64,000 bases of DNA from Nonomuraea sp. NEAU-A123. Its GTDB lineage: Bacteria; Actinomycetota; Actinomycetes; Streptosporangiales; Streptosporangiaceae. Position 1 is the first letter of the stretch. Each line of letters opens with the position of its first letter. Below, piece after piece: positions 1-64,000 of the stretch. Position numbers and translations under genes: made by a program. The stretch spans positions 1 to 64,000 of the forward strand of contig NZ_JAHFZZ010000037.1 of NCBI RefSeq assembly GCF_018603905.1, written 5' to 3'. Under the pieces are notes generated by a model. The model did not search any database, was not told where the DNA came from, and worked only from the letters and a program-made list of their open reading frames with translations.

Positions 1-2
1 CT

Positions 3-161
3 CTGCTCCGCCGGGCCATGACCAACTTCGCTGTCACCGACCTGGCCGGTCTCGTCCGGATCGTCAAACGCAAGCTGAAGAAGATCCAATACCGGCCCCA
101 CCTGCTCACCGGCTGCCTGGCCCAGACCGGACTCACCCTCGATACCCCGACAAAGCCATGA
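3..161 (+). mobile_element. C-terminal end of an IS630-like transposase (cut by window start)
   Basis: An open frame entering from the left edge gives 52 residues ending in TGA. It contains the VKRKLKKIQYRPHLLTGC stretch, close to the C-terminus of IS630-family (DDE) transposases found in many actinomycetes. Only the tail is visible, so it cannot be said whether the element is intact. I saw no terminal inverted repeat in the following 257 bases, which hold no convincing gene. The family call rests on recalled similarity of the tail. Confidence 0.6.
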
Positions 162-418
162 CCGACTCTACGAATTCAACCTGTGTAGCACGAACTGGCC
201 AGACGGCTTGGGCCCGGGGAGCGCGAGGGGCCAAACGGCCACCTCGCCGGAAGTGTGGGGACTTGTCCCCACTATCACCGCCTGAGCTCCATCGGCGCTG
301 AGCGCCTGAAGGCGATGACCATGCTTTCATGGGCCGGGCCCGTATGACACGCGTCAAGACATGCTGACAGCGCCCTCTGGCGAACGCTGCCTGCGGGTTC
401 CTGTACTGCCAGGCTGTC

Positions 419-643
419 TTAGAGCTTGATCAGCTTGGCGTACGGGGTCGTGATCCGTTCCTGGCGGGCACCGAAGTCGACAAGCACGGCTTCGTCCTCG
501 ACGCCGATGACCCGACCGAGACCGTACCGGTCATGGGACACCTGGTCGTTCAAGGTGAACACCTCGACCGGCGGGGCCGGGGGCGGGGGTTTGAAGGGGC
601 TGGTGGGCAGGTGGCGCCGGGTCGCGGCGCTGGGCGGCTTCAT
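419..643 (-). CDS. Small Tudor/CarD-like protein
   Basis: A 74-residue protein. The first 25 residues are Pro/Ser-rich and probably disordered. The rest (from about VFTLNDQVSHDRYGLGRV) has the alternating pattern of the small beta-barrel seen at the C-terminus of UvrD/PcrA helicases and in CarD-like RNA-polymerase-binding modules: a V-S-H/GxG turn, then VDF and an L-I-K-L end. Such stand-alone proteins are common in actinomycetes and have no settled function. Binding to a nucleic acid or RNA polymerase is inference from the fold. It is monocistronic. Confidence 0.6.
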   Translation of the reverse strand: MKPPSAATRRHLPTSPFKPPPPAPPVEVFTLNDQVSHDRYGLGRVIGVEDEAVLVDFGARQERITTPYAKLIKL

Positions 644-782
644 CTACTCCAGTATGCGCCACCCTGAGATCTTAGAACGCCACATTCGCCGCAGTGGTTA
701 GGTTTTCGGGCGTGAAAACCGGGGAAAACCAGCCAAATGTCCGTTTTAAGGGCGTCCGGAAAGCCGTCGCGCCGCGTGCTGT

Positions 783-1871
783 TCAGGGCTGGACGGCGCC
801 TGGCAGGCCCAGTGCGGCCAAGATCATGGGGTAGGAGTTCTTGAACTCCCTGATCCAGTACGGCCAGGTGTGGGTGCCGTTGCCGTACAGGTTCAGGGTG
901 TGCTGGATGCCCAGGCTGTTCAGCCGCTTGCTCAGGGCCTTGGCCGTGTAGGCGGAGATGGGTTCGCCGAGGTGGGCCGGGTGCCAGGGGGAGCCGGGCG
1001 GGTCCAGGGGGCCGAGGAAGCTGTTCGTGCCGCTCGAGATGTAGATCGAGACGCCCTTCAGGCCCGGGGCCAGGGCCACGGGGTCGTTGGCCGCCCAGAC
1101 CCTCCTGTCGCGCAGGGGGTCGCCCCAGAGGGCCTTGGGGTCCTGCTTCTCGCTGGCCTGGGCGTTCATGATGATCTCGGGGATGCCGGGGAGCTGGGTG
1201 GCCATGACGCCGCTGTACGCACCGACGAAGCGGAACATCCCCGGATAGCGTGCCGCGTACTTCATCGCCCCGTACGCACCCATCGACAGCCCGGCGACGG
1301 CTCGACGGGTGCCCGCGCGGTAGCCGATCTCCAGCAGCCGCCGCACCTCGTACGTGTGGAACGTGGCCCACGCCGGTGGACCGCCCTTGCCGTTGTTGTA
1401 CCAGTCTGAGTAGTTACCGGCTCGGCCTGCTTCCGGCATGACGACTATGGCGTCCAGGTTCTCGGTGAAGCCGGCTATGTCCGTCATGCGGGTCCAGGAC
1501 GTGTAGTTGTCGGCGCCGCCGTGCAGGAGGTACAGGACGGGCCAGGTTCGGCTCGCGTTCTTGGACCAGCCCTTGGGGAGCAGCAGGCGGACCGGCGTCA
1601 ACTGGCCGATCGACGGTGAGGAGATGAGAACGTCGAGCATGCGGGGGCCCAGCCACCGCTCCCGCACGACGCGGGCGTTGCCGGGGAGAGCCTTCTGGCC
1701 GGGCAGGTAGTTCGCGGGCCGGGAGTCCGTTGTGGGCCGTACGGCCGGTGGCTGGGTGGTCGTCTGGCCGTCGGGCACGATCGACCAGTCTGGATCGGCG
1801 AGCGCGGGAGTGGCGCTCGACCCGATGAGGAGCACCGTCGTCGCCAGTGCCAGCAGGCCGTGGGATCGCAT
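783..1871 (-). CDS. Secreted antigen-85-like esterase / acyltransferase
   Basis: A 362-residue alpha/beta-hydrolase with a Sec signal peptide (residues 1-25, ending TPALA). The nucleophile is Ser196 in GLSMG and the catalytic histidine is probably His334 in GTHTWPYW. An oxyanion HGG lies near residue 118. The patterns IVVMPEAG, YSDWY and GTHxWxYW match mycobacterial antigen 85 (FbpA-C, mycolyltransferases) more closely than generic esterases. The ATG at 1871 is preceded by a GGGGAG ribosome site, and a TAGCCT -10 lies at 1904-1909. Longer upstream frames lack a signal peptide. It is transcribed divergently from the Pks13-like synthase. Many non-mycolate actinomycetes carry Ag85-fold esterases of unknown substrate, so acyl transfer is inferred from context. 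Confidence 0.8.
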   Translation of the reverse strand: MRSHGLLALATTVLLIGSSATPALADPDWSIVPDGQTTTQPPAVRPTTDSRPANYLPGQKALPGNARVVRERWLGPRMLDVLISSPSIGQLTPVRLLLPKGWSKNASRTWPVLYLLHGGADNYTSWTRMTDIAGFTENLDAIVVMPEAGRAGNYSDWYNNGKGGPPAWATFHTYEVRRLLEIGYRAGTRRAVAGLSMGAYGAMKYAARYPGMFRFVGAYSGVMATQLPGIPEIIMNAQASEKQDPKALWGDPLRDRRVWAANDPVALAPGLKGVSIYISSGTNSFLGPLDPPGSPWHPAHLGEPISAYTAKALSKRLNSLGIQHTLNLYGNGTHTWPYWIREFKNSYPMILAALGLPGAVQP

Positions 1872-1942
1872 GAGGGCTCCCCTTCGCAAGTGAGACCGTG
1901 GCGAGGCTAGGGGCCACGGCACCGCCCCAGCTATGACCCAAT

Positions 1943-1967
1943 GCAACGAAATATCGTCGTTGGTTGC
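1943..1967. promoter_or_regulatory. Candidate operator between esterase and PKS
   Basis: Inverted repeat GCAAC-N15-GTTGC with an inner ACGA-N4-TCGT, in the 226-bp divergent intergenic region. It lies upstream of the esterase -10 (1904-1909) and of a PKS -10-like TATGTT (2062-2067). A second short dyad TCAC-CGGC-GTGA sits at 1993-2004. The PucR-type regulator at 9061 is a candidate ligand; that is inference. Confidence 0.3.
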
Positions 1968-2097
1968 GCTCTGCCGGACAAAACCGGGGTTATCACCGGC
2001 GTGACAAATCGCACCCGAGGAATGTTCGGTACGGGGCTGCCCCAGCGCCGGAGGGCGCGGGTATGTTGGCCGACCACCCGGCAGCATGGGAGCCCTC

Positions 2098-5000
2098 GTG
2101 AACGTACTGGGTGAAGCCGGCATCCGCCGCTTCCTCACCGAACGGATCGCCTCACGCGGAATCGAGCGGGTCGATCCGGAACGGCCGCTGGAGGAGTACG
2201 GCCTGTCGTCGCGTGACGCGGTGGCGATCGCGGGCGAGCTGGCCGAACTGCTCGGCAGGGAGCTCAGCCCGACCCTCGCCTGGGAACACCCGACGATCAA
2301 CCGCCTGGCCCGCGCACTCGCCGCGCCGCCGCGGGAACGCGAGCCGGAAACCCCCGGCGTGCTCGGGGAGCCGGTGGCGGTGGTCGGGGTGGGGTGCCGG
2401 TTGCCGGGCGCGCACGGCCCGGGGGCGTACTGGGACCTGCTGCTCGAAGGGCGAGACGCGGTCGGCGAGGTGCCCGTGGGCCGGTGGGAGGCGTTCGACG
2501 ACGGGTCGGCGCGCACGGAGGAGGTGCTGGCCAGGACGACCAGGCAGGGCGGGTTCCTGGAGGACGTGGCGGGGTTCGACGCGGAGTTCTTCGGGATCGC
2601 GCCGGGCGAGGCGGCCCTCATGGATCCGCAGCAGCGGCTGCTCCTGGAGACGGCCTGGGAGGCGCTGGAGCACGGCGGCATCGCCCCGAGGTCGCTGGGC
2701 GGCAGCCGTACCGGGGCGTTCGTCGGCATCTCCAGCACCGAGTACGCCTACCTGACCAGCACGGACCTGGCCGGCGTCGGCGCGTGGACGGCCACCGGCG
2801 CGGCGCTCAGCATCGCCGCGAACCGCCTGTCCTACCTCCTCGACCTGCGCGGCCCCTCGATGGCGGTGGACACGGCCTGCTCGTCCTCGCTCGTCGCCGC
2901 CCACCTCGCGGTAGGCGCGCTGAGGTCGGGGGAGTGCGACCTGGCCCTGGCCGCCGGAGTGAACCTGCTGCTGTCTCCCCTGGTCACGGTGGCGTTCGAC
3001 CAGGGCGGCGGCACGGCGGCGGACGGGCGGTGCAAGGCGTTCGACGCGTCGGCCGACGGCATGGTGCGCGCCGAGGGCTGCGGCGTCGTCGTACTCAAAC
3101 GCCTGGCGGACGCCGAACGGGACGGCGACCGGGTGCTCGCGGTGATCACGGAGACCGGCGTCAACCAGGACGGCCGCTCGAACGGCCTCGTCGCCCCGAA
3201 CCCCGAGGCGCAGGAAGCGCTGTTGCGTGAGGTGTACGCGGGGCTGGACCGGGGGCCCGACTACGTGGAGGCGCACGGAACCGGCACGTTCCTCGGCGAC
3301 CCCATCGAGGCGCGGGCCATCGCCGCGGTGTTCCCCGGACAGGTGCTGCTCGGCTCGGCCAAGACGAACCTCGGCCACCTGGAGGCGGCGGCCGGGATCG
3401 CGGGGCTCATCAAGACGGTCCTGGCGCTGTGGCACGGCGTGATCCCGCCCAGCCTGCACTTCCGGCAGCCGAACCCGCACATTCCCTGGGAGACGCTGCG
3501 GGTCGTCACCACGCCCACACCTTGGCCGCGACCGGACGCGCGAGCGGGGGTGTCGTCGTTCGGCTTCGGCGGCACCAACGCGCACGTCGCTCTGGCGGCG
3601 TACCGGGCGCAGGAGGCCGCGGCGGTCGCCCGAGCCGTCCCCGCCAAGCACATCTTCGTCCTCACCGGCACCACTCCCGATCGCGTCGGGCAGCACGCGG
3701 AGACCCTGGCCGCCTGGCAGCCCTCGGCCGACCTCCGCGACGTGGCCCACACCCTCGCCAGGCGAGCCGGTCACGGTCGCAGCGCCACCGCCGTGCTGGC
3801 CGCCGACGCGCCCGAGCTGCGCGAACGACTCGCCGCCGTCACCCCTCGCCCCGTCCCCCCGGCTCCGGTCGGGCCGGTGTGGGTCTTCAGCGGGTACGGC
3901 TCGCAGTGGCAGGGGATGGGCCACCACCTGTACGAAACGGAACCGCCCTACAGACAGGCGATCGACGAACTCGCCCCCCTCCTCCAGGCCGAAGCCGCCA
4001 TCGACCTCCACACCCCGGCGGCGGCCCCGGGCGTCGCCACGGTCCAGCCCATGATCTTCGCCGTCCAGATCGCCTTGGCCCGCCTGTGGCAGGCGTACGG
4101 CATCGAACCCGCCGCGGTGATCGGCCACTCGATGGGCGAGGCAGCGGCCGCGGTCGTGGCAGGCGGCCTCGACCTGCCCGACGCGGTACGGGTGATCTGC
4201 CGCCGCGCCCGCCTCCTCGGCACCGTCGGCAGCGGGACTGGGGCCATGGCCGTGGTCGGGGTGGGTGCCGAGGAGGTGCCCGGTGACCTGTACGTGGCGG
4301 TTCATTCCGCGCCGAGCCAGACCGTCGTCACCGGTGCCCCCGAGCGGATCGCCCGGTTCGTGGCGGAGGTCGAGGCCAGCGGTCTGTTCGCCAGAACGCT
4401 CACCACCGAAGGCGCCGGCCATTCACCCCAGGTCGCCCCCTTGCTGCCGAAGATCAGGGCCGAGCTCGTCGCCATCACCCCGGCCAAGCCGCGCCTGCCG
4501 TACTACTCCACGGTCTTCGACGACCCCCGCGAGACCCCCACGTTCGAGGCCGCGTACTGGGCCGCGGGCGTGCGCCGCCCGGTACGCCTGCTCCAGGCTG
4601 TACGGGCCGCCGCGGAGGACGGTTTCACCGTCTTCACCGAGGTGAGCCCGCACCCCTTGCTGAGCCCGGCGCTCCAGGACACGCTCCCGGCCACCACGAT
4701 GATCACCCACTCCCTCGAACGCCGTCACGACCACGCCTTCCACACCCAGCTCGCCACCGTGGCCACCGCCATCACGCCCAGGACGCGGGGCCAGGTGGTG
4801 GACGTACCGGGAGCGCCGTGGCAGCACACGCGCCACTGGGTCACCCCGTACTGCCGCCCACCGGGACACCGCCTGCTCGGCGCGTACGTCGAGTCCCCCG
4901 CTGGACACTCGTGGACCACCACGCTCGACGACCTCGCCGACGCGCCCTGGCGGCTGGAGCCGTCCGGCTGGCATCGCCACGGCCACCCCGTGCTCCCGCT

Positions 5001-7764
5001 CACCGCCGTGGCCCGGCTCGCGCACGCCGCCGCCACGGAGGTGTACGGATCGGCGGAGTTGTACGAGGTAGCCCTGCACGCGTTGCTGCCCCTGCCCGCG
5101 CGGGTGACGGTCACGTTGACGGGGACCGGGGTCGAGCTGGCGGCCAAGAACGCCGCAGGCTCCTGGACGGTCTACGGCTCGGCCGGCCTCACGCGGACGG
5201 TTCGGCCGGCTGATGCCCTGGAGAGGGTACGGCGGGTGGCGGCGGACGGCACGCTCCACGGGGTCGAGAGCCGGGAGGTCCCGGCGTCCAGCATCCCGGT
5301 GCCCCTCGACGACAAGCTCCTCGAACGCGTCTGGGTCCCCGCCCCCTTGCCGGCGGCTCCGGCGGCCGGTGGGTCGGGTGCCATCGTGCGGGTGCCGCGG
5401 CTGCTCGATCCTCGGGCGGCTCGACGGCTGATCCTGGATCTGGCCCGCCGCGCCGACCAGGGGACAGAGCTCACGATCGTCACCGAACGCGCTCAGGCCG
5501 TACGAGACGGAGAGGCGGCCGATCCCGGTCCCGCCTCGGTGAGCGGGCTGGTCAGGGTGCTGGCGTTCGAGCGCCCCGAAGCGCGCGTCAGGCTGGTGGA
5601 CGTCGACGACCTCAACGTCCTGGCCCAGGAACTCGCCGCCGACAGCGGGGATGACGAGGTGGCCTGGCGTGACGGCGCGCGCTACGCGGCCCGGCTGCGC
5701 CGCGCGACACTCGGCACGGTGTTCCATCCGTCGGTTGTGGGGCCTGGCGGGTATGTGATCACCGGTGGGTACGGCAGGCTCGGGCTGGTCGTCGCGCGCT
5801 GGCTGGCCAGTCGTGGTGCCACGCGCATCGTGCTGAACGGCCGCTCCGCCGCTCCCGTGCCGAGTGACCTCGAGGGCGTCGCCGAGGTGGTGGTGGGTGA
5901 TCTGGCTGCTCACGGTACGGCCGAGCGGCTCGTGGCGGCTGCGACCGACGGAGGGGTACGGCTACGCGGAGTCGTACACGCCGCCGGAGTCCTGGATGAC
6001 CGGCTGATAGCCGATCTCGACCCGGGCAGCCTCCAACGGGTCTGGGCCGCCAAGGTGGATGGCGCGCTCCACCTTCACCAAGCCACCGAACACCTGGACC
6101 TCGACTGGTGGGTGGCCTTCTCCTCGGCCGCCGCGCTGCTCGGCTCCCCTGGCCAGGCCGCTTACGCCACCGCCAACGCCTGGCTGGACGCCCTCTGCCG
6201 GTTGCGTCGTGCGCGGGGGCTGCCCGCCGTCGCCATTGGCTGGGGTACGTGGGCCGGGGCGGTCGCGATGCCGGGGATCGAGCCGCTGACCGCTGAGGAG
6301 GGTGTCGAGGCGTTGGAGGCGTTGATCCAGCGTGACCGGTGTGCGGGGGTGGTCAGGTTCGCTCCGGCCGCGGCTTTGTCGGTGTTTCCGGGGATCGGTC
6401 GCCTTCCGTACTTCTCGGAGGTCGCCGGCCACCTCGCCTCGGAGGGGCCGCGTGATCTCGCCGAGCTGGGGCCCGAGGAGGCGCTGGCCGCCGTCGTGGG
6501 GCAGGTCAGGGAGCGGGTCGCGGCCGTGCTCGGGGTGGAGCCGGTGTGGCTGGACGAGGGCGCCGTGCTCACCGGGCGGGGGCTCGACTCGCTGGCCGCC
6601 ACCCGGTTGCGTGGCACGATCGAGTACGACTTCGGCGTCACGATCCCGACGGCACCGCTGCTCAACGGCGGAACGCTGGGCGACCTGGCACGGACCGTCG
6701 CCACCGAACTGGGCCTCACACAGCCCGAACCGGCACGCGCTGTGGTCGGGCCGAGGGACGCGGCGGAGCGGCAGGTGGTCAGGGTGCTGACCGGCCTGCT
6801 CGGACGCGTGCCCTCAGTCACCGAGACGATCGCGCCGGACGTGCTGGCGACAACCCTCGACCTCCTCAGCCACGAACTCGGCAGAACGGTCGAGACAGGC
6901 GGCGGGGTCCGGGTGGCCGAGGTCGCCGATGCCGTGCGCCAGGGCGAGGTCGCCGAGGCCGGGCTCGCCGTCGTCAGACCCCTCACCGCACGCACCGGCG
7001 ACCGGCCGCTGTTCCTGGCGCACCCCGCCGGTGGCACCACAGGCGGGTACGCCCTGCTGGCCGCCCGCCTGGACCTCCCGGTCATCGGCCTGGAGCGGCT
7101 GGACGGCGCGGGCGAGCTGGGCATCCCCGAGCGGGCCGCCCGCTATGCCGAGGCCGTCAAGCAGACCTGTCCCGGGCCCTACCGGCTGGGCGGCTGGTCG
7201 TTCGGAGGGACTCTGGCGTTCGAGATCGCCAGGCGGCTGGACGACGACGTCGAGCTGGTCGCGATGATCGACGCCGGGCTGCCGGCCAGGGTGTCCGAGG
7301 AGAGGCGGCGGGAGATCCAGGCCCAGCGGTACGCCGATTTCGCGACATATCTGCATCACACCTACGGCGTCCAGGTCCGCCTCGACCAGCGCGAACTCCG
7401 GCTGCTCGACGAGCGCGGACAGCTCGCGCTGGCCGAGGAGCGGATCGCGGAGTCCGGCGTGCCGGCCCTGCTCAGCCCGGCCATCCTGCGCCACCAGATC
7501 ACCTCGCACGAGGACACCAGGGCCCTCGACCGGTACGAGGCCGGGCCGTACCAGGGCGAAGTGGTCCTCTACCGTTCCACGGAGCCGACCCCCTGGACGG
7601 TCGAGGACGTGCGGTACGCGCACGAGGACGATCCGGCGCGCGGCTTCCGCCCTTACAGCCCGCGCCTGGAGATCGTCGAGATTCCCGGCTCGCACCACCT
7701 CAACCTGCTCGACCCACCCCACGTCGAAGGCATCGCCGACGACCTGAAGAGGAGGCTCGCATGA
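2098..7764 (+). CDS. Pks13-like type I polyketide synthase (ACP-KS-AT-DH0-KR-ACP-TE)
   Basis: A 1,888-residue single-module synthase. The GTG at 2098 is chosen because GGGAG lies 5 nt upstream; an ATG at 2086 has no such site. Domains in order: ACP1 with Ser38 in GLSSRDAVA (the loading-carrier signature of mycobacterial Pks13); KS with Cys261 (DTACSSS), His393 and His427; AT with Ser678 (GHSMGE) and GAGH at 772-775; a remnant dehydratase near 915-1030 with Trp958 where the catalytic His should be; KR with a GGYGRLG nucleotide site, VLDD (B-type) and Tyr1356/Asn1360; ACP2 with Ser1498; a carrier-like relic without serine at about 1552-1614; and a thioesterase with Ser1701 (GWSFGG), Asp1725 and His1866 or His1867. 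No enoylreductase is present. Predicted chemistry: condensation of a preloaded acyl chain with an alkylmalonyl unit, ketoreduction and release or transfer by the TE. Confidence 0.88.
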   Translation: MNVLGEAGIRRFLTERIASRGIERVDPERPLEEYGLSSRDAVAIAGELAELLGRELSPTLAWEHPTINRLARALAAPPREREPETPGVLGEPVAVVGVGCRLPGAHGPGAYWDLLLEGRDAVGEVPVGRWEAFDDGSARTEEVLARTTRQGGFLEDVAGFDAEFFGIAPGEAALMDPQQRLLLETAWEALEHGGIAPRSLGGSRTGAFVGISSTEYAYLTSTDLAGVGAWTATGAALSIAANRLSYLLDLRGPSMAVDTACSSSLVAAHLAVGALRSGECDLALAAGVNLLLSPLVTVAFDQGGGTAADGRCKAFDASADGMVRAEGCGVVVLKRLADAERDGDRVLAVITETGVNQDGRSNGLVAPNPEAQEALLREVYAGLDRGPDYVEAHGTGTFLGDPIEARAIAAVFPGQVLLGSAKTNLGHLEAAAGIAGLIKTVLALWHGVIPPSLHFRQPNPHIPWETLRVVTTPTPWPRPDARAGVSSFGFGGTNAHVALAAYRAQEAAAVARAVPAKHIFVLTGTTPDRVGQHAETLAAWQPSADLRDVAHTLARRAGHGRSATAVLAADAPELRERLAAVTPRPVPPAPVGPVWVFSGYGSQWQGMGHHLYETEPPYRQAIDELAPLLQAEAAIDLHTPAAAPGVATVQPMIFAVQIALARLWQAYGIEPAAVIGHSMGEAAAAVVAGGLDLPDAVRVICRRARLLGTVGSGTGAMAVVGVGAEEVPGDLYVAVHSAPSQTVVTGAPERIARFVAEVEASGLFARTLTTEGAGHSPQVAPLLPKIRAELVAITPAKPRLPYYSTVFDDPRETPTFEAAYWAAGVRRPVRLLQAVRAAAEDGFTVFTEVSPHPLLSPALQDTLPATTMITHSLERRHDHAFHTQLATVATAITPRTRGQVVDVPGAPWQHTRHWVTPYCRPPGHRLLGAYVESPAGHSWTTTLDDLADAPWRLEPSGWHRHGHPVLPLTAVARLAHAAATEVYGSAELYEVALHALLPLPARVTVTLTGTGVELAAKNAAGSWTVYGSAGLTRTVRPADALERVRRVAADGTLHGVESREVPASSIPVPLDDKLLERVWVPAPLPAAPAAGGSGAIVRVPRLLDPRAARRLILDLARRADQGTELTIVTERAQAVRDGEAADPGPASVSGLVRVLAFERPEARVRLVDVDDLNVLAQELAADSGDDEVAWRDGARYAARLRRATLGTVFHPSVVGPGGYVITGGYGRLGLVVARWLASRGATRIVLNGRSAAPVPSDLEGVAEVVVGDLAAHGTAERLVAAATDGGVRLRGVVHAAGVLDDRLIADLDPGSLQRVWAAKVDGALHLHQATEHLDLDWWVAFSSAAALLGSPGQAAYATANAWLDALCRLRRARGLPAVAIGWGTWAGAVAMPGIEPLTAEEGVEALEALIQRDRCAGVVRFAPAAALSVFPGIGRLPYFSEVAGHLASEGPRDLAELGPEEALAAVVGQVRERVAAVLGVEPVWLDEGAVLTGRGLDSLAATRLRGTIEYDFGVTIPTAPLLNGGTLGDLARTVATELGLTQPEPARAVVGPRDAAERQVVRVLTGLLGRVPSVTETIAPDVLATTLDLLSHELGRTVETGGGVRVAEVADAVRQGEVAEAGLAVVRPLTARTGDRPLFLAHPAGGTTGGYALLAARLDLPVIGLERLDGAGELGIPERAARYAEAVKQTCPGPYRLGGWSFGGTLAFEIARRLDDDVELVAMIDAGLPARVSEERRREIQAQRYADFATYLHHTYGVQVRLDQRELRLLDERGQLALAEERIAESGVPALLSPAILRHQITSHEDTRALDRYEAGPYQGEVVLYRSTEPTPWTVEDVRYAHEDDPARGFRPYSPRLEIVEIPGSHHLNLLDPPHVEGIADDLKRRLA

Positions 7765-9053
7765 CGCTGGCAGAGGCCGTGGTGGCGGGCGCGGGGCCCG
7801 CGGAGCTGGCGAGCCTGGAGGTGCCGACACGCTACCGGGCTGTACACCTCCGCAAGGACGAGGTCGGCATGTTCGGCGACATGAGCGACAAGGACGTACG
7901 GAAGTCCCTGCATGTGGGGGAGGTGCCGATGCCGGAGCTGGCGCCTGATGAGGTTCTTGTCGCGGTCATGGCCAGTGCGATTAATTTCAACACGATCTGG
8001 TCGGCCATGTTCGAGCCGATCCCGACGTTCGCGTTCCTGGAACGCTTCGGGCGTACCGACCCGCGGCACGATCTGCCCACCCACGTGCTCGGCTCCGACG
8101 CGGCCGGGGTGGTCGTCAGGACGGGGCAGGCGGTACGGCACTGGCGGGCCGGGGACCGGGTGGTCACCAGCCCCGCCTACCTCGACAGTCAGGACCCGAT
8201 CGTGCAGCACGACGGGATGCTGGCCGCGGACCTGCGCGCGTGGGGGTTCGAGACGAACTTCGGCGGGCTGGCGGAGTTCGCGGTGGTCAAGGCGACGCAG
8301 TTGCTGCCCAAGCCGCGGCATCTGAGCTGGGAGGAGGCGGCGTGCAACATGCTGTGCGCGTCGACCGCGTACCGGATGCTGGTCGGCGAGCGCGGCGCCC
8401 GGATGAAGCAGGGCGACGTGGTGCTGCTGTGGGGAGCGTCGGGCGGGCTCGGCGCGTACGGCGTGCAGCTCGTCAGGAACGGCGGCGGCATCCCCGTCGG
8501 CGTGGTGAGCTCCCCGGAGAAGGCCGCGCTGCTGCGCCGGATGGGCTGCGCGCACGTCGTCGACCGCTCACGCTTCGACGACCTGACCGACGAGAAGGGG
8601 TGGCGCGGGCTGGGGGCGGAGATCAGGCGCCAGGTGGGTGAGGACCCGGCCATCGTGTTCGAGCACACCGGAAGGGACACTTTCGGCGCGTCGGTATATG
8701 TCGCGAAAAAGGGCGGGAAGGTGGTCACCTGTGGGTCGTCCAGCGGGTACGACCACGCCTACGACAACCGGCACCTGTGGATGCGGCTCAAGCAGATCAT
8801 CGGCTCCCACGGCGCGAACTACCAGGAATGCCACGAGGTTAACCGCCTCATCTCGCTCGGCATGATCCATCCCACGCTCTCCCGCGCGTACCCGCTGGCC
8901 GAGGCGGCGGACGCCGCGCGGGCCGTCCAGCTCAACCAGCACGTGGGGAAGGTCGGCGTGCTGGCCCTGGCCCCCGGCCCGGACCTCGGCATCGAGGACG
9001 CCGCCCACCGCGAGCGCATCGGCGAGGACCGTCTCCGGCTGTTCCGTTCCTAG
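7761..9053 (+). CDS. ccr: Crotonyl-CoA carboxylase/reductase
   Basis: A 430-residue medium-chain dehydrogenase family enzyme. Its start overlaps the PKS stop as ATGA, so the two are translationally coupled. The AINFNTIW segment, the nucleotide site GASGGLGAYGVQ and the HTGRDTFGASVYVAKKGG region are typical of Ccr enzymes, which reductively carboxylate crotonyl-CoA or other 2-enoyl-CoAs to ethylmalonyl- or alkylmalonyl-CoA with NADPH and CO2. Coupling to the synthase indicates that it supplies a dedicated extender unit, in agreement with the GAGH motif in the AT. A role in the ethylmalonyl-CoA assimilation pathway is less likely, because no other gene of that pathway is nearby. Confidence 0.9.
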   Translation: MTLAEAVVAGAGPAELASLEVPTRYRAVHLRKDEVGMFGDMSDKDVRKSLHVGEVPMPELAPDEVLVAVMASAINFNTIWSAMFEPIPTFAFLERFGRTDPRHDLPTHVLGSDAAGVVVRTGQAVRHWRAGDRVVTSPAYLDSQDPIVQHDGMLAADLRAWGFETNFGGLAEFAVVKATQLLPKPRHLSWEEAACNMLCASTAYRMLVGERGARMKQGDVVLLWGASGGLGAYGVQLVRNGGGIPVGVVSSPEKAALLRRMGCAHVVDRSRFDDLTDEKGWRGLGAEIRRQVGEDPAIVFEHTGRDTFGASVYVAKKGGKVVTCGSSSGYDHAYDNRHLWMRLKQIIGSHGANYQECHEVNRLISLGMIHPTLSRAYPLAEAADAARAVQLNQHVGKVGVLALAPGPDLGIEDAAHRERIGEDRLRLFRS

Positions 9054-9060
9054 AAAAGAC

Positions 9061-10251
9061 TCACAAAGGGCGTGCGGCCAGGGCGGCCGCCCGGCGGGCA
9101 CGCAGCACGATCTCCAGCTCGAAGCGGATGTCCGGATCGGCGAGCTGGTCCCCGTAAAGCTCCTCCAACTGCCGCAACCGATACCGAACCGTCTGCGGAT
9201 GCACATGCAGCCGAGCCGCCACCTCCCCCGCCCCCCGGCCGTGCCGCAGCCAGGCCAGCAGCGTCTCCGCCAGCCGGTCCTGCTGCGTGGGCCGCAGATG
9301 GGCCAGCGGCGCCAGCCGTATCTCCGCCAGTGCGTTGACCAGCTCCTCGTCCTTGAACACGACCAGCGTCGCCATATGGTCCGTGCAGCGCAGCAGGCCG
9401 CGCGGCAGCACGCCGCGCCCGGACAGCTCCAGTGCCTCGGCCGCCCACCGCAGCGACGACGCGGCGGCGGGCAGGGGCACGGCGGGCCCGATCGCGCCCA
9501 GGTAGCCGCGGAGCGCGGTCTCCAGCATCCGGGCCTGGCCGGGGCCGTTCGGGTCGGGTACGAGCAGGCATGGCGTGGTTCGTTCCAGGCCGGTCAGCAC
9601 GTCGGGCGGCACCGCGGGGGACCGGCAGGTGCCGTGCTGGTCGTCGAGCGCGACGCAGGCCACGGTCTTCGGCAGCCGCCACCCGGCGGCCCTGGCCAGG
9701 TCGGAGATGGCCTCCGAACCGGCGGGCGGCCGGCTCAGCAGCAGGTCGAGCAGCCGGTTGCGGCGCCGCTCGATCTCGCCCGCCGCGTGTGCCCGAGCTT
9801 CGTCGAAGCCCTCGGCCGCGGCGTCGGCGAGCTGGTCGAGGTAGACGAAGATGGCCTCGCCCAGGTCGTACAGGGACTGCGGGGAGAGTCCGAGCGGGTC
9901 GGCGATCTCAGTCAGCCGCCGCCAGCCGACCCGGGCGCCCAGCCGCATCGCGGCCTGCAGCGGCTCCAGATTGCGACCCTCCGCCGCCTCGCCCTTGCCG
10001 ATCATGCGGAACGGCTCGGGGTCCCAGGGGGCGGCGGGGTCCTGGATGTGGTCGAGGAAGCCGTCGATGGCCTGCTCGACGGTGGTCCTGACGACCTTGA
10101 TGTAGACCTCGTCGGATGGCCGGGCGTACTCGGGGATGCGGGCCTGGATCTCCCCGATCACCTCGGCGGAGATCCGGCCGATTCCGGCCTTGAGCGTCTT
10201 CACGATGTCCGCGGAGATCCGGGTGTCGCTGGTGTCACTCTTGCTGGCCAT
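9061..10251 (-). CDS. PucR/CdaR-type transcriptional regulator
   Basis: A 396-residue regulator with a C-terminal PucR-type helix-turn-helix (AARLHVHPQTVRYRLRQLEEL) and an N-terminal all-helical RsbR/RsbT-like region. The ATG at 10251 is preceded by GGAGG with 5 nt spacing, which decides against an in-frame ATG at 10269. It converges on the ccr gene with only 7 bp between the stops. Members of this family often control neighbouring catabolic or secondary-metabolite genes. Control of the PKS/ccr operon or the esterase is inferred from position. Confidence 0.85.
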   Translation of the reverse strand: MASKSDTSDTRISADIVKTLKAGIGRISAEVIGEIQARIPEYARPSDEVYIKVVRTTVEQAIDGFLDHIQDPAAPWDPEPFRMIGKGEAAEGRNLEPLQAAMRLGARVGWRRLTEIADPLGLSPQSLYDLGEAIFVYLDQLADAAAEGFDEARAHAAGEIERRRNRLLDLLLSRPPAGSEAISDLARAAGWRLPKTVACVALDDQHGTCRSPAVPPDVLTGLERTTPCLLVPDPNGPGQARMLETALRGYLGAIGPAVPLPAAASSLRWAAEALELSGRGVLPRGLLRCTDHMATLVVFKDEELVNALAEIRLAPLAHLRPTQQDRLAETLLAWLRHGRGAGEVAARLHVHPQTVRYRLRQLEELYGDQLADPDIRFELEIVLRARRAAALAARPL

Positions 10252-10310
10252 CGTCCCTCCTGTCGCCATTGTTACCCGCGCGGCAGAGGTTTGTGTAGCA
10301 AGTGCTTGTT

Positions 10311-10511
10311 TTACTTCAGGAAGGCGCCGAACTCTTCCACGTCGATCAAGCCGTCCCCGTCCTTGTCGAGCCGCTGCACTCCGGCCTGCGCCGCCTCCAG
10401 CGTGATCGGCTGACCCAGCACCTCCATCAGTCCCACCAGCTCTTCGGCGGAGATCCTGCCGTCCTTGTCAACGTCGATCAGGTCGAAAGTGATCGTGTAA
10501 TCGGTGCTCAT
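10311..10511 (-). CDS. Two-EF-hand calcium-binding protein
   Basis: A 66-residue calmodulin-like protein consisting almost only of two EF-hands. The loops DVDKDGRISAEE and DKDGDGLIDVEE carry Asp/Asp/Asp and Glu at positions 1, 3, 5 and 12, so both should bind calcium. There is no signal peptide or membrane segment, so it should act in the cytoplasm as a sensor or buffer. An AAAGGGC ribosome site precedes the ATG. Similar small EF-hand proteins (calerythrin/CabC type) occur in Streptomyces. The target is unknown and neighbours give no clue. Confidence 0.88.
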   Translation of the reverse strand: MSTDYTITFDLIDVDKDGRISAEELVGLMEVLGQPITLEAAQAGVQRLDKDGDGLIDVEEFGAFLK

Positions 10512-10540
10512 GGGTCGCCCTTTCGCGAGATCCGTGTCGG

Positions 10541-11419
10541 TCAGACCTTAGTAGCGCTTTCTCGGAGTGCGTCGATGAATGCCCTGACTTCTGGCCTTTT
10601 ATCGCCGGACCGCCAGGCGATGGCCAGCTCGCCCGGCGGGAGGCCGGTCACCGGGCGATAGACCAGGCCGGGCCGTTTGTAGAGCGCGGCGTTGCCCTCG
10701 GCCACCAGGACGACGCCCAAACCGCTGGTCACGGCCTCGAACACCTCTTCAGGCGTGTTGGCCGTGACCCCGATGACCGGCTCGTCGTCCCGGAGGTCGC
10801 GGGCGAGCCAGTAGTCGCGCAGCGGCCCCGCCGAGGTGGGCAGCGCGATGAACGGCTCGTCGCGCAGGGCCTCGAACGGGATCTCCGCCAGCTCGGCGAG
10901 GGGGTGGTCGTCCGGCATGGCGACGCCTCTGCCCTCAGTGGCGAGAACATGCGTGTTCAGTCCCTCGGGCACGGGCAGCCAGATGAAGGCCACGTCGGAG
11001 CCGCCGTCGGCCAGGCCGCCGCTGGGATCGTCCCAGCCGACCAGCCGCAGTGACACCTCCCAGCCGGGCATCGCCTTCCGGAACAGGCGCAGCGCCTCCT
11101 GCTGGATCCCTCGCCCGACCGCCGTCTGCATGCCGATGACCAGGGTGCCCGTGGGTGCGGCGGCCCGTGCGGTCTCAAGCCCGGCGTTCCACCGGTCGAG
11201 CAGTTCGCGCGCGACCGGCAGCAGCGTCTCGCCCTGCCTGGTCAGGACCATCCCGGAGGGCACGCGCTCGAACAGGCCGAAGCCGAGCTGCCGTTCCAGC
11301 GCCCTGAGCTGCTTGGACAGCGCGGGCTGGGAGACGAACAGCCGCTCGGCGGCCCTAGTCACGTTCAGCTCCTCGGCCGTCGCGACGAAATAACGCAGGT
11401 CCCGCAGGTGCACGTCCAT
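10541..11419 (-). CDS. LysR-family transcriptional regulator
   Basis: A 292-residue LysR regulator with an N-terminal winged helix (MDVHLRDLRYFVATAEEL, then a VSQPALSKQLRALE recognition helix) and a periplasmic-binding-like effector domain. Two in-frame ATGs exist. The inner one at 11419 is chosen because an extended -10 (TGCTATAAC, hexamer at 11428-11433) lies 8 nt upstream, which suggests a leaderless message. It diverges from an aldo-keto reductase across a 62-bp gap that carries a palindrome, the classical arrangement for a LysR regulator acting on its neighbour and on itself. Confidence 0.88.
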   Translation of the reverse strand: MDVHLRDLRYFVATAEELNVTRAAERLFVSQPALSKQLRALERQLGFGLFERVPSGMVLTRQGETLLPVARELLDRWNAGLETARAAAPTGTLVIGMQTAVGRGIQQEALRLFRKAMPGWEVSLRLVGWDDPSGGLADGGSDVAFIWLPVPEGLNTHVLATEGRGVAMPDDHPLAELAEIPFEALRDEPFIALPTSAGPLRDYWLARDLRDDEPVIGVTANTPEEVFEAVTSGLGVVLVAEGNAALYKRPGLVYRPVTGLPPGELAIAWRSGDKRPEVRAFIDALRESATKV

Positions 11420-11432
11420 AACCATCGGTTAT
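11418..11432. promoter_or_regulatory. LysR-type operator, ATAACC-ATC-GGTTAT
   Basis: A perfect 6-bp inverted repeat with a 3-bp centre in the divergent lysR/aldo-keto reductase region. It overlaps the lysR -10 hexamer and start codon, so binding would repress lysR, and it lies 50 bp upstream of the reductase start. The T-N11-A geometry of LysR boxes is present. Binding itself is inference. Confidence 0.6.
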
Positions 11433-11481
11433 AGCAGTAGGTCTTGGACGTGCCGCCCGTACCGCCAGCAGGATGAACCGC

Positions 11482-12465
11482 ATGAAGACACGTGAACTCG
11501 GAAACAACCTGCGGGTCCCCGCGATCGGCTTCGGCGCGATGGTGCTGTCGCCCGGCGTGTACGGCGACATCGACGACACCCGCGCCGAGACGGCGCTCAA
11601 GGCGGCACTCGACGCCGGAGCGGTCCACGTCGACACCAGCGACGCCTACGGTGCGAACGGCCACAACGAGCGCCTGGTCGGCCGGGCGATCAAGGGCCGG
11701 CGCGACGAGGTGGTGGTCGCCACCAAGTTCGGCCTGGCCATCCCGGAGGGGGAGGCGAGCAGATCGCAGCCCGTGGGCTACGCGTTCGGCGAGCTGCGGG
11801 TGAACGCCGAGCCGCGGATGGTCCGCCGCTACGCCGAGCGGAGCCTGCGCAACCTGGACACCGACGTGATCGACCTCTACTACTCGCACTACGTGGACCC
11901 GGGCGTGCCGATCGAGGAGACGGCCGGGGCGATGGCCGAGCTCGTCGAGGCCGGGCTGGTCAGGCACCTCGGCCTGTCGAACGTGACCGCAGACGAGCTG
12001 CGCCGGGCGCATGCCGTGCACCCGGTGGCGGCCGTGCAGAACGAATGGTCGATGTGGCGGCCGGTCGATCCCGACCTCCTCAAGGCGGCCCGCGAGCTGA
12101 ACGTGGGCATCGTGGCCTGGAGCCCGCTCGGCAACGGCTTCCTCACCGGCACCGTCCAGCAGTTGGGCGAGGGCGACTTCCGGCACAACGCGCCCCGCTT
12201 CTCCGCCGGCAACCTGGCGAGCAACAACGATCGTTACGCCCCGATCAGGGACCTGGCCACCCGCCTGGGCATCACCCCCGCCCAACTGGCCCTGGCCTGG
12301 CTGCTGCACCAGTACGAGCACGTGGTGGCGATCCCGGGCAGCCGCACCCCCGTGCACATCGAGGAGAACCTGGCCGCCGCCGACCTCGTCCTGCACCGCG
12401 ACACACTGGCCCAGGTCGACGAGGCGCTCGCCGGATTCGAGGTGACCGGCGGCACCCTGCTCTGA
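11482..12465 (+). CDS. Aldo-keto reductase
   Basis: A 327-residue NADPH-dependent (beta/alpha)8 oxidoreductase. The catalytic tetrad is visible: Asp in HVDTSDAYG, Tyr in the same block, Lys in VVVATKFG and His in YYSHYVDP. The ATG at 11482 has AGGA 8 nt upstream; an ATG at 11473 directly abuts that site and is less likely. It is probably controlled by the divergent LysR regulator. The substrate is unknown; the closest general class is the YajO/Tas-like aldehyde or ketone reductases. The next gene begins right after the stop codon, so both may be co-transcribed. Confidence 0.87.
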   Translation: MKTRELGNNLRVPAIGFGAMVLSPGVYGDIDDTRAETALKAALDAGAVHVDTSDAYGANGHNERLVGRAIKGRRDEVVVATKFGLAIPEGEASRSQPVGYAFGELRVNAEPRMVRRYAERSLRNLDTDVIDLYYSHYVDPGVPIEETAGAMAELVEAGLVRHLGLSNVTADELRRAHAVHPVAAVQNEWSMWRPVDPDLLKAARELNVGIVAWSPLGNGFLTGTVQQLGEGDFRHNAPRFSAGNLASNNDRYAPIRDLATRLGITPAQLALAWLLHQYEHVVAIPGSRTPVHIEENLAAADLVLHRDTLAQVDEALAGFEVTGGTLL

Positions 12466-12498
12466 ATGGGTGACCCGCTCCTGGGTAGCGGTGGCGGC

Positions 12499-14160
12499 AT
12501 GCGACTGACGTACACCTCGGATTTGTGGTGGAAGAACGCCGTTGTCTACTGCCTGGACGTCGAGACGTTCAAGGACGGCAACGACGACGGGATCGGCGAC
12601 TTCCGCGGGCTCACGCAGCAGATCGACTACCTGGCGGGGATGGGGGTCACCACCCTGTGGCTGATGCCGTTCTTCCCGACCCCCAACCGGGACGACGGCT
12701 ACGACATCACCGACTTCTACTCCATCGACCCCCGGCTCGGCACGCTGGGCGACTTCGTAGAGTTCATGCGGACCGCCAAGGACCGCGGCCTGCGGGTGAT
12801 CGCGGACCTGGTCGTGAACCACACCTCCGACCAGCACCCCTGGTTCATCGAATCGCGGTCGAGCAAGAAGTCGCCGCTGCGCGACTGGTACGTCTGGTCG
12901 GACAAGCCGGAGCCGGACGATCCCAAGCAGGTGGTCTTCCCCGACGAGGAGGACAGCATCTGGCAGCTCGACACCTCGACCGGCCAGTACTACCTGCACA
13001 GCTTCTACCGCCACCAGCCCGACCTGAACGTCAGCAACCCCGAGGTGCGCGACGAGATCGTCCGGATCCTGGGCTTCTGGATGGAGCTGGGGCTGTCGGG
13101 GTTCCGGGTGGACGCCGTGCCGTTCCTCATCGAGAACGTCCAGCCCAAGCTGGCCGACCCGCACGAGTTCCTGGCGGACCTGCGGGCCTTCATGACCCGG
13201 CGTGAGGGCACCTCGGTGCTGCTCGGCGAGGTCAACCTGCCCTACAAGGACCTGATGAGCTACTTCGGGGAGGGGCTGGGCGACCAGCTCTCCATGTGCT
13301 TCGACTTCATCGGCATGCAGCGCGCGTGGCTGGCGCTGGCGCGCGGCGAGGCCGAGCCGCTCGCCGACGCGCTCAAATCCCGGCCCAGGCCGCCCAAGGA
13401 CTGCCAGTGGGCGATGTTCCTGCGCAACCACGACGAGCTGACGCTGGACAAGCTCACGGACAAGGAACGCCAGGAGGTCTTCCGGGCATTCGGCCCAGAC
13501 GAGGACATGCAGATCTACGGCCGCGGCCTGCGCCGGCGCTTGCCGACCATGATGGGCGGGGACCCGCGCCGCATCAAGATGGCCTACAGCCTGCTCTTCT
13601 CCCTGCCGGGCACGCCCGTCATGTTCTACGGCGAAGAGATCGGCATGGGCGAGAACCTCAAGACGGAGGGCCGCATGGCCGTACGGACGCCGATGCAGTG
13701 GTCGGTGGACGGCGGCTTCACCCGGGGCGCCCCCGAACGCGAGATGCCGGACGGCGCCTACTCGCCCGCGCGGATCAACGTGGCCGACCAGAAGCGGGAC
13801 CGGGATTCGTTGCTGCGCTGGTTCCAGCTGCTCATCGAGCGCTACCGCGAGTGCCCGGAGCTGGCCTGGGGCGACTGCACAGTGCTGGAGGCGGCCGATC
13901 CGGCGATCCTGGCGCACCGCTGCGACGCCGACGGCGCCACGGTGGTGGTGATCCACAACCTTGGCGAAACCGCCCAGGACGTGGAGCTGAAACTGGCCGG
14001 GCTGGAGTCGCACACGCTCACGGACCTCCTGGTGGACGGGACGGTGGAGGTCTCCGAGCAGGGCGTGGCGCAGCTGACGCTGGAGCCGCACGGCTGCCGC
14101 TGGCTACGCGCCTCCCCGAAGGAGATCCCCGCGGAGGACGCCTCGGTCAAGTCCCTCTGA
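12499..14160 (+). CDS. GH13 alpha-amylase-family enzyme, trehalose-synthase-like
   Basis: A 553-residue glycoside hydrolase family 13 protein. Conserved regions are ADLVVNH, GFRVDAVP with nucleophile Asp205, LGEV with acid/base Glu244, and RNHD with Asp312. The W-Y-W/HSFYRHQPDLN block is typical of trehalose synthase (maltose-trehalose mutase) and close relatives. The catalytic barrel and a C-terminal beta-domain are complete, but there is no maltokinase fusion. A start at 12466 (immediately after the previous stop) is possible; neither start has a strong ribosome site. Isomerisation or hydrolysis of alpha-glucosides is supported, but the exact substrate is not settled by sequence. The protein is cytoplasmic. 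Confidence 0.82.
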   Translation: MRLTYTSDLWWKNAVVYCLDVETFKDGNDDGIGDFRGLTQQIDYLAGMGVTTLWLMPFFPTPNRDDGYDITDFYSIDPRLGTLGDFVEFMRTAKDRGLRVIADLVVNHTSDQHPWFIESRSSKKSPLRDWYVWSDKPEPDDPKQVVFPDEEDSIWQLDTSTGQYYLHSFYRHQPDLNVSNPEVRDEIVRILGFWMELGLSGFRVDAVPFLIENVQPKLADPHEFLADLRAFMTRREGTSVLLGEVNLPYKDLMSYFGEGLGDQLSMCFDFIGMQRAWLALARGEAEPLADALKSRPRPPKDCQWAMFLRNHDELTLDKLTDKERQEVFRAFGPDEDMQIYGRGLRRRLPTMMGGDPRRIKMAYSLLFSLPGTPVMFYGEEIGMGENLKTEGRMAVRTPMQWSVDGGFTRGAPEREMPDGAYSPARINVADQKRDRDSLLRWFQLLIERYRECPELAWGDCTVLEAADPAILAHRCDADGATVVVIHNLGETAQDVELKLAGLESHTLTDLLVDGTVEVSEQGVAQLTLEPHGCRWLRASPKEIPAEDASVKSL

Positions 14161-14177
14161 CCCGGCCAGGTTTCCCG

Positions 14178-14208
14178 TAACCCGTGGGTTATTTGCCGGA
14201 GTTAGCCT
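14178..14208 (+). promoter_or_regulatory. Leaderless promoter with operator for the 5'-nucleotidase
   Basis: TAACCC-GT-GGGTTA (14178-14191) is a perfect palindrome. It is followed by a TAGCCT -10 (14203-14208) that ends 7 nt before the ATG at 14216, the spacing of leaderless actinobacterial messages. The palindrome covers the -35 position, so it is a good repressor or activator site. It does not resemble a PHO box. Confidence 0.5.
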
Positions 14209-14215
14209 CCTCGCC

Positions 14216-15958
14216 ATGCACATCATCAAGTTTGGGGCCGTCACGCTGACCGCGCTGGCCCTGATCGGCCTGCCCGCGCACGCGACCGGTGGCAAGACCA
14301 TCACCGTCACCGTGATGGGCACCTCCGACATCCATGGCAACGGCCTCAACTGGGACTACTACAAGGACACGGCCTACGCGGACAGCGCCGGCAACAACGT
14401 CGGCCTGGCCAAGGTGTCGACGCTGGTCAACAAGGTGCGGACGGAGCGCGGCGCCGACCGGACGCTGCTGTTCGACTCGGGTGACACCATCCAGGGCACC
14501 CCGCTGGCGTACTACTACGCCAAGGTCGAGCCGATCACCAGGAACGGCCCGGTCCACCCGATGGCCAAGGCCATGAACGCCATCGGCTACGACGCCGTCA
14601 CCCTGGGCAACCACGAGTTCAACTACGGCCTGCCCCTCCTGGCCACCTGGATCCACCAGATGAAGGCCCCGGTACTCGGCGCGAACGCGGTCAGCGCGAA
14701 GACCGGCCGGCCCGCCTACCTGCCGTTCGTGATCAAGACCATGAACGTCAAGGGCGACAAGCCGGTCAAGGTGGGCGTGCTCGGCCTGACCAACCCGGGT
14801 GTCGCGATCTGGGACAAGGCGAACGTCGAGGGCAAGCTCCGCTTCACCGACCTGGTGGAGTCGGCCAAGAAGTGGGTGCCGATCATCCGCAAGCTGGGCG
14901 CGGACGTGGTCGTGGTGACCGCGCACGCGGGCGACAGCGGCATCTCGTCCTACGGCGGTGACCTGCCCGTGGAGAACGCCTCAGCGATGGTCGCCGAGCA
15001 GGTGCCGGGCATCGACGCGGTGCTGTTCGGGCACGCGCACAACGACGTGGCCCAGCGATTCGTCACGAACCAGGCCACCGGCAAGCAGGTCCTGCTCACC
15101 GAGCCGAGCAAGTGGGGCCAGCGCCTCAGCGTGATCGACTTCCAGCTGGCCAAGCAGGGCGGCAAATGGACCGTCACCGGCAAGTCCTCGACCACGCTCA
15201 ACACGAACACGGCCGCCGAGGACCCGAAGATCACCGCTCTGCTCAAGCCGCAGCACGACGCCACGGTCGGCTACGTCAACAAGGTCGTGGCCAAGTCGTC
15301 GGAGCAGCTCTCGGCCGCCGAGTCCCCGTACAAGGACACGCCGATCCTCGACTACATCCAGCAGGTCCAGGTCGAGACCGTCAAGCAGGCGCTGCCGGAC
15401 AACCAGCTGCCGATCCTGTCGATCGCCGCGCCGTTCAGCCGGACCGCCGTCTTCCCCGCCGGTGACATCCGGGTCCGCGACGTGGCCGGCTTGTACGTGT
15501 ACGACAACACGCTGCTGGCCGTGAAGCTGACGGGCGCCCAGATCAAGGACTACCTGGAGTACTCCGCCAAGTACTTCAACCAGCTCGCCTCCGGCGATCC
15601 CGTGGACGTCGCCAAGCTGACCAACGCCGGGAACACGCCGGACTACAACTACGACCAGCTGTCGGGCGTCTCGTACGACATCGACATCGCCAAGCCGGTC
15701 GGGCAGCGGATCGCGAACCTCACCTACGAGGGAACGCCGGTTCCGGCGGACAAGGAGTTCGTGGTCGCGATCAACAACTACCGCCAGTCGGGTGGCGGCG
15801 GGTTCCCGCACGTCGTGGGCGCGCCGGTGCTGTACAACGCCCAGGTGGAGATCCGCCAGGCGCTGATCGACTACGCGACCGCGAAGGGCACGATCAACCC
15901 GGCCGACTTCGCCGCCGCCAACTGGCGCCTGACGCGTGACGGCGCGCCGGTCTTCTGA
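14216..15958 (+). CDS. Secreted 5'-nucleotidase / 2',3'-cyclic phosphodiesterase
   Basis: A 580-residue exported metallophosphoesterase with a signal peptide ending LPAHA (residues 1-23). The N-terminal metal-binding domain has Asp38 and His40 (SDIHGNG), DSGDT, GNHEFNYG with Asn132 and His133, and GHAHND. The C-terminal 5'-nucleotidase substrate domain (5_nucleotid_C) starts near residue 370 and includes NNYRQSGGGGFP. It should hydrolyse nucleotides outside the membrane to salvage phosphate and nucleosides. There is no cell-wall anchor. The short 5' region has no ribosome site; the leaderless promoter described above explains that. Confidence 0.92.
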   Translation: MHIIKFGAVTLTALALIGLPAHATGGKTITVTVMGTSDIHGNGLNWDYYKDTAYADSAGNNVGLAKVSTLVNKVRTERGADRTLLFDSGDTIQGTPLAYYYAKVEPITRNGPVHPMAKAMNAIGYDAVTLGNHEFNYGLPLLATWIHQMKAPVLGANAVSAKTGRPAYLPFVIKTMNVKGDKPVKVGVLGLTNPGVAIWDKANVEGKLRFTDLVESAKKWVPIIRKLGADVVVVTAHAGDSGISSYGGDLPVENASAMVAEQVPGIDAVLFGHAHNDVAQRFVTNQATGKQVLLTEPSKWGQRLSVIDFQLAKQGGKWTVTGKSSTTLNTNTAAEDPKITALLKPQHDATVGYVNKVVAKSSEQLSAAESPYKDTPILDYIQQVQVETVKQALPDNQLPILSIAAPFSRTAVFPAGDIRVRDVAGLYVYDNTLLAVKLTGAQIKDYLEYSAKYFNQLASGDPVDVAKLTNAGNTPDYNYDQLSGVSYDIDIAKPVGQRIANLTYEGTPVPADKEFVVAINNYRQSGGGGFPHVVGAPVLYNAQVEIRQALIDYATAKGTINPADFAAANWRLTRDGAPVF

Positions 15959-16040
15959 CGTACGGCAAGCAGCGGATCCGCAAATGGCCTGGCCGCTCCT
16001 TGACAGGCGTGGCGGCGTCATCCCTCCAGATTTCCGCCGC

Positions 16041-16781
16041 TCAAAGGTAAGACGGCTCGCTCACCCGGTGCCGGAAGGTCCACCAGACCCACGCCTGTGA
16101 GGCCACCAGGAACGGGATCATCGTGAGGATGACCGGTACCAGCAGTGCGCCCGAGGTCCCCGGCGCCAGTGGCAGCCGGAAGCCCGCCAGGACCCCGATC
16201 GCCACGAGGGCCGTCGCGGTCAGGGCGTAGGTGCGGCCCTCCCCGGCGCCGCCGGACAACACCGCCGCCCGCGCACGCAGCACGCCCCGCAGCCGCAGCG
16301 TCGCGAAGGCCAGCCCGTGCGTGGCGAACAACGCGGCCACCAGCAGGGCGGGCAGCACCGCGATGGGCCCGTGGATGCCGAGCAGCACGTCACTGAGCAG
16401 CCAACCCCAGCTCAACGCCAGCCCCCAGCTACCAGTGACGACCGCGCCGTCCCAGAACCCCTGCCACCGGACGCCCGGCAGCCGCCCGCGTAACCACAGA
16501 CCCATGTCCCGCAGGACCCAGGAGAGCACCAGCGCCACGACGAGCGAGTAGTTGCCGCTCAGCAACGAGCCCTCCAAAGCGGGGAAGAGCCCGGCGAGGA
16601 CCCCCGCGGTGGCCACCAGCCACACCTCGTTGCCGAGGAAGAAGGGCGCGATCGCGGCGATGGCCTCGCGCCGCTCGCCGGCGGTGCGCCCGAGGTACGG
16701 CAGCACCATGCCGACGCCGATGTCGGCCCCGGCCAGCACGAGGTAGCCGAGCGCGAAGAAGGCCAGGATCAGGATCTCCAT
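16041..16781 (-). CDS. cydB: Cytochrome bd-type quinol oxidase subunit II (short form)
   Basis: A 246-residue membrane protein with about seven hydrophobic segments. It opens with the CydB pattern ILAFFALGYLVLAGADIGVGM and has FLGNEVWLVATAGVLAGLFP, which carries the conserved E-W of this subunit. Classical CydB proteins run 330-380 residues, so this is a short variant missing roughly one transmembrane pair. The frame is intact. It lies 9 bp downstream of cydA in the same operon. It converges on the 5'-nucleotidase gene. Confidence 0.85.
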   Translation of the reverse strand: MEILILAFFALGYLVLAGADIGVGMVLPYLGRTAGERREAIAAIAPFFLGNEVWLVATAGVLAGLFPALEGSLLSGNYSLVVALVLSWVLRDMGLWLRGRLPGVRWQGFWDGAVVTGSWGLALSWGWLLSDVLLGIHGPIAVLPALLVAALFATHGLAFATLRLRGVLRARAAVLSGGAGEGRTYALTATALVAIGVLAGFRLPLAPGTSGALLVPVILTMIPFLVASQAWVWWTFRHRVSEPSYL

Positions 16782-16790
16782 GACGGCTCC

Positions 16791-18041
16791 TCAGAAGGTC
16801 AGGGTGGGGGCGCCGAGCGCAAGTGGCCGGTCGCCCAGCGTGACGGCGTTCGGTCCCTTGCGGGCGGTCCTGGCCAGCAGCCAGTAGTTGACCAGGATGA
16901 GCACGGCGAACACGGTGCCGAACGCGGTCAGCGAAAACCTGATCTGGCCGCTGGACACCGGTGACATGGCGTCGGCCGTCTTCAGCAGGCCGTACACGGT
17001 CCAGGGCTGGCGGCCCATCTCGCGGAAGATCCACCCGGCGATCATGGTCACGAACGGGACGGGGATCAGCGCGGTCAGCAGCCGGTGCCAGGGCCGGAAG
17101 CCCCGTACGACCGGCCGGAACAGCATCAGCAGGAAACTCACCCCGGCGACGAAGAAGAGCACCGCGAAGAGCGTCAGCATGGTGATCCCGCCGGCGTGCA
17201 CCCAGCCCAGCGGCGGCAGGTAGTCACCCGGGCCGTACTTGGCCGCCATCTCCGCCTGCGCCTCGGCCAGCCGGTTCGCGCTGCCCGACCAGGCGGCCAG
17301 CTTGGTGGGCTGCAGCGTCTGGAAGCCGATGCCGCCGAACGTCGCGGTGAACAGCGTCGCGGGCAGCGCCACGCCGATCCCGAGGCGCAGCGACTTGCGG
17401 AAGAAGTCCTGCTCGGCGGTGCGCTTGGCCAGGTGGTAGGCGCTCACTCCGGCCATCAGGAAGCCGCCGACGATCAGCGCGCCGCCGCCGACGTGGAAGA
17501 AGGCGATCAGCGCCGCCGGGTTGGCCACCAGCGCGCCGAAGTCGGTGAGCCGCAGGACGCCGTCCTTGAGCTGGTAGCCCACCGGGTTCTGCAGGAAGCC
17601 GTTGGAGATCAGGATCCAGAACGCCGAGGCGTGGGCCGTCAGCGTGACGACCCAGATCAGCGCCAGGTGCGCCCACCGGTTCAGCTTGTTCCAGCCGAAG
17701 ATCCACAGGCCCAGGAAGGTGGACTCGATGAAGAACGCCACGATCGTCTCGATCGCCAGCGCCGAGCCGAACACGTTCCCGGCGAACTCGGTGAGCCCGC
17801 TCCACGACAGCCCGAGCTGGAACTCCATGACCAGTCCGGTGACGATGCCCATCGCGTAGTTGATGATGTACAGCTGCCCCCAGAACCGGGTCATCCGCAG
17901 GTGCACCGGGCTGCGGGTCAAGGTGGCCCGGGTCTGGATGACGGCCACCAGCGTCGCCAGCCCGAGGGTCAGCGCGACGAACAGGAAGTGCGCCCCCGCG
18001 GTGAGGGCGAACTGCAGGCGGGCGAGGTCGACGGTCTCCAT
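16791..18041 (-). CDS. cydA: Cytochrome bd-type quinol oxidase subunit I (short Q-loop)
   Basis: A 416-residue subunit I. Haem ligands are visible: His near the N-terminus (AGAHFLF), His in FFHVGGGA and Met in FREMGRQPW. The b595-associated acids IE and FFIES are present, as is the GRQPW signature. The Q-loop is short. In the conserved K-L-A-A-x-E block, Lys247 is kept but Ser252 stands where the E. coli Glu257 quinol residue is expected. The protein should transfer electrons from menaquinol to oxygen in the membrane, but that change leaves quinol use open. Genes for a two-component system lie 96 bp upstream on the same strand. Confidence 0.87.
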   Translation of the reverse strand: METVDLARLQFALTAGAHFLFVALTLGLATLVAVIQTRATLTRSPVHLRMTRFWGQLYIINYAMGIVTGLVMEFQLGLSWSGLTEFAGNVFGSALAIETIVAFFIESTFLGLWIFGWNKLNRWAHLALIWVVTLTAHASAFWILISNGFLQNPVGYQLKDGVLRLTDFGALVANPAALIAFFHVGGGALIVGGFLMAGVSAYHLAKRTAEQDFFRKSLRLGIGVALPATLFTATFGGIGFQTLQPTKLAAWSGSANRLAEAQAEMAAKYGPGDYLPPLGWVHAGGITMLTLFAVLFFVAGVSFLLMLFRPVVRGFRPWHRLLTALIPVPFVTMIAGWIFREMGRQPWTVYGLLKTADAMSPVSSGQIRFSLTAFGTVFAVLILVNYWLLARTARKGPNAVTLGDRPLALGAPTLTF

Positions 18042-18088
18042 GGTCAGAGGTTCCCGTCAAGACCACCTCCACCGCGTCATGCCAGGGC

Positions 18089-18138
18089 ATACACCTGCTG
18101 TACACCTGTGGTGTCAACGGACCGCCCGGCGTACACCT
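18089..18138 (-). promoter_or_regulatory. cydA promoter region with three AGGTGTA direct repeats
   Basis: Reading the minus strand, copies of AGGTGTA end at 18132, 18101 and 18090. The last two are extended to CAGGTGTA and are exactly 11 bp apart, one helical turn; the first is 31 bp away. A TTGACA -35 lies at 18112-18117, with a weak -10 (TGTATG) about 18 bp on. The repeats cover the promoter of cydAB, and the adjacent NarL-type regulator is an obvious candidate ligand. Confidence 0.45.
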
Positions 18139-18806
18139 CAGGGAGTAAGCCAGCCCGGGGTGATCATGCCGGCCTCGTAGGCGAGCACCACGAGCTGCGC
18201 CCGGTCGCGCGAGCCGAGCTTGGTCATGATGCGGCTGACGTGCGTCTTGGCCGTGGCCGGGCTGAGCACCAGCCGGGCCGCGATCTCGTCGTTGGACAGC
18301 CCGGCCGCGACCAGCGCCATGACCTCCCGCTCGCGCTCGGTGAGCGCGTTGAGCCTGGGACCCGGCTCCGGGCGCTTGACCCGGCCGGCGAACTCGGCGA
18401 TCAGCCGCCGGGTGACCGAGGGCGCGATCAGCGCGTCCCCCCTGGCCACCACTCTGACCGCGTGGATCAGCTCGGCCGGCTCGGTGTCCTTGACCAGGAA
18501 CCCGCTCGCGCCCGCCCGCAGCGCGCCGTAGACGTAGTCGTCGAGGTCGAACGTGGTCAGGATGATCACCTTGACGCCGTCGAGCCGCGGGTCGGTGACG
18601 ATCACGCGGGTCGCCTCCAGGCCGTCCAGCTCGGGCATCCGGATGTCCATCAGCACCACGTCGGGCCGCAACTCGCGGGTCCTGGCCACGGCCTCGGCGC
18701 CGTTGGCCGCCTCGCCGACCACCTCGATGCCGTCCTCGTCGCTCAGGATGGACCGGAACCCGGCCCGTACGAGGTTCTGGTCGTCGGCGAGCACTGTGCG
18801 GATCAT
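18138..18806 (-). CDS. NarL/LuxR-type response regulator
   Basis: A 222-residue regulator. The N-terminal receiver has DD acidic residues (VLADDQ), the phosphoacceptor Asp in LMDIRMP and Lys in LVKD. The C-terminal LuxR helix-turn-helix contains LTEREREVMALVAAGLSNDEIA. Its ATG overlaps the histidine kinase stop by 4 nt. The two form a cognate pair lying upstream of cydAB on the same strand, so control of the oxidase genes is likely but not shown. Confidence 0.92.
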   Translation of the reverse strand: MIRTVLADDQNLVRAGFRSILSDEDGIEVVGEAANGAEAVARTRELRPDVVLMDIRMPELDGLEATRVIVTDPRLDGVKVIILTTFDLDDYVYGALRAGASGFLVKDTEPAELIHAVRVVARGDALIAPSVTRRLIAEFAGRVKRPEPGPRLNALTEREREVMALVAAGLSNDEIAARLVLSPATAKTHVSRIMTKLGSRDRAQLVVLAYEAGMITPGWLTP

Positions 18807-19936
18807 CGCACTCCGTTCAGTGGAAGGTCGGCGACGACCAGGAAGCCGCCGTCAGGGCGGGGACCCGCCTCCAGGGTGCCGCCCAGCGCGCCGGCGCGCT
18901 CGCGCATGCCCTGCAGCCCGAACCCGCTCCCGTCGGTGAACGTCGCTCCCGGCCCATCATCCTCCACGCGGATCACGATATGTCCGGACTGGTTGGTGAC
19001 GCTCAGCCGAGCCTCGGCGGCTCCCGAGTGCCGGGAGACGTTCGTCAGGGCCTCCCTGATGATGCGGGTCGCGGCCAGGTCCACCTCGGTCGGCACTCCG
19101 TCCAGCCGCCCGGACAGCTCGGTCCGCACGTCCACCCCCGTGCCCGCGACCAGCGCCTCCATCCGGGCCAGGCTGTCGGCGGGCGCGGTCGGCGCGCCCT
19201 CGTCCACCTGCCGCAGCACCCCGAGCGTGGTACGCAGCTCGCGCAGCGTCTCCTTGCTGGTCTCCTTGATCGTCCGCAGCGCGGCCTCCGCGTCCTGCGG
19301 CCGCTTCTTCAGCCCGTGCAGCGCCGCCGCGGCCTGCACGTTGATCATCGAGATGTTGTGCCCGAGTACGTCGTGCAGCTCCCTGGCGATGCGCAGCCGT
19401 TCCTCGCTCGCCCGCAGCCTGGCCTCCTCCTCCTTGCTGTGCAGGGCGTCGAGCACGCGCCGCTCGGCCTCCCGCAGGTAGGCGCGGCGGTTGCGGGTGA
19501 CGCCCCCACCGGCGACGGCGGCCACCACCCAACCGGCGATCATCAAGAACACGCTGTCGTCCATGTGCCTGATCCCGCCGGTCTCGCCCAGCCCCATGGC
19601 CAGCAGCGCGGCCGCGCCCGCGGCGATGGCGGCAATCAGGTGGCCCAGCTCGGCGGCGGTGTACAGGACCACGAACGCCAGGATGATGACCGGCCCGTCG
19701 AGCCGGGCGAAGGGGTAGTAGAGCGCGACGGCCACCAGCACGACGATCAGTGCCGCGACCGGGTAGCGCTGCCGCGCCAGCACCCCGGCACCGGCCGCGA
19801 GCGGCAGCAGCACGTCCAGCGCGTTCGGTACGTGACCCGGCTGGAGGAAGGACGTGACGACCGTGCCCGCCAGCACGGCGACGACCACCGCGAGCGACAC
19901 GATGGTGCCGGCCGACAACGTGCGCATGCCGCCCAT
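18803..19936 (-). CDS. Sensor histidine kinase (HisKA_3, DesK/NarL type)
   Basis: A 377-residue kinase with about five N-terminal hydrophobic segments and no large extracellular loop. A dimerisation helix carries the phospho-His in RELHDVLGHNISMINVQ, and an HATPase_c domain has ATRIIREALTNVSRHS and VEDDGPG. The sensed signal is therefore probably in or at the membrane. The start at 19936 has weak ribosome binding; an ATG at 19927 is equally possible. It is coupled to the response regulator. Confidence 0.9.
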   Translation of the reverse strand: MGGMRTLSAGTIVSLAVVVAVLAGTVVTSFLQPGHVPNALDVLLPLAAGAGVLARQRYPVAALIVVLVAVALYYPFARLDGPVIILAFVVLYTAAELGHLIAAIAAGAAALLAMGLGETGGIRHMDDSVFLMIAGWVVAAVAGGGVTRNRRAYLREAERRVLDALHSKEEEARLRASEERLRIARELHDVLGHNISMINVQAAAALHGLKKRPQDAEAALRTIKETSKETLRELRTTLGVLRQVDEGAPTAPADSLARMEALVAGTGVDVRTELSGRLDGVPTEVDLAATRIIREALTNVSRHSGAAEARLSVTNQSGHIVIRVEDDGPGATFTDGSGFGLQGMRERAGALGGTLEAGPRPDGGFLVVADLPLNGVR

Positions 19937-19992
19937 TCTGTACGGCCCGCCGTCCGGGTGGCCAACCGCCCCGCAATGGGTAGAGCCGGAGC

Positions 19993-20205
19993 ATGAGCGT
20001 AGAAGACGAGTTGCGTCAGGTCGAAGAGGATCTGACCAGGTTGCGAGCCCAGACCAAGGATCTGCGCGACCAGATCGGTGACATGGGCGCCACCGACCAG
20101 GTGGAGGTAGGCGCGATGATCAGCATGGCCGACGAGCAGGAAGAGCTGATCGCGGACCTGGAACGTCGCCGCGACGACCTCCTCCGGCGTCGCGACGGCG
20201 GCTGA
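19993..20205 (+). CDS. Small coiled-coil protein of unknown function
   Basis: A 70-residue acidic protein with heptad-like spacing across residues 3-30 (VEDELRQVEEDLTRLRAQ) and again at 48-66, with a turn at GDMGATDQVEVGA. It looks like a helical hairpin. It starts at an ATG with CGGAG upstream. No family is recognised with certainty; similar small proteins recur in Streptosporangiaceae genomes. It converges on the desaturase gene and is divergent from the histidine kinase. Confidence 0.65.
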   Translation: MSVEDELRQVEEDLTRLRAQTKDLRDQIGDMGATDQVEVGAMISMADEQEELIADLERRRDDLLRRRDGG

Positions 20206-20218
20206 TCCGCGGGGCTGC

Positions 20219-21232
20219 TCAGCGCAGGGGCGCGCCTACCTCGTGCAGGTGCCGCAGCGCCTGGCCGTAGGAGGCGATCAGCCCGGTCTCCAGGTAGCTG
20301 ACACCCAGATCGGCGCAGTACTGACGGACGATCGGCTGGGCCTTGCGCAGGTTCGGGGACGGCATGTTGGGGAACAGGTGGTGCTCGATCTGGTAGTTGA
20401 GCTGGCCGAGCGCCACGTCCACGAACACGCCGCCCTTGACGTTGCGCGAGGTCAGCACCTGCTTGCGGAGGTAGTCGAGCTTGTCGTCCTTGGTGAGGAT
20501 CGGCATGCCCTTGTGGTTCGGCGCGAACGTGCTGCCCAGATAGACGCCGAACAGCCCCTGGTGCACCACCAGGAAGACCAGGGCCATGCCGATCGGCAGC
20601 ACGGTGAAGATCACGCCGAAGTAGCAGACGAAGTGCGCCAGCAGCAGCGCCCCCTCCCACTTCCGGTGCTTCGTCGTCGGCTGGAACACCGCCTTGACAC
20701 TGGCGATGTGCAGGTGCCACGCCTCCAGCGTGAGCAGGGGGAAGAACCAGAACGCCTGCCACTTGGCGATGAACCTCGGCAGGCCCCGGCTCCGGCGCAC
20801 CTGATCGGTCGACCAGACGATCACGGCGGGCGAGACGTCCGGGTCCTCGTCCTCGTGGTTGGGGTTGGCGTGGTGGCGGTTGTGCTTGGTGTTCCACCAG
20901 CCCCAGCCCAGCCCGATGCCGAAGTCGCCGATGAGCAGCCCGAGGATGTCACTTGCCCGCCGGGTCCTGAAGACCTGCCGGTGCCCCAGGTCGTGGGCGA
21001 CGAATCCGATCTGCGCGGAGGCCACGCCGAGCGCGACGGCCACCAGCAGTTGCCACCATGAGTCGCCGACCCACCAGAACAGCGCCCATAGACCGACATA
21101 AGCGGCCAACACCAGGGTCAGCCGCACGGCGTAGTAGATCGGACGCCGGTCGAGCAGGCCGGCGTCCTGGATTTGTCGGGCTAGCTTCGCGAAGTCACTA
21201 CCTCGGGTTTCGAGCGTGCCTGTATCGGCCAC
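20219..21232 (-). CDS. Membrane fatty-acid desaturase (acyl-lipid type)
   Basis: A 337-residue di-iron desaturase. The three histidine boxes are HDLGH, HNRHH and QIEHH, and the last has the Q of front-end (delta-6/delta-5-like) enzymes. Four membrane segments flank the boxes. The GTG at 21232 is preceded by GAGGAG at 5 nt and is preferred over a GTG 12 nt upstream. There is no fused cytochrome b5, so electrons must come from a separate ferredoxin or flavodoxin. Regioselectivity cannot be read from sequence. Confidence 0.9.
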   Translation of the reverse strand: MADTGTLETRGSDFAKLARQIQDAGLLDRRPIYYAVRLTLVLAAYVGLWALFWWVGDSWWQLLVAVALGVASAQIGFVAHDLGHRQVFRTRRASDILGLLIGDFGIGLGWGWWNTKHNRHHANPNHEDEDPDVSPAVIVWSTDQVRRSRGLPRFIAKWQAFWFFPLLTLEAWHLHIASVKAVFQPTTKHRKWEGALLLAHFVCYFGVIFTVLPIGMALVFLVVHQGLFGVYLGSTFAPNHKGMPILTKDDKLDYLRKQVLTSRNVKGGVFVDVALGQLNYQIEHHLFPNMPSPNLRKAQPIVRQYCADLGVSYLETGLIASYGQALRHLHEVGAPLR

Positions 21233-21279
21233 AGGTCTCCTCACTTAGAGGTGGAAGTTGCCCCCACCCTGCGCATTCT

Positions 21280-21301
21280 CCGTGATGACGGGAGATCACG
21301 G
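21280..21301. promoter_or_regulatory. Inverted repeat CCGTGAT-N8-ATCACGG
   Basis: Perfect 7-bp arms in the 206-bp region between the divergent desaturase and FAD monooxygenase genes. The region also holds ATGTC-AA-GACAT (21348-21359) and no gene. Either may be an operator; neither adjacent gene encodes a regulator of a fitting family. Confidence 0.4.
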
Positions 21302-21438
21302 CTAGTCTCCGCCGCCGCGCCTGCTCTTAGGCTGCCCAGTATCGTCTATGTCAAGACATGCTGCGGCCCCATGGCCTCTTTGACCTGGTGGCAGCGGCTG
21401 ACAGAGATCTGGCAGCGGCCGCGCGCATCGTGGTCGGC

Positions 21439-22761
21439 ATGACACACGTACTCATCGTCGGCTCCGGGCCGACAGGACTGACCCTGGCCATCGAGCTCGC
21501 CCGCCGCGGCGTGGACCGGCGCATCGTCGAGAGGTCGGCCGAGCCCCCCACGGGAGTGCGCGGCAAAGGGCTGCAGCCCCGCACGCTGGAGGTCTTCGAC
21601 GACCTCGGCGTCATCGACGAGATCCTCGCCACCGGGAGCGGCTACCCGGGCATCAGGAGCTACAAGGGCGACCAGATCGTCTGGGAAGGCCGGATGGACG
21701 AGCCCAAGGAGCCGTCGCCGGGCATCCCGTACCCGAACCTGATCATGCAGCCGCAGTGGCGCACCGAGCGGATCCTGCGCGACCGGCTCGCGGAGCTGGG
21801 CCATCGGGTCGAGTTCGGCAGCGAGGTGACCGGCTTCGAGCAGGACGAGCAAGGCGTGACCGCCACGCTCAGTGGCGGCGAGACCGTCCGCTGCGCTTAC
21901 CTCGTCGGCGCCGACGGTGGCCGCAGCACCATTCGCAAGCAGCTTGGCGTCGGCTTCGCGGGGGAGACGTACGAGAGTGAGCGCATGCTGCTGGCCGACG
22001 TCAAGACCGGCGACCTGGACCGCGACTTCTGGCACATCTGGGGCTCCATGGAGGAGCAGGTCATGTACTTCGGCCTCTGCCCGCTGCCGCACACCGACGT
22101 CTTCCAGCTCGTCGCGCCGTACACGGGCGAGGACGACCTGCGCGCGCTCGTCGCCAGGCACGCCCCGCACGTCCACCTCGACGAGATCCTGTGGCGCTCG
22201 GACTACCGGGCCAACGTCCGGATGGCCGAGCGGTTCCGCGTGGGCCGGGTGTTCCTGGCCGGGGACGCCGCGCACGTGCACTCGCCCGCCGGTGGCCAGG
22301 GGCTCAACACCGGGGTCCAGGACGCCTACAACCTGGGCTGGAAGCTCGCCATCGGCTCGGCGGCGCTGATCGACACCTACGAGGACGAGCGGATGGCGGT
22401 GGCCGCGCACGTGCTGGGTCTCAGCACCCGGCTGCACCGGGAGCGCGACATCGAGCGCGGCGACAACACCAACCAGCTCGACCTGGCCTACCTCGGCAGC
22501 GCCCTCTCCATGGGCGAGCGGGGCGGCGAGCGTCTGGGGACGCTCTTCGCCGAGCAGCGCGGCACGCACTTCCTGCTGCTCGGCGCCACGGGCCGGGAGT
22601 ACGGCGACGCGATCAGGGTCCTGCCGCCGCTGGACGGGCAGGAAGGCGTCATCCTGGTCCGCCCCGACGGCTACATCGGCTATCACGGGGACGAGAGCGG
22701 GCTCAGCGCGTACCTCTCCGGGTTCGGCATCGACGCGCCCCTGACCAGGGCCTCCTCATAG
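21439..22761 (+). CDS. FAD-dependent monooxygenase (PHBH family)
   Basis: A 440-residue flavoprotein hydroxylase. The FAD-binding VGSGPTGL opens the protein, followed by the conserved GADGGRS block and by GDAAHVHSPAGGQGLNTGVQD. These are the three fingerprints of class A aromatic hydroxylases. The C-terminal thioredoxin-like domain of many polyketide hydroxylases is truncated or absent. The start at 21439 places the Rossmann motif at the N-terminus; an upstream ATG at 21358 adds 27 atypical residues. Its 3' end overlaps the convergent AfsR-like gene by 79 bp. The substrate is unknown. Confidence 0.87.
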   Translation: MTHVLIVGSGPTGLTLAIELARRGVDRRIVERSAEPPTGVRGKGLQPRTLEVFDDLGVIDEILATGSGYPGIRSYKGDQIVWEGRMDEPKEPSPGIPYPNLIMQPQWRTERILRDRLAELGHRVEFGSEVTGFEQDEQGVTATLSGGETVRCAYLVGADGGRSTIRKQLGVGFAGETYESERMLLADVKTGDLDRDFWHIWGSMEEQVMYFGLCPLPHTDVFQLVAPYTGEDDLRALVARHAPHVHLDEILWRSDYRANVRMAERFRVGRVFLAGDAAHVHSPAGGQGLNTGVQDAYNLGWKLAIGSAALIDTYEDERMAVAAHVLGLSTRLHRERDIERGDNTNQLDLAYLGSALSMGERGGERLGTLFAEQRGTHFLLLGATGREYGDAIRVLPPLDGQEGVILVRPDGYIGYHGDESGLSAYLSGFGIDAPLTRASS

Positions 22762-25565
22762 CGCTCCTCGCCCAGTGCCGCCCGGCACCGCCCGGCCAGC
22801 GCGACCACGAACGGATCGGCCGACTCGGTGATCCCGCGGAGCAGCCTGGCCGCCCCCAGCAGCTCGGCGGCCGTCAGAGGCTCGCGGTGCTCGGCCACGC
22901 CTTCGAGCACGGTCGCGCGGGCGGTCCTGTCCTCGCAGGTGACCATGAGCTCCAACGCCCTGCGCAACGGCTCGGCCGGCTCGGCCACGCGGGCCAGCTC
23001 GACGTTCATGAACGCCCTGAACTGGGGAGGAGCGTCGATGTTCATCGCCAGGGCGCTGCGCAGCAGCCGGGCCGCCTCGCCCCGATCGCCGGAGCGCCTG
23101 GCCAGCTCGGCTCTGGCGTGCGTCACCCGGGCGATGGTCAGCGGGTCTTCGGAGCGCAACGCCGCCTGCCAGGCCCGCTCCAGGGCGGTGGCGGCGCCGG
23201 CGTGGTCGCCCGAGCGCATCATGAGCTGGCCGAGCCGCAGCAGGAACATCATCGGCCCGAGCGGCGCCCCCAGCGCGGCGAGCTCCGCCGCGATCGGCTC
23301 CGGCTCCTTGGCCAGGACCAGCGCGCGGGCGAAGTCACCGCGGTTCTCGGCGGCCAGCGACAGCCAGAAGTAGGCGGTCCACTGTCCCCAGCGGTCGCCG
23401 GTCCGGCGCAGGCCGTCGAGCGCCGGCTCCAGCAGGGACTCGGCGCCCGCGACCGCCCCGTACTCGAACCGCACGATGCCCGCCACCAGCAGCGCCGTCG
23501 ACCTGGTCCAGGTGTCGGGATGATCGCGCAGCCGCGCGGCGCCCGCCTCCGTGATGGCCACCACGTCGCGGGGCGGGCCCAGCGCGACGACCATCGCCCA
23601 CGAGTGCAGCGCCGCCGGATGGTCCGACTCCAGGACCGCCCGGGTCGGCTCGGCACCCATGGCGGCCATCATGCAGAGCCCGTGGGCCAGCTCCCGCCCC
23701 TCGGGCGCCACGTCACCGACCCGGCGCAGCACGGCGGTCGCGTGCGCGGCGATCTCGTGCCGTCGCCCGCGCATCATCCACGGCCACAGCCTGGGCAGGA
23801 TGACCCGGAGCGGGTCGTCGGAGTGCCGGAGCGCCGCGTCCAGATTGCCCTGCTCGGCGTCGAGCACCGCCAGCCACTTGACCTGCTCGCCCGTCCGCAG
23901 GTGCGGCTCGGCGGCCTCGGCCAGTTCGGCGTAGTAGCGGGCGTGGGCCTGCCTGACCTCCGGGAAGTCGCCCGTGACGTACTGCCTGATCGTCTCCAGC
24001 ATCGTGTAGCGGTCGCCGGAGACCGCGATCAGCGACTTGTCGACCAGCGAGGAGAGCAGCTCCAGGTCACCGCCGCAGATCCGGGCGATCGCCTCGGCCG
24101 TCGCGCCGCCGGAGAACACCGACAGCCCGCGCAGCAGCTCCCGCTCCTCCTCCGACAGCAGGTTCCAGCTCCAGTCGATGACCGCGCGGAGCGTGCGGTG
24201 CCTGGGCTCGGAGGTACGGCTGCCGCGGAAGGCCAGCCGATCGCCGAGCTGCTCGACCAGCATGGACACCGACATCGTGCGCAGCCGCGCGGCGGCCAGC
24301 TCGATGGCCAGCGGGATGCCGTCGAGCTCGCGGCAGATCCGCGCCGCCTCGGCCGGCGCCAGCACCAGGTCGGGGCGGGCCGCGGCGGCCCGGTCGCGGA
24401 GCAGCTCCACGGCGGGCTCCTCCGGTAACGGGAGCACGGGGTGCAGGGACTCGCCGGGGATGTTCAGCGGCTCCCTGCTGGTGGCGATGATCCGCAGCCC
24501 GGCCACCTCGCCCAGCAGCCACTGCGCCACCCGCGCGGCCTCGTCGATCAGGTGCTCGCAGTTGTCCAGCACGATCACGGGTGACGTGCCGCGCAGCGCT
24601 TTGACCAGATCGGACGTCTTGAGCACGGCTTCCAGCGCGGCCCGCACCCCGGCGGCCGGGGCCAGCTCGACCAGCCACACCCCGTCGGGCACGCGCAGCG
24701 TCGCGGCGGCCTCGACGGCCAGCCGGGTCTTCCCCGCCCCGCCGGGCCCCACGAGGGTGATCAGCCGGGCGCCCGTCAGCGTCCGGATGCGGGAGACGTC
24801 GTCGTTCCGCCCGACGAAGCTGGTCAGCCGGGCGGGCAGATTGGTCCGCGGCGCCGGCTCCTCGTCACGCAGCGCCGCGAGGTGCGCCTCGCGCAGCTCG
24901 GCTCCCGGATCGACGCCCAGCTCGTCCGCCAGCTCCGCCCTGATCCGCTCGAAGACCTCCAGCGCCTCTCCCCGCCGCCCGTTCGCCACCATGGCCCGCA
25001 TCAGCAGCGCGTGGAACGGCTCGCGCAGCCGGTGCTCGGCGACCAGCTCCTCCAACTCGGCCACAACGTCGCCGCCCACGACCTCGCCGCCTGCGATTCC
25101 GCCCCCGATGACGTTGCCGCCCGCGGCGAGGTCCGCCGCGATCCTGGTCGCCAGCGCCGCCAGCCGCAGCTCCTCCAGCCGCGCGGCCGGGGCCTCGGCG
25201 AAGGGCAGATCGACGCCGGCCAGCGCCGGGCCGCGCCAGAGCGCCAGCGCCGCGTGCGCGTCGCCCGCGCGGGCCAGCCGCTCGAAAGCCCACGCGTCCA
25301 CCTCATCGGCCGGGACGTCGAGCAGGTAGCCGTTCGGATGGGAGGAGATCAGGCCAGGGGCCTCCCGGCGCGCCCTGGACACCAGCGACTGCAACGCGGC
25401 CATCGGATGCTCGGGCGGCTCGCCCGGCCACAGGTCGTCGATCAACCGGTCGGTCGTCACCACCCGCCCGGGATCGAGCGCCAGCCGTACCAGCAGCCCC
25501 CGCACCCGCGCACCGCCGACCGCGGCCCCCGCAACCTGGAGCGGCCCCAGGATCCCGATCCGCAT
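22683..25565 (-). CDS. AfsR/SARP-like regulator (BTAD plus NB-ARC ATPase)
   Basis: A 960-residue regulator. Residues 1-90 are a winged-helix DNA-binding domain and 95-260 a bacterial transcriptional activator domain (BTAD). That domain is interrupted near 150-170 by a Gly/Val-rich insertion repeating GG-V/I. An ATPase follows with Walker A GPGGAGKT and Walker B VIVLDNCEH. A helical, TPR-like C-terminal half completes it. AfsR-type proteins switch on secondary metabolism. GGAGGGTGG precedes the ATG. It diverges from the epimerase gene; targets are unknown. Confidence 0.87.
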   Translation of the reverse strand: MRIGILGPLQVAGAAVGGARVRGLLVRLALDPGRVVTTDRLIDDLWPGEPPEHPMAALQSLVSRARREAPGLISSHPNGYLLDVPADEVDAWAFERLARAGDAHAALALWRGPALAGVDLPFAEAPAARLEELRLAALATRIAADLAAGGNVIGGGIAGGEVVGGDVVAELEELVAEHRLREPFHALLMRAMVANGRRGEALEVFERIRAELADELGVDPGAELREAHLAALRDEEPAPRTNLPARLTSFVGRNDDVSRIRTLTGARLITLVGPGGAGKTRLAVEAAATLRVPDGVWLVELAPAAGVRAALEAVLKTSDLVKALRGTSPVIVLDNCEHLIDEAARVAQWLLGEVAGLRIIATSREPLNIPGESLHPVLPLPEEPAVELLRDRAAAARPDLVLAPAEAARICRELDGIPLAIELAAARLRTMSVSMLVEQLGDRLAFRGSRTSEPRHRTLRAVIDWSWNLLSEEERELLRGLSVFSGGATAEAIARICGGDLELLSSLVDKSLIAVSGDRYTMLETIRQYVTGDFPEVRQAHARYYAELAEAAEPHLRTGEQVKWLAVLDAEQGNLDAALRHSDDPLRVILPRLWPWMMRGRRHEIAAHATAVLRRVGDVAPEGRELAHGLCMMAAMGAEPTRAVLESDHPAALHSWAMVVALGPPRDVVAITEAGAARLRDHPDTWTRSTALLVAGIVRFEYGAVAGAESLLEPALDGLRRTGDRWGQWTAYFWLSLAAENRGDFARALVLAKEPEPIAAELAALGAPLGPMMFLLRLGQLMMRSGDHAGAATALERAWQAALRSEDPLTIARVTHARAELARRSGDRGEAARLLRSALAMNIDAPPQFRAFMNVELARVAEPAEPLRRALELMVTCEDRTARATVLEGVAEHREPLTAAELLGAARLLRGITESADPFVVALAGRCRAALGEERYEEALVRGASMPNPERYALSPLSSP

Positions 25566-25636
25566 CCACCCTCCAAGCCTCGCCCCCTACGGTACGGCGC
25601 TGTTCCTGCTCCGTAAGATCCGCAGGAGGAATCCGG

Positions 25637-26629
25637 GTGTTGGATCGCCTCATGCGCGTGCTGCTCACCGGCTCGGCCGGGTTCATCGGGAGTCACATCG
25701 CCGAGGCGGTCGACCGCCTCGGCCACGAGGTCGTCCCCGCCGACGTGCGCACCGGCGTGGACGTCCGCGACGAGGTCGCGCTCAACCGGCTGCTGCCCGG
25801 CACCGACGCCGTCGTCCACCAGGCCGCCAAGGTCGGGCTCGGCGTGAACGTGGCCGACCTGCCCGGCTACGCCTCCGTCAACGTGTACGGCACCGCGGTG
25901 CTCCTGGCGGCGATGGCCCGGCACGGCGTCGGCCGGCTGGTGCTGGCCTCGTCGATGGTCGTGTACGGCGAGGGCGCCTACGACTGCCTGGCCCACGGCC
26001 GGGTACGCCCCGGCCCCCGGCGCTCATCGGACCTGGCGGGCGGCCTGTTCGACCCCCGCTGCCCCACGTGCGACGCCGTACTGGCCCCCGCGGTCATCGC
26101 CGAGGACGCCCCGCTCGACCCGCGCAACGCCTACGCCACGACCAAGCTGGCCCAGGAACACCTGTCGGCCAACTGGGCCCGCGAGACCGGCGGCACCGCC
26201 GTCGCGCTCCGTTACCACAACGTCTACGGCCCCCGGATGCCCAGGGACACGCCCTACGCGGGGGTCGCCTCGATCTTCCTGTCGGCCCTGGTGGCCGGCC
26301 GGGCGCCGCGGGTCTTCGAGGACGGAGGGCAGCGGCGGGACTTCGTACACGTCCGCGACGTGGCCCGGGCCAACGTCCTCGCCCTGGACGCGGGCACCGC
26401 CGGGGCGCTCACGCCGTACAACATCGCCAGCGGCATCCCCCGCACGGTCGGCGACCTGGCCACGGCGCTGGCCGAACAGACCGGCGGTCCGGAGCCGGTC
26501 ACCACCGGCGAGTACCGGCTGGGCGACGTCCGCCACATCGTCGCCTCTCCCGCGAGGGCGGCGGCGGAGCTGGGGTTCGCGGCGGAGATCGGGTTCGGCG
26601 ACGGCATCAAGGAGTTCGCGACTCTGTAA
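25637..26629 (+). CDS. NAD-dependent sugar-nucleotide epimerase/dehydratase (extended SDR)
   Basis: A 330-residue extended short-chain dehydrogenase. The cofactor site is LLTGSAGFIGSH and the catalytic Tyr-Lys pair is YATTKLAQE, preceded by a Ser in LASSMVVYGEG. Four cysteines are few; the DPRCPTCDAVL block resembles a small metal or structural loop seen in some actinobacterial members. The GTG at 25637 has a strong AGGAGGA at 6 nt. It was probably once in one operon with the GT2 gene at 27433 (see findings). Use in cell-surface glycan synthesis is inferred. Confidence 0.85.
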   Translation: MLDRLMRVLLTGSAGFIGSHIAEAVDRLGHEVVPADVRTGVDVRDEVALNRLLPGTDAVVHQAAKVGLGVNVADLPGYASVNVYGTAVLLAAMARHGVGRLVLASSMVVYGEGAYDCLAHGRVRPGPRRSSDLAGGLFDPRCPTCDAVLAPAVIAEDAPLDPRNAYATTKLAQEHLSANWARETGGTAVALRYHNVYGPRMPRDTPYAGVASIFLSALVAGRAPRVFEDGGQRRDFVHVRDVARANVLALDAGTAGALTPYNIASGIPRTVGDLATALAEQTGGPEPVTTGEYRLGDVRHIVASPARAAAELGFAAEIGFGDGIKEFATL

Positions 26630-26630
26630 G
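26614..26630. repeat. 17-bp direct repeat, left copy
   Basis: GTTCGCGACTCTGTAAG overlaps the end of the epimerase gene. A copy with one mismatch occurs at 27381-27397, so the two flank the ArsR-VOC gene pair. Confidence 0.6.
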
Positions 26631-26653
26631 CACCCCGTGAACAGACCGAAGGC

Positions 26654-27043
26654 TTAGCCGGCCTGGTGGGCGATCTGGATCAGGTTGCCGCAGGTGTCGT
26701 CGAGCACGGCGGTGGTCACCGGTCCCATGTCGGCGGGCTCCTGGGTGAAGCGCACGCCGAGGCCGCGGAGCCGCTCGTACTCGGACTTCACGTCGTCGAC
26801 GGCGAACGAGGTGTAGGGGATGCCGTCGGCGACCAGCGCCTCCTTGAACGGCTGCACCGCCGGGTGGCTGCTGGGTTCGAGCACCAGCTCGGTGCCGTCC
26901 GGGTCCTGCGGGGACACCACGGTCAGCCACCGGTCCTCGCCGAGCGGGACGTCGTGCTTCTTCACGAACCCCAGCACCTCGGTGTAGAAGCGCAGCGCCT
27001 TCTCCTGGTCGTCAACGAGCACGCTCGCCAGGTTGATCCTCAT
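26654..27043 (-). CDS. VOC/glyoxalase-fold protein
   Basis: A 129-residue vicinal-oxygen-chelate protein with the paired beta-alpha-beta-beta-beta pattern: DDQEKALRFYTEVLGF in the first half and PDGTELVLEP, TTAVLDDTCGNLIQIAH in the second. The ATG at 27043 overlaps the ArsR stop as ATGA and has AGAGGG upstream. VOC proteins coupled to an ArsR regulator are usually small-molecule-binding or resistance proteins; no substrate can be named. Confidence 0.85.
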   Translation of the reverse strand: MRINLASVLVDDQEKALRFYTEVLGFVKKHDVPLGEDRWLTVVSPQDPDGTELVLEPSSHPAVQPFKEALVADGIPYTSFAVDDVKSEYERLRGLGVRFTQEPADMGPVTTAVLDDTCGNLIQIAHQAG

Positions 27044-27342
27044 GCCGGTTCCCTCTTCTCGGGCTTGGTGAGCCACCGCTCGATGATCGGTTCGAGCGGG
27101 CTGGTGTTGATGTAGTGGAACTTGTACCGGCCCTCGCGCCTGGTCTCGACCAGGCCGGCCGCCTCGAGAACGTCGAGATGCTGCGAGACCGCCTGCCGCG
27201 ACGAACCGAGCCCATGCTTGGTAGCCAGCCGGGCGCAGATCTCAAAGAGCGTCTGTCCGTCGCGGTCGGTCAGCTCGTCGAGGATCGTCCGGCGCGTGGA
27301 ATCAGCCAAGGCCTTGAAGACGTCACCCACACGCCGCACCAT
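27040..27342 (-). CDS. ArsR-family transcriptional repressor
   Basis: A 100-residue winged-helix regulator with the pattern FKALADSTRRTILDEL, a recognition helix in SSRQAVSQHLDVLEAAGL and a beta-wing VETRREGRYKFHYIN. Metal-binding Cys/His clusters of ArsR/SmtB are absent apart from a single Cys, so it belongs to the SdpR-like non-metal group. The ATG at 27342 is used; a GTG at 27330 is possible. It is co-transcribed with the VOC gene, which it probably represses along with itself. Confidence 0.87.
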   Translation of the reverse strand: MVRRVGDVFKALADSTRRTILDELTDRDGQTLFEICARLATKHGLGSSRQAVSQHLDVLEAAGLVETRREGRYKFHYINTSPLEPIIERWLTKPEKREPA

Positions 27343-27344
27343 AG

Positions 27345-27367
27345 GCAAGCCGATACTTGCATGTCAA
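27345..27367 (-). promoter_or_regulatory. arsR promoter and operator
   Basis: On the minus strand TTGACA (27362-27367) is followed by the inverted repeat GCAAG-N6-CTTGC (27345-27360), which lies directly upstream of the arsR start. A repressor bound there would block its own promoter. Confidence 0.5.
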
Positions 27368-27380
27368 CTAGAAGATGGTT

Positions 27381-27397
27381 GTTCACGACTCTGTAAG
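27381..27397. repeat. 17-bp direct repeat, right copy
   Basis: GTTCACGACTCTGTAAG differs by one base from 26614-26630 and lies 36 bp upstream of the GT2 start. Confidence 0.6.
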
Positions 27398-27432
27398 AGC
27401 CGGCCGGAGGCTTCGGCTCTAGCCTCGGAGGC

Positions 27433-28086
27433 ATGATCGATGTCGTGCTGCCCTGCCTGAACGAGGCCGCCGCCCTGCCATGGGTGCTGGAACGCATGCC
27501 CGACGGCTACCGCCCGATCGTCGTGGACAACGGCTCCACGGACGGCTCGGAGCGGGTGGCCGCCGCGTACGGGGCGCTGGTCGTATGGGAGCCGCTGCGC
27601 GGGTTCGGCGCGGCCTGCCACACCGGGCTGCTGGCGGCCACGGCCGAGCTGGTCTGCTTCATGGACGCCGACGCCTCCCTGGACCCGCGCCAACTCCCGC
27701 GCGTCGTCGAACCGGTCGCGTCGGGCGCAAGCGACCTGGCGCTGGGCCGCCGCCTCGCTGTGGGTGGCGCCTGGCCCGCGCACGCCCGGCTGGGGAACGC
27801 GGTGCTGGCCCGGCGGCTGCGGCGCGGCTCCGGCGTGCCGCTGACCGACCTCGGACCGATGCGGGCCTGCCGCCGCGCGGCGCTCGTCGAGCTGGGGCTG
27901 ACGGACCGCCGGTTCGGCTACCCGCTGGAGATGGTGCTGCGGGCCGCCGCCGCGGGCTGGCGGATCTCGGAGACGGAGGTCGACTACCTGCCGCGCGCCG
28001 GCCGCTCCAAGGTGACGGGCACGGTCCGCGGCACATGGCGCGCCATCTCCGACATGCGCGCCGTCCTGGCCACCCACCACGCCTGA
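27433..28086 (+). CDS. Family 2 glycosyltransferase
   Basis: A 217-residue GT-A fold transferase. IDVVLPCLNEAAALPWVL opens the fold, VVDNGSTDGSE binds the nucleotide, and MDADAS is the DXD-type metal site. There is no membrane anchor, unlike dolichyl-phosphate mannose synthases, which it otherwise resembles. GGAGG lies just upstream; a TAGCCT -10 at 27420-27425 could also give a near-leaderless message. With the epimerase it probably served a cell-surface or polyprenyl-linked sugar pathway. The acceptor is unknown. Confidence 0.86.
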   Translation: MIDVVLPCLNEAAALPWVLERMPDGYRPIVVDNGSTDGSERVAAAYGALVVWEPLRGFGAACHTGLLAATAELVCFMDADASLDPRQLPRVVEPVASGASDLALGRRLAVGGAWPAHARLGNAVLARRLRRGSGVPLTDLGPMRACRRAALVELGLTDRRFGYPLEMVLRAAAAGWRISETEVDYLPRAGRSKVTGTVRGTWRAISDMRAVLATHHA

Positions 28087-28105
28087 GCATGCCTGTTGAG
28101 CCGAA

Positions 28106-29044
28106 CTAGGGACAACGGACGATCATGCCCGCGTACGACAGGTTCCCGCCGAACCCGAAGAGCAGCATCGGCGCCCCCCGCCGCACCTCACCCCGCTCCA
28201 GCAGCTTCGACAGCGCCAGCGGGACGCTCGCGGCCGAGGTGTTGCCCGATTCGACCACGTCACGGGCCACGATCGCGTTGACCGCGCCGAGCTTCTGCGC
28301 GATCGGCTCGATGATCCGCAGGTTCGCCTGGTGCAGCACCACGGCCGCCAGTTCCTCCGGCTTGACGCCGCCACGCTCGCACGCGCGCCGGGCGATGTCC
28401 GGCAGCCGCGTGGTGGCCCAGCGGTAGACGGTCTGGCCGTCCTGGGCGAACCGGGTGGGCGTGCCGCCGATCCGCACCGCACTGCCTAATTCGGGGGCCG
28501 AGCCCCAGACGACGGGCCCGATCTCCGGCTCCGCCGCCGCGCTCAGCACCGCCGCCCCGGCGCCGTCGCCGGTCAGTACGCACGTCGTACGGTCGGTCCA
28601 GTCGGTCACGGCCGTCATCTTGTCCGCGCCGACGACCAGCGCGTGAGTGGCGGCCCCGGCCTTGATCGTGTGGTCTGCCATGGCCAGCGCGTGGGTGAAG
28701 CCGGAGCACGAGACGCCCAGGTCCATGACGGCCGCGTCCGGCACGCCGAGCTTGGCCGCGACGCGGGAGGCGATGTTCGGGGCCCGCTCGGTCTGGGTGC
28801 AGGTGGCCACGAGCACGAGGTCGATGTCGGACGCGTCGAGCCCGCTGCCCGCCAGCGCCTTGGCCGCCGCGTGCCCGGCCAGCTCGGTCACGCCCTCCTC
28901 CGGCCCGGCCATGTGCCTGGTACGGATCCCGACCCGCTTGGCGATCCACTCGTCGGAGGTGTCGACCATGGCGGCGAGGTCGTCGTTCGTCAGCACTTTG
29001 GCGGGTTGGTAGTGGCCGGTGGCGACGATGCGTGATCCGTTCAT
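28106..29044 (-). CDS. 3-oxoacyl-ACP synthase III (KAS III) family protein
   Basis: A 312-residue FabH-like thiolase-fold condensing enzyme. Cys113 (VSCSGFTHA), His in VLHQANLRI and Asn in ESGNTSAAS form the triad, and GFGGNLSYAGMIV closes the protein. It should condense an acyl-CoA starter with malonyl-ACP. No other fatty-acid or polyketide genes are adjacent, so a stand-alone starter or ester-forming role is possible. The start at 29044 is set by a leaderless promoter. It diverges from a TetR gene. Confidence 0.88.
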   Translation of the reverse strand: MNGSRIVATGHYQPAKVLTNDDLAAMVDTSDEWIAKRVGIRTRHMAGPEEGVTELAGHAAAKALAGSGLDASDIDLVLVATCTQTERAPNIASRVAAKLGVPDAAVMDLGVSCSGFTHALAMADHTIKAGAATHALVVGADKMTAVTDWTDRTTCVLTGDGAGAAVLSAAAEPEIGPVVWGSAPELGSAVRIGGTPTRFAQDGQTVYRWATTRLPDIARRACERGGVKPEELAAVVLHQANLRIIEPIAQKLGAVNAIVARDVVESGNTSAASVPLALSKLLERGEVRRGAPMLLFGFGGNLSYAGMIVRCP

Positions 29045-29051
29045 GGGCCGG

Positions 29052-29083
29052 ACTATAGCAACCGACCGTTCGGACGCTAAAAT
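29052..29083. promoter_or_regulatory. Back-to-back leaderless promoters with central TetR operator
   Basis: On the minus strand TATAGT (29052-29057) ends 7 nt before the fabH-like ATG. On the plus strand TAAAAT (29078-29083) ends 6 nt before the tetR ATG. Between them lies the inverted repeat CCGA-N4-TCGG (29062-29073). One bound TetR dimer would cover the -35 zones of both genes. Confidence 0.65.
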
Positions 29084-29089
29084 GGCTCG

Positions 29090-29707
29090 ATGAGCCCGCG
29101 CAGATCCGTGGCAGAGGCCCTCGGCACCCGCTCCACCATTCTCGACCGCTCGGTCGGCATCGCCTCCGTCGAGGGGCTGGAAGGGCTGACCATCGGCCGC
29201 CTCGCGACCGAGCTCGGCATGAGCAAGTCCGGTGTGCTCGGGCACTTCGGCTCGAAAGAGGCGTTGCAACTGGCGGTGCTGGACCGGGCGGGCGAGGTCT
29301 TCCGCGCGGAGGTCTGGGAGCCCGTCGTCCGGATCGAGCCCGGAATGCCGCGGCTGCGGGCGCTCTGCGAGGCGTGGATCTCCTACCTGGAGCGCGGGGT
29401 CTTTCCCGGCGGCTGCTTCTTCGTCGCCGCGGCCCACGAGTTCGACGGGCGCGCGGGGGCGGTACGTGACGCGGTGGAGGCCCGGTTCGACACCTGGCGG
29501 GCGCGGCTGCTCAAGGAGACGCGGCGGGCCGTGGCCGCCGGGGACCTGCCGGGCGGCGTCGATGCCGAACAGCTCGTGTTCGAGCTGCACGGCCTGGTCA
29601 TGTCGCTGAACCACACCTTGCAACTGCACGGCGACCGCCAGGCCGTCACATGGGCGCGCAGGGCCGTACGGGCTCGTCTCGGCATTTCGCCAGCGGCCAT
29701 CTCGTAA
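29090..29707 (+). CDS. TetR-family repressor
   Basis: A 205-residue regulator with the N-terminal helix-turn-helix LTIGRLATELGMSKSGVLGHFGSKEAL and a C-terminal TetR_C_6-like ligand domain (WISYLERGVFPGGCFFVAAAHEFDGR). This subfamily often senses acyl or aromatic ligands. It almost certainly controls the divergent KAS III gene through the 45-bp shared region. Confidence 0.9.
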   Translation: MSPRRSVAEALGTRSTILDRSVGIASVEGLEGLTIGRLATELGMSKSGVLGHFGSKEALQLAVLDRAGEVFRAEVWEPVVRIEPGMPRLRALCEAWISYLERGVFPGGCFFVAAAHEFDGRAGAVRDAVEARFDTWRARLLKETRRAVAAGDLPGGVDAEQLVFELHGLVMSLNHTLQLHGDRQAVTWARRAVRARLGISPAAIS

Positions 29708-29771
29708 GACGGCGCGCTTAAGAGGCCGCGCGTCCCCGCTGGGTGCGGCGTCGGCATGGGGGTCGGTCGGG

Positions 29772-29984
29772 TCAGCTCGCCGAGAGCTCCTCGAAGAGCG
29801 TCAGCGCCGCTTGGCGTACGTCCTGCGGCGCGAGTCCGTCGAGTGTCTGCCTTGCCTGGAAGACGTCGCGTGTGGTGGCCAGCGTGATGGCCACGGACGC
29901 GGCCGCCGCGCGGTCCAGCGAGCCCGCCGGTGCGGCGTCGGCCAGCTGCTGGGCGCTCGCGGCGAGGTCGAGGTTGTCTCTCAA
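29772..29984 (-). CDS. Small helical protein of unknown function
   Basis: A 70-residue alanine-rich helical protein starting from TTG, supported by GAGGAGG about 5 nt upstream. No motif, signal peptide or cysteine is seen. The pattern DVFQARQTLDGLAPQDVRQAA suggests a helical bundle. It could be an accessory or adaptor protein; I cannot assign a role. Confidence 0.6.
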   Translation of the reverse strand: MRDNLDLAASAQQLADAAPAGSLDRAAAASVAITLATTRDVFQARQTLDGLAPQDVRQAALTLFEELSAS

Positions 29985-30107
29985 CGGGCCTCCTCGGTGA
30001 TAGCGGGTCGGCCCATTGCATCACCTGGAAGGGTGTTTCATCCACTGTTAGGGCCGTTCCCGATTCGTCGGTCGAATACGTCCCCGCCTACCCCGTCCGG
30101 CCACGTA

Positions 30108-30812
30108 TTACGCACCCGGCACCGTGAGGCCCGATTCGTAGGCGGTAATCACCGCCTGCACCCTGTCGCGTAGCCCGAGCTTGGCGAGCAGATTGCTGAC
30201 GTGTGTCTTCACGGTGTGCTCGCTGACCACCATGGCCTGCGCGATCTCCGCGTTCGACAGCCCGCGTGCGATGAGCTGCAGCGTCTCGCGTTCTCTGGCA
30301 GTCAGTACGTCCAGCGCGCCGGTGGGCCGGGCGGTCGGCCGGGAGGTGAACTCGGAGATCAACCTCCTGGTCACCGTCGGCGCCAGCAGCGATTCCCCCT
30401 CCGCGACCACCCGTACGGCGTTGACCAGGTCATCACGGCGCACATCCTTGAGCAGGAACCCGCTGGCGCCCGCCCGCAGCGCGTCATAGATGTAGTCGTC
30501 GTGGTCGAACGTGGTGAGCATGAGCACCCGGCAGCCCGTCTCCGCGCACACGATCTTGGCGGCCTCGATGCCGTCCATCCTGGGCATGCGGATGTCGAGC
30601 AGCAGCACGTCCGCCTCGTGCTCGCGGACCGCGGCGATCGCCTGGACCCCGTCGGCCGCCTCGGCGACCACGTCGATGTCCGGCTGGGCGTCGAGGATCA
30701 TCGCGAATCCGCCCCGGACCAGCTCCTGATCGTCGGCGACCACGACCCGGATGCTCGGGGACGCGTCCAGGCCGCCGCCGGCGGTTGGGCCGACAACGGT
30801 CCGGCCGGTCAT
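30108..30812 (-). CDS. NarL/LuxR-type response regulator
   Basis: A 234-residue regulator with an unusual 20-residue glycine-rich leader before the receiver (VVVADDQELV; phospho-Asp in LLDIRMP; Lys in LLKD). The C-terminal LuxR domain contains LTARERETLQLIARGLSNAEIA. It overlaps the upstream histidine kinase stop by 4 nt. A start further in is possible, since the leader is not part of the fold. Confidence 0.9.
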   Translation of the reverse strand: MTGRTVVGPTAGGGLDASPSIRVVVADDQELVRGGFAMILDAQPDIDVVAEAADGVQAIAAVREHEADVLLLDIRMPRMDGIEAAKIVCAETGCRVLMLTTFDHDDYIYDALRAGASGFLLKDVRRDDLVNAVRVVAEGESLLAPTVTRRLISEFTSRPTARPTGALDVLTARERETLQLIARGLSNAEIAQAMVVSEHTVKTHVSNLLAKLGLRDRVQAVITAYESGLTVPGA

Positions 30813-31978
30813 GCCTGGGCCAGCGGGAGTCGTACCGACACCTGGAAGCCCGGCCCGTCCGTGCGGCGACCGGCCACGGCGGTGCCACCGCAGGCGGCGG
30901 CGCGCTCCCGGATGCCGATCAGCCCGTGCCCGCCCGAAGGCAGTCCGGGCCCGTCGATCGCGCGCCCCCGGCCGTCGTCGGTGATGTCGAGCAGCAAGGT
31001 GTCGTCCTCCCAGGTGAGCCGGATGTCCGCGTGGTTCGCGCCGGCGTGCTTGACGATGTTGGTGAGCGCTTCCTGCGTGACCCGGTACGCGGCGACGGCG
31101 CAGTCGGGCGAGACCGGACGCGGCCGGCCGGCCGAGGCGAACCCCACCCGAAGCCCCGTATGCGAGACCTGGTCCGCCAGGGCGGGCAGGTCGTCGATGG
31201 TGGGCTGGGGCGCGCGCGGCGCCTCCTCGTCCTTCAGCACGCCCAGCATCCGGCGGAGCTGCATCATCGCGTCCCGCCCCGCCGCGGCGATCGCGTCGAA
31301 GGCGGCCTCCGCCCGGGCCGGGTTGCTCCTGACCACCACGGGCCCCGCCTCCGCCTGGACGACCATGAGGCTGACCGCGTGGGCGAGGATGTCGTGCATG
31401 TCGCGGGCGATCCTGGCGCGCTCGTGCTCGGCGGCGCGTTCCGCTTCCACTTGTCGCTCCCTTTCCAGCCGTTCGGCCCGTTCCTCCAGCGCGGCGGCGT
31501 GGGCGCGGGAGGTGGCCGAGGCCCTGCCGATGGCGTACGCGGCGACGAACAGCACGGTCCCGCGCAGCGCGGTCTCCGACGAGCCGACCAGGAGCAGGCC
31601 ACCGGCGATGGTCATGGCGAACACGGTGATCCGCTGCCAGGTGCCGGAGTAGGCGGCGACCGTGTAGAGCGCGACCAGCCCGCCGTACCAGATGGGCTGG
31701 CGCGCGACGTGGTCGGCGAGATCGTAGAGGGCGCCCGTGCACAGACTGGTGATCAGTACGGTGATCGGCGCCCGCCGCCGCCAGATCAGCGGCAGCGACG
31801 CGAGGATCACCACCAGGTACCCCCACAAGTCCCAGGGTTGGCCATCCTGCCCGTTATCGGACAGCAGCGGCCAGAGCTGGGCGATCAGGATCACCGCGGT
31901 GAGCGCGCCGTCCACCCAGAGGTGAGGGAGCGCCCGGATCCTTCGCCGCAGGATGTCAATAAGCGACAAGTCGGACAC
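30809..31978 (-). CDS. Sensor histidine kinase (HisKA_3 type)
   Basis: A 389-residue membrane kinase. Five to six hydrophobic segments lie within residues 20-160, followed by a coiled coil rich in Glu/Arg (165-200). The phospho-His is in ARDMHDILAHAVSLMVVQAE, and the ATPase domain contains YRVTQEALTNIVKHAGA and GLIGIRERAAACGG. The GTG at 31978 has GAGG upstream. It forms a cognate pair with the regulator above. The input signal is unknown. Confidence 0.9.
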   Translation of the reverse strand: MSDLSLIDILRRRIRALPHLWVDGALTAVILIAQLWPLLSDNGQDGQPWDLWGYLVVILASLPLIWRRRAPITVLITSLCTGALYDLADHVARQPIWYGGLVALYTVAAYSGTWQRITVFAMTIAGGLLLVGSSETALRGTVLFVAAYAIGRASATSRAHAAALEERAERLERERQVEAERAAEHERARIARDMHDILAHAVSLMVVQAEAGPVVVRSNPARAEAAFDAIAAAGRDAMMQLRRMLGVLKDEEAPRAPQPTIDDLPALADQVSHTGLRVGFASAGRPRPVSPDCAVAAYRVTQEALTNIVKHAGANHADIRLTWEDDTLLLDITDDGRGRAIDGPGLPSGGHGLIGIRERAAACGGTAVAGRRTDGPGFQVSVRLPLAQA

Positions 31979-32014
31979 AGTGCCTCATCTTTCCGCACTT
32001 TTACCGGAGGGCTC

Positions 32015-32599
32015 TCAGGCGTGAGCGGGGACGCGCCGCAGCGCCGGCGTGCGGCGGCTCATCAGCGGCAGGAACGAGACGAACAGCAGGACCGCGCCCA
32101 CCGGGATGAGGTCCTTGTTGACCGCCGATAGCACGATCTCGGCCAGCACCGCGACCGGCACCCAGAACTTGACCATCCGGTGCCCGGCGAGCAGGCCGGC
32201 GAAGGCGAGCTGGGCGACGTAGAACAGGATCGGGCCCACGCTGTAGACGACCACCGACACGCCCGGCACCGCCTGTACCTGCGTGAACATCGAGCTCATC
32301 GCGTCATGGTCGGCCGCCAGGAAGCCGATGACGATGTCGATCGTGAACTGGGCGGCCGCGCAGCCGATCCCGACGACGCCCCCGATTAGGGCCGTGGTGG
32401 CGAGCGCCGACCGCCCCAGCATGCTCCGCATTTCCCAAAATATCGGGACGAATAGCGTCAAAGCACCAAGAAAGGCTAGGTGTCCGACGGTCCAGGCCAC
32501 GCCGGGACCGCGGACGCCGTCGAGACCGTCGACGATTCTGAGCACGCCGTAGGCCAGGACGAGCAGCGGGGCGGCGATGAGCGCGGTGCGATTCTTCAT
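32015..32599 (-). CDS. Six-helix membrane protein of unknown function
   Basis: A 194-residue integral membrane protein with about six hydrophobic segments and short loops, starting MKNRTALIAAPLLVLAYG. GAGGAG precedes the ATG. There are no catalytic motifs. The general appearance is of DUF4386-like or similar small actinobacterial membrane proteins, but I do not recognise a family. It is transcribed divergently from the SRPBCC gene across a 216-bp region rich in hairpins. Confidence 0.75.
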   Translation of the reverse strand: MKNRTALIAAPLLVLAYGVLRIVDGLDGVRGPGVAWTVGHLAFLGALTLFVPIFWEMRSMLGRSALATTALIGGVVGIGCAAAQFTIDIVIGFLAADHDAMSSMFTQVQAVPGVSVVVYSVGPILFYVAQLAFAGLLAGHRMVKFWVPVAVLAEIVLSAVNKDLIPVGAVLLFVSFLPLMSRRTPALRRVPAHA

Positions 32600-32660
32600 G
32601 GTCGGTTCTCCTCGGAGGCGGGGGATATGCAGCCAATCCTCGGAGTTCGCCACTCGAATG

Positions 32661-32728
32661 GGATCGCCGTGACGGGCGATCCTCGCCCTCCCTCTCAAGA
32701 GTGAGTCCGGTCGCCCGCACGGGCGACC
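32661..32728. repeat. Two tandem stem-loop palindromes
   Basis: GGATCGCC-N6-GGCGATCC (32661-32682) and GGTCGCCCG-CA-CGGGCGACC (32709-32728) lie 48 bp apart in the divergent intergenic region. Arms share the GG(A)TCGCC word. No U-tract follows on either strand, so they are not typical terminators; a protein site, attenuator or REP-like element is possible. Confidence 0.6.
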
Positions 32729-32749
32729 CTGCCGACAATTATGGAGTGC

Positions 32750-32774
32750 TTGACAAGTCTTATTGTCGGTGGAA
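32750..32774 (+). promoter_or_regulatory. Promoter/operator TTGACAA(N5)ATTGTCGGTG, copy B
   Basis: The -35 hexamer TTGACA is embedded in the inverted repeat GACAA-N6-TTGTC. The block matches 20 of 25 positions with the promoter of the hydrolase operon at 38841-38865. An extra outlying arm CCGACAAT lies at 32732-32739. It sits 42 bp upstream of the SRPBCC start. Confidence 0.55.
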
Positions 32775-32815
32775 GGGTCGATAACACCGAAAGGACATCC
32801 ACCGAGGAGCCGGTC

Positions 32816-33565
32816 ATGCCGCACGAGTTCGAGGTAAGTCACGAGATCGAGCTGGACGCCTCACCCGAGGAGGTCTGGCAGGCGATCGCCGAAGGGCCGG
32901 GCATCGACTCCTGGTTCATGGGCCATAGCGAACTGGAGCCCCGCGAGGGCGGCAGAGGCACGCAGACCTTCGGCGGCGACTTCACCATGGGCTCGACCGT
33001 CACCGCGTGGGAGCCGGGCAAGCGGCTCGCCTACCGCGGCGACGAGAACCCCGAAGACGGCACGTTCATGGCCTTCGAATACCTCATCGAAGGCCGCGAG
33101 CGCGGCAGCACGGTGCTCCGCTTCGTGCACAACGGCTTCCTCGGCGACGACTGGGAGTCCGAGTACGACGCGCTGAAGATCGGCGACCTCCAATACCTCA
33201 ACAAGCTGGCCGCCTACCTCAAGCACTTCCGCGGCCGGATCTCGACGCACAACCTCATGCTCTGGGGCCCGCGGGCGTCGCACGCTCAGGCGTGGGCCGC
33301 CTTCCAGAACGTGCTCGGCCTGACCGGCGGCATCGCCGCGGGCGACCGGGTCACGATCACGCTCGACGGGGTCGCGCCGGAGGAAGGCGTGGTCGAGTGG
33401 GTCACGAATCCCGGAGCGTTCATCGGGGTGCGGACCGGCGACGGGCTCTACATGTTCATCCACGGTCAGGGCACGGTCGTGGTCGAGCACCACGCCTACA
33501 CCGACATCGACGGGCAGGCGCTGGAGCAGTCCTGGCAGGGCTGGCTGGCGAAGGCCTTCGCTTAG
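32816..33565 (+). CDS. SRPBCC/AHSA1-like protein
   Basis: A 249-residue protein with an N-terminal START-like (Activator of Hsp90 ATPase homology) fold: HEIELDASPEEVWQAIAEGPGIDSWF, then YLIEGRERGSTVLRFVHNGF and DLQYLNKLAAYLKHF. The second half (about 150-249) repeats the fold more loosely, so it may be a two-domain member. GAGGAG lies upstream of the ATG at 32816. Such proteins bind hydrophobic small molecules; the ligand is unknown. It may share regulation with the alpha/beta hydrolase at 38036 through a common promoter motif. Confidence 0.83.
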   Translation: MPHEFEVSHEIELDASPEEVWQAIAEGPGIDSWFMGHSELEPREGGRGTQTFGGDFTMGSTVTAWEPGKRLAYRGDENPEDGTFMAFEYLIEGRERGSTVLRFVHNGFLGDDWESEYDALKIGDLQYLNKLAAYLKHFRGRISTHNLMLWGPRASHAQAWAAFQNVLGLTGGIAAGDRVTITLDGVAPEEGVVEWVTNPGAFIGVRTGDGLYMFIHGQGTVVVEHHAYTDIDGQALEQSWQGWLAKAFA

Positions 33566-33573
33566 AGAGGCAT

Positions 33574-33597
33574 CGGGCCCGGCAGTCGCCGGGCCCG
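33574..33597. terminator. Bidirectional hairpin between convergent genes
   Basis: CGGGCCCGGC-AGTC-GCCGGGCCCG: perfect 10-bp GC arms and a 4-base loop, 8 bp after the SRPBCC stop and 11 bp before the end of the TAP-like gene. There is no U-tract, as is usual in high-GC actinomycetes. Confidence 0.8.
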
Positions 33598-33608
33598 GAG
33601 GCCCGTGG

Positions 33609-35153
33609 TCAGCTCGGGGTCGCGCTGCCCGCGCAGCCTCTGTCGATCCGGCCCGTCTCGAAGTAACGCACCACGTCGGCGGCGCACTCAGGTATCCGGG
33701 TGGTGGACACGTGCACGTCGTCGGCGACCGTGTAGACGGTGCCGCCGATGGCGCGCCGCGTCTGCAGCGTCCAGTCGTAGACGGACATGAACTCGTACAG
33801 ATGCCCCGCCAGCACCAGCGACCCGCCGCCCCGCTTCAACGTGGCCTCCTGCACCGGCAGCGGCCAGCCGGAACACAGGGAAACCAGCCCCCAGGCCCGG
33901 CCGGTCGCCGGAAGGCGCCGCACGAGCTGCTGGTAGGCACGCCAGGCGGTGTCGAAACCGGGCCGGCTGCTGTCCTCGTTGCAGGCGACCGCCAAGTTCA
34001 TGGTCATGTTCTGCATTTCGGGCGCGCCGGGCACGGGCGCCCCCATCGGAGCGCCCAACAACTCCTTGACGGTGGGCGGGGCGGTGGTGCCCGTCGCCGT
34101 CCGCAGTTCGGCCAGCGCCTTGCCCGCCCGCGCCCACTCGGTCGAGTTGCGCCTGGCCAGATCGGCGACGGTCGAGCCGTCGATGGGCCGCTGCAGGTCG
34201 GTGTAGGTCTTGGGGCTCTCGTCGTACGTGCGGACCAGTTTCGCCACCTCCTCGCGCACCTGCCGGGCGGTGGCACCGAGACCGTAGACCTCATCGCGGC
34301 GGGCCAGCCATGCGGCCATGCGCCCGAAGTCACGCTCGGCCGCCGCCGCGCTGTCCTCGATGTGCTTGTCGAACCGGGTCCACGGCGGCGCCGTGCTGTC
34401 CAGGAAGGCCCGTCCGGTGTGCTGGGGGAACAGGCTGCGGTACACCATGCCCAGATAGGTGCCCCAGGAGAGGCCGAGCAGGTTGAGCTTGCGCTCACTC
34501 AGTGCGGTCCGCACCAGGTCCAGGTCCTTGGCCACGTTGTCGGTGGTGAGCTGTCCGAGGAAGGCGGGGTCGGAGTTCCCGCACTTCTGGTTGGCGGCGA
34601 TCTGGGCGTCGTATATCTTCCTGGCCGCCTCCTCGGTCAGCGTGCCCGGCTCCGGCGGGCCTCCTGGCGAGATGGGGCAGGCGACCTTGGTGCTGTAGCC
34701 CACCCCGCGCGGGTCGAGGCCGATGATGTCGTATCGCTCGTTGAGCTTGGCCATCTCCTCGTTCCTGAGCACGATCCGCAGGACCGGGTCCAGGTATCCG
34801 CTGCCGCCCGGCCCTCCCGGCAGGACGGCGGTGGCACCGAGCCGGTGAGCCTTGTCCGTGGCGGCCAGCCGGGTCACCGCGATGTCGATCTTCCGTCCGC
34901 CGGGGTCGCGGTGGTTCAGCGGGACGCTGACCGTCCCGCACTCCAGGCGCTTCATCAGGGTACGGAAGTCCGGAACCCGCTCCTCTGCCACGCCCAGGCT
35001 GCGGATCACCTCATCGGAGTAGGCCGGGCAGGATTTCCACTGAACGGACGACACGCTGGAGCTCGGGCCGGCGGTGGCGCCTGCCGCGAAAGGATGCGCC
35101 ACCAGCCCCGCCAGCGCCAGCGCCAGTGCCGTGAGTGATGTTCGGTACGTCAT
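33609..35153 (-). CDS. Secreted TAP-like alpha/beta-hydrolase (tripeptidyl aminopeptidase family)
   Basis: A 514-residue exported hydrolase. The signal peptide ends near residue 26-30 (AAGATAGPS) without a lipobox. The fold shows GGPGGSGY (oxyanion loop), LDPRGVGYS and the nucleophile Ser in GLSWGTYLG. The C-terminal TAP domain is present, but its usual DxxTP catalytic-Asp motif is not recognisable; a His remains in DDVHVST. The start at 35153 gives a clean signal peptide, while longer frames do not. Family members release N-terminal tripeptides from proteins outside the cell. Activity here is less certain because of the missing Asp motif. Confidence 0.83.
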   Translation of the reverse strand: MTYRTSLTALALALAGLVAHPFAAGATAGPSSSVSSVQWKSCPAYSDEVIRSLGVAEERVPDFRTLMKRLECGTVSVPLNHRDPGGRKIDIAVTRLAATDKAHRLGATAVLPGGPGGSGYLDPVLRIVLRNEEMAKLNERYDIIGLDPRGVGYSTKVACPISPGGPPEPGTLTEEAARKIYDAQIAANQKCGNSDPAFLGQLTTDNVAKDLDLVRTALSERKLNLLGLSWGTYLGMVYRSLFPQHTGRAFLDSTAPPWTRFDKHIEDSAAAAERDFGRMAAWLARRDEVYGLGATARQVREEVAKLVRTYDESPKTYTDLQRPIDGSTVADLARRNSTEWARAGKALAELRTATGTTAPPTVKELLGAPMGAPVPGAPEMQNMTMNLAVACNEDSSRPGFDTAWRAYQQLVRRLPATGRAWGLVSLCSGWPLPVQEATLKRGGGSLVLAGHLYEFMSVYDWTLQTRRAIGGTVYTVADDVHVSTTRIPECAADVVRYFETGRIDRGCAGSATPS

Positions 35154-35197
35154 ACGGAGCAGGTGTAACGCAGCGGTGGTTTCCTCGCTGTTTCCGC

Positions 35198-35755
35198 TCA
35201 GGAGGCCGCTTCGATGACGCCGTGGATGGCCCGGGAGACGCGCTCGGCGGCCGTGCCGGGATCGGGCCGTCCGGCGTCCAGCCACGCGATGACCCCCTCG
35301 ATGGCCACCGCGAACACCAGCCGCGCCGCCCAATCCGCCCACTGCCGGTCGGCGATCCTGGCGGCCAGATGCTCGCGGGCGATCCTGACGGACTCCCTGG
35401 AGAAGTCGTCGACGAGGTCACGGAACTCCGGCTCGCGGGCCGCGTACCGGAACAGCAGCCTGAACCCGTCGGGGTCCGCCTCGGCCGCCCGCATGAGCGC
35501 CGGGATCGTCTGGTCGGTGAAGTCCGCGTCCCCCACCCGCTGGGTGAGATGCGCGCATGCCCGGTCGAGCACCGCCCGATAGAGATCGGTCTTCGACTCG
35601 AAGTGCCGGTAGAGGATCACCCGGCTCACGCCGGCCTCGGCGGCCACGTCGTCGAGGCCGGTGGCCGTGTAGCCGCTGCCCGCGAAGGCGCGCGTCGCGG
35701 CGTCGAGAATCTGCTCCCGGCGCTCGGCTCGGGGCATCCGCCGGACGGTTTCCAT
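35198..35755 (-). CDS. TetR-family repressor
   Basis: A 185-residue regulator with the helix-turn-helix RREQILDAATRAFAGSGYTATGLDDVAAEAGVSRVILYRHF (split here as the usual TetR pattern) and a helical ligand domain. GAGGAG lies just before the ATG. It diverges from the P450 gene with 47 bp between start codons and probably represses it. Confidence 0.9.
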   Translation of the reverse strand: METVRRMPRAERREQILDAATRAFAGSGYTATGLDDVAAEAGVSRVILYRHFESKTDLYRAVLDRACAHLTQRVGDADFTDQTIPALMRAAEADPDGFRLLFRYAAREPEFRDLVDDFSRESVRIAREHLAARIADRQWADWAARLVFAVAIEGVIAWLDAGRPDPGTAAERVSRAIHGVIEAAS

Positions 35756-35783
35756 GCGCGCTCCTCTTGTTTACTCTCAAGTC

Positions 35784-35799
35784 TACAAATACCGTTGTA
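35784..35799. promoter_or_regulatory. TetR operator over the P450 leaderless promoter
   Basis: TACAA-N6-TTGTA (35784-35799) contains the -10 hexamer TACCGT (35790-35795), which ends 7 nt before the P450 ATG. A second weak dyad CTTG-N8-CAAG lies at 35766-35781. Binding would block the P450 promoter directly. Confidence 0.55.
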
Positions 35800-35802
35800 C
35801 AC

Positions 35803-36978
35803 ATGCCAGTAAACAAGCTTCCCTTCGACCAGCCCGAGCTACTCCGGCCGGCCCCGCTGCTGCGCGGGCTCCAGGCCGAGGGGCCGGTGCATCGCGTTCA
35901 CACGCAGACGGGCGACGATGCCTGGCTGGTGACCGGCTATGAGGAGGTGCGCCGCCTGCTCGACGACGACCGGCTCGGCCGCTCGCACCCCCAGCCGGAG
36001 AAGGCCGCGCGCATCGGCGAGTCCGCGCTGTTCGGCGGCCCGATGGGCGACTTCGACACCGAGCGCGAGGACCACACCAGGATGCGGTCGCTGCTCCAGC
36101 CGCACTTCACGCCGAAACGCATGCGGGCGTTCCGCCCTCGCGTGGAGGAACTGACCACCCAACTGCTCGACGAGCTGGAGCGCCAGGGCTCACCGGCCGA
36201 TCTCCACCAGGCGCTGGCGCTGCCGCTGCCGATCCTGGTCATCTGCGAGCTGCTCGGCGTGCCGTACGAGGATCGCGGCCAGTTCCGCGCCTGGTCGGAG
36301 GCGGCGGGCAACACCGCCGACCACGCCCGCTCGATGCAGGGGCTGACCGACCTGTACGAGTACGGCAAGAGGATGGTCGAGCTCAAGCGCCACGAACCGG
36401 GCGACGACGTGATCACCCGGCTCCTCGAGCTGCCCGACACGGACGAGGACGAGATCGCGATGCGGGCCATGAACCTGCTGTTCGCCGGGCACGAGACCAC
36501 GGTCGTGCAGATCGGCATGGGCGCGCTGTTCCTGCTGGCCAACTCCGGGCAGTGGGAGGCCCTCCTGGCCGAGCCCGACCTGCTCACCGGGGCGATCGAA
36601 GAGATCATGCGGACGCCCATGGTGAACGGGACCGGCGGCATCCCCCGATACGCCCGCGTCGATCTGGCGGTCGGCGATGCCATGGTCAAGGCCGGCGAGC
36701 TGGTCCTGCTGCACATCGGCATGGCCAACCACGACGAGAAGGTGTTCGCGGACCCGGAGCGGTTCGACGTCACCAGGCAGGCGGCGGGTCACGTCTCCTT
36801 CGGGTACGGCGCTCGCTACTGCATCGGGGCACCGCTCGCCCGGATCGAGTTGCAGGCGGTGTTCGCCCAGCTCATCCCGCGTTTTCCGGGGATGCGGCTG
36901 GCGGTTCCCGTCGAGGAGCTCCGGCTGCGCGCCGACTCCCTGACATCGGGCCTCGTCTCGCTGCCCGTGAAGTGGTGA
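35803..36978 (+). CDS. Cytochrome P450
   Basis: A 391-residue soluble bacterial P450. The I-helix oxygen-binding motif is FAGHETT, the K-helix ExxR is EEIMRTP, and haem ligand Cys340 lies in FGYGARYCIGAPLAR. The ATG at 35803 has no ribosome site and follows the leaderless promoter above. No ferredoxin or reductase gene is adjacent. It looks like CYP105/CYP107-type actinomycete enzymes that hydroxylate polyketides, terpenes or xenobiotics. The substrate is unknown, but the TetR control suggests induction by it. Confidence 0.93.
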   Translation: MPVNKLPFDQPELLRPAPLLRGLQAEGPVHRVHTQTGDDAWLVTGYEEVRRLLDDDRLGRSHPQPEKAARIGESALFGGPMGDFDTEREDHTRMRSLLQPHFTPKRMRAFRPRVEELTTQLLDELERQGSPADLHQALALPLPILVICELLGVPYEDRGQFRAWSEAAGNTADHARSMQGLTDLYEYGKRMVELKRHEPGDDVITRLLELPDTDEDEIAMRAMNLLFAGHETTVVQIGMGALFLLANSGQWEALLAEPDLLTGAIEEIMRTPMVNGTGGIPRYARVDLAVGDAMVKAGELVLLHIGMANHDEKVFADPERFDVTRQAAGHVSFGYGARYCIGAPLARIELQAVFAQLIPRFPGMRLAVPVEELRLRADSLTSGLVSLPVKW

Positions 36979-36996
36979 CGGCCGCCTGATCACCTC

Positions 36997-37536
36997 TCAT
37001 GCGGTGGAGGGGATGCGTTCGAGCAGACTCTGCATGTCGTCGGCGTGCTCCTCCTCCTTGGCGAGGAGCTCCTCGAACACGCGGCGGGTCGTGATGTCCT
37101 TGTCGCCCAGCCACTGGATGATCTCGGTATAGCTGGCCACCGCGATCCGTTCGGCGACCAGGTCTTCCTTGATCATGTCGATCAGCCCGCGGCTCTCGTC
37201 GTACTGGGAGTGGGCGCGGGAGGTCAGCGTGTCGGGGTTGAAGTCGGGTGCGCCGCCGAGCTGCACGATCCTGGACGCGAGCTTGTCGGCGTGCTCCTGC
37301 TCCTCAGTCGCGTGCTCCAGGAACTCCTGCGCCACGGACTCCGACTGCAGCCCGGAGGCGGTGTAGTGGTGCCGCTTGTAGCGGAGTACGCACACGAGCT
37401 CGGTGGCGAGGGCTTCGTTGCAGACCTGGATCACACGCTCCAGGTCGGCACCGTAGGCGTCGGTGATCGGACCCTTGCCGATCTCGACGCGGGCGCGCTC
37501 ACGGATGGTCTTGATGTCGGTCAGGAACTCAGCCAT
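36997..37536 (-). CDS. Ferritin-like di-iron protein (bacterioferritin-type)
   Basis: A 179-residue four-helix protein with paired carboxylate/His motifs: EALATELVCVLRYKRHHY, EHATEEQEHADKLA, EDLVAERIAVASYTEI and EEEHADDMQ. These are the ExxH helices of ferritin/bacterioferritin di-iron centres. It could oxidise and store iron or protect DNA. The ATG at 37536 is preferred; an upstream ATG at 37545 is also possible. It is transcribed alone, ending 18 bp from the convergent P450 stop. Confidence 0.85.
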   Translation of the reverse strand: MAEFLTDIKTIRERARVEIGKGPITDAYGADLERVIQVCNEALATELVCVLRYKRHHYTASGLQSESVAQEFLEHATEEQEHADKLASRIVQLGGAPDFNPDTLTSRAHSQYDESRGLIDMIKEDLVAERIAVASYTEIIQWLGDKDITTRRVFEELLAKEEEHADDMQSLLERIPSTA

Positions 37537-37592
37537 GGCGCCCATATGCCCACTCGCTCGGCAAAGACGCCCCATCACCCGCAAAAGTGCGG

Positions 37593-38039
37593 TCAGGCCT
37601 CACCGTTGGCGAGCCTGGTGATGGTGTCCGCGATGCGCCGCTGCCTGGTCTCGGCCTTCTTGGCGCCCTCGACCTGGAGGACATAGCGGAGTCTGCGCGA
37701 GTACGACAGCCCGTCGAAGAAGCGCTTGGCCTCGGGGGCGCCGTCAAGCGCCGCGGCCAGGTCGGTGGGCACTGTCACCTCGCGAGGCGCGGTGTCGAGC
37801 TCCAGCGCGACCTCTATCTCGTCGCCGGCGGCCACACCCGCGCCCTGCCGGTGCTCGGCGCTGATCGGCAGCATGTACCGGCCGCCCATGGAGGCGACCG
37901 TGCTGCGGTAGCCGTACCCGTTGATCGTGACGTTGACGGCGGGCCGCTTGCTCCCGCCGAGGCCCTCGACCACGTCGGCGGGGACCTCGATGCCCGTGGC
38001 GGTCTTGCCGCCCAGCTCGACGACGGCGCGGAATCTCAT
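37593..38039 (-). CDS. DUF1905 / YdeI-like (OmdA) protein
   Basis: A 148-residue two-part protein: an N-terminal DUF1905 beta-barrel (MRFRAVVELGGKTATGIEVP to about residue 95) and a C-terminal YdeI/OmpD-associated segment with FFDGLSYSRRLRYVLQVEGAKKAETRQRRI. These small proteins are widespread and linked to stress resistance in enterobacteria, with no known biochemical role. Its start overlaps the stop of the hydrolase gene (ATGA). Confidence 0.85.
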   Translation of the reverse strand: MRFRAVVELGGKTATGIEVPADVVEGLGGSKRPAVNVTINGYGYRSTVASMGGRYMLPISAEHRQGAGVAAGDEIEVALELDTAPREVTVPTDLAAALDGAPEAKRFFDGLSYSRRLRYVLQVEGAKKAETRQRRIADTITRLANGEA

Positions 38040-38830
38040 CGGAAGAACCCTTCCAGAACCGGCGCCAGGGCCGTGGCCTTGACGATGTGCGTCTGGCCGT
38101 CGAGCGTGTGGTGCTCGGCGTTGGGCAGCACGTCGGCCCAGGCGCGCATGGCGTTGCGCATCCACGCCGGGCTCTTGCCGCCGTCGATCACCAGGGCCGG
38201 GATCTTGACCGAGGCCCAGGGGGCGGCGGGGAGCGGCTTGCCGTGCTCGTACTCGGCCACGAACGCGACATCGTACGGCAGCGTGTGGACGACGGCCTTG
38301 AGGCCGGACCAGGCGGGCATGAAGCGCATCATGAAGACGACCGCGCCGGGCAGGTTGACGCCCTCGCGCATGAAGTAGCCGACCGCCTGACCGCGGCGGC
38401 CGGTGGCCACCATCTCGTCGATCTGCCGCTCGTAGTCGTCCGGGATGGGCGGCCGGGTGTCGTCGACCACGAACGGCGCCTCGTAGACGGCCACCTTCGA
38501 CACCGGCAGCCCGCTCTCGACGGCCGCCATGGCCAGCGCCGCACCCGACGAGATGCCGTACAGGAAGGCGGTGCCGCCCGCCACCTCCACCAGCGCGGCG
38601 AGGTCCTCGATCTCGCGCTCGGGGGCGAACGGCGCGGTGTCGCCGCTGGCGCCGCGGCCACGGCGGTCGTAGGTGTAGACGGTGAAGCCACGGGCCAGCT
38701 CCTTGGCTAATGCCGGGTTCGGCCCGGCCGCGCGGTGGCAGAGCGCGCCGTCGACGAGGATGACCGCCGGACCCTGGCCGATGCGGTCATAAGCGATTTG
38801 GGTGCCGTCTTGGGAAGTGACCTTGTCCAT
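38036..38830 (-). CDS. Alpha/beta-fold hydrolase
   Basis: A 264-residue hydrolase. The nucleophile is Ser in YGISSGAALA, the strand-5 turn contains YDRRGRGASG and the catalytic His is in LDGQTHIV. It lacks a signal peptide. It is the first gene of a two-gene operon with the DUF1905/YdeI protein. The message is probably leaderless: AATGCT ends 6 nt before the ATG, behind a TTGACA -35. The substrate is unknown. Confidence 0.88.
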   Translation of the reverse strand: MDKVTSQDGTQIAYDRIGQGPAVILVDGALCHRAAGPNPALAKELARGFTVYTYDRRGRGASGDTAPFAPEREIEDLAALVEVAGGTAFLYGISSGAALAMAAVESGLPVSKVAVYEAPFVVDDTRPPIPDDYERQIDEMVATGRRGQAVGYFMREGVNLPGAVVFMMRFMPAWSGLKAVVHTLPYDVAFVAEYEHGKPLPAAPWASVKIPALVIDGGKSPAWMRNAMRAWADVLPNAEHHTLDGQTHIVKATALAPVLEGFFR

Positions 38831-38840
38831 GCCTGCAGCA

Positions 38841-38865
38841 TTTCACCGACAATTAATTTTGTCAA
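38841..38865 (-). promoter_or_regulatory. Promoter/operator TTGACAA(N5)ATTGTCGGTG, copy A
   Basis: On the minus strand TTGACA and the inverted repeat GACAA-N6-TTGTC are followed at 17 bp by AATGCT and the hydrolase ATG. It is nearly the same as the block upstream of the SRPBCC gene (32750-32774). Confidence 0.6.
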
Positions 38866-38906
38866 GCCTCGACCTGGGCTTTCCCGGCAGCGTTTAGGGT
38901 GAGTTC

Positions 38907-39731
38907 GTGACTGCCAGCCAACGCCGCCAGCTCAAAGAGTTCCTGCGCGCCAAACGGGAGGCCCTCACACCCGCGGACGTCGGTATGCCTACCGCAGGGC
39001 GCCGCCGTACTCCCGGACTGCGCCGGGAAGAGGTGGCCGTGCTCGCCGGTGTCGGGGTGTCCTGGTACACCTGGCTGGAGCAAGGCCGCGACATCAAGGT
39101 CTCGGACGCCGTGCTGGACGCGGTCGCCCGCACGCTGAAGCTCGACGAGGCGGAGCGCACGCATCTGTATGTGCTCGCCGGGCTGAATCCGCCCGACCCC
39201 GCGGGCCGGCCGGGCGAGCCGTTGAGCGACCAGCTCCGCGGCGTGCTGGACGCATGGATGCCCAACCCGGCGCATGTGCTGGACCGGCACTACAACCTGG
39301 TGGCGATGAACGACGCCGCCAGGTGGGTGTTCGGCTATGACGACGACGTCCGCAACTGCATGGTGGCGTTCTTCACCCACCCGACCTATCGCAGCAGGTT
39401 CACCGAATGGCACGAGTTCGCCCCGGACATGGTGGCCGACTTCCGCGCCAGTGCGGTCCGGTATCAAGACGATCCGGTCTTCGAGCGGATCGCCGAAGAG
39501 CTGTGTACGGCCAGTCCGGAGTTCGCCGAGCTGTGGGCGCGGCCGGATGTCCGTTCCCGCTCCCAGGGAATCAAGGCGATCACTCACCCCGAAGCCGGGG
39601 ACCTCACCTTCGAGTACTCACTGTTCCGGTTGCCGGATCGCGCGGACCTCAACGTGGTGCTGCACACGCCGCATCCCGACACCGACACCAAGGAGAAGGT
39701 GGAGCGCCTGGTGGTGGTACACCCAGGTTGA
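38907..39731 (+). CDS. XRE-family regulator with MmyB-like C-terminal domain
   Basis: A 274-residue regulator. The helix-turn-helix includes PGLRREEVAVLAGVGVSWYTWLEQGR, typical of the MmyB/SCO4944 group. The C-terminal part (about 100-270) is the PAS-like MmyB ligand domain, which in homologues binds fatty acids. The GTG at 38907 follows TAGGGT (38895-38900) by 6 nt, so the message should be leaderless. Such genes often sit beside the oxidoreductase or dehydrogenase they control; here a quinone oxidoreductase follows 44 bp downstream. Confidence 0.9.
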   Translation: MTASQRRQLKEFLRAKREALTPADVGMPTAGRRRTPGLRREEVAVLAGVGVSWYTWLEQGRDIKVSDAVLDAVARTLKLDEAERTHLYVLAGLNPPDPAGRPGEPLSDQLRGVLDAWMPNPAHVLDRHYNLVAMNDAARWVFGYDDDVRNCMVAFFTHPTYRSRFTEWHEFAPDMVADFRASAVRYQDDPVFERIAEELCTASPEFAELWARPDVRSRSQGIKAITHPEAGDLTFEYSLFRLPDRADLNVVLHTPHPDTDTKEKVERLVVVHPG

Positions 39732-39775
39732 GCTGACACTGCCTTGTCGACAGCCGTCGAAGCACGATGGACGGC

Positions 39776-40738
39776 ATGAAGGCAATCACGATTCCCGAAT
39801 TCGGCAGCGCTGACGTCCTCCGCCTCGACGAGGTCGAGATCCCCGAGCCCGGGCCGGGGCAGGTCTCCATCGACGTGGCCTACGCGGGCGCCAACTTCGC
39901 CGAGATCCTCTACCGGCAGGGCGTGGTGGACGTACCTTTGCCGTTCGTGCCCGGCATCGAGGTGTCCGGCCGTATCCGAGCGCTCGGCCCCGGCGTCGAG
40001 GGACTGCGTGTGGGCCAGCCGGTCGCCGCGCTGACGATCGTCGACAGCGGCGGCTACGCCGAGGTGGTGACGGTCTCCGCCGACCTGGTGTCCCCGCTGG
40101 ACGGCTATGACCTTGGGCTGGGCGTCGCGGCGGCGCTGCCGTCCAACAGCACCACCGCGTTCCTCGTGCTCGACCGGGTGGCCCGCATCGAACCGGGGGA
40201 GACCGTGCTCGTGCACGCCGCCGCCGGAGGCGTGGGCAGCCAGCTCGGCCAGGCCGCCCGGTTGCTGGGCGCGGGCCGCGTGGTGGGCACCGTGGGCAGC
40301 CCCGCCAAGATCGAGAAAGCCAAGGCGTTCGGCTACGACGAGGTCGTCCTGCGCGAGCAGGTGGCCGAGGCCGGTCGGTTCGACGTCGTGGTGGACATGG
40401 TCGGAGGTACGGCCCGCCGTACCAGCCTGGACCTGCTCGCGCCGATGGGCCGGATGGTGGTGATGGGCAACGCCTCCGGCGCCGAGGACGTCGGGATCTC
40501 GGCCAACGAGGTGTGGTTCACCAACAAGACGGTCTCCGGGTTCAACCTGGCCGCGTTCTCCGCCGCCTTCCCCGCGGAGGCGGGCCGGGCGCTGCAGCGG
40601 GCGGTGGCCGCGGCCGCGAGCGGGGAGCTGCGGGTGCAGGTCGAGTCGCTGCGGCTGGAGCAGGCCGCGGAGGCGCACCGCCGCATCGAGTCCGGCCGCA
40701 CGACCGGCAAGCTCGTGCTCGAAATACTCGAAGTATGA
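39776..40738 (+). CDS. Zinc-independent quinone oxidoreductase-like MDR protein
   Basis: A 320-residue medium-chain reductase with an N-terminal GroES-like fold and the NADPH site VLVHAAAGGVGSQLGQAARLLGA. Cys/His zinc ligands are absent, which places it with QOR/zeta-crystallin enzymes. The ATG at 39776 is preferred over one at 39767 because the fold begins at MKAITIPEFG. It follows the MmyB-type regulator on the same strand and may be its target. Confidence 0.87.
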   Translation: MKAITIPEFGSADVLRLDEVEIPEPGPGQVSIDVAYAGANFAEILYRQGVVDVPLPFVPGIEVSGRIRALGPGVEGLRVGQPVAALTIVDSGGYAEVVTVSADLVSPLDGYDLGLGVAAALPSNSTTAFLVLDRVARIEPGETVLVHAAAGGVGSQLGQAARLLGAGRVVGTVGSPAKIEKAKAFGYDEVVLREQVAEAGRFDVVVDMVGGTARRTSLDLLAPMGRMVVMGNASGAEDVGISANEVWFTNKTVSGFNLAAFSAAFPAEAGRALQRAVAAAASGELRVQVESLRLEQAAEAHRRIESGRTTGKLVLEILEV

Positions 40739-40750
40739 GGGGCGGCCGCC

Positions 40751-41494
40751 CTACGGCGGATCGTCGAAGTGCAGGCTCTCCGGGGGCTGTCCGCTCACTG
40801 ACCGGATGAGATCGGAGGACACCTCGCGCACCTTCCGGTTCTGCTCCTGGGAGATCTGGCGCAGCAGGTCGAAGGCGTCGTGGGCGGTCCAGTGGTGCTC
40901 GCCCATGATGATGCCGAGCGCCTGGTCGATGATCGCGCGCGTGCCGAGGGCCTCGCGGAGCTGCGTGGCCAGCTCGAGCTGGCGGGCCGAGCGCAGCGCC
41001 GCGTCGAGGAGGAGTCCGATGTGCTCGGCGGTCACGCGGGCGGCCCGCCGGGCCTCGTGGACGAGGGCGCCGGGTCGGCGGGAGTAGAGGTTCAGCGCGC
41101 CCAGCCACACGCCTTCGGCCCGCAACGGCTCGGAATGTACGCTCCTGACCCCGTGAGCGAGCATCCGCGCCGGATACCCGCTCCAACGCGTCTCGGTGGC
41201 GAGATCGGTGGCGACGACGGGCTCGCCGGTCGCCATGGCGTCGAGGCAGGGGCCCTGGCCGCCGCTGTACTGGATCTCGTCGAACACCCTGACGTGGGCC
41301 GCGGAGGAGGCGACGGTCTGTACGCGCCCGTCCTGGCGCAGGGTCACTCCCGTCATGGGCCGCCCCGGCATGGCGGCGGCGATGTCGGCGATGTGACGGA
41401 GCGCCATATCGAGGTCCTCGGCGCCGTGCATGACGGCGGACAGCTCACGAAGCGTTGCGGCGACGCTCTTCGCGTCCATCGGGGAGTCTGCCAT
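40751..41494 (-). CDS. GAF-ANTAR regulator
   Basis: A 247-residue protein with an N-terminal GAF sensor (about residues 15-165; GGQGPCLDAMATGEPVVATDL) and a C-terminal ANTAR domain (ALGTRAIIDQALGIIM, DAFDLLRQISQEQNRKVREV). ANTAR domains bind paired RNA hairpins to relieve transcription termination. GGGGCGAG precedes the ATG. It diverges from the IlvD-like gene with 69 bp between. The effector of the GAF domain is unknown. Confidence 0.9.
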   Translation of the reverse strand: MADSPMDAKSVAATLRELSAVMHGAEDLDMALRHIADIAAAMPGRPMTGVTLRQDGRVQTVASSAAHVRVFDEIQYSGGQGPCLDAMATGEPVVATDLATETRWSGYPARMLAHGVRSVHSEPLRAEGVWLGALNLYSRRPGALVHEARRAARVTAEHIGLLLDAALRSARQLELATQLREALGTRAIIDQALGIIMGEHHWTAHDAFDLLRQISQEQNRKVREVSSDLIRSVSGQPPESLHFDDPP

Positions 41495-41551
41495 CTCGCC
41501 CCTGAACTGCCCTGGGCCGATGCCGCCTAACGTCCGAGGCGCCCCTGTTCG

Positions 41552-41557
41552 TAGGGT
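41552..41557 (+). promoter_or_regulatory. Leaderless -10 (TAGGGT) of the IlvD-like gene
   Basis: TAGGGT ends 6 nt before the ATG at 41564, and no ribosome site exists. The same hexamer and spacing precede the XRE gene at 38907. Confidence 0.5.
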
Positions 41558-41563
41558 GGCTTC

Positions 41564-43210
41564 ATGAGCATCGCCGATGATCCAGACCGCGCGCCCGCCC
41601 GCTCTCACCTGTACGCCATGGGAATGTCGGAGGAGGAGATGCGTCGTCCGATGATCGGCATCGCCTCCACCTGGACCGGCACGATGCCCTGCAACCTCAC
41701 CCACCGCGAGCTTGCCGCCCACGTCGCCACCGGCGTACGCAGGGCGGGTGGCACGCCGATGGAGTTCAACACGATCGCCGTCTCCGACAACCTCACCATG
41801 GGCACCCCCGGCATGCGCGCCTCCCTGGTGAGCCGCGAGATCATCGCCGACTCGATCGAGCTGATGGGGCGGGCGCACGGGTTCGACGCCCTGGTGTGCG
41901 TGGTCGGGTGCGACAAGACCGTACCGGCGGCGATCATGGCGCTGGCCCGCCTGGACGTACCCGCCGTCGTCCTCTACAGCGGCAGCATGATGCCCGGCCG
42001 CTGGCGCGACCGGGACGTCACCATCCAGGACATGTGGGAGGCGCTCGGCGAGCGCGCGGTCGGCCGGCTCGACCAGGCCGACGTCGACGACCTGGCCAAG
42101 TACGCGTGTCCGGGCCCCGGCACCTGCGCCGCCCAGTACACCGCCAACACCATGGCGGGCGTCGCCGACTTCCTCGGCCTGGCCCCGTTCGGCATCGGTG
42201 ACATCCCGGCGGTCGCCGACACCAAGAACGCCGCGGCCGAGCGCGTCGGCGAGATCGTCATGGACGCCCTCGCCCGCGACGCCAGGCCCTCGCGCGTCCT
42301 CACCGAGGACGCCCTGCACAACGCCATCGTCTCGGTGGCCGCCATGGGCGGCTCGACGAACGCCGTACTGCACCTGCTCGCCATCGCCCGCGAGGCCGGG
42401 CTGCCGCTGCGCGTCGACGAGATCGGCGCCATCTGCCGGCAGGTCCCGATCATCACCCGGCTCATGCCCAGCGGCGCGCACACCGCCGCCGACCTGTGGC
42501 GCGCCGGCGGCACGGCGCTGGTGGCGCGGCGGCTGCTGGAGGCGGGCCTGCTGCGCCCGGACGCCGTGCTGGTCGACGGCCGTACCTACGCCGACGTCGC
42601 CGCGGCGGCGGAGGAGACGCCGGGGCAGCAGGTGGTGACGACCGTGGAACACCCGGCCAAGGCGCGCGGGGCGCTGGCGATCCTGCGTGGCACGCTCGCT
42701 CCTGACGGGTGCGTACTGAAGCTCAGCGGCAAGGAGGATTTCCGGCGTGAGGGGCCGGCCAGGGTGTTCGACGGCGAGGAGGCCTGTTTCGCGGCGATCC
42801 AGGAGGGGCGGATCCGGCCGGGTGACGTGATCATCGTCCGGTATGAGGGCCCGGCCGGCGGGCCCGGGATGCGGGAGATGCTGTCGATCACTGGGGCGCT
42901 CGTGGGGACAGGGCTGGGGGACTCGGTGGCGCTGGTCACCGACGGGCGGTTCAGCGGGGTCTCGCATGGAATGGTCATCGGGCATGTCGCGCCCGAGGCG
43001 TACGTGGGCGGGCCTCTCGCGCTGGTGCGCGACGGTGACGTGGTGGTCATCGACAGCGCGGCGGGGACGCTCGATCTGAGCGTGCCGGAGGAGGAGCTGG
43101 GGCGGCGGCGGGACGCCTGGGTGCGGCCGGAGCGGCCGGTCGAGCGGGGGGTGCTGGCCAAGTACGCGGCGACCGTCGGGTCCGCCTCGGACGGCGCCGT
43201 GACTGTTTGA
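41564..43210 (+). CDS. ilvD: IlvD/Edd-family dehydratase
   Basis: A 548-residue Fe-S dehydratase. The three cluster cysteines are in TMPCN, VGCDK and GPGTC; AQYTANTMAG follows the last, as in dihydroxy-acid dehydratase. The C-terminal swivelling domain has LKLSGKEDFRREGPARVFD and VTDGRFSG. It is somewhat shorter than core IlvD, and no branched-chain amino-acid genes are nearby. A second isozyme or a sugar-acid dehydratase is as likely as the biosynthetic enzyme. The message appears leaderless. Confidence 0.85.
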   Translation: MSIADDPDRAPARSHLYAMGMSEEEMRRPMIGIASTWTGTMPCNLTHRELAAHVATGVRRAGGTPMEFNTIAVSDNLTMGTPGMRASLVSREIIADSIELMGRAHGFDALVCVVGCDKTVPAAIMALARLDVPAVVLYSGSMMPGRWRDRDVTIQDMWEALGERAVGRLDQADVDDLAKYACPGPGTCAAQYTANTMAGVADFLGLAPFGIGDIPAVADTKNAAAERVGEIVMDALARDARPSRVLTEDALHNAIVSVAAMGGSTNAVLHLLAIAREAGLPLRVDEIGAICRQVPIITRLMPSGAHTAADLWRAGGTALVARRLLEAGLLRPDAVLVDGRTYADVAAAAEETPGQQVVTTVEHPAKARGALAILRGTLAPDGCVLKLSGKEDFRREGPARVFDGEEACFAAIQEGRIRPGDVIIVRYEGPAGGPGMREMLSITGALVGTGLGDSVALVTDGRFSGVSHGMVIGHVAPEAYVGGPLALVRDGDVVVIDSAAGTLDLSVPEEELGRRRDAWVRPERPVERGVLAKYAATVGSASDGAVTV

Positions 43211-43249
43211 CCGGTGCCAGAGCTCCTGGCTGGCTAGCCTGAGACGACA

Positions 43250-45229
43250 ATGACACGGACCTTCTTCGAACCTGACGAGACCGAGGAGTTCGAGGCGGCC
43301 GCGGACCTGCTGATCCGCCGCTGCCTCGCCTGGGCCGGCGAACGCGGTCTGCCGGCCGACGGCGTGGTGCTGGCGGCGGCTCTCGAATCGCGCCACCACA
43401 GCCGCGACGGCCGCCTGGCCTTTTGGGATCGCGAACAGGTGCGGCGCTTCCTGCTGCTATGGATGCCGCACCACGTCGTCGCTCCCCAGGACGTGCTCGA
43501 CGCGGCACCGGAAAGCCTGCGGACACTCCTGCGCTACCTTGACGCGTCCGGTCTGTGGGACCCGCGCGGCGCCCCGGTGGCGGAGCTGTCGGACGTCGTG
43601 ACCGCGGCCGAGTACGCCGCCGCGCTGGACGATCCGCTCCGCCAGAGCGTCGCGAAGTTCTGGGCGCGAATTGCGCTCGACAGAGGTGTCGACCTCGACA
43701 GTCGCCGGGCTGTGGAGAAGTTCCAGCGGGACATCGACGCCGGGCGGGTGCCGTACGACGCCGAGGTTCTCGACCAGTTGATGATGGCCCGGCTCGCCGA
43801 GCCGGAGCTGGACGAGGAGCGCGCGTACGCCCAGCCGCCCATCGCCCTCCCACCTGCGGCGGAGCTCGCCGAGGCGGCGGCTCGGAGCGTTCTCGTACGG
43901 CGACTCGCCGCCGTGGCGGAGTGGGCCGGTGCGGACGGGCGACCGCTCACCGCTGCTGGGGCTCCCCGGCGCCCCGACGCCCGCGAGCTGGCGGCACTGC
44001 TGGAAACCGGGGAAGACGACCTGCTCCAGCTGAACCTCCTGCTCGCCTGGGCGAAGAAGGCACGGCTGATCCGTACGAGCAAGGGACGGCTGTTCCGGGT
44101 GGCCAAGGCCGCGCCGATCCTGCGCGATCCCGAAACCCTGTGGAGACGCGCGTTCGAGGCGTTCTTCGAGCTGGGCAGCACGATCGGGGCGCCGCCGACC
44201 TCCTGGGACTCCGCCTCCATGCTCGTCGAGTCCTTCGACGAGATCCTTCCGGACGTACTGAACTCGATGTACGGCCTGCCGAGCCCTATCCCGGTAGTCC
44301 GCCTCCAGGAGTCGGTGTGGCTGGCCTGCAAGGAGTACTTCCTGGTCGATGGCGAGAGGTCGGGGGAGGAGGTGTGGCGGCGGCAGGTAGACCTGGATCT
44401 GGTGGCCGCGCTCGAGGCGCTGGCCGCGCTCGGTGCCGTGGAGCTGAGCCGTGGGGCGGCCGACGAGCTGTACTCCAGCGACCTCGATGACGAAGACCAG
44501 CCCCTGGATCCGGAGGCCGCCGCCCGGCTGCTGGCCCGCCTGCGCGAACCTGACCTCCTTCTGGCCCGGCTGACGCCGCTGGGCCTGCGGGCCACCCGGG
44601 GACGCATGCTCGCCGAAGGCCGCGACGCCCCGCTGATCGGCGAACTGGCCACCGCCCCGCCCGCCGCACTGCTGGGCCTCCTCGCCCAGCACTACCCGCC
44701 GGAGGCGGCGGCCGTCGAGGTGGCCGGGTGGCTGGCGGTGCCGGGCCAGGACGTCGAGGCGCTGCTGCAGGGCGTACGGGACTGCCCGTTCCGTACGCGT
44801 GCGACGGCCATGCTCGGCACCATGACGGAAGCCCTGACCGACGGCCCGTCGATCATCCGTGGCCTGCGCGGCGACCCGATCCTGGGACCCATCGCCTTGA
44901 CCGCGCTCCTCGACGGTGAAGACCTCCAGCCCGAGTCCCTCAGCGATCGGGAACAGCTGTTGCTGCTGGCGGAAGGGCTGCTCAACCTCCTTGAGCTCGG
45001 GGGAGCGGAGGCGGTCCTTCAGGAGGTCACCGAGATGGCGGGGAAGGACGCGACGGAGGTGATCGAGGCGGCGCTGAGCTCTGGGCATCCTGATGTCGCC
45101 GGACTGAAGGAGCTGGGCGCGCTCCTGCCACAGTTGACCCGAGCCCACCACCCGCTGCGCCTCGTGCCCGGCAACGCACCGGGGTCACGCGGCCGGCGTC
45201 GCGGCCACGGCAAGAAGCGCAAACACTGA
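43250..45229 (+). CDS. Large conserved actinobacterial protein of unknown function
   Basis: A 659-residue soluble, mostly helical protein without signal peptide, membrane segments or known catalytic motifs. Residues 1-130 are acidic and Trp/Arg-rich. The middle (about 200-400) contains a likely winged-helix-like block (LLLAWAKKARLIRTSKGRLFRV). The C-terminal third resembles HEAT-like repeats, and the last 15 residues are strongly basic (GRRRGHGKKRKH), hinting at nucleic-acid contact. A TAGCCT -10 at 43235-43240 lies 9 nt before the ATG. I do not recognise a family name. Confidence 0.75.
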   Translation: MTRTFFEPDETEEFEAAADLLIRRCLAWAGERGLPADGVVLAAALESRHHSRDGRLAFWDREQVRRFLLLWMPHHVVAPQDVLDAAPESLRTLLRYLDASGLWDPRGAPVAELSDVVTAAEYAAALDDPLRQSVAKFWARIALDRGVDLDSRRAVEKFQRDIDAGRVPYDAEVLDQLMMARLAEPELDEERAYAQPPIALPPAAELAEAAARSVLVRRLAAVAEWAGADGRPLTAAGAPRRPDARELAALLETGEDDLLQLNLLLAWAKKARLIRTSKGRLFRVAKAAPILRDPETLWRRAFEAFFELGSTIGAPPTSWDSASMLVESFDEILPDVLNSMYGLPSPIPVVRLQESVWLACKEYFLVDGERSGEEVWRRQVDLDLVAALEALAALGAVELSRGAADELYSSDLDDEDQPLDPEAAARLLARLREPDLLLARLTPLGLRATRGRMLAEGRDAPLIGELATAPPAALLGLLAQHYPPEAAAVEVAGWLAVPGQDVEALLQGVRDCPFRTRATAMLGTMTEALTDGPSIIRGLRGDPILGPIALTALLDGEDLQPESLSDREQLLLLAEGLLNLLELGGAEAVLQEVTEMAGKDATEVIEAALSSGHPDVAGLKELGALLPQLTRAHHPLRLVPGNAPGSRGRRRGHGKKRKH

Positions 45230-45412
45230 CGCATCCTGTTTTGTGGCTCTTCCGGATTGAGGGTGTATCAGACCACAACTACACACTCAGATCGGATGAG
45301 CCCGGAAAGTTTTGCAAGAAATCCGGGAGGCGTGTCGGATCAGGGCTGTGGTGTTCGTAGCAGGGGTGAGGCCGCCACAAGGCGCGCGACCAACTTCCCG
45401 CAAGGAGACACC

Positions 45413-45988
45413 ATGACTGCCACGTACACCTTCGACATCTTCTCCACGCTTGACGGCTTCGCCAACCACAACGGCGACTGGGGCGGCTACTGGGGCAAGC
45501 AGGGCCCCGAATTCCTCGCGTATCGCGCCGCTGCCTACCGCGACCCGCTGCGCATGGTGCTCGGGGCCAAGACCTACTCGTCGAACGCGCCGTTCCTTAA
45601 CGCAGGCTTCGACCGCAGCCTGTTCGACGGGTGGATCACGCGCATGTTCGACTCCCCGGTCACGGTGCTCTCCAGCCGGCTGACCGAGCCGCTCGAGTGG
45701 CCGGACACGACCATCGAGTCCGGCGATCCTGTCGAGGTGGTCACGCGCCTCAAGGCCGAATCCGATGTGCCGCTGCGCTCCCACGGCAGCCTGACGCTCA
45801 ACCGGGCGCTGCTGAACGCCGGCCTGATCGACACCATCGAGGTGACGGTCTTCCCAGTGATCTCCGGGACGACCGGCGTGGACCGGATCTTCGACGGTGT
45901 GGACGACTTCGACCTCGAACTGCTCGAGGCCCGGACCTTCGACGGCCACACGCAGGTGCTGACCTATCGGCCGACCCGACACAGTTGA
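45413..45988 (+). CDS. Dihydrofolate-reductase-fold protein (RibD C-terminal type)
   Basis: A 191-residue reductase of the YyaP/RibD-C group. TFDIFSTLDGFANHNGDWGGYW opens the fold; VLGAKTYSS and SHGSLTLNRALLNAGLIDTIEVTVFPVISG are the nucleotide-binding and core strands. AAGGAGA lies upstream. Members are NADPH-dependent reductases of unknown substrate. The 183 bp upstream hold no clear operator. Confidence 0.87.
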   Translation: MTATYTFDIFSTLDGFANHNGDWGGYWGKQGPEFLAYRAAAYRDPLRMVLGAKTYSSNAPFLNAGFDRSLFDGWITRMFDSPVTVLSSRLTEPLEWPDTTIESGDPVEVVTRLKAESDVPLRSHGSLTLNRALLNAGLIDTIEVTVFPVISGTTGVDRIFDGVDDFDLELLEARTFDGHTQVLTYRPTRHS

Positions 45989-46276
45989 TCGGCGACGGGG
46001 CGGCGTTGAGCCATGCCGGGATCGCCATCCTCGCCGCGTGCGTGGTGTATGGCGCTGTGCTCCTGACGTCGACACGCGGACCGCCAGCGAAAACTCTGCA
46101 CGCCTTAACTCGACGACTCCGTGCGGGGGTTGACTCTCTCGTCGCTGACAATGGTCGTGGCCACACGTTAATCGCTCAGGTTCGATTGGCGCTGGCACAG
46201 GGGCCAGACCTGATGTGGGTCGGCTCCCTCTCCGACGCGTGGATGATCATCTCGCTACCATTGACGGTTCCTGGGC

Positions 46277-46455
46277 GTGGAGGTGACCGTGCTGAAGGTC
46301 GACTGGCGTCCCGGGGCGGGGGATCGTCGCGATCTGCAAGCGGGGAAAGGGGCGGCAGGCGAAGCGAGTTCGTCACCGCCCGCCGTACAGGATGATCCAG
46401 CCGCGCTGGCGGTCTGGATCGCCGCCATCCCAGCGGCCGAGAAGGACGCGCTGCC
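46277..46455 (+). pseudogene. N-terminal gene fragment of unknown family
   Basis: A frame giving VLKVDWRPGAGDRRDLQAGK and DPAALAVWIAAIPAAEKDAL has protein-like composition, then loses it abruptly near 46456. There the alcohol-dehydrogenase fragment begins in another frame. It looks like the remains of a gene truncated by recombination. The rest of 45989-46276 shows no feature I can support. Confidence 0.4.
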
Positions 46456-46463
46456 CCACCCGC

Positions 46464-46802
46464 CCCGAAGGCGACTACGACATCGCCGTCGAAGCCACTT
46501 CCACAGCTTCGGGGGTACGGCAGGCCATGCGTGCCCTGGCACCTGGCGGCATCTGTACCGCTGTCGGCTACTACCTGGCGACGGGCACCCGGGTGCCACT
46601 GATGCGCATGTACGCCACCCTCCACCTGGGCGTCTCCCACACCCGCGCGATCCTGCCCGAACTGCTGGACTTCGTACACCGCACCGGCTTCCCCGCCGAA
46701 CGTGTCACCACGCTGACGGCCGAGTGGGATCAGGCACCCCAGGCCTACCGCGCCCGCACCACCAAGGTCGTACTGCGGCGCGATCCGCTCAACGGAGATT
46801 GA
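46464..46802 (+). pseudogene. C-terminal remnant of a medium-chain alcohol dehydrogenase
   Basis: About 112 residues beginning GDYDIAVEATSTASGVRQAM and including LAPGGICTAVGYY match the nucleotide-binding domain and tail of zinc alcohol dehydrogenases (the C-terminal third). The N-terminal zinc domain and cofactor loop are missing, and no start codon with a ribosome site precedes it. A hairpin (46809-46828) directly after the stop probably was its terminator. Confidence 0.7.
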
Positions 46803-46808
46803 CAGCCG

Positions 46809-46828
46809 CAGCACGCAGTGGTGCTGCT
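46809..46828 (+). terminator. Hairpin after the dehydrogenase remnant
   Basis: GCAGCAC-N6-GTGCTGC, 6 bp after the stop at 46802. Confidence 0.5.
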
Positions 46829-46937
46829 CTGCCGGTGGGACCGGTCGGTGGGGCGTCGGCGGTAAACGGACGCGTCGGCTCATGTGTGAGACTTGAACCG
46901 TATGAGCTTGTAACGGATAGCTGTAGGGGGAGTGGTC

Positions 46938-47546
46938 TTGCAGGTCGCGGTCGTCACATTTGACGGATTCAACGAACTCGACAGCTTTATCGCGTCCGCG
47001 CTGATCAATCGTGCTCGAGCGCAAGGCGTGACTGCGTACATCACGACACCGGCGCCCGTTGTGACATCGATGAATGGCGTGGAGGTGACCGGTCAGCGGC
47101 CGTTGGACTTTGTCGCCGAGGCTGACGTCGTTCTCCTCGGCAGTGGCATCAAGACGCGTGATGTCGTGGCTGATGACACGCTGCTGGCGCGTCTACCGCT
47201 TGACCCCGCACGACAGTTGATCGGCTCGCAGTGCTCCGGAGCCCTGGTACTCGCGCACCTCGGTCTCCTTGCCGGGCGACCTGCCTGCACCGACACCATC
47301 ACGCGGCCTTGGCTCGAGGAGCGCGGGGTGGCGGTACTGGACGCGCCGTTCCACGCGGAGGGCGCGATCGCTACCGCGGGCGGATGCCTGGCATCTGTGT
47401 ACCTGGCGGCGTGGACGCTGCTCCACACGGTCGGCGAGGCCGCGGCCTGGGGCGTGATCGAGTATGCGGCGCCCGTGGGTGAGAAGCAGGAGATCGTTCA
47501 GCGCGTCATGTCCAGGGTGCGCGCGGTCGAGGCAGCGTTGCACTGA
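46938..47546 (+). CDS. DJ-1/PfpI-family protein
   Basis: A 202-residue class I glutamine-amidotransferase-like protein. The nucleophile-elbow Cys is in GSQCSGALVLAHLG, and VAVVTFDGFNELD begins the fold. The TTG at 46938 fits the GGGGGAG site 8 nt upstream, whereas GTG 46932 is too close to it. Such proteins include isonitrile hydratases, glyoxalases and chaperones; none is decided here. Confidence 0.83.
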   Translation: MQVAVVTFDGFNELDSFIASALINRARAQGVTAYITTPAPVVTSMNGVEVTGQRPLDFVAEADVVLLGSGIKTRDVVADDTLLARLPLDPARQLIGSQCSGALVLAHLGLLAGRPACTDTITRPWLEERGVAVLDAPFHAEGAIATAGGCLASVYLAAWTLLHTVGEAAAWGVIEYAAPVGEKQEIVQRVMSRVRAVEAALH

Positions 47547-47581
47547 CCCTGACCTTAGGTCCTGCCCTGCCTAGCTTTTGG

Positions 47582-48870
47582 CTAGCGGCGGGACGGCAGG
47601 CTCGGCGTGACCGTATCCGGTCCCATATGATTCCACAGGATCGACAGTGGCGAAAAGAAGATTCGATCCCCTGAGGGGAGATTCGTCGCACCGAGGTGCA
47701 GGACATACCCGGCACGGAACCTGTCGCCGAGTTTGTCTCTCAACCAGCGCAGGTGCTTGGCGTCCTCGCTCTTGGGCGTGGCCGACGCCTTGACCTCGAT
47801 GCCTACCACAGTGCCGTCGCGGCGTTCGAGGATGAAGTCGATTTCGCGCTTCTCCCTGTCCCGATAGTGCCGCACGGTGACATGTCGGCGGGCGAAGGTC
47901 GACAGCTTGAGAAGCTCTGCGAAGACGAAGGTCTCCAGTAGTCCGCCGAGGGCGGGATGACCAGGGGCAAGGAGTGACTCCGCATCCACATCCATGAGAT
48001 GGGCGGCCAGTCCGCTGTCGGTCACATAGCTCTTGGGCGCGTGGGTCACCCGTGAGCTCAGGTTGTTGGACCATGCGGGCGCCGGAGCGACCAGGAACAC
48101 GGTTTCCAGGTAGGCCAGATACGTACGCACGGTTGCGACGTCCAGCCCCAGACCTTCGGCGATATGGGCGAGGACGACCTGGCCGCCTGCTCGGGCCGCG
48201 ACCAGAGCGATCAGGTCGGGGATCGCCTGGGCCTTGTTGACATGGGCGAACTCGCGGATGTCGCGCGAGATCACGGTGTCCAGGTAGCCGCGGAACCACG
48301 CCCGAATCGCCACTGGTGACTTCAGGCGCAGGACTTCCGGATAGCTGCCCTGGCTAATGAGGTGGATGTAGTCCTCGCGCGTCCATGCCGACTGGCGACC
48401 AGTGAAGCCCCCCGGGTCGATGAACGCCTGATCGCAGAATCTGCCTGCGTCACCCACTCGCTCGCTGACCGCGAAGGGCCACAGGTCCACGAAGGCGACC
48501 CGGCCCGCAAGCGACTCCGACAATGTGGGGATGCTGAGAAAGCGGTCGACCCTGATAGCACGAACTGGCCTGGAGACCAGTCCTCGTCGACTACCTGCTT
48601 GATGGCCAGAATCAGGGGATCGCCGGCTCGTTGAATCTCGTCGATGATCACTGGTTGGGGCCGTCTGCGTGCGAAGGTGCGCGGATCGTCCTTGGCGATG
48701 GCGAGCTCTGAAGGATCGTCGAGGGTGGTGAACGTGGCTTCGCCGAACCGTCGGCAGGACTGGAGCAGCGTTGTCTTGCCGGACTGGCGCGGTCCGTTGA
48801 TGATCACGATCCTGAGCTCTGCGAGAAGCTCCTTGAGAGAGTCGGCCGCGAGCCGAGGAAGAAGATCCAT
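47582..48870 (-). pseudogene. Frameshifted DUF4143 AAA-type ATPase
   Basis: Two overlapping frames make one ATPase. From 48870 (GGGGGC site) the first gives the P-loop GPRQSGKTTLL, DDPSELAI, PQPVIIDEIQRAGDPLILAIK and GQFVLSGST, then turns to nonsense. The second continues RFLSIPTLSESLAGRVAFVDLWPF through the DUF4143 domain to the C-terminal nuclease-like region (EIDFILERRDGTVVGIEVKAS). Loss of a single C near 48545 explains the switch. It could be a real mutation, a sequencing error or programmed slippage; no slippery run is visible. These ATPases have unknown function. Confidence 0.8.
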
Positions 48871-48907
48871 ATCGCCCCCACCTGCAAATAGACTGTGCAG
48901 AGCCCGG

Positions 48908-48973
48908 GTTTTCCCTGTTTCGCGGGCCAAGTTTTCCCTGTTTCGCGGACTCTAGTTTCCCTGTTTCGCGGGC
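48908..48973. repeat. Three direct repeats, 23-bp period, upstream of the DUF4143 gene
   Basis: Copies of GTTTTCCCTGTTTCGCGGRC end at 48927, 48950 and 48973, an exact 23-bp period; the third lacks one T. They lie 38-103 bp upstream of the ATPase start at 48870. The spacing of about two helical turns suggests a protein-binding array. Confidence 0.75.
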
Positions 48974-49023
48974 TGCGCGTAGGCAGGATCGCCGATCGAC
49001 GGTCAGGAAACCCATCCGCCGGG

Positions 49024-49533
49024 CTACAGCCCCTGCCGTCGCTGGACGTCCGCTGTCAGCTTCGCCAGCAGATCGACAAGCGTGTCCCGTTCTTCTTTGG
49101 GCAGGCCCGTGACCAGGCTGGCCTCGCGGCTGAGCACCGAGTCGACCGATCGCTCGATGAGCGCGTGTCCCTCGTCTGTCAGTGACACATTGACGCTTTT
49201 GCGCCCTGTGGTGCCCGGTGCTCGCCGTACCAGACCGTCGCGTTCGGCGCGGGCGACGCGCTGGGAGATCGCGCCGGCCGTCACCAGGGTGCGGCTGGCC
49301 AGCTCGCGGGTGGACAGTGTGTACGGCGGGCCGGAGCGGCGGATCACTGACAGCAGGTCGAGAGTGGCCGCGTCGATGCCGGCTGCGCGCAGGACACGGG
49401 CGCGGTCGTCGGCGAACATCTTCGCCAGCCGCCAGATGGGCGTGACGATCTCGATGGACTCCGTAGGCGTGCCTGGACGCTCGCGCTGCCAGGCCGCCGC
49501 GATCTCCGCCGGGCCGGCCGGATTGTCGGTCAC
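49024..49533 (-). CDS. MarR-family regulator
   Basis: A 169-residue winged-helix regulator: LDLLSVIRRSGPPYTLSTRELA, recognition helix TAGAISQRVARAERDGLV and wing GTTGRKSVNVSLTDEGHAL. The GTG at 49533 has GGAGG at 7 nt and is chosen over longer frames that run through the operator. It diverges from an SDR gene and probably represses both. Confidence 0.9.
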   Translation of the reverse strand: MTDNPAGPAEIAAAWQRERPGTPTESIEIVTPIWRLAKMFADDRARVLRAAGIDAATLDLLSVIRRSGPPYTLSTRELASRTLVTAGAISQRVARAERDGLVRRAPGTTGRKSVNVSLTDEGHALIERSVDSVLSREASLVTGLPKEERDTLVDLLAKLTADVQRRQGL

Positions 49534-49549
49534 TGTCGATCCTCCGCTA

Positions 49550-49565
49550 TGTTTAGGTCTAAACA
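49550..49565. promoter_or_regulatory. MarR operator TGTTTAG-GT-CTAAACA
   Basis: A perfect 7-bp inverted repeat with a 2-bp centre, in the 55-bp region between marR and the SDR gene. Its AT-rich sequence is striking against the local GC content. Confidence 0.75.
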
Positions 49566-49588
49566 ACGATACCCGCATGGGAGGGAAC

Positions 49589-50308
49589 ATGAACAGGACC
49601 GTGCTCATCACCGGAGGCACCAGCGGCATCGGCCGCGCCGTCGCCGAGCTCTTCGCAGCCGACGGCGCCGAGGTCTACATCACCGGGCGCCGCCCCGACA
49701 CCGTCGAGCCGGCCGCCAGGGAGCTGGGCGTGCACGGCATCGCCTGCGACGCGACCATGCCCGACCAGGTCGCCGAGCTCGGCGAGCGGCTGGACGGCCC
49801 GCTCGACGTGCTCGTCAACACCGCAGGGGGCCTGCCGGAGCAGTCGCCGGCCGGAACGCCGCCCCTGGAAGCGCTGGCCGCGCAATGGCAGTCAAGCGTG
49901 TCGACCAACGTGCTCACCGCGGTCCTCACCACCGCCGCGGTTCGCGACAAGCTGACCGCGGGCTCCTCGATCGCCAGCATCGGCACGATCGGCGCGGAAC
50001 GCGGCGGTGGATCCTACGGCGCGGCCAAGGCTGCGCTGGCTGCCTGGAACGCTATGCTCGCCGCCGAACTCGGCCCGCGCGACATCACCTGCAACGTCAT
50101 CTCCTCCGGCTATGTGACCGGCACGAACTTCTTCGGCGGCGGCATGACGGAGGCGCGCCACCAGGCGCTCGTCGACGAGACGCTGCTCAAGCGGCCGGGC
50201 ACGCCCAGCGACATCGCACAGACCGTCTTCTTCCTTGCCTCGCCCGGCGCCCACCACATCACCGGACAGACCATCCACGTCAACGGCGGCGCCTTCACGA
50301 CGCGTTAG
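49589..50308 (+). CDS. Short-chain dehydrogenase/reductase
   Basis: A 239-residue classical SDR. The cofactor site is TGGTSGIGRA; the Tyr-Lys pair lies in GGGSYGAAKAALAAW; the C-terminal GQTIHVNGGAF is typical. An Arg in ITGRRPDT favours NADPH. GGGAGGG precedes the ATG. Control by the divergent MarR protein is likely. The substrate is unknown. Confidence 0.9.
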   Translation: MNRTVLITGGTSGIGRAVAELFAADGAEVYITGRRPDTVEPAARELGVHGIACDATMPDQVAELGERLDGPLDVLVNTAGGLPEQSPAGTPPLEALAAQWQSSVSTNVLTAVLTTAAVRDKLTAGSSIASIGTIGAERGGGSYGAAKAALAAWNAMLAAELGPRDITCNVISSGYVTGTNFFGGGMTEARHQALVDETLLKRPGTPSDIAQTVFFLASPGAHHITGQTIHVNGGAFTTR

Positions 50309-50396
50309 GGCGGCGTTGAGGGGTGCAGGTACCAAGTCGTCGACGAGGTGGACGCGAATTCCTGGCCACGAGCCGGGGGTGAACGCAGTCCAGTTC

Positions 50397-50419
50397 GCCG
50401 CCGCGAAACCAGCGGCGGC
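50397..50419. terminator. Hairpin between the convergent SDR and NicO genes
   Basis: GCCGCCGC-N7-GCGGCGGC in the 143-bp convergent gap. No other feature is evident in the gap. Confidence 0.5.
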
Positions 50420-50451
50420 GGCGCGTGGTTCGTTCCGCAGATCAACCACCT

Positions 50452-51780
50452 TCATACGAGAGCGGCCACCGCGCGCAACGTGACACCCGTGCCCACGAGC
50501 AGGACGAGTGTGGCGGTCATGGCGGCGCTGTACGGGCGCAACCGCTGCATCCGCCCTCCCAGAGTAAGGTCGCTCAGCCTGCGCAGGGCGAGCGCTGTAA
50601 TCAGTAGCGTGACCGCCATGCCGAGTCCGTAGCACACCACGGTCAGGACGCCGAACGCAGTGCGTCCCAGTGCCATCGCGCCGAGGAGGACCACCAGGGC
50701 GGACGGGCTGGGCACCAGCCCACCGGCTACAGCCAGCGCCACGACCCCACCCGACCCCCTCCCGTGACCGTGCCCCTGACCGTGCCCGTGACCATGTCCA
50801 TGACGGTGGCGGGTCCGGCTACGGAAGGCGGAGCGGAGCAGGCCGGCGCCGATCACGGCGATGAGGAGTCCGCTCGCCACGCCGAGCCAGCTCAGCACCA
50901 CCTCACCGGCGATCGCGCTGGCGGCCGTGACCAGCATCCCCAGAGCCAGCACGCCCGCTGTGTGGGTGGCGGTGACCGTGGCCGCGACGGTGACGGCGTC
51001 CAGCAACCGTCGTTGCCGTCCGGCGAGGTAGGCGGCCATGACGGTTTTGCCATGGCCGGGCATCGCCGCGTGCACGGCGCCCAGCGCCAGCGACAACAGC
51101 AAGGCCAGCAGCCCGAGCGGCACGGTCAGCCGGTCGGCGCCGATCAGCGTGTTGAGCCGGTCGGCCAGCAGGCCGGCGTAGCGGGTGACGGCGTCCACAC
51201 CCGGCACGTCCGCCGGCGCGCCGGAGCCGCTGTCGCCGGGCTCCGCCGTCAGGCGCGCCTGGCGTACGTCGAGTGGTGAGCTGAGCAGGTCGGCGGGGTA
51301 GTCGCGTAGCTCGCCCGACACGCTCTTCGCAGGGACGTCGGAGTCGCGCAGGCGCACGCCGTGCCCCTTGGCCGTGATCTCCCGCCAGCCCACGGTGTCG
51401 CCACGGTAGCCGTTGGCGAAGGTGAGGGCGAGCGGCCGGTCAACGCGGAGCGGCGCGGTCAGGTGGCACGTGAGCCTGCTGGTGCGCAGCCCCGCGGCGC
51501 CCGGCCGGTAGGCGAAGGAGGCGTCGGTGACGCGCCAGGTCAGCAGCCGCCCTCCGGCCTGCGCGCGGACGGCGTCACGCAACTCGGCGCAGGCGCGACG
51601 GGCGTGGGTGTCCGCAGGGCCGGTCGGCGGCTGCTGCAGGGTGGGGATCTCGGCAAGGTCCACGATGGCGAGGTGCTCGATCCTGTCGTGGTGGATCGTC
51701 AACCCGTCGTAGTGGTTGATGCTGAAGTTCCCCAGGGGATGCGCCGCCAGCACCGCGGCGGCGGCGAGTGCCGTGATCAT
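50452..51780 (-). CDS. NicO/RcnA-like nickel-cobalt transporter
   Basis: A 442-residue membrane protein. The N-terminal 200 residues form a non-cytoplasmic domain after a short hydrophobic leader. Six or more membrane segments follow, with GAVHAAMPGHGKTVMAAYLAG and GLVPSPSALVVLLGA as family signatures. A His/Gly-rich loop (HRHGHGHGHGQGHGHG, near residues 320-336) should bind metal. It is coupled by ATGA to the TPR gene upstream. Metal export or import cannot be told apart. Confidence 0.85.
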   Translation of the reverse strand: MITALAAAAVLAAHPLGNFSINHYDGLTIHHDRIEHLAIVDLAEIPTLQQPPTGPADTHARRACAELRDAVRAQAGGRLLTWRVTDASFAYRPGAAGLRTSRLTCHLTAPLRVDRPLALTFANGYRGDTVGWREITAKGHGVRLRDSDVPAKSVSGELRDYPADLLSSPLDVRQARLTAEPGDSGSGAPADVPGVDAVTRYAGLLADRLNTLIGADRLTVPLGLLALLLSLALGAVHAAMPGHGKTVMAAYLAGRQRRLLDAVTVAATVTATHTAGVLALGMLVTAASAIAGEVVLSWLGVASGLLIAVIGAGLLRSAFRSRTRHRHGHGHGHGQGHGHGRGSGGVVALAVAGGLVPSPSALVVLLGAMALGRTAFGVLTVVCYGLGMAVTLLITALALRRLSDLTLGGRMQRLRPYSAAMTATLVLLVGTGVTLRAVAALV

Positions 51781-53078
51781 GGCATCTCCGCGAGCAGTGC
51801 TCGCGCCCGCGTCGCCCCAGCCGGGGAGAAGTGCGGGTTGATGGACAGCGCTCTGCTCAGATGGGTGCGGGCGGCGGCAGTGTGTCCGAGCGCGTGCTCG
51901 ATCTCGCCCCGGTGGTAGGCGAACAGCGCGTTGCGCCCGCCGAGCGCGTCAGCTCGGGCGGCGTAGGTGGCGGCCTCGGCGTGGCGCTCGGCCTGGTGCA
52001 ACGCCCACCCGAGCGCGTCGGCGACCTCGACGCTCCGGCGTCGTTTCCATTCCGCCCGCAGGTGCCGGACCGCGGCATCCGCGTCACCGTGGTTCGCCTC
52101 GAACATGCCCATGGCCAGGCCATCGACTGCTCCGTTCGCGGCCAGCAGCTTCTGCTGGGCGGTGAAGACGGCGTACTGCCGCCTGGCCCCGTCCCCGTCG
52201 CCGAGGTGCTCGAGCAGTTCCCCGTATTCGACGACGAACGACGGGGAGCGCGCGACGGCGGTGGCGTAGTCGCGCAGGGCCTGGTCGGTGTGGCCGCGCG
52301 CGGCCTCCGCGCGCGCCTTGCTAGCCCTCGACGCGACGTGTTCGGGGTCGGCGGCCAGCGCCTGGGTGTAGGCGGTGAGTGCGGTTCGAGGGTCGCCGTT
52401 GTTCCAGGAGAGCTCGCCGAGTTGCCATTGGCAGAAGGCATACTCGGCGGCGTCGCCGGGGATCGCGCAGGCGCGGCGCAGCACCTCGCGGGCGGGGCCG
52501 GGCCTGCCGCGCAGGTGTTCCAGACGGGCGGCCCTGGTGAAGGAGGCGAGGTCGGGGCGGCCGTCGAGCATGCGGCGCAGCGCGGTCTCGGCCTGTTCGT
52601 ACTGGCCGAGTTCGAGGTAGGCGTCGGTGAGCACGCCGTACAGAGCCCAGCGGAACGGCGCCTCCTTGCGGGCCTGCTCGGCCCAGCGCACCGCGCCGGC
52701 GAAGTCGTGCCGGGCGTTGGCCAGCGCGCCCATGCCGATCACGGCGTCGATGTACGGCTGCCCGTCGCCGGTGGGCTGGCGCAGTGAACGTTCGAACGCG
52801 CCCTGGGCCTTGCCGTAATAGGCGGTGTCCGTGGTGCGGCGGGCCTGCTCCAGGTACATGCTGCCGAGGCTCGCCCAGACCGCCGCGTCGTCGGGCTGAC
52901 GGCGCAGGTGCGTCTGGGCGGCCTCGATCGATCCGGCCAGGTCGTACGGTGACCAGTCCGCCGGTGCGGGAGGCGGCTCGTCCCGGCGCAGGAGTCCGCC
53001 GGGGGCGTACAGGGTCAGCAGGACGCAGCCCAGCAGCATGCATCCCAGCAGGGGCAGCAATCGCCGTACGCTACTCAT
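51777..53078 (-). CDS. Membrane-anchored tetratricopeptide-repeat protein
   Basis: A 433-residue protein with one N-terminal hydrophobic helix (LLPLLGCMLLGCVLLTLYAP) and about nine TPR-like units across the rest (for example AYLELGQYEQAETALRRML and ALGHTAAARTHLSRALSINP). The repeats should lie outside the membrane. It is the middle gene of the DUF4331-TPR-NicO operon, overlapping the transporter start by 4 nt, and may scaffold the other two products. Confidence 0.85.
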   Translation of the reverse strand: MSSVRRLLPLLGCMLLGCVLLTLYAPGGLLRRDEPPPAPADWSPYDLAGSIEAAQTHLRRQPDDAAVWASLGSMYLEQARRTTDTAYYGKAQGAFERSLRQPTGDGQPYIDAVIGMGALANARHDFAGAVRWAEQARKEAPFRWALYGVLTDAYLELGQYEQAETALRRMLDGRPDLASFTRAARLEHLRGRPGPAREVLRRACAIPGDAAEYAFCQWQLGELSWNNGDPRTALTAYTQALAADPEHVASRASKARAEAARGHTDQALRDYATAVARSPSFVVEYGELLEHLGDGDGARRQYAVFTAQQKLLAANGAVDGLAMGMFEANHGDADAAVRHLRAEWKRRRSVEVADALGWALHQAERHAEAATYAARADALGGRNALFAYHRGEIEHALGHTAAARTHLSRALSINPHFSPAGATRARALLAEMP

Positions 53079-53084
53079 CGTGGT

Positions 53085-54455
53085 TCAGCCGGTGGCGGTG
53101 ACGGGCAGCGCCAGGTAGGGGAAGCTGCCGGTGATGGGCCTGAGCAGGAACGCCGGGTTGTCCTCGGCGATGAGGCCCGGCGCGCCCCGGCCGGCGGGTT
53201 CGCCCAGGAGCATCCGCAGGTTGACGGTCACGACGTCGTCGATGAGGCGGCGGCCGTTGGGATAGCCCTGGGCGTCGCCCTTGAGGATGCCGTACTTGTC
53301 GGGTGCGGTGGCGACGGGCGTACTCATGTTGAGCCGCAGTTCCTCCGCCTTGGCGACGCGCGGGGCGTCCTGGTTGAGCAGGTGGGAGTTGAGATCCTGC
53401 TTGATCGGCCCGTCCGCCCGCGTGGTGAGGCCGGTGAGGTAGATCTGCTCCAGGTCCTTGCGCGGGGCCGGCGGCGCCGTGACATTCGCCTGCTTGGCGA
53501 CGACCTTGGCCTGGTCGGGGTCGAGCGTGGACGGCACGACGAGGTTGCCGCTCTCGTCACCGTCCGGCCGCACGGTGTTGAAGTGGTCGCGCTGCTTGAG
53601 CGGGATGATCACTTCGTTGAAGTTGGGGTTACCCAGCCGTGAGACCTGCCTGTAGTCGGCCGATCCTGAGCCGAGCAGGCCGCTCGACTTGCGGGAGGCG
53701 GTAGTCCAGACGCCGATGACCGGGTTGCGGGCCGGGTCGCCGCCGAGCGCCAGCTCCGACTTGGGGAGCTGCAGGGCCAGGGAGCTGACGTTCATCGGCA
53801 CCCCGGTCTTGACGGGGAAGAACGGGAGCCCGAACCTGAGCAGGTTGACGGCGCGGTTGTCGGAGTAGAACGGGTCGGCGGCGGTGCCGGTGAACACCTT
53901 GCCCCCGCCGGGCAGGTCGACGACGGCCTTGCGGCGGACCGAAAGGTAGCCGGGAGCGCCCATGTCGGTGGGGGCGGCGTACCCGTCGCGGACCAGGGTC
54001 TCCGCCTTGCCGTCGCGCAGCCTGGTCAGCGTGTAGCTCTGCTCGACCAGGGAGTCCAGTGGGCCGGCCTTGTGCTCGCGCTTGCGGATGAAGGAGGGCA
54101 CCGGCAGGCCCTTGTTGGCGAAGGTCCATCGGTAGGTGACGGCGGCCTTGCCGGTGCCGGTGTTGTCGACGTGCACCTCATAGCGGGCGTCGGTGTCGAA
54201 CTGGTACGGCTTGTACGGAGCCTGGAAAGGGATGTAGTTGGCCACGATCGTGACCGTGTCCTGCCGTTCCGGGCTGGTGAAGGCGTACAGGTCGGTGGCG
54301 TCGACCTGCTTGTTGAGGGTGGTGGCGGGGGCGTCCCAGTGGCTGGTCGCGGTGCTCGGACGCATCGTGGGACCGAGGAGCACCGTGGCCGTCAGGACGG
54401 CGATGGAGGCGCCGGCGATCCACGCCCACCGGCTCCGAGCGCTGGTCAGTTGCAT
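53085..54455 (-). CDS. Exported DUF4331 protein
   Basis: A 456-residue secreted protein with a signal sequence at residues 1-35 and the DUF4331 pattern SHWDAPATTLNKQVDATDLYAF, then LRFGLPFFPVKTGVPMN and the C-terminal GYPNGRRLIDDVVTVNLRML. The function of the family is unknown. It starts the operon with the TPR protein and NicO transporter, a grouping I recall from other actinomycetes, which suggests a metal- or cell-surface-linked task. Confidence 0.85.
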   Translation of the reverse strand: MQLTSARSRWAWIAGASIAVLTATVLLGPTMRPSTATSHWDAPATTLNKQVDATDLYAFTSPERQDTVTIVANYIPFQAPYKPYQFDTDARYEVHVDNTGTGKAAVTYRWTFANKGLPVPSFIRKREHKAGPLDSLVEQSYTLTRLRDGKAETLVRDGYAAPTDMGAPGYLSVRRKAVVDLPGGGKVFTGTAADPFYSDNRAVNLLRFGLPFFPVKTGVPMNVSSLALQLPKSELALGGDPARNPVIGVWTTASRKSSGLLGSGSADYRQVSRLGNPNFNEVIIPLKQRDHFNTVRPDGDESGNLVVPSTLDPDQAKVVAKQANVTAPPAPRKDLEQIYLTGLTTRADGPIKQDLNSHLLNQDAPRVAKAEELRLNMSTPVATAPDKYGILKGDAQGYPNGRRLIDDVVTVNLRMLLGEPAGRGAPGLIAEDNPAFLLRPITGSFPYLALPVTATG

Positions 54456-54475
54456 CTGTCTCTCGATTCGCGAGT

Positions 54476-54506
54476 ACCGGGCCGTGCCCCGGAGGCACGG
54501 CCCGGT
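54476..54506 (-). terminator. Intrinsic-type terminator after the secreted protein gene
   Basis: Perfect 13-bp arms (ACCGGGCCGTGCC) around CCGGA. It begins 24 nt after the stop at 54531 and separates that gene from the DUF4331 operon. Confidence 0.8.
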
Positions 54507-54530
54507 GGAGCTCAGGTCAGGGGGCGTCGC

Positions 54531-55199
54531 CTACGGCACGTACTGGACGACCGCGTCGAGGTTGGCCAGGTAGTCGCCCTCGTTCAGCGAGATGCCGGTC
54601 AGGTCCTTGACCGTCCGGCTGAGGTACGCGCTGGTGTAGAAGGGCCAGTACTTGGGTCCGATGCCGCCCTCGAGCGGGCGCGGCGTGGGCACGTTCCAGG
54701 CGAACTCGTGCAGCTTGTACGTGGCCACGAGCTGCTCGCCCTGAGGCTGCCCGTCGATCTCCACCTGGGCGTGTGTCCCGTCGGCACGCAGGTAGATGTC
54801 GTGGATGGCGACCTTGTGCCCGCTCTTGACGTCATTGACGATGAAGCCGCCGGGGTAGTAGACGCCGTTGCACGGGTCGATGTGGTCCTGCTTCCAGCCG
54901 ATGGGCATATAGATGCCTTTGTTACCGGGCTTGGCCTCGATGGGCGCGATGCCCTCCACCTGCACGCCGCGCTCATTGAAGAGTTTGACGATGTCGGAGC
55001 CGAAGTCGAAGTTCGCGTGTCCCTTGGGGCCGAAGTACGGAAACCGGAAACAAGAAGCGCTGGGCGGCGGGATGGACGGTGCGCCGGCCACACCGGAGGG
55101 CGGTTGGAACGGACCGGCATGGGCGGCGGAGACCGGCGCGGCGGCGAAAACCACGGCGCCGATCACGATCGTTTGAGCGACGCGAACAAGAGCACGCAC
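54531..55199 (-). CDS. Secreted protein of unknown function, paralogue 1
   Basis: A 222-residue exported protein. The GTG at 55199 gives a signal peptide ending near residue 27 (AAHAGP). The mature part has two Cys (SCFRFP and DPCNGVYYPGG), likely a disulphide. It shares the order FNERGVQVEGIAPIEA, YMPIG, C-x-G-V-x-YPGGF, a D-x-Y/F-x-L strand and an E/VxxGQP turn with the next gene, so they are diverged duplicates. I do not recognise the family. Confidence 0.75.
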   Translation of the reverse strand: MRALVRVAQTIVIGAVVFAAAPVSAAHAGPFQPPSGVAGAPSIPPPSASCFRFPYFGPKGHANFDFGSDIVKLFNERGVQVEGIAPIEAKPGNKGIYMPIGWKQDHIDPCNGVYYPGGFIVNDVKSGHKVAIHDIYLRADGTHAQVEIDGQPQGEQLVATYKLHEFAWNVPTPRPLEGGIGPKYWPFYTSAYLSRTVKDLTGISLNEGDYLANLDAVVQYVP

Positions 55200-55399
55200 G
55201 GCGTGACCTTTCGTCGGTGAGAGACATCGAAGTGCCTCTGACGTGCAGTGACTCGCTAAAAGTAGTTGCCTAATCACTCTCTGTAAAGGAATCTTCAAAA
55301 GCTCACCACGAAAATTCGCCCTGAATTCGGGCATGGGAAAAGCAATTAATGGCGCAGTGGTAGTGAGGAGGGAAATCGCCGACAAAAGTGGGACGGCGC

Positions 55400-56164
55400 T
55401 TAGAAGAAAGCTCCTGGCTTCGGCAGGGCCAGGCCGGAGCCGCCCTGCCCCCGGATGGCGTCGCTGATGACCTTGAGCCCGAGCATGCCGAGCGAGGAGC
55501 CGGACTTCACGGGCCGGCTGGGCGGGCCCTGCCAGGCGATGTCCAGGTCGGCCCAGTGCATGTCGCCGTGGAACTTGGTGCCGAGTTCCTTGTTGAGGTC
55601 CGAAGCCCAGCCCCGATCCATGGACAGGATGACCTTGAGCGGGCCGACGCCTCCGTTGTGCGGGACGAAATTGCCGGGGGTCAGGGCCTGCGGGACGCTG
55701 AAGTTCACCATGGCCAGCTCACCGCCGAGCCGGGGTTGCCCGTTGACGGTCGGTGTGGCGAAGAACTTGCTGTCACCCATGGCCGCGAACAGCACCCAGA
55801 AGGTGTCGATCTCGTACGTCGCGCCCGTCTCGTCGTTACTGAAGCGGAACCCGCCGGGGTAGCAGACCCGCCCGCTGGGCGTCTCGATGTTGTCGTACCG
55901 TTCGCCGATGGGCATCCAGGCGGCGGTGCCGCCGTCGACCAGCTCGATCGGGTCCAGCGTCTCGAACCTGATTCCGGCCCTCCTCAGCTCGTTGAGGAAC
56001 TCGGTGGAGAAGGTGGCTTTCGCGCTGCCCTCCTTGGAGAGGTAGCTGCCGATCTGCCCTTCGGAGAGGCAGCCGCGTGGAGCCGCCATCGCGGGGTGGG
56101 CGGACAGGAGGGCGGCGGCCAGGGCAGTGCCACCGGCGATCAGGGCCGCACGATTCAAGCGCAT
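55400..56164 (-). CDS. Secreted protein of unknown function, paralogue 2
   Basis: A 254-residue exported protein with signal peptide ending AMAAP (residues 1-28). Shared elements with the previous gene are LRRAGIRFETLDPIEL, WMPIG, RVCYPGGFRF, IDTFWVLFAA and VNGQP. It adds a C-terminal PPSRPVKSGSSLGML tail. GGAGAAC lies upstream of the ATG. The 200 bp between the two genes are AT-rich for this genome and contain a GCCC-N7-GGGC dyad but no gene. Function unknown. Confidence 0.77.
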   Translation of the reverse strand: MRLNRAALIAGGTALAAALLSAHPAMAAPRGCLSEGQIGSYLSKEGSAKATFSTEFLNELRRAGIRFETLDPIELVDGGTAAWMPIGERYDNIETPSGRVCYPGGFRFSNDETGATYEIDTFWVLFAAMGDSKFFATPTVNGQPRLGGELAMVNFSVPQALTPGNFVPHNGGVGPLKVILSMDRGWASDLNKELGTKFHGDMHWADLDIAWQGPPSRPVKSGSSLGMLGLKVISDAIRGQGGSGLALPKPGAFF

Positions 56165-56422
56165 GCTTGTTCTCCTTCGGGGGAGCAGGGGGACGGTGCA
56201 TCGCGATTACAGACAGTAGTTATGACATCACATAGAGCCGCTGTCTGATAGATGCCGTCCAGCCTTCGTTCGGCGGATCAGGGTCCGCTGAGCGGATGAT
56301 GCCGCCTCTCCCGGGCATGCGTGATCGACTTGTCGGCAGATCCTGGGAAGTCCTGCGCCAAGTCTGTACATGCCAGCGCCCGTCGATCGGCTGATCGGAC
56401 GGGCGCAAAGCACACTGCACTC

Positions 56423-56926
56423 ATGAACGGGCGTGAAACGGGTGCGGCGTCGGAGCGGGTGCACTCCGGGGGTGCCGTGTACGGGTCGCTACTGGCGGCT
56501 TCCGTGGTCGCCGGCTCCGCTGCGGAGGGCGGACCGCCGACCCCGGCGGATCTCGTGATTCTCCTGATAAGTACGGGGGTGGTGTTCTGGATCACCCACG
56601 TTTACGTCCAGGTAGTGGGTGCTGGATATCCCGCCAAGCCCCTTACATGGGGAAACCTGCGGGCGGTCGCCAAGAGCGAATGGCCGCTGGCACAGGCTTC
56701 GTTTCCGCCCTCCATAGCCGCCACTCTGGCGTCTGGGCTGGGCATGTCCAACACAGTGGCGGCCTGGGCGGCGCTGTGTGTCGCGGTGGCGAGCCAGGTC
56801 GGCTGGGCTGTTACGGCCGCGGTCCAGACCGGCGCTTCCAGAAGCGTCGTTGTCGTTTCCGGAATCGCCAACCTCATCCTCGGCCTAGCCATTGTCGCGC
56901 TAAAGACCGTGGTTGCCGGACATTAA
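56423..56926 (+). CDS. Small four-helix membrane protein
   Basis: A 167-residue membrane protein with hydrophobic segments near residues 20-35, 45-65, 105-125 and 140-162. There is no ribosome site before the ATG and the start is uncertain. No family is recognised. It converges on the ABC transporter operon with only 3 bp between stop codons. The 258 bp upstream hold no gene. Confidence 0.7.
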   Translation: MNGRETGAASERVHSGGAVYGSLLAASVVAGSAAEGGPPTPADLVILLISTGVVFWITHVYVQVVGAGYPAKPLTWGNLRAVAKSEWPLAQASFPPSIAATLASGLGMSNTVAAWAALCVAVASQVGWAVTAAVQTGASRSVVVVSGIANLILGLAIVALKTVVAGH

Positions 56927-56929
56927 GGA

Positions 56930-57865
56930 TCAGCTCGACAGGCCGTGGGCCTTGACCCACTCGGTGGCGACCTCGTCGGGGTCCTTGTGGTCGTTGTCCA
57001 CGAGCGAATCGAGCTTGCTCAGCTCCTCGGTGGTCAGCGCGGTGTTCAGCTTGGCCAGAGCGGTTTTGACCGTGTCGGTGGCCTTGTCGGTGCGGATCAG
57101 CGGGACGACGCGCTGGGCCGGGATGAGGTGCTTCGGGTCGGCCAGTACGACCCAGCCGTTCTTCGCGATGTCCACGTCGGTGCTGAAGAGGTTCCCCATA
57201 TCGATGCCGCCGCTCTTCAAGGCTCCCTTGACCAGCGGTCCGCTGGCGTCGAGGGACTTGAACCCCTTGAACTCGACACCGTAGACGTCCTTGAGCCCGA
57301 CCATGCCGACCTGGCGGGTCTTGACCTCCGGGGGGCCGCCGAAGACCAGCTTGCCGTTGTGCTTGGCCAGGTCGGCGAGGGTGCTGAGGCCGTACTTGGT
57401 CGCGGTCTCCTTGGTGACGGTGAAGACGTCCGCGTCCTCGGCGGCCGAGGGCGGCAGGATCGTCAGTCCCTGCGGCAGCTTGGCGGTGAGCGCCTGCTGC
57501 AGGGCGTCGGAGTCGCTCGCGGTGGCCTTGGGGTCGAAGTGCAGCAGGAGGTTGCCCTGGTATTCGGGCAGCAGGTCGATGTCGCCGTTCTGCAGCGCGG
57601 GCACGATGATCTCCCGCGAGCCGAGGTTGGGCTTGACCGTCGTCTTCACGCCCGCGGCTTCGAGGACGTCGGCGTAGAGGTAGCCGAGGATCTGGTTCTC
57701 GGAGAAGTTGGCCGTACCGATCACCATCGTGGAGTCCGGCGCCGCGGCGGCGGATCCTGTGGCGGATGGCGGGGTGTTCAGGCTGGTCGTGCCGCCGCCG
57801 CAGGCGGCCAGTACGGGGAGTACGGCGAGGGCGAGCGCGCCCGCGACGAAGTTCCTGGGATTCAT
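56930..57865 (-). CDS. ABC transporter substrate-binding lipoprotein (betaine/histidine class)
   Basis: A 311-residue OpuAC/QAT-type binding protein. The lipobox VLAACGGG gives a lipid-anchored Cys near residue 22. FSENQILGYLYADVLEAAG and the DIDLLPEYQGNLL block define the family. It is last in the operon (ATPase, permease, permease, binding protein), 13 bp after the second permease. Known ligands of this class are quaternary ammonium compounds, and HutX-like members take histidine. Confidence 0.88.
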   Translation of the reverse strand: MNPRNFVAGALALAVLPVLAACGGGTTSLNTPPSATGSAAAAPDSTMVIGTANFSENQILGYLYADVLEAAGVKTTVKPNLGSREIIVPALQNGDIDLLPEYQGNLLLHFDPKATASDSDALQQALTAKLPQGLTILPPSAAEDADVFTVTKETATKYGLSTLADLAKHNGKLVFGGPPEVKTRQVGMVGLKDVYGVEFKGFKSLDASGPLVKGALKSGGIDMGNLFSTDVDIAKNGWVVLADPKHLIPAQRVVPLIRTDKATDTVKTALAKLNTALTTEELSKLDSLVDNDHKDPDEVATEWVKAHGLSS

Positions 57866-57878
57866 GAAGAAGGCTCCA

Positions 57879-58541
57879 TCAAGTAAGGCGGTGGCGGAAG
57901 AGGATGCGGTGGATTCCGGCGAGGATGAGGTCCACGGCCACAGCGAGGGCCGCGACGAGGACGGCGCCGCCCAAGACCTGGGTGAGGTCGCGCTGGGCGA
58001 GTCCGTCGAAGATGTACCGGCCGAGACCGCCGAAGCTGACATAGGCCGCGATGGTGGCGGTCGCGATGACCTGTACGGTCGCCAACCGCACCCCTGTCAT
58101 GATCAGCGGGGCGGCGAGGGGGATCTCCACCCGCCACAGGGACTGAAGCCCGGTCATCCCCATGCCGCGGGCGGCGTCCTTGGCGTCCGCCTCGACCGCG
58201 GCCATGCCCGCGTAGGTGTTGGTCACGATCGCTGGGATGGCCAGCGCGACCAGGGAGATGTACACCGGGGTCATGCTCAGACCGCTGACCAGGAAGACCA
58301 GGGTGACGATGCCCACGGTCGGGAGGGCCCGACCGAAGCCCGAGAGGTTGATGGCGAGGAACGCGCCCCGCCCCGTGTGGCCGATGAACAACCCGATGGG
58401 CAGGGCGATCAGCGCGGCGACGAGAGTGGAGAGCAGAGAGTACTCCACGTGCTCAAGCAGCCGCTGGGCGATGCCTTCCGGGCCGGCCCACTGGCCGGCG
58501 GAGGTCAGCCAGGCGGCCAGTTGGGAGAAGAGATCCGTCAT
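57879..58541 (-). CDS. ABC transporter permease (OpuCB/HutW-like)
   Basis: A 220-residue membrane permease with five to six segments. The cytoplasmic EAA loop is AVEADAKDAARGMGMTGLQSLWRVEIPLA. It overlaps the upstream permease by 4 nt. It is paired with the second permease and ATPase of the same importer. Confidence 0.88.
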   Translation of the reverse strand: MTDLFSQLAAWLTSAGQWAGPEGIAQRLLEHVEYSLLSTLVAALIALPIGLFIGHTGRGAFLAINLSGFGRALPTVGIVTLVFLVSGLSMTPVYISLVALAIPAIVTNTYAGMAAVEADAKDAARGMGMTGLQSLWRVEIPLAAPLIMTGVRLATVQVIATATIAAYVSFGGLGRYIFDGLAQRDLTQVLGGAVLVAALAVAVDLILAGIHRILFRHRLT

Positions 58542-59185
58542 GCGCGCGCTCCCTTGCGCATCCAGGGGGTGCAGAGCCATTGCACAAGGACGAGCACCGC
58601 GTCGGCGGCCAGCGCGAGCAGCAGCGTGAGTACCACTCCGGCGAGCACGGGGGTGGGGAAACTGCGCTGGAAGCCATCGGTGAACAACTGGCCGATGCCG
58701 CCGTATCCGATGTAGCTGGCCACGCTGACCAGGGAGATGGTCATGACGCTGGCCACCCTGACCCCAGCCATGATCACCGGTAGGGCGAGCGGGAACTCGA
58801 CCTTCAGCAGGGTGCCGAGTCTGCCCGTGCCCATGGCAAGGGAGGCCTCCCGGACCTTGGCGGGCACGCTGTCGAGCCCCTCGACGGTGTTGCGGAGCAG
58901 GACGACCAGGGTGTACACGGTCAGCCCGGCGATCGCGGTCGTCCTGGTCAGTCCCGTGATCGGCAGCAGCAGGACGAACAGGGCCAGCGACGGCACCGTG
59001 AACATGATGTTGGAGATGCCGAGCAGCAGTCCGCGCAGCGGACGGACCCGGTGGGCGACCACGGCGAGCGGCAGCGCGATCAGCAGGCCGAGCAGCACGG
59101 CGGGGACCGCCGTCGCCAGGTGGTCCAGCGTGAGCGCCAGCAGGTCGTCGGTGTGCGTGGTGAGCCAGCCCCACTCGATGATCAT
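58538..59185 (-). CDS. ABC transporter permease (OpuCD/HutW-like)
   Basis: A 215-residue membrane permease with the EAA loop VPAKVREASLAMGTGRLGTL and GYGGIGQLFTDGF near its end. Start overlaps the ATPase stop (ATGA), end overlaps the next permease. It forms the heterodimeric channel with that permease. Confidence 0.88.
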   Translation of the reverse strand: MIIEWGWLTTHTDDLLALTLDHLATAVPAVLLGLLIALPLAVVAHRVRPLRGLLLGISNIMFTVPSLALFVLLLPITGLTRTTAIAGLTVYTLVVLLRNTVEGLDSVPAKVREASLAMGTGRLGTLLKVEFPLALPVIMAGVRVASVMTISLVSVASYIGYGGIGQLFTDGFQRSFPTPVLAGVVLTLLLALAADAVLVLVQWLCTPWMRKGARA

Positions 59186-60270
59186 GCGAGGCTCCGCTGA
59201 TGGGCGTGCACGACGTCGTCTCTGGACGCCCCGACCAGCACGCCCGCCGCGTCCACCCGCACCGCCATCCCGGTGGGAGAGGAGACGGTCTCGTTGAGCG
59301 CCGAGAGCAGTGAGTCGGAATCGGTCAGGCCGCGCACCGGGGTCAGGGCCGCCTGCCCGATCGCATCCGACCCGTCGAGCGCGTCGACGTCCAGCCAGCC
59401 CGCGGGCTTGCCATCGGGGGAGACCGCGAGCAGCCACCGCCCCGTCGCCTCCGCGCGCGCCTGCGCGGCCGTGTCCGTGGTCTTCACCGCTGCGATCGGC
59501 TCGTACGGCACATTCTGCAGCGAGATGAGAGACAGCAGCTTCAGCCCGCGTTCCGCCCCGAGGAATCCGGCGACGAAGTCGTCGGCCGGCCGGGCGAGCA
59601 GTTCGGCGGGCGGGGCGAACTGGACCATGTGCCCGCCGGTGCGGAAGACCGCGATGCGGTCGCCGAGCCGTACGGCTTCGTCGATGTCGTGGGTGACGAA
59701 GACGATGGTCTTGTGGAGTTCGGCCTGCAGCCGGATCAGCTCGTCCTGGAGCAGGGTCCGGACCACCGGGTCGACCGCTCCGAACGGCTCGTCCATGAGC
59801 AGGACGGGCGGGTCGGCGGCCAGCGCGCGGGCGACGCCCACGCGCTGTTGCTGGCCGCCGGAGAGCTGATGGGGATAGCGTTTGCCGGACTCGGCGGCCA
59901 GGCCGACGACCTCAAGCAGCTCGGCGGCCCTGGCGCGGGCCTTGCGCCGGCCCCAGCCGAGCAGCGTCGGCACGGTGGCGATGTTGTCCAGGACCGTACG
60001 GTGCGGGAACAGGCCGGCCTGCTGGATGACGTATCCGATGCCGCGCCGCAACTGAGCCGCGGGCAGCTCTCGTACGTCGCGCCCGCCCAGGCTGACCGTA
60101 CCGGAGGTGGGATCGACCAGCCGGTTGATCATCCGGAGCGTGGTGGTCTTGCCACAACCGGAGGAGCCGACCAGCACCGTGATGCCTCCTTCGAGGAACT
60201 CCACGGAGAGGTCGTCCACGGCTGTCGTGCCGTTGGCGAACCTCTTGGTGACTGACTCGAATCGGATCAT
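59182..60270 (-). CDS. ABC transporter ATPase with C-terminal CBS region (ProV/OpuCA/HutV-like)
   Basis: A 362-residue ATPase. Walker A is GSSGCGKTT, the Q-loop IQQAGLF, signature LSGGQQQ, Walker B LLMDEPFGAVD and switch His in VTHD. The C-terminal CBS-like part (about 245-362) is degenerate. It is first in the operon. The ATG at 60270 lies 20 bp from a palindrome shared with the urocanase promoter, linking the importer to the hut-like genes. Confidence 0.9.
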   Translation of the reverse strand: MIRFESVTKRFANGTTAVDDLSVEFLEGGITVLVGSSGCGKTTTLRMINRLVDPTSGTVSLGGRDVRELPAAQLRRGIGYVIQQAGLFPHRTVLDNIATVPTLLGWGRRKARARAAELLEVVGLAAESGKRYPHQLSGGQQQRVGVARALAADPPVLLMDEPFGAVDPVVRTLLQDELIRLQAELHKTIVFVTHDIDEAVRLGDRIAVFRTGGHMVQFAPPAELLARPADDFVAGFLGAERGLKLLSLISLQNVPYEPIAAVKTTDTAAQARAEATGRWLLAVSPDGKPAGWLDVDALDGSDAIGQAALTPVRGLTDSDSLLSALNETVSSPTGMAVRVDAAGVLVGASRDDVVHAHQRSLA

Positions 60271-60289
60271 GGACACCGCCCTTGCCGCT

Positions 60290-60307
60290 CTGCATGTATT
60301 CATGCAG
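60290..60307. promoter_or_regulatory. Candidate RpiR operator 1, CTGCATG-TATT-CATGCAG
   Basis: A perfect 7-bp inverted repeat between the divergent ABC transporter and lyase genes. An 18-bp relative precedes urocanase (62757-62774), and a looser one lies at 62783-62800. Those are the two promoter regions of the locus, and an RpiR regulator is encoded in it. Confidence 0.65.
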
Positions 60308-60371
60308 ACTCAAGCACGAATGAAGATGTGTCAATAGTCGGTTTTATGCAGGTGAAGAGGAGTTGAAGATC

Positions 60372-61874
60372 GTGGCGTCTCAAATCGTAGGCGTGGGCGT
60401 CCCACAGATCGAGCTCAACGGACATGGCCTCGACAGCCAGACGGTCGCGTTGATCGCCGACGGCGGAGCCGGCGTGGAGGTGCCCCCGCTCGCCTACGAG
60501 AAGGTCGAACGGTCGTGGCACAGGGCCGCCGACCTCGTCGCCACCGGGCGCGTCTACGGACGCAGCACCGGCGTCGGCGCCAACCGCACCCTGGAGGTCG
60601 ATCCCGCCGACTTCGACCTGCACGGTCTGCGTCTGCTGCGCAGCCACGCGGGCGGGATAGGGGCACTGCTGCCGGCGAGGCAGGTCCGGGCGATGATGAT
60701 CGTCCGGCTCAACCAGCTCCTGGTGGGAGGCGCCGGGCTCCGTCCCGAGGTGGTCCGCGGGCTCGCCGTGGCGCTCCAGGCCGGAGTGCACCCGCCGGTG
60801 AACGAGTACGGCGCGGTCGGCACCGGCGATCTGGCCGCGCTGTCCCAGCTCGGACTGGCCCTCGCCGGAGAGCACCCCTGGCACGGCGGTCCCACCCCGC
60901 CACCTCCGATCAGCCTCGAAACCGGTGACGCACTGGCTCTGATCAGTAGCAACGCCCTCACCCTGGGACAGGCGTCGCTGGCCCGCCACAGCCTGGAACG
61001 CCTGCTCAGGGCCACCCATGTGGTGGCCGCGCTCTCCCTGCTGGCCGTCGACGGCTCACTGGAGGCCTTCGCCGAGCCGGTGCACGCCGCGCGCCCGCAT
61101 CCGGGCAACGTCCGTACTGCCGCCGAGGTCCGCCGGCTCGTCGGTGCGCCGGATCGGCCCGCGCCACCGACCGGCCGCATCCAGGACCCGTACGCCTTCC
61201 GCTGCTTTCCCCAGATCCACGGGCCGGCCTTGGAAGCCTCCGACGCGCTGGAGCGGGTGCTGGCCGTCGAGCTCAACGCGGGCGCGGAGAACCCCTTGAT
61301 CAGCGCGGACGGCCTTCACGGCGGGCCGGCGTCGTACCATCACGGGGGTTTCTTCTCGGCGCACGTGGCCCTCGCGCTGGACCAGTTGTCTCTCGCGCTC
61401 CTGCCGACCGCGCGGCTGTCGGCGGCGCGGCTGGCGGCCCTGGCGGAGCCGGGCATCACGGGGCTGCGACCGTTCCTCGCCGATGGGGCGTCGGCCGGAT
61501 CCGGGGTGCTCATCCTCGAATACAGCGCGAACGCCGCCCTCGCCGAGCTGCGGAACGCGGCGACTCCGGCCTCGTCCGGCCATGCCGTACTGTCGCGGAG
61601 CGTGGAGGAGGCCGCGAGCTTCGCCTCGCAGGCCGCCCGCCAGGTCCTGCGGACTGTCGAGGCGTTCCGGCTGGTGCTCGGCTGCGAGCTCGTCGCCGCC
61701 GTCCGCGCCCTGCGTCAGCTTGACTCGAACAGGGTGAAGGCGGCCTGGGACTTGCCGGTAGGCCGCGCGTACGCGCTGGTGGACGACAATCTTGAGCTAT
61801 CGATGGAGGACCGGCCGCTCACGGCGGACGTCTCGGCGGCTGCCGGTCTCCTCGACGCACTGGCCGATCTGTAG
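60372..61874 (+). CDS. Histidine/aromatic amino-acid lyase homologue lacking the MIO triad
   Basis: A 500-residue member of the HAL/PAL family. The GTG at 60372 has GAGGAG at 9 nt; a TTG at 60363 abuts that site. Conserved elements: Tyr62 in VYGRSTGVGANR, LRSHAGG, QDPYAFRCFPQIHG (Tyr and carboxylate-binding Arg), ENPLI and the C-terminal EEAASFA. Where HAL enzymes have G-A/C-S-G-D-L, this has Gly150-Thr151-Gly152-Asp153-Leu: one residue is missing and Ser is replaced by Thr, so the MIO electrophile is unlikely to form. An elimination on a histidine-like substrate by another mechanism (as for ergothionase) is inferred; deamination of histidine remains possible. Confidence 0.82.
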   Translation: MASQIVGVGVPQIELNGHGLDSQTVALIADGGAGVEVPPLAYEKVERSWHRAADLVATGRVYGRSTGVGANRTLEVDPADFDLHGLRLLRSHAGGIGALLPARQVRAMMIVRLNQLLVGGAGLRPEVVRGLAVALQAGVHPPVNEYGAVGTGDLAALSQLGLALAGEHPWHGGPTPPPPISLETGDALALISSNALTLGQASLARHSLERLLRATHVVAALSLLAVDGSLEAFAEPVHAARPHPGNVRTAAEVRRLVGAPDRPAPPTGRIQDPYAFRCFPQIHGPALEASDALERVLAVELNAGAENPLISADGLHGGPASYHHGGFFSAHVALALDQLSLALLPTARLSAARLAALAEPGITGLRPFLADGASAGSGVLILEYSANAALAELRNAATPASSGHAVLSRSVEEAASFASQAARQVLRTVEAFRLVLGCELVAAVRALRQLDSNRVKAAWDLPVGRAYALVDDNLELSMEDRPLTADVSAAAGLLDALADL

Positions 61875-61888
61875 ACCCCTGGAGAGTC

Positions 61889-62749
61889 ATGAACACGGAC
61901 GATGTCGCGCCGGAGGCACGCTTGCTGCGCCTGTTCGAAGGGCATCGGCTGACCCCCGCCCAGCGGCGGATCGCGCATTGCCTGGTGCAGCACGCCGGGC
62001 AGGCGGCCTTCCTGTCCAGCGTGGAGATCGCCGAGCTCGCGGGGGTGAGCCAGCCGTCGGTGACCCGGTTCGCGATGACCCTCGGGTTCGACGGCTACCC
62101 CGCGCTGCGTAAGCAGATCCGCGAGCTCGGCCTGCCCGACTCGGCGGGCCGGAGCGAGACGGGCGAGGGCGCCGTCCTGAGCGAGACCCAGCGGGCGGTA
62201 CGCACCGAGATCGCCAACCTGCAGCACCTGGCCGGTTCGCTGTCGGACATGACGGCGATCGTCAAGGCCGCCCGGCTGCTGGCACCCTCCCGGCCGCTGC
62301 TCGTGCTCGGCCTGCGCGCGGCCGCGGCGCAGGCCGCGGGCTGGGCCTACTTCGCCGCCAAGGTCCACCCCGACGTGCGCCTGCTCAACGAGGGCGGTTC
62401 CATGCTCGCCGACCGCATCGAGCAGGCGGCCGACGCCGGGGCGAGCGCCCTGCTCTGCTTCGCCCTGCCCCGCTACCCCGCCGAGCTGATGGACGGCCTG
62501 TCCGCCGCCAAGAAGGCGGGGCTGAGCGTGGTCACCATCGCCGACAACGCCTTCGCGCCGTCGGCGGACCTGTCCGACGTGGCTCTGCCGGCGCCGGTCG
62601 GCACGGAACTGGTCTTCGACACGGCATGCGCCCCCATGATGCTCGGCCGGGTCCTGCTGGAGACCATGGTCGACGAGATCCCCGGCGCGCAGGCCCGCCT
62701 GGAGGCGTTCGAGCAGTCAGCGGCATCGCGCGGCCTGTTCACGGACTAG
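61889..62749 (+). CDS. MurR/RpiR-family transcriptional regulator
   Basis: A 286-residue regulator with an N-terminal HTH_6 domain (SSVEIAELAGVSQPSVTRFAM) and a C-terminal SIS domain (about 115-255; LLVLGLRAAAAQAAGWAYFAAKV, GSMLADRI). It lies 14 bp after the lyase and is probably co-transcribed. GGAGAG precedes the ATG. SIS domains here bind phosphosugars in other systems; the ligand for a histidine-related locus is not known. It is the likely ligand of the palindromes at 60290 and 62757. Confidence 0.9.
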   Translation: MNTDDVAPEARLLRLFEGHRLTPAQRRIAHCLVQHAGQAAFLSSVEIAELAGVSQPSVTRFAMTLGFDGYPALRKQIRELGLPDSAGRSETGEGAVLSETQRAVRTEIANLQHLAGSLSDMTAIVKAARLLAPSRPLLVLGLRAAAAQAAGWAYFAAKVHPDVRLLNEGGSMLADRIEQAADAGASALLCFALPRYPAELMDGLSAAKKAGLSVVTIADNAFAPSADLSDVALPAPVGTELVFDTACAPMMLGRVLLETMVDEIPGAQARLEAFEQSAASRGLFTD

Positions 62750-62756
62750 CTATTGA

Positions 62757-62800
62757 CTGAATGTATTTATTCAAGATAGACATGCATGAATAGTTATGCA
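62757..62800 (+). promoter_or_regulatory. Urocanase promoter with candidate RpiR operators 2 and 3
   Basis: CTGAATG-TATT-TATTCAA (62757-62774) keeps the core and spacing of operator 1. TGCATGAATA-GT-TATGCA (62783-62800) is a related site. A -35-like TTGACT lies at 62753-62758 with a -10-like TAGACA at 62777-62782, so both sites overlap the promoter. Confidence 0.6.
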
Positions 62801-62818
62801 GTTGGGGAGGTCAGGAAC

Positions 62819-64000
62819 ATGGACCAGAGCAGCGGTCCGCGCCCGGTTCGGGCTCCACGTGGCACGACGCTCAACACCCAGGGATGGCAGCAGGAAGCCG
62901 CCCTGCGGATGCTCATGAACAACCTCGACCCCGAGGTCGCCGAGCATCCCGACAAGCTCGTCGTGTACGGGGGCACCGGCAAGGCGGCCCGTGACTGGCG
63001 CTCCTACGACGCGATCGTCCGCACGCTCGGCACGCTGAAGGCCGACGAGACGCTGCTCGTGCAGTCGGGCCGCCCGGTGGGCGTGATGAGCACGCACGAA
63101 TGGGCGCCGCGAGTCCTCATCGCCAACTCCAACCTGGTCGGAGACTGGGCCACGTGGCCGGAGTTCCGGCGGCTGGAGCAGCTCGGCCTGACCATGTACG
63201 GGCAGATGACGGCCGGCTCCTGGATCTACATCGGCACCCAGGGGATCCTCCAGGGCACCTACGAGACGTTCTCGGCCGTGGCCGCCAAGAAGTTCGGCGG
63301 CACACTGGCCGGGACGATCACCCTGACCGCCGGGCTGGGCGGCATGGGCGGCGCCCAACCGCTGGCCGTTACCATGAACGGCGGGGTGGCCATCTGCGTC
63401 GACTGCGACCCGCGCTCCGTGGACCGGCGCATCGAACACCGCTACCTCGACGTCAAGGCCTCGTCGCTGGACGACGCGCTGCGGCTGGCCTACGAAGCGC
63501 GGGACGCGCGCCGGCCGCTGTCCATCGGCGTGGTCGCCAACGCGGCGCAGGCCGTACCGGAGCTGCTCGCGCGCGGTGCGGAGATCGACATCGTCACGGA
63601 CCAGACGTCGGCGCACGACCCGCTGATGTACCTCCCGATCGGCGTGGCGTTCGAGGACATGACCGCCGAGGCGGACAAGGACCCTTCCGGGTTCACTGAG
63701 CGCGCCCGACACTCGATGGCCCAGCACGTGGAGGCGATGGTCGGCTTCCAGGACGCCGGGGCCGAAGTGTTCGACTACGGCAACTCGATCCGGGGTGAGG
63801 CCCAGCTCGCTGGTTATGGGCGGGCCTTCGACTTCCCCGGCTTCGTGCCCGCCTACATCCGGCCGCTGTTCAGCGAGGGCAAGGGGCCGTTCCGCTGGGC
63901 GGCTCTGTCGGGCGACGCCCAGGACATCGCCAAGACGGACCAGGCGATCCTGGATCTGTTCCCGGAGAACGAGTCGCTGGCCCGCTGGATCCGGCTGGCG
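62819..64000 (+). CDS. hutU: Urocanase-family hydratase (cut by window end)
   Basis: The first 394 residues of a urocanate hydratase, which is normally about 550. [60 protein letters not shown] and [11 protein letters not shown] are conserved, including the NAD-binding glycine loop. The catalytic Cys in the last third falls outside the window. GGGGAGG lies 8 nt before the ATG. Urocanase adds water to urocanate in histidine breakdown; thiourocanate hydratases are homologous and cannot be excluded. Confidence 0.92.

Follow-up and report, generated by a model that had tools for sequence, protein, structure and literature searches.

A probable mycolate-like lipid assembly locus in Nonomuraea with a Pks13-like synthase, a PS1/Ag85-type esterase and a reductive carboxylase

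We analyzed 64,000 nucleotides at the start of a contig of Nonomuraea sp. NEAU-A123 (hereafter, the window) and found an esterase gene lying divergent from a Pks13-like polyketide synthase (PKS) gene, which itself overlaps a Ccr gene. Our data make it probable that these genes belong to a mycolate-type lipid assembly locus, in which a FAAL, the Ccr, one condensation, a ketoreductase (KR), a thioesterase (TE) transfer, export, and transacylation would act together. The most likely product is a 2-alkyl-3-hydroxy fatty acid that would be exported and transacylated outside the cell. A preliminary description of the window had proposed this mycolate-like logic. It is supported here, and most of its checkable predictions came out in favor. 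The three genes are present at positions 783-9053. The MmpL3-like exporter, the TreS-like gene, and the breadth of such loci described below go beyond that description, as do the degenerate DH motif and the serine-less third carrier.

Organization of the locus

Table 1. Features of the window and domains of the synthase
Feature	Position	Strand	Remarks
Transposase-like tail and insertion-sequence end	1..185	+	By eye from sequence, at contig break
Esterase	783..1871	-	362 aa; secreted alpha/beta hydrolase of the PS1/Ag85 type, probably an acyltransferase outside the cell
Synthase (PKS)	2086..7764	+	1892 aa; Pks13-like: ACP-KS-AT-(DH remnant)-KR-ACP-psiACP-TE
N-terminal acyl carrier, GLSSRDAVA	2155..2319	+	Pfam PP-binding 24-78; proposed FAAL loading site
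Ketosynthase, Cys/His/His intact	2368..3462	+	Pfam, alignment
Acyltransferase, GHSMG; GAGH replacing YASH/HAFH	3877..4734	+	Pfam, alignment
Degenerate DH remnant, lacking Hxxx(G/D)xxxxPG	4867..5121	+	Pfam PKS_DH_N, 9.5e-7
Ketoreductase, GGYGRLG and LDD (B-type signature)	5746..6255	+	Pfam, alignment
Second acyl carrier, GLDSL, Ser1502	6493..6720	+	Bounds by eye
Serine-less third carrier, GPRDAAER...	6754..6960	+	Pks13 psiACP/ACP3-like; end by eye
Thioesterase/acyltransferase domain, Pks13 kind	6970..7761	+	Sequence comparison
Ccr homologue	7761..9053	+	CinF-like pocket letters; ATG overlaps PKS stop
PucR-type regulator	9061..10269	-	Recurs next to such loci in several families
TreS-like trehalose synthase (GH13)	12466..14160	+	Possible acyl-acceptor supplier

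The contig break parts the window from genes on another contig of the same genome (C36), which carries a FadD32-like FAAL, an MmpL3-like exporter, an MFS protein, and a glycosyltransferase. In N. guangzhouensis, genes in the C36 order form one stretch with the esterase and PKS; the arrangement in locus L031 is contiguous. We infer that the C36 genes and the window form one locus.

The preliminary description had called for a genome search for FadD32/FAAL, and the C36 FAAL answers it. Among PDB entries, this protein matched FadD32 (466 bits) ahead of FadD23 (366) and FadD28 (282), and nothing else in the genome comes near it (the next match reaches 74 bits). It scored 555 bits on the FadD32 model NF038339, below the cut-off of 975, and 576 on the general FAAL model. 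Of all proteins in the genome, the C36 MmpL scores highest on the MmpL3 model, and in the PDB it resembles MmpL3 (361 bits) over MmpL5 (116 bits); NF052608, the best of its four matching models, gave 436 bits, below a cut-off of 1400 under which the control genome of C. glutamicum also falls. The MFS protein is EmrB-like (212 bits, slightly below the cut-off), and the glycosyltransferase is of the sterol-glucosyltransferase/GtfB kind.

On the other side, the TreS-like gene lies 3.4 kb downstream. Its protein scored 552 bits on TIGR02456 (cut-off 678) and has a trehalose synthase as its top PDB match (3e-134). In 11 of 13 loci from Streptosporangiaceae, such a gene is present in the flank. A secreted protein of 427 residues gave no match in Pfam and NCBIfam, and its AlphaFold model was poor (pLDDT 44.7).

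A synthase related to Pks13

Pfam recognized PP-binding (twice), KS, AT, PKS_DH_N, KR, and Thioesterase domains. Together with the GLSSRDAVA motif, this bears out the ACP-KS-AT-...-ACP-TE synthase that had been described, and the ketoreductase proposed to act in cis indeed lies between the AT and the second ACP. With Pks13 the synthase shares the N-terminal carrier motif, which is also common to other FAAL-linked synthases, the TE family, and the serine-less third carrier, which aligned with Pks13 and Pseudonocardiales rows; an ACP3/psiACP of Pks13 is described in passages of PMC9900942 and PMC9210659. The AT motif GAGH occurs in two of five Pks13 rows as well, and passages of PMC6490886 present small residues at this position as typical of exotic alkylmalonyl-CoA ATs and LDD as a B-type KR signature. 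The PKS_DH_N match is barely above its cut-off (29 against 27 bits), and alignment gaps replace the DH region in the relatives L086 and L091.

We rejected membership as Pks13, FadD32, or MmpL3 on the curated cut-offs. On the mycolic_Pks13 model NF040607, the synthase scored 1070 bits against a cut-off of 2100. Of 296 genomes from the phylum, 11 exceeded that cut-off, every one from family f6, as did one of 14 control genomes. In the PDB it scored higher on MAS (837 bits) than on Pks13 (765 bits), and among NCBIfam models slightly higher on PKS_plus_SDR than on Pks13. The Pks13 layout without reducing domains is not matched either, the synthase having a KR and a DH remnant between the AT and second ACP. 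The synthase, FAAL, and MmpL are non-member relatives of Pks13, FadD32, and MmpL3 and probably work alike.

The TE of the synthase is of the Pks13 type. Such TEs scored 125-229 bits in six genomes, compared to at most 68 bits for ordinary TEs of other genomes. Our TE survey counted at least 67 genomes, a tally that may be low because at most six candidates were scored per genome and that includes three genomes with weak matches only (G486, G669, and G676).

In the KS tree, the window KS groups with Pks13 and its relatives, not with the modular synthases compared (98/92). The phylogeny that the preliminary description had suggested places the KS outside those modular synthases without being decisive, and an alternative tree parting the window type from Pks13 was not rejected (p-AU 0.358). 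The first tree (72 rows) drew 38 of its rows from 141 other KS domains (22 by high score and 16 at random) and omitted L097, whose KS is too short. The second, to which the grouping and the p-AU value belong, held 52 of the 72 rows, after removal of near copies, two long branches, and three rows of Pks13; in it, L122 was assigned to group B, since its frame shares the N-terminal carrier. On the KS trees and the TE survey, we rejected an ordinary modular PKS as improbable. Deep branches were poorly separated in a FAAL tree, which omitted 20 loci (partial rows, near copies, weak or distant matches), and in a tree of FAAL and KS-AT; in the free concatenated tree, three loci from Pseudonocardiales joined mycobacterial loci of the Pks1 type (96).

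The esterase resembles mycoloyltransferases

The Ag85 hallmarks attributed to an exported esterase (YSDWY, GLSMG, and GTHTWPYW) were all found, and its N-terminus resembles, by eye, a signal peptide. Its top PDB match is PS1 of C. glutamicum (6e-47), followed by Cmt1 and Ag85A/B/C. A structure comparison with Ag85 had been suggested; the esterase model (pLDDT 82) proved nearest to mycoloyltransferase A of C. glutamicum (Z 34.9) and Ag85A (Z 33.6), with S-formylglutathione hydrolases near Z 29.8. The esterase has the Ag85/PS1 mycoloyltransferase fold together with a catalytic triad, putatively Ser196, Glu303, and His334 by alignment. Across 21 aligned sequences, Ser196, His334, and Trp336 are invariant and Glu303 nearly so. 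HGGA stands at the DGLRA stretch of PS1, so that the Asp and Arg of this stretch, which we take to be trehalose contacts, are absent. The esterase is a probable extracellular acyltransferase.

Esterase paralogues also exist outside the locus, and the NEAU-A123 genome has nine PF00756 matches. The second esterase of L090 groups with unrelated esterases, in a comparison that omitted three short matches (L022, L023, and L024).

A Ccr in the place of AccD4

The Ccr scored 514 bits on TIGR01751 (cut-off 378.55), and its nearest solved structure is CinF (568 vs 497 bits). Aligned to 4a0s, with positions counted on the alignment, its acyl pocket has Ala and Gly as in CinF, in place of the Ile and Phe of crotonyl-CoA enzymes. 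Ala/Gly at pocket positions 163 and 362 presumably set the acyl pocket of Ccrs of the 2-octenoyl-CoA type. Of 25 window-type Ccrs, 21 carry both letters and a further one carries the Gly; three were unmatched by the pattern. A search of the genome found only one further Ccr-like sequence similar in length and identity (61%), which scores equally on contigs C3 and C82.

We found Ccr directly downstream of the PKS in all ten other f1 loci examined in a class survey. An AccD4-like gene stands at the same place in all four Pks13 loci examined and in five others, and none was scored among the window-type loci compared. The proposal that a Ccr is used instead of an acyl-CoA carboxylase is favored in that the Ccr occupies the AccD4 place and its pocket letters are those of a medium-chain enzyme. 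Of the Pks13 neighbors fadD32 and accD4, the genome has a FadD32-like FAAL on C36 and, in the AccD4 position, a Ccr.

Distribution across actinobacteria

Co-occurrence of synthase and esterase in relatives, on which the preliminary description had staked its reading, extends across several families. Among 35 genomes of the same genus, 16 carry an esterase with at least 74% identity, and in all 16 loci the PKS start adjoins it. Esterase, PKS, Ccr, and PucR-type regulator are all present in 11 of 11 window-type loci from named Streptosporangiaceae, a count of loci spanning all four genes, five of which share genomes with five of the 16; L039, truncated by its contig end, retains just the PKS, Ccr, and regulator. 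In all 11 loci of the Pseudonocardiales/Frankia type, no more than about 2.4 kb separates the esterase from the synthase. In the Streptomyces-like genus g20, it is directly behind the synthase in 28 of 30 loci, the remaining two stopping at a contig end. With such conservation, these counts reject a chance neighborhood. Distribution within g20 is patchy, with such loci in at least 32 of 199 genomes, possibly a low tally because at most 12 candidates were scored per genome.

Twelve loci from Pseudonocardiales, Frankia, and the Streptomyces-like genus (L040, L041, L043, L052, L085, L087, L088, L090, L093, L096, L097, and L139) pair a TE-containing, Pks13-like synthase with a PS1/Ag85-type enzyme no more than about 2.4 kb away. 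A FAAL adjoins the PKS in 11 of them, none having been scored in L097, and four carry an AccD4-like gene (L041, L052, L097, and L139). The DH motif is retained in six, and L139 (f20) has no KR; a search of its TE against plasmids found nothing. Some loci are one genome under two names (e.g., L032/G013 and L088/G586). We infer that g20 is Streptomyces from a cydA-like region of G056 with 77.6% DNA identity to Streptomyces sulphureus over 2252 bases; for comparison, f20 genomes share 68-74% with Kutzneria or f103 over 776-924 bases. Family f103 is assigned to Pseudonocardiaceae by its likeness to Kutzneria, and f19 is taken as Frankiaceae, since the matches in G586 and in Frankia sp. AgB1.9 share their contig coordinates.

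Proposed pathway and alternatives

We propose that the C36 FAAL would adenylate a long fatty acid and load it onto the N-terminal ACP, and that Ccr would convert a 2-enoyl-CoA to an alkylmalonyl-CoA (hexylmalonyl or longer), which the AT would place on the second ACP. The KS may then couple both chains in a single decarboxylative condensation, and the KR would reduce the ketone in cis; without a working DH, the chain would stay a 2-alkyl-3-hydroxyacyl thioester. The TE would pass the acyl group to an acceptor, a sugar or glycoside, for which trehalose from the neighboring TreS-like enzyme and a glycoside from the locus glycosyltransferase are candidates. The MmpL3-like protein may export the acylated product, and the PS1/Ag85-type enzyme would shift the acyl group to a final extracellular acceptor. 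The data themselves cover the genes present, their homology and co-occurrence, the domain order, and the catalytic residues; the reactions, chain lengths, acceptor, order of export, and biological role are predictions.

We considered whether the locus might instead encode a FAAL-primed, single-module specialized-metabolite pathway, whose TE frees a 2-alkyl-3-hydroxy acid, lactone, or glycoside for secretion via MFS/MmpL as a signal or antibiotic, with the esterase as a tailoring or self-protection hydrolase. The EmrB-like MFS protein, the GtfB-kind glycosyltransferase, the PucR-type regulator, and the patchy distribution, as in g20, would fit such a pathway. We regard it as unlikely, given an MmpL3-like exporter, an esterase that is nearest to mycoloyltransferases and keeps its place by the synthase in several families, and a TE of the Pks13 kind, a type that uses polyols for release according to a passage of PMC9210659. 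An esterase that is an ordinary feruloyl- or lipid-degrading hydrolase in an accidental neighborhood is a very improbable reading: the fold is common, as the PF00756 matches and the S-formylglutathione hydrolases illustrate, but the neighborhood recurs in 16/16, 11/11, 11/11, and 28/30 loci of differing arrangements.

For the synthase, the MAS score in the PDB, the carrier motif, which mycobacterial Pks1-type synthases also have, and a KS tree that sides the window type with the modular synthases and was not rejected could indicate a lipid PKS of the MAS/Pks1 kind, modular or iterative, with an incidental TE, the likeness to Pks13 being a general trait of FAAL-primed actinobacterial PKSs. We consider this unlikely, because the ER is absent and the DH degenerate, and there is therefore no full reduction cycle; the TE family and serine-less third carrier are common to Pks13, and the mycobacterial loci compared had no match to the window esterase at E<=1e-8. 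It is also rather unlikely that the Ccr is the genome's general source of ethylmalonyl-CoA, giving only an ethyl branch, as its TIGR01751 score and the single comparable Ccr-like sequence elsewhere might suggest. Against this, its gene overlaps the PKS gene, the order is kept in the other f1 loci, and its pocket has Ala/Gly rather than the Ile/Phe of crotonyl-CoA enzymes.

Relation to known systems

The preferred mycolate-type reading is closest to fadD32-pks13-accD4 with fbp/PS1 and MmpL3, having the same FAAL, ACP-KS-AT-ACP-psiACP-TE core, nearby PS1/Ag85-type acyltransferase, and MmpL3-like exporter; in Corynebacterium, PS1 borders the operon (passages of PMC5936774). Unlike the mycolate locus, the Nonomuraea locus has Ccr rather than AccD4, a KR in cis, and a glycosyltransferase and MFS protein; in mycobacteria, CmrA reduces separately from Pks13 (passages of PMC9900942). 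Furthermore, its proteins fall below the Pks13, FadD32, and MmpL3 cut-offs, and its host group is reported without mycolic acids in source passages that concern one published Nonomuraea species. The Ccr has the two pocket letters of CinF, which, like MatL/ActF, is a 2-octenoyl-CoA carboxylase/reductase. According to passages of PMC5719088, CinF acts in cinnabaramide biosynthesis and MatL/ActF supply a mutase, unlike the role proposed here with a FAAL-primed, one-step condensing synthase. Mycobacterial FAAL-linked PKSs (Pks1 type, MAS, and PDIM/PGL) have FAAL priming and the N-terminal carrier motif in common with the Nonomuraea synthase, and export by MmpL proteins is a further likeness. In the mycobacterial loci compared, there was neither a TE of its kind nor a match to the window esterase.

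Passages of a 2023 preprint (PMC9900942) describe the fadD32-pks13-accD4 locus as exclusive to mycolate producers; the loci found here argue otherwise, and among open-licence PMC papers we found no fitting report of such loci outside mycolate producers. The gene set suggests an undescribed surface-lipid family. We tentatively consider, as a possibility somewhat short of probable, that FAAL, Pks13-type synthase, carboxylated-extender enzyme, and PS1/Ag85-type acyltransferase form an old and widespread actinobacterial cassette. Mycobacteria and corynebacteria may have specialized it into mycolic acids, while Nonomuraea, Frankia, Pseudonocardiales, and Streptomyces-like bacteria would use it today for undescribed alpha-branched beta-hydroxy (or keto/enoyl) lipids on surface or spores, Ccr having replaced AccD4 in Streptosporangiaceae and again in some g20. 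Such loci in four other actinobacterial groups would supply outgroups for the origin of mycolic acids, and condensation, export, and transacylation could be studied in harmless soil bacteria that carry them. The Ccr swap, if true, would mean that a mycolate-type carboxylated extender can come from reductive carboxylation, and the predicted lipids could escape routine thin-layer mycolic acid tests. Brartemicin, a trehalose diester from a Nonomuraea sp. (passages of PMC5711825), was not linked to the locus as a product because its acyl groups are aromatic.

Organization and setting of the locus

Our data indicate a lipid locus of the mycolate type in Nonomuraea sp. NEAU-A123, both real and conserved, from a lineage for which mycolates are not known; a crotonyl-CoA carboxylase/reductase homologue (Ccr) stands where Pks13 has AccD4. 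By homology, the mechanism is probably of the mycolate type, with a putative product and acceptor. The window opens contig C31 (90,485 bases) of a 12.7 Mb genome, and the three genes claimed in the preliminary description, an esterase, a polyketide synthase (PKS) and Ccr, are real, with the PKS stop and Ccr start overlapping as ATGA. The nearest named relative in the PKS search was Nonomuraea guangzhouensis, with 91% across the whole PKS.

Coordinates of the locus genes and their neighbors (L135, first 12 kb of contig C36 of the same genome)
Feature	Position	Strand	Assignment
Esterase	783-1871	-	Pfam Esterase domain
Synthase (PKS)	2086-7764	+	Pfam: ACP-KS-AT-(DH_N)-KR-ACP-TE
Ccr	7761-9053	+	Pfam zinc-type dehydrogenase; NCBIfam crotonyl-CoA carboxylase/reductase, above cut-off
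PucR-type regulator	9061-10269	-	Next after Ccr
TreS-like gene	12466-14160		TIGR02456 552 bits, under the 678 cut-off; trehalose synthases nearest among solved structures
Secreted-looking 427-residue protein	L135:211-1491	-	Conserved in Streptosporangiaceae loci

Excerpts of prior work state that fadD32-pks13-accD4 is exclusive to mycolate producers (PMC9900942), that PS1 adjoins this operon in Corynebacterium (PMC5936774), and that mycolic acids were absent from one Nonomuraea species by thin-layer chromatography (PMC10694255). Among the open-licence PMC papers listed by our searches, we found no description of such loci outside mycolate producers, and the examined text of a review of fatty acyl-AMP ligases (FAALs; PMC11837247) does not mention Pks13, Streptomyces, Nonomuraea, Frankia, or Amycolatopsis.

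Of 13 Streptosporangiaceae loci, 11 have the TreS-like gene in their flank, versus none of 12 loci of the Pseudonocardiales/Frankia/f20 type (f20 being the family of g20, a seemingly Streptomyces-like genus). Its tie to the locus is suggestive only, because an aldo-keto reductase and a LysR gene accompany it in several loci. Further along the window are genes reading as cytochrome bd oxidase subunits (16041-18041, minus strand), the first of which served as a marker gene for comparing genomes, followed by an apparent two-component pair (18138-19936, minus strand).

The synthase is Pks13-like

The strongest marker of Pks13 kinship is the thioesterase (TE). Using phmmer (E<=1e-5) on all ORFs of the fetched loci, TE matches occurred in window-type synthases, the Pseudonocardiales/Frankia/f20 type (including the MAG L085), Pks13 and one Streptomyces sulphureus synthase, a control limited by most mycobacterial loci having no TE. 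In fully scored whole genomes, ordinary TEs reached at most 68 bits versus 125-229 for the Pks13 kind. A class-wide sample gave matches at E<=1e-15 in 67 of 393 genomes: 12 Streptosporangiaceae (own genome included), 38 of family f6, eight of f19 (taken as Frankiaceae), eight of f20 and one of f103 (apparently Pseudonocardiaceae), with G486, G669 and G676 matching only weakly (61-67 bits). A serine-less carrier starting GPRDAAER separates the second carrier (Ser1502) from the TE. It aligns with the PPRDAAER stretch of Pks13 and with Pseudonocardiales rows, and is absent from the aligned synthase of L139, an f20 locus; Pks13 has a non-functional third carrier, according to parts of PMC9900942 and PMC9210659. 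The N-terminal carrier motif GLSSRDAVA is that of Pks13 rows, and most of it also occurs in other FAAL-linked mycobacterial synthases. In locus L086, this carrier (9833-10627) is out of frame with the rest of the PKS (10036-15630), either a frameshift or a split protein.

We asked whether the KS domain belongs with Pks13 or with modular synthases. A 98/92 split placed 12 window-type, 13 Pseudonocardiales/Frankia/f20 and seven Pks13 rows against 20 modular or Pks1-type rows. Moving the window type to the side of the modular rows, however, cost just 1.5 log units (p-AU 0.358). Neither a FAAL tree nor a FAAL plus KS-AT tree resolved the deep relations; forcing window-type, Pseudonocardiales-type and FadD32/Pks13 rows together was costless (p-AU 0.54 and 0.56, respectively), and in the free concatenated tree L043, L090 and L096 joined the mycobacterial Pks1-type loci (96). 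Scores against curated Pks13, FadD32 and MmpL3 models all fell below their cut-offs, and MAS scored above Pks13 in a PDB search with the synthase. Together these ruled out filing the synthase as a Pks13 member, and we call it Pks13-like in its predicted work and its TE/psiACP end.

Ccr and the predicted extender unit

The previously proposed use of Ccr in place of an acyl-CoA carboxylase agrees with gene position. Across thirty loci fetched from the class-wide sample, the window's included and the weak Streptosporangiaceae match G486 left out, Ccr lies directly behind the TE in all ten other Streptosporangiaceae loci. An AccD4-like gene holds this place in 4/4 Pks13, 4/8 f19 and 1/1 f103 loci, and the esterase in the remaining four f19 and all six f20 loci. 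Ccr also follows the esterase in 4 of 30 fetched g20 loci (L203, L204, L205 and L207), which makes g20 a second lineage where such loci include a reductive carboxylase.

The best match of the window Ccr is CinF, a 2-octenoyl-CoA carboxylase/reductase (568 bits versus 497 and 495 for crotonyl-CoA enzymes). Both have Ala and Gly at CinF positions 163 and 362, counted on the printed alignment, versus Ile and Phe in crotonyl-CoA enzymes; these places presumably set acyl chain length. Both residues occur in 21 of 25 window-type Ccrs and Gly alone in one, three being unmatched by the search pattern; a Ccr paralogue of the same genome has Val and Gly. Related support comes from an AntE V350G substitution, perhaps at a comparable place, which led to longer alkyl chains (excerpt of PMC6117356). 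The AT carries GAGH in place of YASH or HAFH, which mark methylmalonyl or malonyl specificity; smaller residues there are typical of exotic alkylmalonyl-CoA ATs (PMC6490886, in part). Elsewhere in the genome, contigs C3 and C82 have PKS and Ccr matches at equal scores (for example C3:352516/C82:401759 and C3:340862/C82:415249), a pattern suggesting either a duplication made in assembly or a genuine large repeat.

The esterase resembles mycoloyltransferases

The esterase (ACYLTRANSFERASE) matched C. glutamicum PS1 best (6e-47, residues 36-356), then Cmt1 and Ag85A/B/C. In agreement with its earlier description as Ag85-like, its predicted structure (pLDDT 82.2) is nearest to mycoloyltransferase A (Z 34.9, rmsd 2.7, 277 residues, 34% identity) and Ag85A (Z 33.6, rmsd 2.0, 271 residues), followed by S-formylglutathione hydrolases (Z about 29.8) and feruloyl esterases (about 25). 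Ser196, His334 and Trp336 are invariant, and Glu303 nearly so, among 21 locus-linked esterases. A tree set four other esterases apart (86/96) from a group formed by the synthase-nearest enzymes, those of mycolate producers and two unlinked paralogues of Streptosporangiaceae, on an unstarred branch amid long branches. L090 has a second esterase, which grouped with the four others. The alignment has HGGA for the DGLRA stretch of PS1, which we take to have a role in trehalose binding; this replacement would speak against trehalose as acceptor.

The probable remainder of the locus on contig C36

In the N. guangzhouensis locus (L031), FAAL, MmpL, MFS, glycosyltransferase and secreted-protein genes, with families assigned from their C36 copies, precede the esterase gene. 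A genome search for FadD32/FAAL had been suggested, and the L031 FAAL has a 97% identical match on C36 (next match 74 bits), for which FadD32 is nearest among solved structures. L135 contains the same five genes in identical order, and its secreted-protein gene stops 210 bases short of the contig end. On visual inspection, the first base of the window and that of C36 each fall within the end of an insertion sequence, and the adjoining inner sequence in both cases matches an uninterrupted L031 stretch. We therefore infer a join of C31 to C36, whose parts are very probably one locus; an insertion sequence would have split it and interrupted the assembly as well.

The insertion-sequence-like ends span window 1-185, the first bases being a transposase-like tail, and L135 1-130. 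Such an element would sit between the secreted-protein and esterase genes, where N. guangzhouensis has none. The secreted-looking protein has no Pfam or NCBIfam match and a poor AlphaFold model. The MmpL protein scores best against MmpL3 (361 bits versus 116 for MmpL5) and is the genome's top MmpL3-model match (236 + 212 bits, in two pieces), ahead of two others (160 + 92 and 138 + 128 bits). MmpL-type genes in Pseudonocardiales (L043:3886-5952 and L096:3774-5966) look unlike it by eye over the first residues.

Co-occurrence in relatives

The pairing of esterase and PKS extends to relatives. Of 35 genomes of the same genus, 16 hold an esterase of at least 74% identity, with the PKS start adjoining in each. 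In all 11 Pseudonocardiales/Frankia-type loci reaching the TE (L040, L041, L043, L052, L085, L087, L088, L090, L093, L096 and L097), an esterase-family gene lies within about 2.4 kb of the synthase, adjoining it or separated by a FAAL or AccD4-like gene. A FAAL scored beside the PKS in ten of these, none scoring in L097. AccD4-like genes occur in L041, L052, L097 and L139; the last, with AccD4-like gene, FAAL, KR-less synthase and esterase, corresponds nearly piece by piece to the set of Pks13. Its TE has matches (E<=1e-30) in 32 of 199 g20 genomes, and the esterase is downstream in 28 of 30 fetched g20 loci, the other two stopping at a contig end. PucR-type genes accompany 12/12 Ccr-bearing Streptosporangiaceae, 5/12 other-type and 19/30 short g20 loci. 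L085, a 5.0 Mb MAG with FAAL, TE-bearing synthase and esterase, is titled Bifidobacterium breve, a label that is probably wrong.

Predicted reduction and product

The DH motif Hxxx(G/D)xxxxPG (excerpt of PMC6490886) is absent from the aligned window-type synthases, and L086 and L091 lack this region. The window KR contains GGYGRLG and LDD, the latter a B-type signature (same excerpt). Given the absent DH motif and this signature, the simplest reading is that the window synthase would perform one condensation and then one reduction, yielding a hydroxy acid. Six of ten Pseudonocardiales/Frankia-type rows showing the region (L040, L043, L052, L085, L087 and L088) keep the motif letter for letter, so these synthases may make an enoyl acid.
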